Of a stretch of 64,000 nt of DNA, positions 1 through 64,000 are shown in pieces. The number at the start of each line of letters is the position of its first letter. The first letter of the stretch is position 1. The stretch comes from Maylandia zebra (Eukaryota; Chordata; Actinopteri; Cichliformes; Cichlidae). The notes beneath the pieces were generated by a model, which was not told the origin of the DNA, searched no databases, and worked only from the letters and a program-made list of their open reading frames with translations. Made by a program: the position numbers and the translations under genes. Where the stretch lies: assembly GCF_041146795.1 (NCBI RefSeq), contig NC_135177.1, forward strand, positions 24,092,560 to 24,156,559, in the 5' to 3' direction.

Positions 1-1225
1 TCGCTTGACAAAAGCAGACATGTTTAAATGTCAGGGTTTTTTTTTAATTTTTTATATGTACTTTCGTGTGACATAAAAATTACACATGAATCCATAACCC
101 CCTGTGTGGGGAAAAAGCTTTTTGATAATCAGACCAAGCCTCAGCAGGATGGCTTGATGAGATTTCTTTTACCGATGGAATCAGATGAGTGATGGTTCAT
201 AATTGTTCAGCCCATCAGGGAACAGGAAGATAAATGCTTCCTCAATTAGCATTAGAAGTTTCCAATGTTTTTTTTTTTTTCTTTTCTGTTGTTTTTAGTT
301 TTTATTTGTGTCTTTTTAGATAGCCATGGAGGGAAAATATGGCAGAGAGACACAAGGCACAATTGAGTCAAACCCAAAATGTTACTGTCACCTGTTTTAA
401 ACCTTGACAGGAATTCATGATAGTCTAGGCTATGCAGGGTGCTCATGGCTGTACTTCTGTCTCTGTGCTTACTTACACACATCGCAAATATACATTCTTA
501 GGTGCCACATTTAGGAGTCAAAAAACACTTCTGTAATAGTGTGAGATACTGGCATATCTTATTCATTACCAGATCATAACCAGATTATCAGACATGTATT
601 TGCAACATGCTAACGTGACCTTATTTTGTCTCTAAAGGGGTGTACAACGAAACGAGTAATAGGTGGCAGAGTTCTGTTCAGCTTCTAGTCAGAAATTTTA
701 GTGACTTTTTTTTTTTTTTAACCTGGTTAGATCAACATGGTAATTTATGCTGAGTGTGCTCAGCATTAAAATAATTAGCTCAAGTTAAAATGATGATTTT
801 AGCGTTCTGTGGTATAACCTGTTGTTAAATTGTTGGGATTTTTTCTTCTTCTTTTTTTTTAGCTACATTAATCTCGTCTTTTTCGCAACAGTGTTGCATT
901 TTACTGTTATTTTTATGTTTATAGATTTTTTTTTACTATCATTTTTATCATAATCATCTAATAATGTGGGTAGAGATCATTTTTGTGAGAATCATATGAG
1001 GTGTGAAACACCCCATTTTATATGATCATGCACAGAACATGAAGCAGGAAAATTTGGTTCAGCAAGTTGAAAACCACAGTCATGATGCCCATGAGTTTGT
1101 CAAGCTAGCTAAGGCAAAGAAAGTCTGGTGGACTTCCTCTGTAGGACACCCCTCTGTAGTGGCTGCATTTTATATTATTCTGCATAAACCGTAATCTATT
1201 TTAAAATGTAATGATTTCCTAACAG
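1..1225 (+). other. ncapd2 intron, upstream part
   Basis: AT-rich sequence with several poly-T runs, ending in a pyrimidine tract and AG at 1224-1225 in front of the first recognised exon. I see no exon in it. A 63-codon open frame at 1003-1194 has no recognisable similarity and no good splice context. Confidence 0.6.
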
Positions 1226-4200
1226 CAAACAGCCAATGAGAGCACTATGGAGGAGGAGCTTGGGTTGATTGGTGCCTCTGCTGAAGATACCGAGGCTGAA
1301 CTCATCAGAAACATCTGTGAGACAGAATTACTGGCTGGTAAAGAACCCAACCTTTTTTCTTTTGTTTGTCTGCAGTCACACTAAACAACATTAACCCCTC
1401 AATTCATACTACAGTCTTTTTATAAATACCACACAAATACCCCACCTCCCTCCCCTCTGCTCTCTAGAGGAGAACCTGCTGAGTGCATTCCTTCCCCTGC
1501 TGGTGAGAGTCTGCGGCTCCCCAGGACGTTATTCCCACCCGCAGCTCACCACTGCTGCCTGTCTGGCACTCTCTCAGTACATGATGATTAGGTAAACACA
1601 TTTCACTTTTCACTACATTTATGTAGTGGTAATACTGTTTGGTGATTAATTAGGTTTTTATGCTGACGGTTGAAGAAATGCTGTAATTCTGTGTTGAGGG
1701 GAATTATTTTTTTTTTTAAAGATTTAAAGAAAGATTTATTACTTCTTAGTGGCCCAAGCAGTTAGCAACTTTATTGCTAACTTAAACATTGAGACTTTAA
1801 ATGCATTTCTTTCTTCTTTTTTTCCTGTATTTCTTAAAAAGCCCATCAGTGTGTGAAGAAAACATCCGTCTCATGTTTACTGTTCTGGAGCGCTCTACTC
1901 TCCCTGTGGTTAGGGCTAATGCCATAATAGCCCTGGGGGACCTCACTGTCCGTTTCCCAAATATTTTGGAGCCCTGGACACAAAATCTCTATGCCAGGTA
2001 TGTAATTACATGTTCAGCTTGATCATCCCAGTAATGTGAAACAAATTTGTCACAGTAGCGGCTCATTCTTATCGCTCCCCCCATACTAATAAACTCTCTT
2101 CCAGTTAGGACTACATTATCATAATATCCGTAGATTTGTTTCCCACCCAAGATTATAAGTGGCAGCCTACGCTTGATGGCTCAGCTGAGTGGGAGTACTG
2201 TAAATGACGTTTCATCATTTCATGGCATACAACACCCCCCTCCACCCCTTATTTCCTTTGCTTGTAGTCTCGAGCCATCTTCATCCAGATCCCACCAACA
2301 CGACATCTCGGTGTGCGGCGATTCTCAGCCACTGAAGTGTTGCCACTGTCACAATGCTCCACTGAGCCACATGATGGGAAAAGTTTACTCTTTCCATCAC
2401 GACTTTTTAATGGTCGGGGGGAACAAACTTTCAGATGATCTATGTTAGCAAACTCTCATGTGTGCCTTGTATTCTGACCCTTACGGTTGCCATAGGAACC
2501 AAAAATTGCCTCGTGGCTTATATAAAACCCACCCCCACTCGTGAACTGGGATGGAACCTCGGACCACCTCTGACAACGGCCCCTTTAGACAAGGAACAGC
2601 TTAATTACTAGTATGTCATGGTTTGTGGCTGGAGCCAGTGAGTAGTGTGTTGTAATTATACAGAGTGGCTGTGTGAGCAGAAGGGAATAATTTTGAGAAA
2701 AGTCAAATGTTCTTCAACTTGTAGGTATGCTTTCATTTTAAAAAAGCATTGGCAGTCTATTTCTCCTGCACAAAGTTGCACTGTTGTTTTTTTCTGTAGC
2801 CAACTTAGAAGCTGAAGTTCCTCTGTTTGATGAAGTGGGGTTTTAATTGTAATGCCTGATAATGCTCACATTTAGGTGGTTTGGACATGTAAAACATTCT
2901 GTTCTTTTTATAATGCGTCATTGCCCTCCTAGTGTTTTGTACCTGATAAGCATTTCATAGTATTCCCTAATTGTCTGCCTCACACCAACACCTCCACTGT
3001 TCTCGAGGCTGCTGCCCTGCTGGCGCCTCCTGATAAGCGCATTAAGAATTAATTACCCTGTTCATTGCTGTTGTAAGCCTCTGCATTGGCATGTGGAAGT
3101 ACCATGCACATGTTTCTGATCGTCTGCCAGGAGTGCTGCTCTCTGCCATAAATGAGAAATGGCTAATGAGTTTCTTTTGCGCTGTGGTTTTGGGTGAGAG
3201 TAAATCTAAATTGGTTTCAGAGTGGTATCAGATTGCCATGCCACAGCCTGTCCAGTCCCATTATATTAAACTTTACTGAAACCAATGTTGTTTGGTTTCA
3301 GTAAAGTTATGGCTAATTATAAGTTGGTATGACAGGAGAGATGACAAATTCAAAGGTGGCCATACATTTTCGCCTCTGTCTATGTTTCTGCAAAACAAGC
3401 AATGTGGCTACACACAGTTACTCAGTGACTTGCCATTACTTTTTTCATTCACATTGTCAGAAGATGAATCCAGCCTTTTTCTCCTCTAGCACCTCCAACA
3501 GATTCTTCAGTTAACCAGTACAGTATCTCAATGCCAACTTTTTGAAATTTGTCATTTTGTACACACATTCATTCTCCCCAGATGTTAGACAGTTTATGCT
3601 GAACAAATTGTCCATCATCATGCTGAAAATGATATTGTGTCCTATTGACATTAGCGGTGGTGGTAAAATTAATTCAGGTGTAGTGTTTTTCAACTCTGAA
3701 CAATTCATGTGTCTATTCCTATACTTCGGAAGTCATTAGACCTAAAATCCTGGAATAAATGTAGTAAATTTAAACATGCCAGATTTTTTTTTTTTAGGCA
3801 CTCTATCATCTACTAGAGCATAGGTGTCAAACTCTGGCCCGTGGGCCAAATTTGGCCCACAGCCTAATTACATTTGGCCCGTGAAGCCATGCCAAATTAC
3901 TATTAGAGCTCGCCTACTGGTATTATACAGCTAATATATATATATTGTTTAGTATTAAGCTTTGCTTGTTCCATATTCAGTTTTTCAGCAAAACGTGTTT
4001 TAGTCCATAAGAAAAGATTCATTCTTATATCTGGAGGAATAAATATATTTCAATAAATATTAATGTTAGCCAGCGACTTTGTTCCAGTTTTGAATTTTGG
4101 CCCACTGTGTATTTGAGTTTGACACCCCTGTACTAGAATGTCTAAAACCTGGTCAGAAAGTAAAATGGTTACAGCACAATAATCTGACATAGTTAGTATC

Positions 4201-7200
4201 AACGGGAGCACTTGCTATAGTCTTACCCTTTGACCAGTGTTTTAAGTTGTATAGTTTTCTATCGTCCATGCTTTAGTCCTTAGTTTCTTTTGTTTTACAT
4301 GCAATAGTCAAAATTTGAAGCAGTAGGTAACTGTGCTTCTAATCCTGCCACAAGGTACGAGACCCAGAAACACCACTCTGGGGTCCTTAGGGATGTCACA
4401 ACCTGTTGTGTCCTCTAAAATTAAAAGAACATTATCCCAGAACAGTTTGACTGATTTTTCTGTTTCTTAACCTATTGCCAGTGTTGAAACCTGAGAGTTC
4501 CCTCAGCGCTAACTGTATTGTGTTAACTGCTAGTGATCAAAGGTGGCATATTTAATTATGATGGAAAGGTATCTTGGTTTCCTTACCTGCTAAATATCAG
4601 AATGATTTTTGTTTGTGTGTACGCCAGCATGTTGTTTGTGTTTAAGAGGACAACTATGGCAAAATGCAGCTTTGAAAATAAGCTATCATGGTTTGTAGAG
4701 TGCAACTTTTTTCAAAAGGGGATTACCAAAGAGTGGGCTGTAGGAAATAATTTACAGTAAATATCCACATCAGAAAATGAAATTTAAAAGATATCATTGA
4801 ATTGGGCTTTGAAAATACATTTCTCCCATTAATGGAAAATCGACGATCATTAGAAGATCAGATGATGTAACGAAGGAAATACTATGTATAATTATCATTT
4901 TTTTCCTTTATCTTTCAGGCTGAGTGATGAGGTTCCTTCAGTAAGGCAGACAGCTGTGACTGTTCTCACTCAGCTGGTGCTTAAGGATGTCCTCAAGGTC
5001 AAAGGTCAAGTCAGCGAAGTGGCTGTATTGCTAATTGACCCTGACTCGCACATTAACAGCCTGGCCCTGAACTTTTTCAATGAGCTTGCTACAAAGGTAG
5101 ACCACATCCAGAAGGCTTGATGGAATCTGAGTGACGGGGAGTGTTTTTAACCATTTTCTTTGTGTTACCCATCAGGACAATGCGATATACAACCTGCTCC
5201 CAGACATCATCAGCCGCCTGTCCGACCCAGAGAGAGGCATGAGCTCAGAGGACTTCAACACTATTATGAAGTGAGATGCACAGCTGTGTACCATGTCGTG
5301 TTTTCGTTTTCTTACTGCATCAACTGTGAAGCAGACCACAGACTTGGGGCAAATGATGCAAATGACGCCTTGTTTAACCCCCAAGCAATCAAGCTATTTT
5401 GGCAACTGAAATGACTACTGTCATTAAGACCCCATTATCTTACACACAAGAATACTTACTACACTGTTCCTTAGTCTGGTTCCATCTATGACAAATATTC
5501 TGCAAATGTTCTAATGTAATTAATTAGGTTGTTTTTTTTGTTTTTTTTTTATATTTTTAATGACTGGATAAGAAACAAAAACACAAGTTGTGCAAACAAT
5601 ATTAATTTATTTAGCTAGTTTTTAAGCAAAATATTTAGTTTTCTGATATATCTGAAAAGTCAGAACAAGATGTAATACCTATATACCTTTTGGAAGAAGA
5701 GGTAGTTTAGCAAAGTCAAACACTTTTACAATATTAAAAATAAAACTTCAGTGGGACCTACAGTATAAATATACAGTATACACCACTCTCACTTGACTTT
5801 AAGAATTTTTTTTAGGAGAAATTCAACAACTGAATGTTCTTTCTTTTTTTAATAAATGTTATATTGTGTGTGTTTGTTTGCAGACAGCTGTTCTCCTACA
5901 TCACTAAAGAAAGGCAGACCGAGTCTCTAGTAGAGAAACTGTGTCAGCGCTTTAGAACTGCAAAGTGAGTTCTCTTCCTCCATTTATTTCCCATCCTCAC
6001 TTCTAACCTGGATCCTTTGTTTTGTTTTGTTTTTTCTTTACCATTTCCTTTATACTTTCTCGTTTGTCCTGCTTTATTTAATCGTGTGTGAAGCGGGGGT
6101 GGATGTGTGGGTAATTAGTGGGCGTTTTCACTGAGAGCGTTTGACAATTAATGCAAATTCACAGTTCACTTCACCTGTCACCTACACCGACATCTTCTTA
6201 TTCACAGATTTTGTCATGGAAACTGTCTTCCTGTATAGTTGGGGACTGTAGACAGAACAATTGGCCTGGCCATGCTTGAGCTTCTGACTCATACTCCGTC
6301 CATTATCAAAGCTCAAATGAAGGGCATTTTATATTATACGTTGGCAAAATGAATTTGGATATAAGAAGGTTCTGGGAAAATGAGATTTGGTCTAAATGTC
6401 AGGGCAATGCAATGTTCATGAGGAATGAGCTTTTTTTTTTTTTTTTATTGAGTTTTAGAATTTCTGTGCACTTTGTTTTCTTAAGTCAGGTTTCCCCCAC
6501 AATTTCTCATCTTCAGATTTTCTTTCTCTCATCAGGACAGAGCGTCAGTGGTGTGACTTGGCCGTGTCTCTGTCTCTGCTCTCCATGTGTGAGCGCGGTT
6601 TCAAGAGGCTGCAGGAATGCTGGGAGTGTTACAGTGACAAGCTGACTGAACCGGGCGTCTACCAGCCTCTGCTCTCCATCACCGCCAAGCTCCGTCGTGG
6701 GGCTAAACCACAGTTTAAGGTATATTATTCCCTGTTTAAGTCAGTTCTGCAGTGACCACGCAGTCATGTGTAGCTCAGGTGGTAGAGCAGGCCAGCTACT
6801 AACCGGAGGGTTGGTGGTTCGATCCCAGTCTGCATGCCAAATATCCTTGGGCAAGATACTAACCCCATGTTGCTCTCCGATGCATCCATCAGATGTGAAT
6901 GTTAGATAGGCACTAACAGCTTAGAAAAAGTGCTTCTGTGAATAGGTGTGATTGGGTGAATGAATTAGTTGTATAAAGCGCTTTGAGTGCTCAGAGTAGA
7001 AAAGCGCTATATAAGAACCAGTCCATTTACCATTTTACCAGTCCACTGCACCTGTCTATGCACCCTTTGGACCAACTTCACAGAGCTATGACGGGAATGC
7101 TTATTAGCCATCTGTGTGATCCACACAGACGTGAGACTTAAAGTTGAACGGTGGATACTTTGTCTATTATCAAAAGCTTCTATTGTCTGTAAATGTCTGG

Positions 7201-7831
7201 AGAAGACTCTGGTGTGCTGAACGTTTAAGTGGTCAGTGAAAGATAAAATGCCAGTTCATTCCATCCCATGCTAATGTTAACTTTGTTTTCCAGGCTCAGG
7301 TAGATGAGTTTGAACAGCGTCTGACTGCAGTTCACACACGGGGGCTGGAGAATGTGGAAAGCCCAGAGATGGATGAGGAAAACCAGAAAGCAGGAGTGTC
7401 TGCTGAGAAGACAGTCACGCGAACACCTGCGCCCACCAGAGGCCGGCTGAAGTCAAAGGAAGGTCAGGAGTCAGCCTGCTTTGAAGAACCTTGTTGCAGA
7501 AATAGTCTGTTTCTCATTTTAGTTACACGATAAATTTTATGTTTATTTTTATTGCAGGTCAAGGAAAGCCTCCAGTTTCAAGATGTGATGACAGTTTTGT
7601 CACGCCTCGCAAATCTCGCAAGTCTAAGAAGCCTGCAATCACCTTCAGCAGTGATGAGGAGGAGGATGAAGAGGGTGAGTGAAGCCACTTCATTAAGTCA
7701 CTATTACACTTAATTTGCAAACAGTTTTAATGGGTTTTGTAAGAAATTACTTTTTGCAGCGGGTCAGTTGCTTGGAATCAAAAATTATTATCCTTAAAGG
7801 GGACGTGTTGAGCTTTCCCCTCCTCTTAATT

Positions 7832-7862
<31 letters not shown>

Positions 7863-9154
7863 CAATCATGTGTGTTGGATACTCACCTTATGTTTGCAAG
7901 GAGCAGCAAATAACAAAGTTAACTTACGCATCCTATTAAATAAGCTAAAACGCCTTATTTAAAAGGATGATGTGAGGGGCTCGGTAGAAGACCAATAAGG
8001 ATAGTTTTGACCTGCGTCATGCAAAGCTACTCTCCCTCTCCAAGAATCAGAATCTGGAGCACACTCAGCCCCCTTTTAATATACATCTGCTGATTTATTT
8101 TGTCATCTAAATACATATTTTTAAGGCAATTCATTTTTTTTCCTTATTAAATCCATTGAATTGTAACATGTCAGATAATAGCAAATAACAGTTGTCTGTT
8201 ATTTAAGCAGAAACTTTGTCATCCAGTTCGCTGGATTTTAGTCAAGTGTTTAGTATGCTCTGTTTGTCACTGCAGTGTATTCAATTTGTCTCATTAGCTT
8301 GTAAAACATGATTTATAGTACTGCATTGAATCTATGCGTTTGTCCTCTGGTGTGTCTGCTCTGCTCCGAGCTGCTTCATGTTGAATTAGAAGCTAATAAA
8401 CAAAGATTTAATAGCTGATTGATAAAGTTATGTACAGAGAAAAAAGCACCAGTCAGACCTATGGCAGGTGTTGTGGTTAGGTGAGGTGTGTGTTGCTACA
8501 ATGTGCAGTGGGATAAGCTGCACTGTAGAGTTGACATAGTGCTATAAATCAAGTGTTACAAATCAATAACATTCTTTGGATCAATACACCAGAGTTCAGA
8601 GTGCTTAGACCACTAGACTGAGATTGTGGAGCAGCAGCTGAGACGATTTAAGACCGTTGGACCTCCTTCGGTCTAAAAAGTGAGATGTGCATTGTTGCAG
8701 CACTAATCCGAGATCTGTGGATATCTTTGAAGGATTAAATTTTTTTTTAAAATTACACGACATGAAAAACTAACCACCATTTCCAGAGAACTGTTATCAT
8801 CTCCAGTTATCTTATGCTTTCCGTGATTAATTAGACAAAGTGTTTCAGGTAAGATTATTTTTTAAGCCTTTGATTAGACTTGAGTTACTGAAACACTTCT
8901 GAGTTACAAAAATATATTTTAAAATAATTAGACTTGAATCTATTCCTGAATATTTCTTGTGCGGGTTTTTCAGCTGTTCTTATAGTGCATGGCTGTTCCC
9001 AGACATCGTCATTACTCGTCCCACTTCATTATGTTTCAATTTCCTTTTTTCTTTTTTTCCACCTCCATCAGATGCTGTGATGGCAGAGAGCGAGACCCCT
9101 AAAGTGACAACGCCCATCGCACGCACGTCCCGACGAGCTCGCCTCAGAAACTAA
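1226..9154 (+). CDS. ncapd2: Condensin I HEAT-repeat subunit D2, C-terminal 432 residues (5' end outside window)
   Basis: Non-SMC regulatory subunit of condensin I, which compacts mitotic chromosomes. Ten coding exons with GT-AG borders: 1226-1337, 1468-1591, 1842-1997, 4919-5096, 5176-5270, 5884-5964, 6536-6719, 7294-7462, 7558-7674 and 9072-9154 (TAA 9152-9154); together 1299 nt, in frame. The translation follows the end of vertebrate NCAPD2: DTEAELIR, LKVKGQVSE, AVLLIDPD, NLLPDIISRLSDP, SLVEKLCQRFRT and KLRRGAKP are conserved HEAT-region segments. A disordered tail follows, with an acidic stretch (SSDEEEDEE), a basic TPRKSRKSKKP block and Thr-Pro sites before RTSRRARLRN; in human the tail carries CDK sites. 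Upstream exons lie before base 1. The identification comes from remembered family sequence and is very secure. Confidence 0.94.
1998..4918 (+). other. Large ncapd2 intron
   Basis: Intron of 2.9 kb between HEAT-region exons. It holds a hAT-like MITE at 3819-4130 and otherwise unique-looking sequence. The short open frames inside show no family resemblance. Confidence 0.7.
3819..4130. mobile_element. hAT-like MITE with 8-bp target duplication
   Basis: A 312-bp element. The left end reads CATAGGTGTCAAACTC and the right end GAGTTTGACACCCCTG, which are inverted repeats of each other apart from two bases near the tip. The flanks TACTAGAG (3811-3818) and TACTAGAA (4131-4138) form an 8-bp target site duplication with one mismatch, as in the hAT superfamily. 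GGCCC-rich subterminal inverted motifs follow each end. There is no open frame, so it is non-autonomous. It sits inside an ncapd2 intron. Confidence 0.85.
6766..7036 (+). mobile_element. tRNA-derived SINE, copy 1 (V-SINE style)
   Basis: The head has a pol III A box (TAGCTCAGGTGGTAGAGCAGG near 6771) and B box (GGTTCGATCCC near 6817). Next comes the conserved core CCTTGGGCAAGATACT, and the tail has AAAGCGCTATATAAGA followed by CCATTTACCATTT. It is related in layout to the copies at 28725 and 56809, but its head is more diverged. It lies in an ncapd2 intron. Confidence 0.8.
7675..9071 (+). other. Last ncapd2 intron
   Basis: Intron of 1.4 kb. It contains a long poly-T run (about 7831-7862) and otherwise unique AT-rich sequence. 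A small hairpin, AGACCG...CGGTCT, lies near 8649-8678. The human gene hosts an intronic scaRNA (U85/SCARNA10), but I cannot recognise convincing C/D or H/ACA boxes here. Confidence 0.5.
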
Positions 9155-9365
9155 CTCTGATTGTTCTCGTTTTGTTTTTTTAAATCTTATTTCTGTGTAT
9201 CTTTGGAAATACTTTTATCTGTAATGATATTTTATACTTGTTGGTTTTTATTTTATTTTTATTCTTTTAATATTGGTACTTGGCACCAATCTAAACTAGG
9301 CATGATAATGTGTAAAGACACAAAATCAAGTAGGCTTTTAATAAACCTGGTTCTGTTTTTCATTA
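9155..9365 (+). terminator. ncapd2: ncapd2 3' UTR and polyadenylation signal
   Basis: T-rich 3' UTR after the TAA, with a canonical AATAAA at 9340-9345 and a T-rich stretch downstream. Cleavage is expected near 9360. Confidence 0.75.
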
Positions 9366-10600
9366 AAAAAGAGAGAAAGAAACCTCCCTGTCTCAGTTTT
9401 ATTCCTCTGCTCAAATGTGTGAAGGCTTGCGAGTCCGCTGGGTTATGTCGAGTAAATTTATGGCATCATTACAAACAGCTTTGAATGTCTGCTTGTATCA
9501 TGTTTGGACAGCGGTGTTTAATGGGCTGCCACAGCTTGCCCAGACAGTATTACTACCCCACATGGTTCCCTACTTCACCTTCCTCAGCTCTCTTTTCCTT
9601 TCATATGTTGTTTTCAACAATTTCAGGTTTCAGTCTTTCTCTGATGACCACATTCCTCGCCAGTAAGCGTGTTTTGTTTTTTAGTTACAATTGCATTTTA
9701 TTTTTTTCTCTTGTTCTGTCTGACACATTTGCTGTTGCCTAGTTGGCCGCCTCTGTTCTCCTGTAATCAATCTCTTTTGTAGGTCTCCCTCTGCTCTCTG
9801 CCTGGTGCTTTTCTCCATCCCTTTCTCTTCCTCCTACTCTCCCCTGCCTACTTTTCTTCCAGCGCTCCTCTCTCCACTGACATCACACACAGTAGTTTAA
9901 CCCCCCTCCCCTCCTCCTCCCCCCTGCCTCATCACTAATCTCTCCTTTTCGCCTACTCCCTCTCCCACACATTGTCCTCCGAAAACATGAGAGGGGTGCG
10001 TTTTTCTGTATGTGCGATTTGATACGTTATGTAAAGACACTTACCAGCCGCAGGATGATAACAATGTGATTGCAAAAGCGGCTCAGTTTTTATCAGAGGA
10101 CAAATTATGGTTTAAATGTATTCAGTGGGTGCTAAGTGTGCAAATAGAAGTAAATGTTTAGTTTTTAAACTTTAGTTGGTACTGTGCACAGATGAATTTC
10201 TTGTTTGTGAAAGATTAAGACTGAAACAACTGATTTCTGATCTGATCTCTGAGGGGGTTTATTTACTTGAAATAATCACAGGCTGCTGACCTTTAAGGTC
10301 AATGCATTGGATCGCGCAGCTCCTGATGGTGTTGTAATTTGTCGGCAGGGGGTCCGACAGCAGATGGCACTGACAGACTGTAACTAACCCAACAGAGAGG
10401 GGAGGTCAGTGCATGCTGGGAAAGACCACGGAGACAAAGGAAAGAGAGGGTGGCTAATATGCACAAAGAGTGTTGTCACCACATGGGAAAGGTATAATTC
10501 AGATTAAGTCGTGACTGAAATATGCAAAGCTTTATAGCCACTGGTCACTTTTGACAAGGCATCAGCTGAATGCAGCCCTCTGACCTCAGCTTAGGCTGAG
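9366..10600. other. Intergenic ncapd2-nppc, with polypyrimidine block
   Basis: No gene seen. A C/T-rich block at about 9780-9970 (repeated CTCC, CCCC and TCTCC) could form non-B DNA. The rest is unique-looking, and its downstream part probably contains the nppc promoter. Confidence 0.5.
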
Positions 10601-10667
10601 GCCAGTTGGTTAACATGGTCCAAACTACACAGTCACCTTGGCAATGACAATGACTCTACAAGGCTAT

Positions 10668-10675
10668 GACATCAC
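10668..10675 (+). promoter_or_regulatory. CRE-like site upstream of nppc
   Basis: TGACATCA differs by one base from the palindromic cAMP response element. It lies just upstream of, or at, the inferred non-coding first exon of the natriuretic peptide gene. Position and motif are the only support. Confidence 0.25.
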
Positions 10676-10699
10676 TCCAAAGAAAAAATGAGGAGGAAG

Positions 10700-11002
10700 A
10701 TGGTGTGGGGGTGGTGGTGCTTGGGGGCGGAGGGTGTCTCTGGCTCTACAAAACCTCTGCAGCATCCCAGCTGATGCCCCAGCATTCAGCCACTGCCAAA
10801 GGGACAGACGCAAGAGGAAGAAAATCATCCCTCCAATTCCATCAGTGAGCGAAGGCGAAGAATAGGAGGAGCCAGTTGAGTGAGATAGTGATGCTCCCAG
10901 CAGGTGCCAACAAGTGAGAGGTAGCTGAGCGACCGAAGGAGATGGAGAAGAGTCTGTAATAACAGAAGACACCAAGAGCTTTGAGAAAGAACCAAACAAC
11001 AG
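10700..11002 (+). other. nppc: Inferred 5' non-coding exon of nppc
   Basis: Purine-rich sequence ends with the strong donor ACAG|GTGAGC at 11002/11003. A poly-T tract plus CAG acceptor at 11541-11552 opens the coding first exon, giving a 550-bp intron in the 5' UTR. The left limit is a guess because no clear TATA box could be placed. Confidence 0.4.
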
Positions 11003-11626
11003 GTGAGCGCTCTTAAATTTCCTCTTTCATAGTTGTGTTAGAATTAGCATATCCTAAAGAATGTAAAATAAAATCTTGCATTACATAAAAGAAATCGCTA
11101 CACAGTAACTCCAGACAGTGTTTTTTGATATCTGTAAAAATATAGAGAGAATTAACATTTTAGAAGCTCTTTATTCATAATTCTAATATTTCAATTTATT
11201 TATTTTTATTAATTTATTTTTAAAATTTAAGATGCTGCAAAAATGAAATGTTTTTCTTTCAAATAACAATTACAAATGTCAATTTTATTTTCTAAGATTC
11301 ATGAATTTGAGTTCTTTTGACCTCGATTTACTACCAGTTGCCTTCAGTTAGATGCCCCGTGCATACATTATATTTGCTGTGCATATTTTCCTTGCGTCAC
11401 TTGTTACTGCGCAGCAATGTTTATCTGTGAACACACAATAAAAGATGTGTTTTAGACACTAAATTGTCAAATAAACAATCTGTGGAGTATTAGTGGAGAT
11501 TCAGTATTTATATCAAAATATTTACATTGAATAATGAAAATTTTTTTTCCAGGATTTCATCAGTGTTTGAATCTTCTGAGCCGGTGTGATTCCAGTTATT
11601 CCTGCTCCTCATCCTCATCTGCTGCC

Positions 11627-12254
11627 ATGCTGTGCCCTGTGCTGCTTTGTGCCGCTCTGCTCCTCCTGACTCCCCTGGAGATCACAGAGGCTCGTGCTTT
11701 GCATCCTTCTCCTGATGCTGTGCAGGTACAGGAGGAGATTGGAGTGGATGTGGAGGGCTGGATTAAAAAAAAAAAAAAAATAGATTGAGGAGAATTCAGA
11801 GTGAATCAAGGAGAGTCCACAAAGGATGGGAGGCAGAACAGGAAAGAATAAGCAGAGAGAGAGTAATGAAATGTATCACTGATTGAATTATTGTCCCTTG
11901 TATACTCCCCGACAATTAAATTTCATCATCTTCTCCTTCTTTTTTTCCACTGTGCAGTTTGTGGAGCAATTTCTGGAACGCTACAATGACCTTCTGACCC
12001 TTGACGACCTGGAGAACATGCTCAACAGCCAAGCAGAGGAGCAGTCCACCCTCTCCTCCGGGTCCAAAGCTGCTGAATACCCCAAATGGGCTGATGCACA
12101 AACTCAGCCCGAGACCCCCTGGCTCCGTCTGCTGAAGGGCACCCTGGCCAACCAAAAGCGAGCAGAACCGGACCGGTCACGGAGGGGGTGGAATCGGGGA
12201 TGCTTTGGCCTGAAATTGGATCGGATCGGGTCTATGAGTGGACTGGGCTGTTAG
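11627..12254 (+). CDS. nppc: C-type natriuretic peptide precursor (CNP-1-like)
   Basis: Prepro-hormone of 131 aa; the mature peptide activates a guanylyl cyclase receptor (NPR-B type). Exon 1 is 11627-11725 (33 codons) and exon 2 is 11958-12254, ending in TGT TAG. The start lies in GCTGCCATGC and opens a signal peptide (MLCPVLLCAALLLL). The last 22 residues are the mature hormone: GWNRG, then a 17-residue ring C-FGLKLDRIGSMSGLG-C. The chain ends exactly at the second cysteine with no tail, the hallmark of CNP as opposed to ANP or BNP. The furin-type site RSRR lies directly before the mature peptide. GWNR at the N-terminus is what I recall for fish CNP-1; CNP-1 versus the other fish CNPs rests on that and on position. 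The gene lies between ncapd2 and gapdh. Confidence 0.95.
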
Positions 12255-12710
12255 TGGAGACAGAGGAGGAAACTAAAGACTGCTTACATCCTTCTTAGAT
12301 TATTAGGAAACACACATGCATAGGCATTCACCTGCAGAGAAGGATGTTTACATGCGTGTAGTATGGTGTAAACTTACAGTGCTGCTAATGTGGTTTCATC
12401 CAGTGTAGATCAGATGCTTCACAGTTTATTCCATATCTAAATGTTAACCTGAATATTAGAACATGTGTGCTGTGTTTACATCAAATGATCACCATCAATT
12501 TCTGGGCTTATTTTTCAAGTAATTTAGCATTTTCCGTACTTCTAGCTTTGTCTGCAACTCTGTAAACGTTTAGACCTTTTGTGGACAGGTGATTTTGTTT
12601 AAAAGCAGCCGTAATAGATGTGGATAGTCAAAAAATGATGGCATCAGAAATTTCTGCAATTTATTTTTGTTTACTTATGATTTGCATGAATAAATGGATT
12701 TGACATTTGT
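12255..12710 (+). terminator. nppc: nppc 3' UTR and polyadenylation signal
   Basis: The 3' UTR contains AATAAA at 12689-12694, after a T-rich stretch. No other signal lies closer to the stop codon. Confidence 0.65.
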
Positions 12711-13680
12711 GGCGTTCTGGGGTTTTTTTTGTTGTTTTTTTTTAACTTCAACCCCGCATAAAATCCAGTTCCTTCCTTGCATTAAAAAGCCCACATGGTT
12801 CATTCTGTATTCACACACGTCATCTCAATTTGTCCTTCAAAACAGAGCATCAAATTCTCATGACAGATATAATAACTCTTCTAAATTATTTTTTCTCATG
12901 ACTGTTGGAGGAAGTTCATTTCTTCCCTCGTCGTTCTGGCAAAAGCGGTCAACATTTGAAGATCGGCTGCAGCGTCCAAAACTGTTTTTTTATTCTGGCA
13001 TTACAACAAAGTTCCCAGGGAAGAAAAACAAATGCTAATTTTTTTCCCTATGAGCTTAAATAGAATTTGATTTAACATGCTTACAGAATTAGATGGCGTG
13101 AATGCATAAAATAATCTGTGTAGTAACAGAGTTGTAAAAATCGACATATTTTAGGGACTAACATACAGTAAGGATGTTCATTGTTAAGTATATCAAATCT
13201 AACAGTCGACACTATGACGTAATTTGCTGGTAATGCACAAACTTGTGAGGAGCTCATGTAGTACGCATTAAAAACATGTTAGGTTTTCACTGTGTCCTAA
13301 AATTCAAGATCCTTCAAACCAGCTGCAGATTTAGAGAAACTTGAAAATGTTTTATAATGGCAAATCACTGCTTACTAACATCTGAAAATCATCAGAGCCT
13401 AAACAGCTGACTGAAAATTAATGGCCAGCATTTCTCTGGTTCCACCTGTTTTCTGTTTTTCACACATTGAGGGACTACAAATGTTTGAATCTTCAAAAGT
13501 CAATTTGAAGATGTTGATCAAGGCTCTCAAAAACTGAGAGAAATTGTTATGACCTTTTTATATTTTTTCACAATTTCCTAACATTTAAATAAATGTACAT
13601 CTCTAAAAACATATTCTTCCTGCCACAGCCTTTCACTTACCCAGAAAACCTACAAGTGATTCTAATGGGTATATTTTCTT
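12711..13680. other. Intergenic, nothing recognised
   Basis: AT-rich unique-looking DNA downstream of nppc. The 114-codon frame at 12694-13038 begins inside the polyadenylation signal region, is low in complexity and resembles no family I know. Confidence 0.5.
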
Positions 13681-13684
13681 CTTT

Positions 13685-13985
13685 TGGCTGCCGTTCATCT
13701 GCCTCCATCGCACCCTATCCCACAGCATCCTCCTCTCTCACACCAACCTTCTGTCATCCCTAAACCACCTCTGAGGTCTCCTTCTTTTCCTCCTGCCTGG
13801 CAGCCCCCTCCTGAACATCCTTTGTCCAATACATCCACTGTCCCTCCTCTGCACATGTCCGAACCGTCTCAGCCTTGCTTCTCTAACTTTGTCTCCAAAC
13901 TGCTCGACCTGAGCTGTCCCTCTGAAGCATTCATTTCTAATCCTGTTCATCTCCGTCACTCCCAACAAAAAAATCTCCATTACTA
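13685..13985 (-). mobile_element. LINE remnant, RTE-like 3' end (antisense)
   Basis: On the minus strand, an 80-codon frame (13738-13980) carries the typical end of a fish LINE reverse transcriptase: REARLRRFGHVQRRDSG, then GRRKRRRPQRWFRDD. Only the 3' part is present, as expected from 5' truncation on insertion. I assign the RTE clade from memory of the RWFGHVQRR motif; it could be a related clade. Confidence 0.75.
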
Positions 13986-14054
13986 TAAATGATTCTATTG
14001 ATTATAATAAAGTAAAACACACCAGCTATGACTTTGGTGAATTAAGCATGAAGT

Positions 14055-14350
14055 GACACGGCGGTGTGGTGGTTAACACTGGGTCTGGGGCCTTTTTGTG
14101 TGGCGTTTGCATGTCCTTCTTGTGGCTGCATGGGTTCTCTGGGTACTCTGGCTTCCTCCCACAGTTTAAAAGACATGCATTTTAGGTTAACTGGTAACTC
14201 AAAATTGTGGGTGTGAATGTCTGTATCTCGTCGTTAGCCCTGAGATAGACCGAAACTCTGTCCAAGGCGTACCACCTTTTGACCTATGACAACTGGATAA
14301 GCTCCGAGCCCCATTGTTTTTAAGAAACTGGATGTATGGGTGGATGATTT
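14055..14350 (+). mobile_element. tRNA-headed SINE of second family, copy 1
   Basis: Starts GACACGGCGGTGTGGTGGTTA and continues through the conserved body: GTTTGCATGTCCTTCTTGTG, GGCTTCCTCCCACAGT, GGTTAACTGGTAACTC and GTGGGTGTGAATGT. It ends in a degenerate GGAT/GGAAC-type tail. Other copies are at 45290 (-), 58687 (+) and 59210 (-). Confidence 0.7.
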
Positions 14351-14529
14351 TTTCATAACATGGTGTTTTGCCAAAGATTTTCATTCAGGGAGGATGCCTG
14401 GAGAAAGCTTTAGTTGACTTATACTCACGTTTGAGGCCATTGTCTTACTGGAAATTCCAATAATTAACAGGCGTTAAAATTACTCCCTGAGAGAATGTCT
14501 CTTCTTGTAACTCGCCTGATATATAAAGC

Positions 14530-16202
14530 CAGAGGTGGGACCAAGTCATTGTTTTGCAAGTCTCAAGTAAGTCTCAAGTCTTTATCCTCAAGTCTCAAGT
14601 CAAGTCTCAAGTAATGTCAGGAAAGTCAGAGTCGAGTCTCAAGTCACTGGTGTAAAAGTCCGAGTCAAGTCACAAGTCTGAAATTTTGAATTTCAAGTCC
14701 TTTCGAGTCATTAAAAAAAACGAAAAAAAGCATGTTGCAGTTATGCTAAATGTAAATATTAGACCATGTAATTTTTAAATCTGTGTTTTTCTCAACACAT
14801 GACAAAATAGTGAACTTAGAAAATATACACAAATTGTGAAATTGCACCTCTTTAGAATGCAGCTCAATTAAACCTAGCTCCAAGAATAATTTTCACCGAC
14901 AGTTCTGAGATAAGCTGCATGTTATTCTTGGATGCGGTTGTAGGACCGGCTTTAAAATCGCATGACAAAAATATCACACACATTAAAAAAAAACTGCATC
15001 ACCAACGTAGCCTGGAAAACATTTGCTAGTTAGATGAAGTCAGCTATCTCATATTTATATGCATATTTATAAGCATACGGTTCTTGGAGTGAGTGCATAC
15101 ACTCATGAAGTTTAGTAACTTCAGGTCACTGCAACAAGCCCAGGTACAGTTTACCGACGGATGGGTGCAGGACCTTGAAATGCACCGTGTAGAAAGTAAA
15201 GACCATCGTACGTATCATAAGTTTACCAGTCTCACAAATCGTCGTCATAAATACACATTCGTTAACCGTTTATTAATAGGACCTTTGAGCTCAACGGTAA
15301 TTAATTAGTAGTGGAAATAATTTCTGGTACGCATCACAGAAATGTAGCAGTGACAATAATACTGTATGCTGTAATCGTACTGGGCAATTAGTGATACAAA
15401 AAACCTGTTTTAAACTGTGAATAAAAGTATATGTTTTTGTCAATGTACCATAATAACAGAAGCGAAACGCAATATTGTGTCAGGACAATTCACTATTTAT
15501 GCACAATAAATAAAGGAGCATAGCGCGACAATTTCTGTTCAGCGCCAGACTTGCTTGTAACCTATATCACTAATTATGTTATGAAAATGACGTATTAACT
15601 ACAACAGCAGACTGACCTTTGTGTAAATGCTTGGAGCAGACTAACCTGTGAGCTGGAGTGTTCTGGGACGTTATATTTTGTCTTTGAATGGCTGCAATCC
15701 AGGCCATCCGTCGCCTGTTTGTCACTTCGGAAACATGGCTCGAACAATTTCTCTTAAACGTCGTAATCCGATAACAACCGATCTCTTTACCCGTCGGCTT
15801 CCCGTGGCTGTCATGCGACCGGCTATTGCAGTTAATAATACAACAGCTTCTTGACATTTTTGTGTTTCTTTTTATCTCTGTGTAACTGATTTTAATTGAA
15901 AGCCTGCGTGCGCTAGTACTTCTTGCCACGAGTTCCCAGAATCCTTTGCGGTTCTACCTGTGAATGACGTCACATTTTCAATCTCTATATAATATGCATG
16001 TTAAATTTTATATTTGGGGTGAAATATCAAGTCTTTTCAAGTAAACCGGTTCAAGTCCAATTCAAGTCCCAGGTCATTGGTGTAAAAGTCCAAGTCAAGT
16101 CACAAGTCTTAGAACATTTTTTCAAGTCAAGTCTAAAGTCATAAAATTAATGACTCGAGTCTGACTCGAGTCCAAGTCATGTGACTCGAGTCCACACCTC
16201 TG
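14530..16202 (-). mobile_element. P-superfamily DNA transposon, internally decayed, THAP-domain exon retained
   Basis: Element of 1673 bp. Ends are CAGAGGTGGGACCAAGTCA and, inverted, CAGAGGTGTGGACTCGAGTCA. An exact 8-bp target duplication, TATAAAGC, lies at 14522-14529 and 16203-16210. Both subterminal regions hold dense arrays of AAGTC/CAAGTC motifs, about 170 bp each, which could be transposase-binding repeats. Inside, on the minus strand (15579-15929), is a 116-codon frame. Within it, MSRSCCIINC... through ...LVCSKHL matches the C2CH zinc-coordinating pattern of a THAP domain. THAP plus an 8-bp duplication points to the P superfamily; Kolobok (TTAA) and ISL2EU (2 bp) have different duplications. 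The catalytic domain is absent, so it is non-autonomous. Confidence 0.8.
15579..15929 (-). pseudogene. THAP zinc-finger fragment of a P-type transposase
   Basis: A 116-codon open frame; the domain probably starts at the internal Met of MSRSCC. Candidate zinc ligands are the CC-x3-C cluster near the start and C-x2-H in LVCSKHL. The invariant Trp is present in RRRMAWIAAIQR and a late Pro in NTPAHRL. It is flanked only by transposon sequence. In P elements the THAP domain is encoded by the first exon; no RNase-H-like exon is recognisable within the element. It may be dead or a domain-only relic. Confidence 0.65.
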
Positions 16203-16210
16203 TATAAAGC

Positions 16211-18180
16211 ATAAACTATGGCAGCAACACAGATTTACCACTCCCAACAGCAGCAAAGCACCCGGACAACAGGGCAGAGCCATGTCTGTGCTTGACTGTT
16301 AGGATCGTGTTGTTCTAATTATAAATGGCTTTTTTTCTACTGCAGGAATGCTCTTGATTTATGAGTACAAACTGGTCCCATAAGTCTCCTCACTTCAGAA
16401 CCCTGCTAGCATACCCCAAACTCTAACCTTTGCTAAAAAAAAAGTTACATTTTTGTTGTATGTTCACTGTTCATCAGCCTTATACGTGGAATCTTACAGT
16501 CTGTATGGATACGTAAGTCTTGACTGAATCCTCTTGTAGAAATTTGGTTTCTTTTTAGGGTTTAACGAAATAATTTTAAGACTGTCCCTTTTCTTTTTCA
16601 TCTGAGGTTGACCTGGTGGCTGCTTGAACCACAACACAAGATGGCAGTATGAATTTCCTCTTGTTCATCTGCTCGTTGCCACACACAGCTGCTCTTTGGA
16701 CTTTGCACTGTGCTTTAAGAAGACAAATTGTACAAACGTAGCTGAAGGCCTCTCCTCCCTGCAGACGTGCCTGCATGCTGATCACTGATGTGCAGTTGAT
16801 ACAGTTTGTTTCCCGCTGCTGATAAAATAAACTTGAACAAAAAAAGAGCCTGTTTACAGTAGATATTCTAGTTTAAAGTTCCTGTTCAAACACATTTCTC
16901 AGTTCTAGCTGAGTAATAACTCACATTTCTCTTAAGTAAAACAGTCCTTTCCACACTTGTTTTACTCCGTGGCTGTGTGGCTGCTGCCTGTCTACAGTGG
17001 GTCGAGTTTAACTGTTGTAATATGAAAAGAACATGTGATCTGAGTGAGGCAGCATTTACAGTACAGACATGGCCCAAGTGTTGACTAGGCAGCTTGTGTC
17101 TAATCTTAGCTTGACCTTTACTTCCCCTCTTTGACCTTAAGCTGCAAAGCAGAGGCCAAGACTGGCATGCATGCACTCGGGGTGGTGGTAGTTCAGCTAT
17201 GCCTGAACTGTTGGACAGAAGTCATAAAACAAACCATCACTGTCCAGCTGTGGTGCAGAACGACACGTCTGCAGGTCTGCTGCGGACCCTGTGGGCAGCT
17301 GAGTTGGAAAATAAAAGTTACTAAGTATTACAATTTTATTCAGTTAGACCTGCAAAGTGTTGCAAGTTCAAATGCTTCTCTGGTGACAAGATGCCATGCC
17401 AGGTTTGGATTCACTATCAGGAGTGCTGGCTGCTAAGGCCCAGTATAGTGGCAGGGGGTATTAGTGAGAGATTGGGACTGACTGGCCTTATGGTTTAAAG
17501 TGACACCCTCATTATTTGGATTTATTTTTAATATATCTTGACCTCCTTTCTTTTCTGTGTCGACACTGTTGCCATAAAAAGACAAAAACGTACTTAAAAA
17601 AAACAGATAACAACAGTGAAAACAGTTAAGCACCGACAAAATAACCTGCCTCCCAATGACGCGTTTCAGCGGTTACCAAATAACCTGATAAAGCCAAAAT
17701 TCAGCTGAGTAAATCTACCCCTGTGCACATGCGCGCTGTGATCATGTGCTCACGTTAGGTAACCAAAGTTCAACTTTTGACTTCTGCTGAAGGGATGGAG
17801 CAGCAGCAAAAGAAGAGTAGCAACAGAGCAAAGGGTCATGGTCTTTGGACAGTAAATGTCACAGCCATGAAGGAGAGATTTGATCCCTCGTTTGCTCCCT
17901 CTGTGTGTCTGTATTTACTGAGAAGGTCAGAGAGAGACCCCTCTCTTTTTTCAGTCCACTATCTGAGGACTCTAATATGTTGGTATCTATATCTGGTGCT
18001 TTTAAAAGTGGAAACACAAAGCAGGCCTGATGGCACAGGCTGCTGGAATAATGAAAAATGAGTTAAACATTTCCCAGATTCAGGCCTTTAATGCGCAGCA
18101 GAGCTTAGATCATAAGACCAGAGCTTTTTAAAAGTAAAGTTGCAGCGGCCACTCTGCATGTCTCTGTGCATCTGACGACC
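16211..18180. other. Intergenic upstream of gapdh
   Basis: No gene recognised. Two TGACCTT-type nuclear-receptor half-sites occur near 17113 and 17132. Short frames in this stretch have no support. Confidence 0.45.
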
Positions 18181-18189
18181 TTGACATTC

Positions 18190-18283
18190 AGAGGGGGCGG
18201 GGCGAGGAGTGGTCACCATTGATGGGGGCGTGGCTTCACACCTCGGTCAATCATAAAACACGCAGCTTAACTTTGCTCTTACC
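18190..18283 (+). promoter_or_regulatory. gapdh: gapdh core promoter
   Basis: Two GC boxes (GGGGGCGGGGC at 18193-18203 and GGGGGCGTGGC at 18224-18234) precede a TATA-like CATAAAACA at 18252-18260. This puts transcription start near 18283-18290. An SP1-plus-TATA arrangement suits a strongly expressed housekeeping gene. Confidence 0.65.
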
Positions 18284-18329
18284 CACTCACATCCGGAGTC
18301 CCAAGACAGGCAGAGCCCCTTCACAAACG
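18284..18329 (+). other. gapdh: gapdh non-coding exon 1
   Basis: Short 5' UTR exon ending ACAAACG|GTAAAT at 18329/18330. The next exon opens at 18770 after TTCCTTCCAG. Vertebrate GAPDH genes have this layout, with the ATG a few bases into exon 2. The 5' end is estimated from the TATA-like box. Confidence 0.65.
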
Positions 18330-18792
18330 GTAAATACCTTCAAATAATTTATTGGCTTCAGGCTGCATGACTCAACGCGCTGATTTAGATCACCTGGAAA
18401 AATCTGCACGAGCTTAATTGTGCCCAATTTTAAAGCACACGTGGTCATAAAGTCAAAAGAAACTCACTTTACATCATCATTACGTTTGAAGTTTAGCAGG
18501 ACAAGAGATTTTAACATGTTTATTAAGTCATTTATGCTTTTAGTTTTGCAAAGTCTGAAGTTTTTTCCTCGATGCAGATTAGCTTTGAGTTTTACTTGGA
18601 CTGTGATCACAGATAGCTTATCAGTAGAATACTTTTCACATGTTGTTCTTGAAGTTGTCTTCACTTATCTTAACCTGCAGCCCAAGCAGCTATCATCAAC
18701 TTAATGCTAATAAAGTACCTCATAAATTTCGCAATGCTACCTTTTCCCCCCTCTCATTTTTCCTTCCAGAGGACTAGACCAACCCAGGCAAA

Positions 18793-22119
<3,327 letters not shown>

Positions 22120-22435
22120 ACTTGGCTGTCGCTGAACTGTCGCATAGCCCACATTCTTCTTAGTCCTGAGTTACAAATGTACAAAAAGGCATTGTATTCT
22201 CTGTGACTCTGGTTTCATCATGTAGCCATCCCCCATAATACGCCTGAGGAAAGGTCCCACATAGAGCAAAAGAAGATTTAAATTGGAGACCAATGCTTTT
22301 CTTTTTTTTTTTTTTCTTTTCTATTTTTCAAATTCCCTGTTCTGTTCTTGGGTTTGGAGTAAAGGTGTGAATGTATTTGCTTGTCTGTAGTACTGAAGTA
22401 CTGCAGTGGTGGAATAAAGTCCTTCGTTTGTGAGA
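22120..22435 (+). terminator. gapdh: gapdh 3' UTR and polyadenylation signal
   Basis: The 3' UTR has a T-rich tract near 22300 and a canonical AATAAA at 22413-22418. Confidence 0.8.
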
Positions 22436-24370
22436 TTCAGTCTCCTGTTCCTCCTTTATATCTGAACAGAAATGTATGAAGGCTGATCTGGAGGAGTAGA
22501 TTAGTTATTTACTGAAAGGAAAATGAGCTTAAGTGCTGTTCCTGATGAATTTCTGACAAGACATTAACATTTAAGTATATAAAGGTGAATTCGGTTTCAT
22601 AATAACAGAATCTTTAGTTTTAAACAGTTTTTTTTTTTTTTTTTTTTTTTTTTTGTCCATTACTGAAATCAAACTCTGGAACACAGAGGAGCTGCTGCGC
22701 AGCCCTGAGAGGATATCTGATGGGTTAAAAAACTGTGCAAAATGTTTGAAATAAAAGATGAGGCCAATGTTAGGACTGGTACTTAATGTACCTCAAATGG
22801 TGAGATCAGTGAATATGATGGGACACACAAACGGGTGCAGAAGTGGAGAGGATCACCAAAAATCCTATCTAGGAGTTGAGGTGAGATCTGGTGACTGTGG
22901 AGGTCATAGTGTAACCTTATTCATTCTTTTACACTTGCTAAAGCATCTGTATTCTGAAGAGAAACATGTGCACCATCACTACTCCTTGAATTAATTTTGT
23001 TTCAGTATGACAAAATGACTTGAAAGCACTCATATGAAGTGTGGATTGATTTATTTAAATAATTAAATAGTAGTTCTGCTGGAAGTCTGGCTCCTCTGGT
23101 GCCATCCTGGAGGATGGTAAGGCCTCAGAAAGCAGCTGCTGTGATGCCTTTTGGATTCACATGGAGGTGCTGACAATCCAGGATAAATCATTGAGGATGT
23201 GGACACCCAGACTCCACCTGTGCATCTCTGACATAGACCTGATCCTATTACAGTGGCATTAATAGCTCTGGATTGCCTTTTTTTTTTTTTTTTTCAAACC
23301 TCTTGTTTGTCAGTCTTTCACAAAACTGAGGAATGTGAGGAGAACCCGAGCCAAACAATGCACAATATAGCTATACTAACACATCATTCAGCTAAGATTA
23401 TGAAGCTCTTTCCTGAAATCTGTCTCAGCAGGTCGGTGACACCTTCTCCTAACCTCAAACTAAACCCATCTATGATGGGGAACAAAATTCACAATTCTCT
23501 CGTTTTTAAAACCAAAGTTTGTCTACAGATCACAACTCAGTATGTCAGGAGAAATCACACTGTACTTTCTGTATGTAATAATAAAGTGTTTGATTGTGAA
23601 CTGCAAATTTATTTTAATAAAAGCGATGGACAAGTGGTACGAAAATACAATGCAAAGTTAGCCCTGCCTGACCCTGTCATGCACAAATATCTGAAAACCT
23701 CTGTGTTGCCCTCTGATTTGGATGACTTTAAAATTTATACTTTAAGATGTTAGAGTTACAGTGTGATACATGATGTTAAAGGATCTTTTAAGTTGTTCTG
23801 TTGCCATAAATTCTCAGTCTCACTGGTTGTCTGGAAGAAGCACCATGTAACTGATCCACCGAACTCCGGTTTCTGTTGTAAAAAAAAAAATTAAAAAAAA
23901 AAATTATTTAAAAATACAAAGCTTTTATATTTTTCCCCCTTCCCTGGTGTCTCCCCTGAAGCATAAAGCACCCCTGCATGTCAGTAAGTTTGTGTCTTTT
24001 GTCTCCTTTGCACCTCCCACCTGTCCTAAAGGGCCATCCTCCCCTCAGGGATGCCTGAGCTAATGGAACTTATTAACCCCACAGTGCTCCACTCAGGTGA
24101 TTTAGCTTTATGGTCACATTGAAAGATAGTGGGTTACACAGAGGAGGTGTTTTTATTTATTTTTTGCAACTATAGTGTGATAAGTAACATAAACACCAGT
24201 AATTTTAGGCATGTAACTGGCGAATTGGATAGCAGTCTTCTTGTTTAACTCTCCATCAGATTTAATAAGAATAAACAAACATGCTGAATTACTCTAAAAA
24301 AATAAATAAATAAAAAACTGGACTAATTCTAACTTAAATTTAAATGACCGCAAAACAGTGAAAGCGTGAT
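22436..24370. other. Intergenic gapdh-iffo1
   Basis: A poly-T run lies at about 22627-22654. The stretch near 22870-22910 resembles a common fish repeat (phrase GGTGACTGTGGAGGTCAT). A 166-codon frame at 23253-23753 is long for AT-rich DNA but matches nothing I know and starts at an internal poly-T. An A-rich block lies near 23880. No real gene seen. Confidence 0.45.
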
Positions 24371-24379
24371 TTCCAGGTC

Positions 24380-24387
24380 TGACGTCA
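24380..24387 (+). promoter_or_regulatory. Full CRE palindrome upstream of iffo1
   Basis: A perfect TGACGTCA lies about 600 bp before the iffo1 start codon, in the expected 5' UTR/promoter zone. Only the motif and its position support a regulatory role. Confidence 0.35.
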
Positions 24388-24902
24388 CGGTTCAGTCCAG
24401 TTTCACTAAATCCTCTAATGTTTTTTGTTTGGAGCTGTGGCTAATGATTTCAAATGTGAACAAGAAAGCAAACAGTTAATAAAGGCTCCTCTATTCGCGT
24501 ATTTACGACAGACGGATCTTCCAATCCCGCAGCGCTCTCTCCTGCCTGCGGTCACAGCTTGTTGCCAGAACTTCAGTAACGCGGAGACGCCGGATTTCTT
24601 TCTTATTCATTCATGCTCTGCGGCTTTTTCTTCATTTATTTTACATTTATTATTGCAAAGCATCACGCTGAGGCGCACGTCCGGTGTTCTGTAGTCTTCT
24701 TCCAAATCCATCTGTCCTGATTTAGGCTGTTTTTTTTTTTCTGTGGATCGTCAGAGAGCACTGATCCATCAGCCGACGTTAAGACCTTTGGGCTTTAAGG
24801 ATAAGATTCTTATTTATAAACAGTTATATAACCAAGTGAACGGGGCCATAGGCGTTTTACGCACACGCCGTTCCTGGATGTCAGATATTATCTATATTAT
24901 AA

Positions 24903-37287
<12,385 letters not shown>

Positions 37288-37790
37288 CACATGCTCACTC
37301 CAGCGTTAACAGCGGCTGTGGTCACACGATCTCAAGTGCATCCATGACCACACCGATACAATGGGCGCTGACTACGTGACTACGGCAACACCATGTTTAC
37401 GTACTTGTTTGACGAGTCATTTCTTTTTCTGGACACTTTGGAAAGTGAGATGGAACTGACTGAGCGAGGAAGTCTGTCATTGTGCTTCATTTTGTGACGA
37501 TTCAGTAGGTTGAAGGACCTAGGGTCAGCTGACTGTAAGTGTGGTTACAGGAAGACATAGCATGACTTATTCATTCTACACAAACGGACACGAGCTAAAA
37601 CAAGGATAATGTAAGCGTCATAAACTCCTCTCTGATCTGCTTTTATGGTCACTGAAGCTCTAAAAGTTAAAGTCACATTTACAGGAATATTTCCAGGAAA
37701 CAATGAAGCTTCAGTCTTAAAATAATATAACACAGAATTTTTGAATTTGAATCTTTATCCACACATGTAGGTTTAATAAAAAGCCGCGAG
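37288..37790 (+). terminator. iffo1: iffo1 3' UTR with candidate polyadenylation signal
   Basis: The first AATAAA after the stop codon is at 37775-37780. A further AATAAA follows near 37993, so the true 3' end is uncertain. Confidence 0.5.
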
Positions 37791-40700
37791 AGAGCATTTT
37801 AGTGGCTTGCAGCTGCATTAACTGTTCACCATATCTCTTGTATAAACGATAATAGAATCACAGGCAAAGCAAACCTGAGGCAATAAATGAAAAGTTAAAG
37901 ATACAGAAGAAAATCAGAAAAACGCAAACACTATGTGCATTTTTACTGGAGCAACAGAGTTGAGTCTTTGACTACCAACAGGCCTCCTTCCAATAAAGTG
38001 AGGTGTTTTCTGGATAACAAGGGAAATGTATGTAAAAACCTTAAAACTTCAAGTCATTTCAAAGTGATTTGAAAAAATAACTAAAATCCTGAGAAGTTGC
38101 TCTTCAGATCTGTGGTGTTTTGTGTTCCTAAGCCTTAAATCAGATGATATAAGAGTTGCTTTCTATTCTTCTCCTGAAGCCCTTGATCAAATATAACAGG
38201 AGTTAATTGGGAAAGTTGAATGTCACTCCTCTCACTCGGATGCCTCCAGTTCAGAAAGTGTACATGTGTTCGCTTTGAGGACCACATTGTTTGTGGGCCT
38301 CAAAATGGCAGTAATATGTTGGCTATAAGTTAAACTGTGGGCCTCCTGGCAGATTTTTCATCAGGATTTTTATGACAAATTCTTAAATATTTTGAAAAAA
38401 CGTAAAAATTTGTAGTAGTCGTCTGACCACTGAGCTGGTCGATTTGGTGCAAGAAGACTGTTTCTATAATGATGTGGGAGAAGATATGCATTGACAAAGA
38501 ACAATTATACAGAATTTAGTCAAGGATAACATGGCAAAAGCAAACAGTCCAAACAATGAAATCAAGATTTTGGCCTCCGTAACCTGCGAGCTACATCTGT
38601 GACACAGCAGAGGCTGATTTGTTCCTTGATTCATTTGGACACATTCGTTTACCCTAAATCTGTAAATAAACGGTCGAATTAGCTTATATTTCCTGTGCAG
38701 GTGCAGAAACTTTTAACAATAATACAACATAGTCACCGTAGTAAGTCGCATGTCTATATCACCATCGTTTTGGTGTCAGCCTTAAGCAGACCAAACCACC
38801 CTGCTGTTCACAGAGAGTTCACACATTGATCATCTTGATGATGTTGGAGCTCCAATCATTTCATATGAGTCACATCTGAAATCCCACGAACACCGTAGTC
38901 TGCTTTGAACTTTGTAGTTTTCGGGAAAGGTGAGGGAGCAATGACCACAGTGTTGGGAGGTTGTTTTTTAGTTTTGAACGTAACCGTAGTCTCTGTCTGT
39001 TGCACTTCAAAGACCAACTAAAGTACTGGATGATAGAGTCACTCAAGGGTCATGTAAGTGTTGTTAATAATCTTTATTTTTTTAGCAGTAATGCTTATTA
39101 TTATAGATTAGAGTGAAGGCTGTATCTTTGAGTAAAGCTGCATGGTTGAGCAGAATCACTTTGAGGATAGTGGAAAAACAAAAAGGCTGTCATGTAATAA
39201 TGTAAGTTAGTCACCGAGTGCCAAAATAATATTTAGATTGTGAATCAACAGGAAATTGCTTAAAAAAAGACTAAACATAGCTGCTGAAGCTATTTCACCA
39301 AGGTGCTTGATGTATAGAAGTGAACCTACGTTTTGCACATAGAAGAGCAAAGCAAAACTGTACCATAAGAAACAATCAGTAGTCTAACCTGAAAAACAAA
39401 ATATGCTGACCTGCTGAAAATGGATGATTTGTTCTATTTAGTTTTCCTTTCCTTATGAAAAAAAATGTCGTTGGTGAACGCATCACATACCTCATTTTTA
39501 CTTTAGTTATGTCTATTGGCATATTTAACCTACATGTTCCTTCGTAGGAAAACACATACAGCGCACAGCTGTCAGGTGGACGCCCCCTCCATCACAACTC
39601 TATTATCAGACACTGTTTTAAATGGTGTTGTTTCTTCTGTGTAGATGAACCAGGTGAAATAACTTGTTTCAGCAGTAGGGTGCAGTTTAGCTCATGCATG
39701 TGTTGCAGTTGTAATCAGCTGAGCGCCATTCTGAAAAGATCAGGCGTCGGGTGCATTGTTAAAGGCATAAAACACCGTCTCTCTTTGTACCGTTACACTT
39801 TAACGCACTGAGTGAATTTATGTGTATGCATGTGCCAGTGTGTATGTTTATGGGCCTTCTGTCTGACCAGCGAGTGTTTTTAAGAAGACTCTTACCGGGG
39901 TAGATGCACAACATTAAGAAGGATCAAACTGTAAAATCTCATATTGTCTCAAGCAGTTCAACGCCAACAAAATGACTTTTGTGTTTTCATGGTGACCACG
40001 TGAAAAATTCAGAATCTGATGATCATCTAGGTTTTCTTTCCCAGTTACGCTGTTTCTTTATGAGTGTATGCCAAGTAAAGTCAGTGTAAAAATATCTCAG
40101 TTCAGGAAGATGAACGGAAATGCAAATGCTTTTGTGAAATGATGGCTTTGATATTATATGCATAACAGAAATATAGCTTTGAATATATATTCGTGTTTAA
40201 AGAACAGAGCTGAATGAAGACTCCACGGTGGAAATGATGGCAGATGAGAGCAAAAGAGTTTTTGTTTTCTGTCTTCACACAACAGAAAAACTTATTTACC
40301 AAATTTTTTAAAGAAAATTATTCCACAGAGTCAGAACTATTGATCTAAAATCCAAATGTGTGACTTTGCAGCTTTAAACATCAAGAAAAAGTAACTTTGG
40401 CTGGAAAAGGCTTCACTGCAGAGCTGCTGTATGTAATATGTCGAGAGACGCTGGATGAATGAATAAAAGATGCAACTGAGCAACAAGGCGTGCAGTTTTT
40501 TCCCTGTATTAAGTTCAACAGTTTTTTTCTAACAGTTATCTGAAGGCACTTTATACCAAGATAAAGACCCTGAAGCATTACAGATAAAAAAAAAATGAAA
40601 GAGAGAATCATCCAAATCTCGTTAAGTAACCACTTCATGAAATTTTGGAGAAAGACAAACTCTTTCTCTTTACTCTTCCTATCCATCTTAACATTAAACT

Positions 40701-41327
40701 CAAAACCTAAAAGAAGTGTTCCTCTGTTAACACCTTTATCCTTTATACTTGATTATCCTTATTTCAAATTTTACATTTTACATGGAAAAACAGGGATTTT
40801 TTCCAGGACTTCAATTTGGAAATATAAAGCGCTTAAAACACTTTAAAACCTACAAATATTTAACATGGAAAATGTTGCCATATTAATATATAATCAACTC
40901 AACAGTTGGCTTACAGCTAAATTAAACAGTAAAAGAAAAACAAATGTACTTAAATATGTTTGTGAAGGTTTCCAGACTTGATGCATAAATGTTAGTCAGT
41001 TTTAGCAGGCTGGTAGGGGTCGGAGTGTGGGAAGCAGCAATATGTAACCAGGCAAAGAAAGAATAACACAGATGTTCAGCAAGATGACAGAGAAAGATAC
41101 AAAAAGACAAAAGGGTGGGGCACACTTTGAGGAAGTTAGCAAAAACAACAGAAGTTGAACAACAGGAACATGATACTGAAGGAAAAGATTTCCTTTTTCT
41201 TTTAATTTTGACATTTATTGTTTTATTGTAATAACCTTTATTTGTGATATTAACTTGGTAGTTGCGTTAGCTTTTATAGATTTTGATCCTTGGCCTTTTC
41301 GCAGTAGTGTTCACATCTGTCCACAGA

Positions 41328-42342
41328 ATGGGATTGGTGCAATACTCTGTGGCCCTCCTGATGTTATCCACACAGTTGGTGCTCAGCTTTCCCACAGTAA
41401 GACTTTTTTTCTTTAACCCAGTCGCCTTAATTATTGCATACACTTTTATCAAATAAGAAAAATAGTTGACATGAGTGAATGTGGCATGGATGATGAGTTA
41501 ATGAGGACTTTTTCATTTTAGTGATTTATATCTATCTGTGTTGACAGCCAAAGAACACCTACAACATTGGTGGGAGAGAGTGTAAATATTGTCCTGCAGG
41601 TAGGAAATGTGTGATAACTTGATGTGAGCTTCTATTAATATTTTTAAAATTCTGTTCATCAGTTTACATTTACTCAGAAATATGAATCTCGTTTAGGTAC
41701 CGTGGTGTGAAGTATGGTTCTTTCTTGTCTGTGTGTTGTTTTGATTTTCTGCATTGATGAAAAATGACGCAGGCTGAGTTCGTGCAGTATGACCACATCC
41801 TTCACCGATACTCACTCCGAGTCAGCAAGTCTTTCCTCTTGTTTTTTCTGTTCTCACAGGTATGTATCAGAGTGATTGTACAACATGTGAACACTGTCCT
41901 GCTGGAAGTTACACAACTGACTTGAACTATGAAGATGAATGCCATCTCTGCTTTGGAGACTGCAACCCTAGTAAAGAAAGTTTTCATTTCCACCTTTAAT
42001 GATTTCATCAGGATTTTGATATACCCGTGATCTCTGGGTTTCTATAAAAAGCTGATAAACCATTAATAGTAACTCCACATGTACTGTGATGACTACTCCA
42101 TATAATAATCTCTATTTCACTCTTTCTCAGAGTTGCATCTTAAAGTGGTTCAGAACTGCACCAGTACGTCTGATATTAAATGTGACTGCGAGGATGGTTT
42201 TAGATGCATCAGGTGGGCCCATGACAAAAAGAACTGCTTGTCTTGTGAGAAGATGCCAGACCCAACCCCAACCAGTAAGTACCGAGAAGAACACTTTGAA
42301 TTCTCATGTCAGATAAGCTCAAACCAACAGTGGGCAAAATGA
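41328..42342 (+). CDS. Truncated cd27-like duplicate: signal peptide plus cysteine-rich domains, no membrane exon
   Basis: Four exons copy the first four of the complete receptor downstream: 41328-41396, 41548-41599, 41860-41970 and 42131-42274, all with intact donors and acceptors. If exon 4 is read through its donor, the frame closes with TGA at 42340-42342, giving a 147-aa secreted protein: signal peptide (MGLVQYSVALLML...), TNFR cysteine-rich modules (CEHCPAGSY, CDCEDGFRC) and a short unrelated tail. Only five residues differ from the complete copy over 125 (T to N, R to L, F to L, M to I, T to A). No transmembrane or cytoplasmic exon follows before unit B. It could be a soluble decoy, an alternative 5' end spliced to the downstream exon 5 at 52987, or an unexpressed relic. 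Confidence 0.55.
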
Positions 42343-42648
42343 CCAGTGTCAAAGCAAACAACTTTACCGCAGCCATTAAAAAACAAAAGAAAAAAAATAG
42401 CTGACAGGATCTGTAATCTTAGCTCTGGCTCCCGTTATTATCAGATCATTCTGAGAACAGGTTCCTCTCAAGTTGCCATGAATATGCAAAACTTGTCTAA
42501 TATGAACAGGTTTGAAAATATTCCTGGAAATCTTTATGCTCTCTAAAAAATGCAATGCCATCAAGCTGACATGAAAGTGTCACAAAGGAAATGCTTTTCT
42601 ATGTTCTAGAGTACTCTTTATAATAATCTCTATTTCACTCTTTCTCAG

Positions 42649-42775
42649 AGTTTCATTTTAAAGTGGTTCAGAACTACACCAGTACGTCTGATATGAAATG
42701 TGACTGCGAGGATGGTTTTAGATGCATCAGGTGGACCCAAGAGGGAAACTGAGTGTCTCGTGAGAAGATGCCAAA
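42649..42775 (+). pseudogene. Dead third copy of cd27-like exon 4
   Basis: Preceded by the same TTTCTCAG acceptor. It reads K-FHFKVVQN-Y-TSTSDMKCDC..., then stops in frame (TGA at 42750-42752) after RWTQEGN. A conserved Cys has become Tyr, and the splice donor is lost. It continues without a break into sequence like that downstream of iffo1 (see 42786-43370), so it belongs to a separate rearranged duplication unit. Confidence 0.8.
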
Positions 42776-42785
42776 CAACTAAAAT

Positions 42786-43370
42786 ACAAATGCTTTAGTG
42801 AAATCAGTGTATGATTCCTGCAATGTTGTAAGCATGAAAGTGTGTTTAAAGAGCTCAATGAAGTCTGTCCACAGTTACACACTAAAAAGAAAAAGCAAAA
42901 ACTTTTGTTAAGCCACAGAAATCTGTTTGCTTTATTTAGCTTTTTAGGGGAAATGATGGCAGAGAAAAGGCAAAAGTGTTTTTGATTTCTGTCTTCCCAC
43001 ATCATGAAGCCCTACTTCAAAATATTTTTAGTTTAGAAAATTTCACCACACAATCTGATGACAATCGTGTACAACTCCAAATGTTTGACTTCACTGCTTT
43101 AAACATTAGGAAAAAGTAATTGTGGCCAAAAAGCGTCACTGCAGAGCGGCTGCATGCAATATGTCAAGAAAGCTGAATGAATAAAAGATGCAAATGAGCA
43201 AAAACAACACGCGCAGTTATTATTTGTAAAAACCAACATTTCCCTGTATTACAATCAGATGAGTTTTAAATATGGTCAAACACCAACAACAGTCATCTGG
43301 AGGCACTTTAATTCAAGATAAACACCTTACAATATTATAAATAGAAAGCCAAATACACAGTCATCCTTTT
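42786..43370 (+). repeat. Relic of a third duplication unit
   Basis: This stretch matches 40116-40620 (unit A) and in part 48175-48560 (unit B). Shared phrases include CAAATGCTTT, GATGGCAGA, GTTTTTG-TTTCTGTCTTC and GAATGAATAAAAGATGCAA. It joins directly to the dead exon 4 copy, showing that a third unit existed and collapsed. Confidence 0.7.
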
Positions 43371-44279
43371 GATGATTTTAACAATATTTAGAAGAAGAAA
43401 ACACCCGTGTCATGAACAGGGCACGTGGCAGGCAGAAACATTCCACTGTGTTGACACTTTTACAGATTACCCTTAATACAAATTTTAGACGACAGTGTAA
43501 AGATGCCAGGCAATTTTCTATCAGAGTGACTGATCACTGCACGACAAATGCTCTTTATCAATCAGTCTAAAACTTCATACAGATACGTTTTATTTAAATA
43601 GTTATCGTGACAATAAGCTATTGTATTTATTTCATAACCCGACACCTTTCTTACCGTCCAAAGTTTTAAATAGATGCAGACTGTCAAGTGATTTATCTGT
43701 GATGACTAATTATGAACACTCATCTAACAGGGTAATAATGCAAACTTCTGCATATTACCACACTCCTATATTTTTTTTATACTGAATGAGGAAATGAAGA
43801 CGAAAGAAATGAAGAAATGAAGTTTGTTCAGTTTGTTGAAGAAAACCCATCACCCAGTAGGTTAGCTTCACACAGCTTGTTACTCCAGTGACTCATCTGA
43901 GTTTCTGTGGTTTCAGTAAACCTGCTTTTTCTTACACACTCAATAAATAACAATTTGAATGAACGTAATAAAATCATGGAAAGGATTCCCACGTGATTAG
44001 CATTACGCAATTTTGTTGGTCCAGCTTAAGGTACTTGAGCTGGACCAACTTAGTTGGTTCATCATCAATTCATCCAACTTTTGCAGTTGATTCCAACTTA
44101 AATCAATTGACTTACTGCTAATAGAAAAACATTTATTAATGTGGAAATCCGTTCCATGATTGTTTTAAGTTCATTTAAAGACTTATACTTTGGTGTGGTG
44201 AGCATTTCGCCAGTCTCACACAGCGAGACAGACAACCAGCACAGGTAATCAAGATTCACCATCATCAATTCACCTGACG
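43371..44279. other. Non-coding stretch between duplication relic and hAT element
   Basis: AT-rich, no gene. It contains a short perfect inverted repeat, TTGGTCCAGCT (44016-44026) and AGCTGGACCAA (44038-44048), with an 11-base loop, possibly the tip of a small inverted-repeat element. Confidence 0.5.
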
Positions 44280-45262
44280 CAGTGGTTCCCAAGCTTTTTT
44301 TGCTGGGCCCCCCTTGTTTTACAAGAAAAATGTTCGCGCCCTCCCCCCTTCTCGCGCGTGCACGCGCGCACGCACTAACACATCCTCCAACCACACACAC
44401 CCATATTTTGCTCCACTGCCGTTTATTTCACACCTCAAACATTTAGTAAACAATTAAGCAAATACAAGTAATCTGCAATAAATTACAGGTAGTAATAAAA
44501 TAAACTACTAACTCTTACGCTGCGTCGCACCTACACGGGTATTTTTGAAAACGCAGCTGTTTCGTCCACACGTAAACGGCGTTTCGAATCACCGAAAACG
44601 GAGATTTTTTAAACTCCTTTTTTGCCTTTATGTGTGGACGAGGAATACAGAGTTGGTCACGCAATGTCAAAGGTATGTGCCTTTTTCACGTCACGCTGTG
44701 CACACGTTATTTTTTACATGAGATGAATTGCAGAATGGCAGATAGAGACAAAATACTGTTAATCTGACTATCTTCAGGTTTTACACATCTTACATATACA
44801 CACGCAGTTACTGTCCCTCCATTTAGAAAGGCAGAGGCGTCAGGGTGTGATTATTTTATGTGTAGTTTTTATTTTTTTTTCATGTGTAATAATATTCAAC
44901 ATTGCTATCAATACATTTTTCAAAAAATGCCTCTCTGTGCAAAATGGGTTTAAAAACATAAACAACTGTGGGATACTGTTTGTCCTGATTAACATGAGAG
45001 CCCAGCGCTGCTCCCATGAAGGGAAAACCAATTCTGCAGGGGAGACCTACCTCGGCACTTGTGCAGGTGAAACCAAAGGGAAGATATCCTTCACCATATT
45101 TTCTAGTCTTTGGCTTAGAATGAAGTTGGTTTGGAAACATATTCAGCGATGCTTCATTTCCTGCTTTGTGTTTGTGGGCGCCCCGTGCTAGCGGTTTCCA
45201 AGCATTTTGTTTGTCCAAGCATTTTGTGGGGCCCGCCCCGCCCCACACTTTGGGAAGGTCTG
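44280..45262. mobile_element. hAT-type non-autonomous transposon, 983 bp
   Basis: The left end CAGTGGTTCCCAAGC and the inverted right end CAGACCTTCCCAAAG share CAGnnnTTCCCAA. Flanks ACCTGACG (44272-44279) and ACCTAACG (45263-45270) form an 8-bp target duplication with one mismatch. The element begins GCTGGGCCCCCCTTG and ends in a GGGCCCGCCCCGCC-rich zone. It has no transposase. It lies between duplication units. Confidence 0.8.
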
Positions 45263-45289
45263 ACCTAACGGAAGCCAAAGCCAACAAAA

Positions 45290-45370
45290 TTGTGCAAACT
45301 CCACGCAGAAAGGTGCCGGTCGGTGGATTCAAACTCAGGACTTTCCTGTTGTGAGGCAACAGTGCTAACA
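45290..45370 (-). mobile_element. Fragment of second-family SINE (antisense)
   Basis: The reverse complement contains GTTAGCACTGTTGCCTCACA and the B-box region leading to a body start (GCGTGGAGTTTGCACA). It abuts the hAT right flank, so the fragment predates or was cut by that insertion. Confidence 0.6.
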
Positions 45371-45863
45371 ACTACATCATCATACACTCCATGCTTAAAA
45401 AATAGGAATACTATGATTGCAAAGCTTCATACAGAATTTTCATTATGTTTTATATCTCTGACAGGTTAAACCACAATAAATACTAGTTGGTTTCATAACC
45501 GCAGTGATTTGCCTGTTGTTTAAAATCCCGTGTGATCTTGTGATATCGCGAGTCCAGGCAACTAACCACTCTTGCTAGCACTTATCGCTTCATCTCAACA
45601 AGAATACGTTTAACGAGTGTTAAGTTGTTGAATTTAATGGAGATTGCATATGTTTTAATTACATTCACCACAGAAACATAAAATAATTTCTGTTCAAATT
45701 ACAAGTCAGACTCTTGTAAATGTGATGACTACCCAATTTCACTTTTGGAGTGCAGGGGGCAGGACTTAATAAATGAACGCTAGTGGAATAATGTGTTAAG
45801 CAGGTATTTGTTCCACGAATTTGTTTAATTTGGAACAAATCTAATTGTGTTTACTGACTCTAG

Positions 45864-45985
45864 CTGGAAGTGGCCACAGCTAAAGGGACATGAATCCACC
45901 CCTGAACAAGTAGTACATGGAGATGTGCTCGATGAAGAGAGGCCCGGATGTTCAGATGGAGACTCATCACGCAGAGCAGAGACAG
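45864..45985 (+). pseudogene. Dead duplicate of iffo1 exon 8
   Basis: Matches 36485-36615: CTGGAAGTGGCCACAGCTAA, then ATGGAGATGTGCTCGATGAA and GAGAGGCCCGGATGTTCAGA. It carries small deletions (loss of TGCAGGAGA), an insertion creating an in-frame TAG in AACAAGTAGTACATGG, and a donor changed from GT to GC. It cannot be used as an exon. Confidence 0.9.
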
Positions 45986-48861
45986 GCGCGCACACACTGG
46001 CTTGACATTATTCTTTATTTGTTCATCTATCCACTTTTCTTTGGTAACACTGGTAGCTACATTAAATATGTAATTTATAATTTATTTAAATAAAGAAACA
46101 TTTCTTAAATGGGTAATAGGACATTACAGTGTACAACAGGTGTATGCATTTTTAATGAAGATTTATTAAAGTTATTAACTTTAAAAACATATTTTTATAT
46201 AATTTTATCTTTTTTCCCCATGTATTTTCATTTATAACTTCTTTATACGGCTGATACAAATGACTAAAGTTGAAGACCCTCAACTGACTAAATGTGCTTA
46301 CAGGAAAGCATTGCGTGACTCATTCATTATACACAAACCTTTTTTTACTGCCTTGCATCTGCATTTATAGTTCACCTCCTCTCTGTATTTGAAATAAATT
46401 AATTACATACAAAGCAATCTTAACTCATAACTAATTAATTTACTAAGCAAAAGATAAAAGAAAAGCAGAAAACTCCAAATATTATGTGTCAGACTAACAT
46501 CATACCACCTTCTGTACAGCGGTGCTGTTCAGAGAATATATACATATATGTCAGCTTATCAGTGAGAAATATAGAAAATGGATTTCTCCATACTGTAGAA
46601 AATTTTAGAAAGGTTGGGGCACCAGTAGTGTCACCTAGAACATTTCACATGAAACACATCTGAAATACCACGAACACTGGAGTGTTTGAGGTTTGTAGTT
46701 TTGAGGACCTCCGAGAAGGTGATGAAAACGAAGGAAGTACGTTTTTTTCTTTTTTCTGTTTTAAATTTAAAGTAGATTGTGAATCAACAGGAAATCGCTT
46801 AAAAAACTAAATATAGATGCTGAAGCTATTTCACCAAGGTATAGAATTGAACCTACGTTTTGCACATGGAAAAGAAGCGCAAAGCAAAACTGTACCATAA
46901 GAAACAATCAGCAGTATAACCTATAAAATAAAATATGCTGACCTACTCCAAATGGACTATTACATTTGTTCTATCTAGATTTCCTTTCCTTATGAAAAAA
47001 GTGTTGCCGGTGAACACATCACATACCTCATTTTTGAGCACCTTTAAACTCATGCATGTTTCTACACAGGAAGACATACAGCAGACAGCTGTCATGTGGA
47101 CACCACCTCCATCACACCTCTATTATTATACAAGGCAAAAACTTTATTAATCTCGAGGGACTCATTGCAATAAGAATAGAAACATTAGCAGAAAAAGAAA
47201 AACTGTGTGGTGTCAGCAGAAATATATACAAAACACAACAAAATGAAGCTCAACCATCAAAGAGCTACGATCAGAATCTACAGATAATCCCAACAGCATA
47301 AAATATAAACATTAATGTGAATGTGCGTAGAAAGTGGCACAGTGTTAATAATAAAAGTAAAAAGGCCTGTAAAGGGAACAGTATTGTATTTTCTATATAT
47401 TCATTCTGCCTGTAGGCAATTGGACATGCATAATTTGGCTTGTCATTTAATATTACACTAATATATGTTGCTGTGGAACTAGGCAGCTCATGCTCTCCTT
47501 CAAGATATAATGCATTTTGGGGTCAACTTGAAATAAAGGCAGATGTGGAATGTACATGTGAGGTCAGAGGTCAAATGTAACATGATATTTTGACGCAAAC
47601 TATAATGCGATATTCGGAATTCCCGTATACCAGGACCATAGTTTACTAAATGTTGGCAATACAAAAAAAAGGTTTTGAAGGTTAAAGGCATTTTATCACA
47701 GTTTGACCTCATTTCACTTTTGAAGAAGAGGTCAGAGGTCCAAAGTAACGTTATATTTAGAATCCCCGTATATCATTCCCATTATGCCTATGTGATGTCA
47801 CTAGTTGGAAATATCTCTATATAGTATTTGTATCGATTTGTAACCATATTTATCAGTTTTTAGAAAACACATCTTTTATCTTAAACCTTTTCAGTGCATC
47901 TGTCCTATTTTTTTTTTTTTTGGGGGGGGGGGGCCTCTAGCATAACTAAGCAATTTAAGAAGACTTTTACTAGTTCAGATGCACAGGAGAAGAATGAAAC
48001 TCACTAACAGTCTAAAGCAGTTGCCTAAAATGACAAATGGAATGAGCTGTTTTTTGATGGAGACCACCAGTAAAATTGAGTCAGATATTTTTCCAGTAGT
48101 ACTCTTTCTTTATGAGTGTGTGCTTAGAAAAGTCTATTTAAAATTTTCACTTCAGGAAGATCGACAACTGAAATGCAAATGCTTTGGTGAAATGACTGTA
48201 TGATGGCTTTGATATTGCGTATGTAAATGAAATATAGTCTTGAATATATACTTTTCTTTCAAATCTAGAGATAAATCAAGATTCTCCAGTTACAACCTGG
48301 AAAGAAACTAAAAAAAGACACTGATTAAGACAAAGTGAGACATTTGCTGTATTTGGATATCCAGTGGAAATGATGTCGTAAGGACAAAAAAACAAGCAAA
48401 AAAAACCCTGATAAAGACTTTGAGTTGATATGTGTTGAACTGTTTTGCTTGCTGAATTCCTCCAAGAATTAAGTTGGAAAAGCTTTAGAACCCTTTTAAA
48501 AAAAATTTGATTGATGAACAACAAGGACAAAAGTGTTTAGGTACATCAAGATAAATCACTTTGGGCTAAAAAGAGTCATTGCAGAAATGCTGTGTTTCAT
48601 ATGTCAATATGTTACTTGGCCACCAGCCAAGTGTGTAGTAACCACGCGTTGCCCATCTGGGTATTCCCATGTTTTGACATAGGTAGGGTAGTACATTCCT
48701 GTGGAAAACTTCAGATCTTCCAACATAGACTGGTATCCTGCTGACATGGAATTCCAAACCGCCTTTGCAGTGCACTCCAAATCTACACTCCTTTGTACAG
48801 GTGCAATGGGTAAGGATGACCAGTCAGAGTGACAATAAATGGGCTTTATAGCATTCCCCAC

Positions 48862-49135
48862 AGTGCCAAATCACAACAGCAGTCGCCTCAAGGTGCTTTA
48901 TATTGTAAGGTAGACCCTACAATAATGCATACAGAGAAAAACCCAACAATCATATGACCAAAGCAAAGCAAGCACTTTGGCAACAGTGGGAAGGAAAAAC
49001 TCCCTTTTAACAGGAAGAAACCTCCGGCAGAACCAGGTTTAGGGAGGGGCGGGGCCATCTGCCACGCCCAGTTGTTGTGGGAGGAGGAAGACAGGACAAA
49101 AGGCACGCTGTGGACGAGAGCCAGAGATACTAACA
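48862..49135 (-). mobile_element. L2-like LINE 3' end, truncated (antisense)
   Basis: Contains GCCAAATCACAAC, CACTTTGGCAACAGTGGGAA, GGAAAAACTCCCTTTTAACA and GGAAGAAACCTCCGGCAGAA, the same 3' UTR seen in the larger copy at 53718-54603. Only this part is present. Confidence 0.75.
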
Positions 49136-49284
49136 ATAGTTTATAGAAAGCAGTTGATAGAAATTGAACGATCCAACTTATTCCTCATGTCCAAACATTT
49201 AAAGACAGCATAGAGGAAAACAAAACTCCAACTGAGGGGAATGAAAGTGAGAAAGAAAAGCATTTTCTGTCCACCTTAGTATTA

Positions 49285-49450
49285 AACTTAAATGTGCTTC
49301 TTTTTCTTTTTCCTCTTCTTTTTGCTTGTCCCTTTAGGGGTCACCACAGCATAGCATCCGTCTCAAACTTGCTCTGTTCTTAACTTCTTCCTTCTCTGTC
49401 ACACCAACACTCTGCACGTCCTTACTCTTGATATTTTCGCAGGTTTGAAT
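49285..49450 (-). mobile_element. RTE-like LINE 3' tail (antisense)
   Basis: CTTTTTGCTTGTCCCTTTAG followed by GGGTCACCACAGCATAGCAT is the inverted 3' tail of the family whose coding end is at 13685-13985. This insertion is specific to duplication unit B. Confidence 0.65.
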
Positions 49451-49937
49451 TGGCTAAGATTTTATGTCAGATGCTCTTTCTCATACAACTTAAGTGGGGA
49501 CAGGACATGAAGGTAACTGGGTTTTGAAAGAAGTCCTGTTACGTTCAACTAAACTACTTAAAGACTACAAGAACCCACTTGAAAAAGGTAAGTGTCAACA
49601 TATCAATAGTTAGCAAACTCATCCATTACCTGGTCTAAAGCTGAGTTTAAACAGAATAAAAGAAATAAAATGTGCTTAAATATGATAAAAAAAGAAGGAG
49701 GCATTCAAATCTAAAATGAAAGGTAAAGCGTCACTTTCAAACAAACGATCTGCTCATCTGTTTTTTCAAATAAAGAGTTAGAATAGTTACTCTGGCTATT
49801 TATTCCTCATGAGGTGTCGCAGTTTATATGGAAAATGATTAGGCTTTAAGGCTTTGACGTGTAAATGTTAGTCAGTTTTAGCTGCCTGCTAGAGAACAGA
49901 GTGTGGGGGAAACAGGAAGACAGGAAGATATAACCAG

Positions 49938-50277
49938 GTAAGGAAACAATGACACAGAATCAGTAGCGTGAGTAAAACGACACACACACACACAGAGAGA
50001 GAGAGAGAGTAGAAAGAGTGAGGCACATCTTGAGGAAGTTAGCAAAACAACAGAAGTAGAACAAAAGGCACATCATACTGAAGGTAAAAATAATTGTTTT
50101 CTTTCTTTCTTTCTTTCTTTTTTTCTTTCTTTCTTTCTTTTACAATTATCGTTTTATTGTAATAGTCTTTATTTGTGATACTAACTTGGTAGTTGCGTTA
50201 GCTTTTATAGATTTTGATCCTTGTCCTTTTCGCAGTGGTGTTTGTAGACGATTGGCAGCTTTACATCTGTCCACAGA
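49938..50277 (+). other. Inferred 5' UTR intron and second non-coding segment of the cd27-like gene
   Basis: ACCAG|GTAAGG at 49937/49938 and TTTTCGCAG|TGG at 50235/50236 would remove a 298-bp intron and leave a 42-bp 5' UTR before the ATG. A TTTC microsatellite (about 50098-50140) lies inside. The inference rests on splice-site quality and on conservation of the acceptor in unit A, where the matching donor is GC. Confidence 0.35.
50098..50140 (+). repeat. TTTC microsatellite
   Basis: Run of TTTC units with one TTTTTC interruption, upstream of the cd27-like start codon. Confidence 0.9.
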
Positions 50278-52554
50278 ATGGGATTGGTGCAATACTCTGT
50301 GGCCCTCCTGATGTTATCCACACAGTTGGTGCTCAGCTTTCCCACAGTAAGACTTTGTAACCCATTCGCCTTAATTACTGCATACACTTTTATCAAATAA
50401 GACAAATAGTTGACATGAGTGAATGTGGCATGGATGATGAGTTAATGAGGACTTTTTCATTTTAGTGATTAATATCTATCTGTGTTGACAGCCAAAGAAC
50501 ACCTACACCATTGGTGGGAGAGAGTGTAAATATTGTCCTGCAGGTAGGAAATGTGTGATAACTTGATGTGAGCTTCTATTAATATTTTTAAAATTCTGCT
50601 GTCTGCTTGTCAGTTTAAACTTACTCAGAATTATTATTAAAAATGAATCTCTATTTTGTACAGTGGTGTGAAGTATGTTTTTTTCTGTCTATGCATTGTT
50701 TTTTTTTCTGCATTGATGAAAAATGACGCAGACTGAGCTTGTGCAGTATGACCACATCCTTCATTAATATGCATTCTGAGTGTGCAGGCTGTCTGCTCAC
50801 ACTGCTTGTCGTCAAGTTGTTTGCATTGGTTTCTTTCTGTTCTTACAGGTATGTATCAGAGTGATTGTACAACATGTGAACACTGTCCTGCTGGAAGTTA
50901 CACAACTGACTTGAACTATGAAGATGAATGCCATCGCTGCTTTGGAGACTGCAACCCTAGTAAAGAAACTATGAGTCATTTCTACCTTTAATGATTTCAT
51001 CAGGATCATGCTATACCCGTGATCTCTGGTTTTCTATAAAGAGCTGATAAACCATTAATAGTAACTCCACATGTACTGAGATGAATAGTCTCTAAAATAA
51101 TCTCTATTTCACTCTTTCTCAGAGTTTCATCTTAAAGTGGTTCAGAACTGCACCAGTACGTCTGATATGAAATGTGACTGCGAGGATGGTTTTAGATGCA
51201 TCAGGTGGACCCATGACAAAAAGAACTGCTTGTCTTGTGAGAAGATGCCAGACCCAACCCCAACCAGTAAGTACCGAGAAGAACACTTTGAATTCTCATG
51301 TCAGATAAGCTCAAACCAACAGTGGGCCTTATGGCAAACAAAACAACTTCTAAAGCTGAGAAAATGACCAGTGTCAAAGCAAACAACTTTACCGCAGCCA
51401 TTAAAAAACAAAAGAAAAAAAAATAGCTGACAGGATATGTAAACTTAGCTCTGGCTCCCGTTATTATCAGATCATTCTGAGAACAGGTTCCTCTCAAGTT
51501 GCCATGAATATGCAAAACTTGTCTAATATGAACAGGTTTGAAAATATTCCTGGAAATCTTTATGCTCTCTAAAAAATGCAATGCCATCAAGCTGACATGA
51601 AAGTGTCACAAAGGACACTTTTCTATGTTCTAAGTATATTTTATGAAGAACCAGCAGAAAATAATCATTCTAATCTGCAGCACTCCAACGCTCTGCACAG
51701 ATTGGTAGATCATAGTTTTGCCTGCTTCTTGATTTATTCAAATTGCTTCCATAGCCTTGTCTTCTAAAAAAACCAAACAACCCAAAACCCTAACTAGCTG
51801 TATAATACTTGATCATTCTTGCAGAGTGCCAAACAGCAGGGCTGTGTTTGGCCCCGACAAAATGCAAGCGAGTTATTAAAAATAAATAGTGACATATTTT
51901 TAAACATGTCACTGCTGACCAAGTAGTATTTCTGGCACACCCACCACTGCAGAGCACGGTGTCACACTGCACACTGTACAGAGTAAATTTGATGGTCAAA
52001 GATGCAGCACATTTTAAATCAAAATTGTAGAATTTCAGTTGAAGGAGGCTGCAGTAAAGGCTTACCCGAGCATCTTAAAGGAGGAAACACAGGATTTGGT
52101 GATGTCCATGACTTCTAGACTTAGTCATTTTTCATCCAAGTATTAAAAACAGTTCTTATATTTAATGTTAGTTCTTTAGTTTGTTCAGTTAATTTTGAAA
52201 CTCTGAACAGGGGGACTGAAAATGTCTGTATTTTTTTAAAACCCCTGTGGGAAAAAAACCTGAAAGGCTGCCCTTCAGTCACGTCATGTTTGATTTAAAA
52301 TCCACTGTTGTGGTGTGCAGATGCAAAACTGCAAAAACTGTTTCACTGTCCAACAAAATATCAAACTAAGTGTGTAAAAGAGGATGGATCTGAAAAATGA
52401 AGCCAGTGTAGAAGTGGCTTAAATGTGGATTCTTTGTAACAGCCAGCAGGGGGCGACTCCCCTACAAGTAATAAACAAACGGGGTTAAACTAAAATGAAT
52501 TTGTTTTCCCAGTGCACCCAGGTTATCAAGTTCTGAGGAACAGTTTTTGTTTGT

Positions 52555-52635
<81 letters not shown>

Positions 52636-55600
52636 CATGTATGTGTTTGTGTCTGTCTGTGTCTGTCTGTGTGTGGTGTGGTGGTGTTGGTGGGGGGATT
52701 TCACGTTCTTAATGATAAAGGTAAAACAATGACAGGAAATAGGGAGAGAGAAAAACTGGAACTGTATGCAACAAATCCAACCTAGGACAATACAGTTCAT
52801 GACCAGCGCCTTCACCCCTGTGCCAGCAGGACAGCCCAGGGGTCGCCTTTTACCCTTGTTTAATATGAAGTGGAAAAATGTACTTATCCACATTGTAAAG
52901 TAACTCAGGCAGGTCTGTGAGACTGTGTTTGAGGTTTTTTCTTCCTCTGAAGTCTGAAACCAATCCTGTGATGGTTTATTCTCTAGAAGCAGCAGCTACA
53001 GAGATCTCAGTCAGAGATAAACACACGCCTTTCTCAGTTTCCTCCGGACATACCAGCACTTCTCCCAAACCCTGCCAATCTCCAGGGTAAGCCTCAAATT
53101 TCCTTTGATACAGTAAATACTGAATACTTCACTGAATCTCTGTGTTACATGAAGCTGTCACAGATTTTGATACAAGTATTGTAGACTACCCTCATCACAT
53201 GGGGAGGGGAGGCGGGGGGGGGTCACATATTTGAAATACTTAACATTTTATTCCTTCACACAGGTGTCACCCAACGAAAGAGCCGAATCCCACGGGAGGT
53301 GAGACTTTATGACTGTGTATGTGGATGAAAGGGAGTGTTTGGAGAGTATTTACTGTTTTCATTTGAGCGGAAACTGAAAAGTTATGGGAGGTTATGTCAG
53401 TTAGAGCTGGTCCACCACATTATTTTAATTCATGCTCCTCCGAGGACTTTGTTGAGTACCAAAATGCCACCAGTGCCCTTTGCAGGACCTATTAGGTCCT
53501 ACATAATTCAGCGAGGATGTTCATGGTGCCCTTGAGATAAACTGTATTTTTCATTATCACATTGGTTCTCCAGCTTTTTCTAATGTGCTTAGTTCACATG
53601 TTGGAAAAAGTTCATGCCATACAGAATGAACCGTAATTAAGCGTTAAGAATAAAAAGGTGAAGTTTAGTAAAATGTGTAGTAAATAAACTTGTTTTATGG
53701 TCTTTGATTGTTGAGCTGAATTCAATTCAATTCAATTTCAATTCAATTTTATTTATATAGCGCCAAATCACAACATAAGTCGCGTCAAGGCGCTTCATAG
53801 ATACAGAGAAAAACCCAACAATCATATGACCCCCTATGAGCAAGCACTTTGGCAACAGTGGGAAGGAAAAACTCCCTTTTAACAGGAAGAAACCTCCGGC
53901 AGAACCAGGCTCAGGGAGGAGCGGCCATCTGCTACGACCGGTTGGGGTGAGAGAAGGAAGACAGGATAAAGACATGCTGTGAAAGAGAGACAGAGGTTAA
54001 TAACAGATATGATTCAATGCAGAGAGGTCTGTTAATACATAGTGAGTGAGAAAGGTGACTGGAAAGGAAAAACTCAATGCATCATGGGAATCCCCCGGCA
54101 GCCTATTGCAGCATAACTAAGGGAGGATTCAGGGTCACCTGGTCCAGCCCTAACTATATGCTTTAGCAAAAAGGAAAGTTTTAAGCCTAATCTTGAAAGT
54201 AGAGATAGTGTCTGTCTCCTGAATCCAAACTGGAAGCTGGTTCCACAGAAGAGGGGCCTGAAAACTGAAGGCTCTCCCTCCCATTCTACTTTTAAATACT
54301 CTAGGAACTACAAGTAGGCCTGCAGAGCGAGAGCGAAGTGCTCTAATAGGGTGATACGGTACTACAAGGTCATTAAGATAAGATGGGGCCTGATTATTTA
54401 AGACCTTGTATGTGAGGAGCAGGATTTTGAATTCAATTCTGGATCTAACAGGAAGCCAATGAAGGGAAGCCAAAACAGGAGAAATATGCTCTCTTTCTAG
54501 TCCATGTCAGGACTCTTGCTGCAGCATTTTGGATTAGCTGAAGGCTTTTCAGTGAGTTTTTTGGACATCCTGATAATAATGAATTACAGTAGGCAGCTAA
54601 ACTTCTTTTAAGGTTCTTGTAGATGTTTCAGCTCTCATCTGAGAGGTTTATTCAGACGTATAGAGGTCAAAGTCCTTCATAAACCTAAAAACAAGCCCAG
54701 TTTCCTTCAACTTCAGTGCTTAAAACATGGATGACTCAGACCCCCACATTGACGTTTATTTAAAAATATTTTCACCTGGTTGTCCATGTTCCAGCTGCAG
54801 TGTCACTGTGGCTTGTCAGCAGGGACTACCCCACAGTTTGAGAACCAACGCTCTAGTGTGATCATCAGGTGAAACTGCTACTTAGTCAAAATACCTTTAT
54901 CATCAAATATCTACTGAACCGATACCATAATAAGAGCTGCAGTGTCATGAGTATTTTAGCATTTAGCTAAAGCCTGACTCTACCAAAGTGCAGCCTCACC
55001 AAACCACTAGTGACTGAAACTGTAAAAGCCACATTTGCACTGCAGGAACTTTCCCCAAGTCCAAGGACCCTTTGGAGAAACTCACATTACCAACACAGGG
55101 TCTGAAACAAAGAGGCAACAGACAAGTCTGTTTCATTAGTTGTACATTTATAAAATAAATTTTTATTGCAGAATGTGGCAGCAATAGAATAATAACACTA
55201 CTGGTGTACTGTCAGTTGTCTATAAGGCTTTTTTATGCAGTTCTGTGCATCACTGGATACAAACTCTCCTGGGAAAGCTTACTCGTACAACCAAACAGAA
55301 GGATGATAGCACTCTTGTTTTCTCTGGTAGCTACTAGCAGCATATCTTTGAAACAATAGGTGTTACTCTAACAGGGAAGAGATAACTGTGTCCTATTGTC
55401 TGATAAAGGGCAAAAGGTCCGAGGGAGATTGATAGAAAGTGAAGGTTAGACGGAAACACAGGAGCGAACAACATTCACTTACTGGAGAGCTCCGGAAATC
55501 AGCTCTGAAAACAAAACAATAGGCTGTTTTAAAATGGGAAGTGGTCCAGACGAGGGTGGGGGCAGAAATGGTGTCTAAGTTGTCTATTGCCAGTTATGAA

Positions 55601-57104
55601 CAATTCGAACTGCAGTTTTTGGCACTTTAAGTTGGGTTAATCTCGGGCCTGGAAATGCCAGAGTAAACTTGCTGAACCTAATTCTCAACAGCTCAAAAAG
55701 TGTCTCATGCTCTATTAAAGTTTGCTAGTTTTTCTTTACTCTTCAACATAAGTCAGTTTCATATTTTAATCAGGAGGCGTTTAGAACAATTTGATTTAAA
55801 AATATATTGTAGGGTGAATTCTTGACTTTTTGAATTTGGGTAAATGAACCTTATCCCCACTGTGGAGATCAGATCTGCTCCTTGACTGCCATCCTACGGG
55901 GATTCGCACTCTCTTCAATATTATTGTTATACCATACACAAAAGTGTCAGAGCGGGTAAGAAAACAGGATTGTCTCAAAGTATGCAAATTAACTTATTGT
56001 GAGTAAGCTACAGGATAACGGGACTACCCAGTGCTCCACTGAATTAACCCTTTGAGGTCCACACCAAGAAAAAAGCAATGGAAATTGTTTTTGTTTGCAT
56101 TTCTTATTGATTTCGGTGAGCAATAACCACAATCATTTTTTTTTCAATAGACCCTGTAGTTTTTAAAATATTGATCTCCACCAAATGGTTGAGATGTCAC
56201 TTGGTAAAAGTATGAAATGTCATGCAAATACAAGTACATTAGATAATACAGTTGAAAAAAATCAAATAAAGGGCCAAATTATGATTAAATTAATAACAAA
56301 ACTATCCAGGGCATTGGATACAGTTTATTTCTAGTAGCATGCCAGTGAACATTGCTGTTTTCATTCCATCAAAGGAAAGTATTATATCAAACAACAAAAT
56401 ACATAGTTTTTTAATCTGCAAATGGGAGTAATGTACTACAGCACAAAATACTCACATTCAGGCCACTTCTGATTGAATACTAGTGTGCAAAATCATTTTT
56501 GTTTTTAAAAAATAAAAACAGTGCAAATCAAGCACATCTGCTTGTGGTTTCGGTCGTTGGGTGTAGCATTGATTCTGTGGTCTGGAAGAGCTGAATCATG
56601 GTTGTCCAACTCTAGATGCTGGCTTGTTAACTTGGTTCAGACACAGCCAGGTGGAAACCTTTTGAGAGCCATCGGTTTCTGGTCCAGTAGGGCACAGTCC
56701 CTCTTGTAGACCAGGTATTCAAGTCAAGAATGTATCCGAACAGTGGACTATGCCATCACCATAACTTGTAACTTATAACTTGACTTATACAGGTGTAATG
56801 GCATATCAGGGCGATCGTGCCTCAAGAGTTGGCAGTTCGTCTTGTAATCAGAAGGTTGCCGGTTCGAGCCCCAGCTTGGACAGTCTTGGTCGTTGTGTCC
56901 TTGGGCAAGACACCTACCCCCTGCTGGTGTTGACCAGAAGGGCCAATGGTGCGATATGGCAGCCTCGCTTCTGTCAGTCTGCCCCAGGGCAGCTGTGGCT
57001 ACAACTGTAGCTGCCTCCACCAGTGAGTGAATGTGAGAGTGAATGAATAGTGGAATTGTAAAGTGCTTTGAGGGTCTCGAAAAGCGCTATATAAATCCAA
57101 TCCA

Positions 57105-57201
<97 letters not shown>

Positions 57202-60200
57202 CAGAAAGCTTAATTCCTCCCATATGCTAATTATATACAGGGATGAGTGATGGGCATGGAATGGTGATCTTTGCATTGGACTCTTTGCTCCACCGATGAA
57301 AGAGGCATGAACCCACAGGCATTGTTTAGAAGGTTGACACATTTCTTGTCAAACCATTTTATTGCAATCAGACCTTCATCAGACCTGTAATAACAGGCTC
57401 CATGGCCCTTCTTCATCAGGTCTTTGTCTGCCATCAGGGGAGCTCCACCGGTCATACAGTACCAATGCACCTGACACCCAAGGAGGTGTGCAAGTTCTGG
57501 ACCAAGGTGAAACTCGTGAAGAGCTGAGGCTCTTTTATGGGTTTGCATAGTGTTTTTTTTTTTTTACAACCCTGGTCCTTAGAGGGAGCTTCTGCTCCTT
57601 TTCACTGAGGGGAGCATTGAAGAATGTAGAGCCCCTTTGATACAGCAGCAAGTTGTGGATGATGCCAGATGAACTTGCTTGGCAGAACAATTTAAAGCCC
57701 CACTCATCTGGTTTGTTGGCAATATACTGGTGGAGAGTGCCAGCCCTGTTGGCTTCTTATGAAACCATGACCTCAAACACACTGTGGTTGAAGGTGGATG
57801 GTATCACGAGTATCATGCCACAGGACCATGTGATTTTTAGCCATATAATTGTTTAGCGTCCATATAGTAGCCCAATTGTTCAACATGAAATTATAATTTT
57901 GACAACTTAGTAATATTAATTTACCAGCTACTCTAATTTGGTTAAAAGGTAATCAGTTGTGATATGTGTGATTTCCAAGTGTTATTCTTGATTTTTACAA
58001 TTTTACTAATATTAACTCAGAAAGTTACAAAAATAATTTACTGAGGAAATTATTTCATCATATTCTTGCTGTGCTAACACTTACTGTGATTTATCAATAG
58101 CAATGAATAAACAAAATGGATCTAGTGGTCTGATTCTATGGCAAATAATCAATTTTAATAACATTTAGGTTATGTTATGTTAGCACCATAAAGGGTGCGA
58201 ATGCTAACCGTTTGGTTGACCACTTTAAAAAAAAAAAAAAATTAAACATTTAATTTCACGTTTTTAATGCTGTCAAGTGACCTACATCTGTTTAGTAAGT
58301 CCTCTAACACTATCATATATCAAAAAATTATATCTTAGTTGAATCAAAAACACTCAAAATATGGTGGATGTTTTTTTGTTTCTGACCTTCTGGTTGGGAG
58401 AGGTATAAGAAGAGCCAACAGTTTCCATTCACAGTGTCTTCTGGTGGATTTTTTTGGCATTACAGATGTAAACCAATTGGTAGAAAAGACTCAACAAGGT
58501 AGGTCAATTTCAGTGAAAGTTAGATATAGGGCCCGAAAATGTGTACCAATTGGTTGAGCAGAACGCTAAAGGGTTAAGACAAAAGATGATCACTAATTTT
58601 ATAAAATGCTCTAATGCACAAGTGGTCATATTGAATGCGTTCAGTTTTATAAATATCTTGGGACATCTGTTGACCCCAAACTGAACTTTGTGTGTGGAGT
58701 TTGCATGTCCACCCCCTGCCTGTGTGGGTCTTTTCTAAATTCATTGTAGGTGTGAATGTGAGTGTGAGTGGTTGTCCTCTCTCTGTGTTAGCCTTGCAAG
58801 ACACTGTCAACCTGTCCAGGGTGTACGTGGTCTCTTACCCTGTGACAGCTGGGTTCACCCCCACCCTGAATCAGATAACCAGAAATAAATGGATGGATGG
58901 GATTTACTGAGTCTGTTTTGTCCTCTTGGTTACTGTCATGGTTTGGATATTTATCTGTGAAGAACAAAAACTCACTCTAATTCGTTAGCCACAAATGAAC
59001 CCAGGATCCCTGTTGGCTACAAGACAGTTACTGTATAGCGATTGACAGGTTTTATTTTTTGTTTTGACGACATGCACTTTTTGTATTTTGACTTTCAGTT
59101 TCCATGTAGATAAAGGCCTCTGGTCCCAAAGTACAGAACAACAGTGCTTAAAAGCAGCTTTGTTCCAGCAGCCGTCACTCAGATGAACAAGCAGCTTTGT
59201 TATTCTACATTTATCCATCCAGCAATCGCTGTAGACCATGCCAACTACCGTAGCATGTGAGGCGGTGTACACCAAGCACAGGTTGCCAATTTGTTGCAAG
59301 GCTAATGCAGAGAGGGACAAAAAAAAGCATTCACACTCAGATTCACACCTATAGCCAATTTAGAAACACCTCCACCCTCAGTGTGTGCATGTTTTTTGGA
59401 CTGTGGGAGGAAGCCGGAGTCAACCCACAAAGACACGGAGCAAACTCTACACAGAAAGGCCCCGGCCAGACGGTGGATTCAAACCCAGAACCTTTTGTCG
59501 TGAGGCAAAAGTGCTAATCGGGAATTTATTATTATTTTTCTTGTCTATCGTCCATTTTGAAAATGTGCATGTGAGGATGGATGACTTCCCTGCTGCACAC
59601 TGAATCTACTTATGGGTACAGACAAAGCACTTTGATCCTGAACTCCACGGTCGAGGAGCCCAGGTTTCAAAAAGAAAACAGGGAAAATCCCGATAATCCT
59701 GGCTGGATTTTATAAAATGAGTTTTAAATATTGAAAGAGTATGTTTTAGGAAATTAAATACAGCTTTTTGACACTGCACATAAGTGTCATGTTCATGCAG
59801 CCAACAGTGTTAATCTAATTAATCATCTATGGAAAGAACTGGACTGAACTCTCAGCTGGGAGAAAGATAAGCAATCAAAAGCAACATTTTGCTTCTGTTA
59901 AATATAGAATGAAAAACTCTCTCTAGATTTTTATGTACAAAGCTGCTAACGCTTTCATGTGTTACACTGCAAAAGAGAGATTTCAGGCACAGCACTAATC
60001 ATCCTTTTATTTCTCCTATAGGTCATGCCAACCGTTACCTGGCAGCTATTTTCATTCCAGTGGGTGTCCTTGCAACTTTGGCCCTTCTCACCTTGTTCTG
60101 TGTCTGTCGTCCAAGAGATGAGACATATATAAGGCAAAGTAAGATGTTTACGTCCAGGAAGTGCTCATTTTCTGTCGCCTCTGTCAAACTCTGTGATTGA

Positions 60201-61086
60201 ATCAGTTCTGAGAAACAATAAACGTTCAACAAGATCAGTGTGGAAATTACTGTGAATTTAGGGTTATCATGCCCTTTGCTGATATGCTCTTCACTGCTTT
60301 TGCTAAGTCATGTTGAGTCACCACTCATGAAATGTGAAAACACACCAGTTTCCTATTACTCATTATTCAATCTACTGTTTTTTCAGCTATTGCAAAGCTC
60401 TGGAATGAGGTACAAGTCTAATGAACTCTCATGTGTTTACATAGATTACATCCTTTTTCCTTTGTTTGCGCCAAATTCATGGTTGTGTTCTCCTGTAGGA
60501 AGGGCGAGGTGCTTCTCACAAGTCAAGGGAGCCAACTCATCAGTTCCCCAGAGACTCATTCAGTACAAAGCAGCAGCCCTCAACACCTTCAGCAGCCAAT
60601 CTTGGTACAGCTGAGTAAAATGAAGACTTCTTATGTGAAATGCTTGACTCACTCGAGAAAAAATATGCTAGAAACAAAAAGATGCAGCTGTGATACCGTT
60701 ATGAGTCCGAGTTGCACTTAGCTGTCCTGTTCTGTAGATTATAGGTTAATGTATCTCTGTAGGTTGCTAAAAACATCCTTTGATGCATTCTCTGCTCTTG
60801 TTTTCTCCCTGTAGGTCCAGTCCATGTGCACAATCCAGGCACAGTCATCTTTAGCTTGCTCAGTCAATTTACGGGTCAAGTCGGGCCAACGACCGAATGC
60901 GGGAAGACGGCTGAGAGAGCGAGGAGAGAGGAAGAGGATGAGAGAAACTGTCCAGTGTTTCATCCTGCATCTTCTCCCAGCATTCATCTCTCTGAGGAGG
61001 AGAGGAGTGGAGAGAATGACACCATTTTCTTCCCTTCCCAGGAGCAGGGGAAAGACTCCCACATGTCGAAAGAGGAGATCCTATAA
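50278..61086 (+). CDS. TNF receptor superfamily member, CD27-like, complete
   Basis: Type I membrane receptor of 342 aa. Exons: 50278-50346, 50492-50543, 50849-50959, 51123-51266, 52987-53086, 53264-53298, 60022-60138, 60387-60409, 60499-60604 and 60815-61086; 1029 nt, all borders GT-AG. Residues 1-23 are a signal peptide; 24-125 hold TNFR cysteine-rich modules (CEHCPAGSY, CHRCFGDC, KCDCEDGFRC) with an N-glycosylation site in QNCTST. A Ser/Thr/Pro stalk follows. The transmembrane helix is at about 176-199 (IPVGVLATLALLTLFCVC). The tail has no death domain. It ends with an acidic segment and PSQE (326-329), fitting the TRAF2-type motif (P/S/A/T)x(Q/E)E, like PIQE of human CD27. The NCTxT...CxCxxGxxC...C...P-P pattern and synteny favour CD27; 4-1BB-like is the alternative. 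Confidence 0.85.
52557..52631 (+). repeat. GT microsatellite
   Basis: About 37 GT units, with a looser GT-rich region continuing to about 52690. It lies in the intron before cd27-like exon 5. Confidence 0.95.
53718..54603 (-). mobile_element. L2-like LINE 3' end with reverse-transcriptase C-terminus (antisense)
   Basis: The minus-strand frame 54150-54473 reads LHWLPVRSRIEFKILLLTYK, then APSYLNDLVVPY, RSAGLLVVPR, APLLWNQLP and FKIRLKTFLF. This is the conserved C-terminal region of L2/Maui-type LINE polymerase proteins. Its 3' UTR runs to 53718, ending in ATTTATATAG-CGCCAAATCAC and TTCAATTCAATT units. It is truncated at the 5' side. Confidence 0.85.
56809..57106 (+). mobile_element. tRNA-derived SINE, copy 3 (nested in piggyBac)
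   Basis: Starts GGGCGATCGTGCCTCAAGAG, B box GGTTCGAGCCC, core TTGTGTCCTTGGGCAAGACA, tail AAAGCGCTATATAAATCCAA. It closely matches copy 2 at 28725 but ends in TCCATT and an ATT microsatellite. Confidence 0.88.
57104..57201 (+). repeat. ATT microsatellite at SINE 3' end
   Basis: About 32 ATT units with one ACT interruption, directly continuing the SINE tail. This is a typical place for microsatellite birth. Confidence 0.95.
57231..57548 (-). pseudogene. piggyBac (PGBD) transposase fragment
   Basis: A 105-codon open frame. IKWFDKKCVNLLNNACG corresponds to the conserved VxWxDNKxVxLxST block of piggyBac transposases, which lies near the last catalytic Asp. The upstream part of the enzyme lies at higher coordinates in another frame. 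It is a transposon relic, not a host gene. Confidence 0.7.
58687..58900 (+). mobile_element. Second-family SINE, copy 2, 5' truncated
   Basis: Contains TGTGTGGAGTTTGCATGTCC, GTAGGTGTGAATGTGAGTGT, GTGTTAGCCTTGCAAGACAC, ACCTGTCCAGGGTGTACGTG and a GGATGGATGG end. The tRNA head is missing. Confidence 0.75.
59210..59519 (-). mobile_element. Second-family SINE, copy 3 (antisense, near full length)
   Basis: On the minus strand it runs from GATTAGCACTTTTGCCTCAC through a degenerate B box, TAGAGTTTGCTCCGTGTC and CGGCTTCCTCCCACAGTCC to GGTGTGAATCTGAGTGTG. It lies about 300 bp from a copy in the opposite direction. Confidence 0.75.
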
Positions 61087-61391
61087 TGCATCTCAAAAAA
61101 TTCAGAAGACTTGGATACAACAAACTTTGAAACCACAGATGAGTATGGATCATATTCGTCTTTCCTCAGCAAGCTGCGGATGCACTGACTTTGTTTCTGC
61201 AGCTTCTGGAAAACACTCACCTCAGAAATGTATTAAATCTCGGAAGAACAGCTGCAAAGTGGTCTTCTTTGTAAGTTATGATTTACGAACTCTTGTATAT
61301 ACTTTTAATAAGCTTCTTTGGCTCAGTGCAAAGAATGCCATCCAAGGTGTAGAAAGCTTTGTTAGGTAGTTATTAGGTAGTTTTAGTCAAA

Positions 61392-61406
61392 TTTATTAAG
61401 TTTATT
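61392..61406 (-). terminator. Candidate polyadenylation signals of the minus-strand TNFR gene
   Basis: Two AATAAA motifs on the minus strand (TTTATT at 61392-61397 and 61401-61406) lie about 440 bp past its stop codon, in the 755-bp gap between the two convergent genes. Confidence 0.35.
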
Positions 61407-61841
61407 TTAAATGAAAAAGAAATAGAAGAAAAAATGTACACAGAACATCCACATGTGATATTGAAAAGCTGGCTACAAAAGCAGCTAATTATGTCTGCAC
61501 ATATATGTAGATATACATGAAATATGTTTAACTTTATGTACTATAGTACATACTTTCCTTTCACTGCCACAATGTCCCCTCTGTCTTATCAGTTCCAAGA
61601 TTTTTACCCACCACAATTTTATACACTTCAAAGTCACAGATGCCAAAATGATCATCTGTCCTCTCAGGAAACAGCAACAGTTTCAAACTTTCCACCTTCT
61701 GGCATTCCACTGATCAGCACGGCGCGGAGTGCCTTTTAGCTCCATTTAAATGTCCAAAAGCAGTGACGAATGTTTTCCATCTGGGATGTGCCACCGAGTG
61801 TCTTGTTAGGTTCTCGCTCCTCCAAATTCCAGATCTGGTCT

Positions 61842-62297
61842 TTAACACATAGGTTGGTCACATTTCCCGCACACTTCCTGGACGGGCTTGGACACTTCTT
61901 CATCACATGCAGGTTGTGTGGCAGGTTTTTCAGCCAAGAAGTACCCTAAGCAGCAAGAAATGACGGGATGGTTTTAATAAGAATTTAAACATTTGGGGGT
62001 ATTTATAACACAAAAGTTCTAAGAAAAATATTAAGTGATTTAAAAGAAATCTACTAACCGTGAGTGAACCTAATCCAGACTAAAAATGGCTTGATTTTTG
62101 TCACAACAACCAGTGCAATTCCTGTACACAGGAGGGCAATTATCACCAGGAACCACACCGTATCTATAATAACACATGAGAGAGTTAGTTTCCATAATTT
62201 ACATCAGTTCAATAATTTCACAGGCAATACAATTTGGCTACTTTACCTGCAATCGGTTTAGTGGCGAGCCTGGTGGTGGTAACATCAGGTGTCGCCA
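61842..62297 (-). CDS. Second TNF receptor superfamily gene, 3' exons only (convergent)
   Basis: Three minus-strand exons in order: 62297-62247 (stalk, ATPDVTTTRLATKPIA), 62163-62059 (transmembrane, TVWFLVIIALLCTGIALVVV then TKIKPFLVWIRFTH) and 61945-61842 (cytoplasmic tail, TAA at 61844-61842). Acceptors CCTCTAG, TTATAG and GCTTAG and donors GTAAAG and GTTAGT keep one frame. The short tail contains KPVQEVCGKC; PVQE fits the TRAF2-type motif, as in CD40. A possible extra 18-nt stalk exon at 63013-62996 (EESTDT) fits the phase. Cysteine-rich exons would lie upstream, beyond the recognised part or window end. The family call rests on the stalk, helix and TRAF motif; LTBR, TNFRSF9 or CD40-like remain open. 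Confidence 0.6.
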
Positions 62298-64000
62298 CTA
62301 GAGGGAAACATAAAAAAAAGAGAACCTTATAAGCTCACTGCAGGCATTATTAGTTCGATGACAAGATGACACTATTGTGGCTTGGATTTGTCAGTGAGCT
62401 CACTCTTTTGTCCCTAATGTTTAACTTATTTCATCATGTGTTTGTGTGTGTGTGTGTGTTTGAATGTGTGTGTCCTTTCTCCACGGTTACTACAGAAGAG
62501 GCAAACAGTTACAAGAACATGCAAATAGCTTCCAAGCATTATTAACAGCTCATTTGTTTGGATTATTTTTAGTCATGTAACAGTTTCAGCTGAATCAGAA
62601 ACATTTTAGGGATTCTGACTATGACCTGTCCACATTACTGTATGTAGGCAGGATTACAGTACAGGAAAACACATGCTACAACTAGGGCCTCTACAGTGAC
62701 ATTTAAAAAAAGAGACACAACAGACTGTTTTGCTCACCTGCCCTCGTACAGAGCCCAGAGTGATAATAACACAGGACACGACATTAAGACTTTGAATCAG
62801 TTAACAGATTCATGTACTACACCCCTAAATCTGCCTGTCTTCTAGAACTTGTTATCATGGATTGCTACACTGTTACTGAGTTATGTTGTAGGGGGGATGG
62901 AGGCATGAAAGGAAATTTCCTTTAAGCACTGCGCAGAGCTTTGCCAGGAGGCTGTTGAGGTAGACAAGAGAAGTGCACAATTCTCACATTCTCACCTGTG
63001 TCTGTGCTCTCCTCTGTGGTTAGGTTTAGGCAACTCAAGCACTTCACATGAAGTTAGTAAATTCCCTAACCTTTGTGAAGTGCTGATGGTGCCAAAACGT
63101 AACCATAATTAAAAAAAATCTGTTTAAGCTGTAAGTTGTAAACAACATTTCTTCATTGTGTTTCATGAAAAATGCGATCCGATAACAAATATTTTATTTT
63201 TTAATTTGTTGTTGTTTTAAACACTTTTAAACACTGATGTTATCACCTCAGAGTGCATACTTGTCCCTCGCAGACACAGTGGGTTTAAGGTGGATGACAT
63301 CAGCGTTAAAGGCATCTAAACTCATTACTGGCAGACTGAAAGATGCTAAAAGGCCACATAGAGCTGACTGACCTCTGTAGGGTTGTGGGTGATGACTATC
63401 TATGATTGGGTTTCTCTAAGCAAGTCTTGACGTTAGTGCTGCTTTACAATATCCTGATGGTACTTTTGTGTTGATATCTTCTTTTCTTTGGGTTAAAATA
63501 TGCACTCAAAAAATTAGTCTTTGCCCTCATAAACACAAAATGAAACTGAAGTATATCAAATCAAAGGTTTATTCATTTAATTCATTAATCGTGATTTTTT
63601 TTTAGGGAGCTCAATGTAAGTTTCATTTGGTCAGATTCCATTAATTTGAACATTTTACGTTGTACTTACGTAACTGAATTTTTTCATGTAATCAGATTAC
63701 TTAATGCCACCACTTTGGGCATGAATATTTTTTGAGTGTGAATGTTTCCTTGTTTGTAGGTACCCCACTGGATCCAGACAAACACGCTAGTAAATGCTCT
63801 TGTGCATACATGTAAATAAACAGTTTCTTTTAACAAACTTATTACTCTGAGCTACTTTCAGTCTTGTTTTCATAAAATAAGGCATTTGAACTCATGGGTT
63901 CTCAGGAGTATTTTTAAATAAAAAAGAAGTTATATTCCCAGATGTAGTTAAATGAGTAACTTCTCATGAAAAATGAGCATTTGCTGCCCTTTTGTGGTTC
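62298..64000 (-). other. Upstream intronic region of the minus-strand TNFR gene
   Basis: No cysteine-rich exon could be identified with confidence. A minus-strand stretch near 63285-63250 reads HCVCEGQVCTL before a GT donor, reminiscent of a CxCxxGxxC module. However, the same frame has a stop just upstream with no acceptor between, so I do not call it. Confidence 0.35.

Follow-up and report, generated by a model that had tools for sequence, protein, structure and literature searches.

Why should a cichlid genome carry, about 9 kb upstream of a complete TNF-receptor gene, a second and almost identical set of its first four exons, all with open reading frames and none with a membrane part? The question is raised by a 64,000-nucleotide stretch of Maylandia zebra DNA (contig NC_135177.1, positions 24,092,560 to 24,156,559), referred to hereafter as the window, whose own coordinates are used throughout; features lie on the plus strand unless stated otherwise. 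A preliminary description, made from the sequence alone, attributed the near identity of the extra exons (copy A) to the complete gene (copy B) to selection or gene conversion, and proposed either a secreted decoy receptor or an alternative promoter. We consider it likely that A is a recently overwritten relic, that is, a fragment of an old tandem duplication whose exons were overwritten from B and which has since been under no detectable protein constraint. Copy A is probably ordinary and not a proven secreted decoy.

The window contains one complete TNF-receptor gene, B, with ten coding exons between 50278 and 61085 and a predicted product of 342 residues. Exons 1-4 (50278-50346, 50492-50543, 50849-50959 and 51123-51266) are followed by two stalk exons (52987-53086 and 53264-53298), a transmembrane exon (60022-60138) and three tail exons (60387-60409, 60499-60604 and 60815-61085), the tail ending in SKEEIL. 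Signal peptides and the transmembrane segment of B were judged by eye, and splice sites were scored with approximate matrices, so that the scores are rough. A candidate 5' UTR intron of B has its donor after 50083 (score 5.8) and its acceptor before 50236; when 41100-41330 was compared with 50017-50236, no counterparts of these sites were found in A above the score cutoffs (4 for donors), a mismatch that may mark a changed leader of A. A donor-like site of A with a score of 8.0 was seen after 41114.

Other coding features were also observed in the window. On the minus strand, open stretches at 61739-62334 encode what appears by eye to be a Thr-rich stalk, then a transmembrane segment, then a short tail containing PVQE, which we take to be a TRAF-like motif; this suggests a second type I receptor lying tail-to-tail with B, possibly another TNF receptor. 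A natriuretic peptide is encoded at 11883-12251 (Pfam ANP, E=2.6e-15), a THAP-domain match above the cutoff (E=3.4e-6) falls in the minus-strand open frame 15582-15953, and the minus-strand open frame 34244-34522 matches TBK1_ULD below the cutoff (E=1.7e-4).

The description of the receptor as CD27-like is plausible and not proven, and is retained here as a provisional label. Solved TNF receptors match B down to E=1.3e-6, and the Pfam family TNFR_c6 is matched in B with E=1.1e-5 and 26.2 bits, below the Pfam cutoff of 29.4. The label draws on the CRD3 region, for which a PDB search places CD27 antigen chains first (8ds5, E=0.0084; 7kx0, E=0.012), ahead of TNFRSF14 (0.023) by a small margin. 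The larger queries, however, score better with other receptors: TNFRSF14 comes first and CD40 close to it for the full protein, with CD27 at E=0.15, while TNFRSF14 and CD40 chains lead for the ectodomain, CD27 being absent among the 16 PDB matches of that search. As further possible points of likeness to CD27, no death-domain family occurs among the Pfam matches, and the window holds a GAPDH C-terminal domain at 21622-22116 (Pfam E=1.2e-12, above the cutoff). At 24903-25916 there is a weak match to the filament domain, whose 21.4 bits (E=2.3e-4) fall short of the cutoff of 40; the PDB offers no match but vimentin, with E values from 0.11 upwards. The latter open frame presumably resembles IFFO1. 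In human 12p13 the gene order runs CD27 ... GAPDH - IFFO1, and the GAPDH and IFFO1-like neighbours are consistent with the human CD27 neighbourhood.

The family background of fishes was considered from excerpts of published surveys. One comparison, in the part consulted, places homologues of TNFRSF14, 4-1BB and OPG in lungfish and not in teleosts, and its table lists CD70 as N/A (PMC6001812), while CD27 has served as a B-cell marker in teleost spleen according to a portion of another report (PMC8502891). The CD70-like ligand assumed in the preliminary description is doubtful in fish: an excerpt of one survey recognises no obvious fish orthologue and calls CD70 mammalian-specific (PMC7674686), and passages of a second, apparently by the same author (PMC11762692), confine it to mammals in one place and to tetrapods elsewhere, although a further sentence names the three genes, CD70 among them, in Danio.

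Copy A spans 41328-42274 and consists of exons 1-4 only. Exon 1, encoding the signal peptide, lies at 41328-41396 and is identical to B in all its 69 bases; exon 2 (41548-41599) differs from B at one of 52 bases, the cysteine-rich exon 3 (41860-41970) at one of 111, and exon 4 (42131-42274), which carries the remaining cysteine-rich modules and ends at a GTAAGT donor, at three of 144. The four exons end in phases 0, 1, 1 and 1, all are open, and all 14 cysteines of B are kept. TNFR_c6 is matched at residues 53-95 with E=2.1e-6 and 28.4 bits, just under the cutoff of 29.4. On its sequence, A has the predicted make-up of a signal peptide and cysteine-rich modules with no transmembrane segment. 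The duplicated exons, their coordinates and open frames, and the five residue differences over 125 codons thus hold on re-analysis, as do the splice sites, whose scores are identical to those of B; in both copies exons 1 and 3 have low-scoring donors (4.7 and 1.6). The absence of membrane exons behind A was likewise borne out when nine exon peptides (the 7-residue exon 8 was left out) were searched against the window by tblastn: exons 1-3 gave two strong matches each and exon 4 three, while each stalk, transmembrane or tail peptide gave a single one, no second such exon being found in the window. Reading through the exon-4 donor of A gives the 147-residue product described earlier, with its stop at 42340-42342, but such a product is not special to A, as intron retention past exon 4 of B also yields a soluble frame, of 158 residues.

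The resemblance between the two copies extends beyond the exons. A blastn self-comparison of the window found the upstream flank of A (36459-41327) to be collinear with 45840-50277 upstream of B, and chance similarity of A and B is ruled out by an 84% alignment over 40978-42621 within this longer collinear duplication. We rejected a falsely duplicated pair of haplotypes as the source of the main structure, the flank pieces being about 15-33% different and the copies lying 9 kb apart in collinear order; cross-assembly of near-identical tracts of a few hundred bases may nevertheless have occurred. Outside the window, the 125-residue peptide of B exons 1-4 gave 17 pattern matches in bacterial and archaeal contigs, none of them confirmed, and no pattern match in viral contigs, in neither of which is fish DNA expected. 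Among the papers listed by literature searches, none describes copy A in its title or the beginning of its abstract, which does not establish its absence from print.

The identity between A and B is a mosaic. Distal flank pieces are 66-78% identical (82% in one 61-bp piece), and the 5' flank next to exon 1 (40978-41327) reaches 85.5%. Within the gene, the exons agree at 371 of 376 bases, intron 1 at 140 of 145 (96.6%), intron 2 at 88.3% and intron 3 at 91.2%, whereas the start of intron 4 (42275-42589), which contains the read-through frame, agrees at 313 of 315 aligned bases (99.4%), apart from gaps of 33 bp and 1 bp. The exons are accordingly far less diverged than introns 2 and 3 taken together (5/376 versus 44/416, P=1e-8), and so is the start of intron 4 (2/315 versus 44/416 substitutions, P=1.6e-9), which diverges to a degree similar to the exons (Fisher P=0.47, with 2/310 entered). 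Intron 1 does not differ significantly from the exons (P=0.15) and differs from introns 2 and 3 (P=0.009). The earlier statement that the surrounding non-coding DNA has diverged far more than the exons therefore applies to the 5' flank and introns 2 and 3, is weak for intron 1 and fails at the start of intron 4, where intronic identity is as high as exonic. This is part of what the preliminary description itself had named as refuting its proposal, namely an intronic identity equal to the exonic one, as left by simple recent duplication without constraint. Two matching blocks, of 193 sites running from exon 4 into intron 4 (42218-42410) and of 172 sites in intron 4 (42418-42589), were reached in 0 of 5000 shuffles of the 110 mismatches over 1623 aligned sites; the shuffle ignores gaps, presupposes evenly spread divergence and on its own does not tell conversion from local constraint. 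The matching blocks at exons 1-3 (91-94 sites) are not significant singly in the same test (P 0.11-0.14).

A third, degenerate copy of exon 4 (copy C), overlooked in the preliminary description, was found by tblastn at 42649-42776, starting 375 bases past the end of exon 4 of A. Its intact acceptor scores 11.5, as does the one before A exon 4. Two changes within the first 89 bp are private to C, and one of them replaces a cysteine by tyrosine; further on come an in-frame stop at 42750-42752 and, after it, small gaps, and the exon-4 donor is lost. Joined directly to C is a piece (42775-43366) resembling the flank upstream of A and B, with 42949-43366 being 68% identical to 40230-40613 and 42775-42975 being 62% identical to 48164-48389. 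As C runs into this flank-like piece, the number of tandem units was three or more, and the DNA behind A is not empty. The AATAAA at 43180 is no more than a motif match, and the 8 kb scanned contain many of them. The idea that C is the original exon 4 of A, as old as introns 2-3, was unsupported, only two C-only changes being present in the first 89 bp.

All five nucleotide changes between the coding parts of A and B are replacements (T29N, R70L, F79L, M93I and T107A, from B to A), with no silent change at about 80 silent sites. The probability of finding no silent change is 5e-5 at the rate of intron 2, 6e-4 at that of intron 3, 0.06 at that of intron 1 and 0.6 at that of intron 4. Five replacements out of five are not unusual under neutrality (about 0.29-0.30), and therefore neither positive selection nor relaxation is demonstrated by them. 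The open frames say equally little, because the frame was still open after five neutral substitutions in 77% of simulations. With C as the reference, the first 89 bp of exon 4 hold three A-only, no B-only and two C-only changes, so that the three exon-4 differences are derived in A; those in exons 2 and 3 are not polarisable. Selective constraint on the A protein was not detected in this comparison, which has two copies only and weak power.

Purifying selection on the A protein would hold the exons alike, and the excess of divergence in introns 2 and 3 over the exons is what it predicts. Protein constraint, though, spares silent changes and removes replacements, and as the opposite is seen here it is disfavoured; because, in addition, the start of intron 4 matches B as closely as the exons do, we rejected it as the cause of exon identity and regard it as the least probable of the explanations weighed, although exon 3 taken by itself (1/111, about 23 silent sites) is compatible with constraint. 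Between the two causes first offered, selection or gene conversion, the data thus favour conversion.

The reading that we prefer, overwriting, would run as follows. A CD27-like TNF receptor gene would have been duplicated in tandem long ago, giving at least three partial units, and copy A would be a 5' fragment among these. Sequence from the complete copy B would recently have replaced the exons of A, the start of intron 4 and perhaps a large part of intron 1, by gene conversion or local re-duplication. Either process produces a tract such as the identical one seen here, which runs past the exon-4 donor into the intron and is the main evidence for conversion. The overwriting would account for the open frames of A and its near identity to B, after which A would have drifted without detectable protein constraint; most likely A yields no product that is itself under selection, and it would at most be transcribed as by-product isoforms. 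We infer conversion as the mechanism, the direction from B to A and the lack of function alike. Among the points against overwriting, identity outside the intron-4 tract is greatest in the exons and drops in introns 2 and 3, a pattern equally expected from selection, and at the rate of intron 1 the lack of silent changes has a P of only 0.06. Partial tandem duplicates homogenised by gene conversion are a known kind. Copy A shares with them the mosaic identity, a non-coding tract included, along with the truncated unit and the degenerate extra exon, and differs from them in nothing fundamental, the receiving copy A still having open frames.

Two further explanations would give A a role in expression. 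In the one that we hold to be unlikely, though less so than the others, A would encode a soluble ectodomain, either the read-through form of 147 residues or a form of 159 residues with exon 4 spliced to C as its last exon (stop at 42750-42752, followed by the AATAAA at 43180), and this ectodomain would bind the ligand without signalling. The signal peptide, all 14 cysteines and the open frames are kept, the only recognised transmembrane exon of this gene in the window lies at 60022, and C, a possible terminal exon for A transcripts to judge from its sequence, offers an acceptor as strong as that of A exon 4 and a splicing partner nearer than exon 5, the 159-residue secreted product being one on paper. 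The exons, however, are no more conserved than intron 4, C carries a stop and has lost one cysteine, the retention product is available from B as well, and the surveys, in the parts consulted, find no CD70 orthologue in fishes save for one inconsistent sentence (PMC7674686, PMC11762692). Moreover, C is not clearly a last exon, because the GT sites after 42730, 42759 and 42839 (scores 6.0, 5.1 and 5.4) outscore some donors of B (4.7, 1.6, 2.8 and 0.6). An elaborated form, in which the locus would encode, besides the membrane receptor, a distinct secreted decoy about 159 residues long, with C as a ready-made last exon and the binding part repeatedly refreshed from the receptor by conversion, appears quite improbable. 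In the other explanation, somewhat less probable than the simple decoy, exons 1-4 of A would skip those of B and be joined to exon 5 (start at 52987), so that the resulting full receptor would differ from that of B at five residues. Exon 4 of A would fit, since its phase-1 end is the one from which exon 5 carries on the frame in B; the 5' flank adjoining exon 1 is common to both copies, and clusters of tandem variable first exons are described in a part of an earlier report (PMC1885805). Yet the intervening acceptors, that of C and those of B exons 2-4, would be competitors, and by the rough matrices the exon 5 acceptor scores 4.0 against 11.5 for C, which is also nearer. The candidate B leader donor with no A counterpart above 4, where A has its other site after 41114, counts weakly against it too.

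Known soluble immune proteins offer partial parallels. Copy A would resemble DcR3 (TNFRSF6B) in being a ligand-binding ectodomain without a membrane anchor; DcR3, however, is a soluble receptor neutralising three ligands, as stated in an excerpt (PMC5477258), whereas A is known from its sequence and shows no detectable constraint. Soluble B7-H3, found as a cDNA, is made with partial retention of intron 4 from a complete gene and, like the read-through product of A, ends in a few intron-coded residues, but the portion of the report consulted describes no duplicated exon set for it (PMC3806749).

If A is overwritten from B, as we consider likely, it would be a clear example of how conversion imitates selection when only exon identity is compared, and of how silent sites and the neighbouring intron tell the two apart. 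Should A be expressed, the locus would present a soluble antagonist encoded beside its own receptor, with conversion keeping the two alike.
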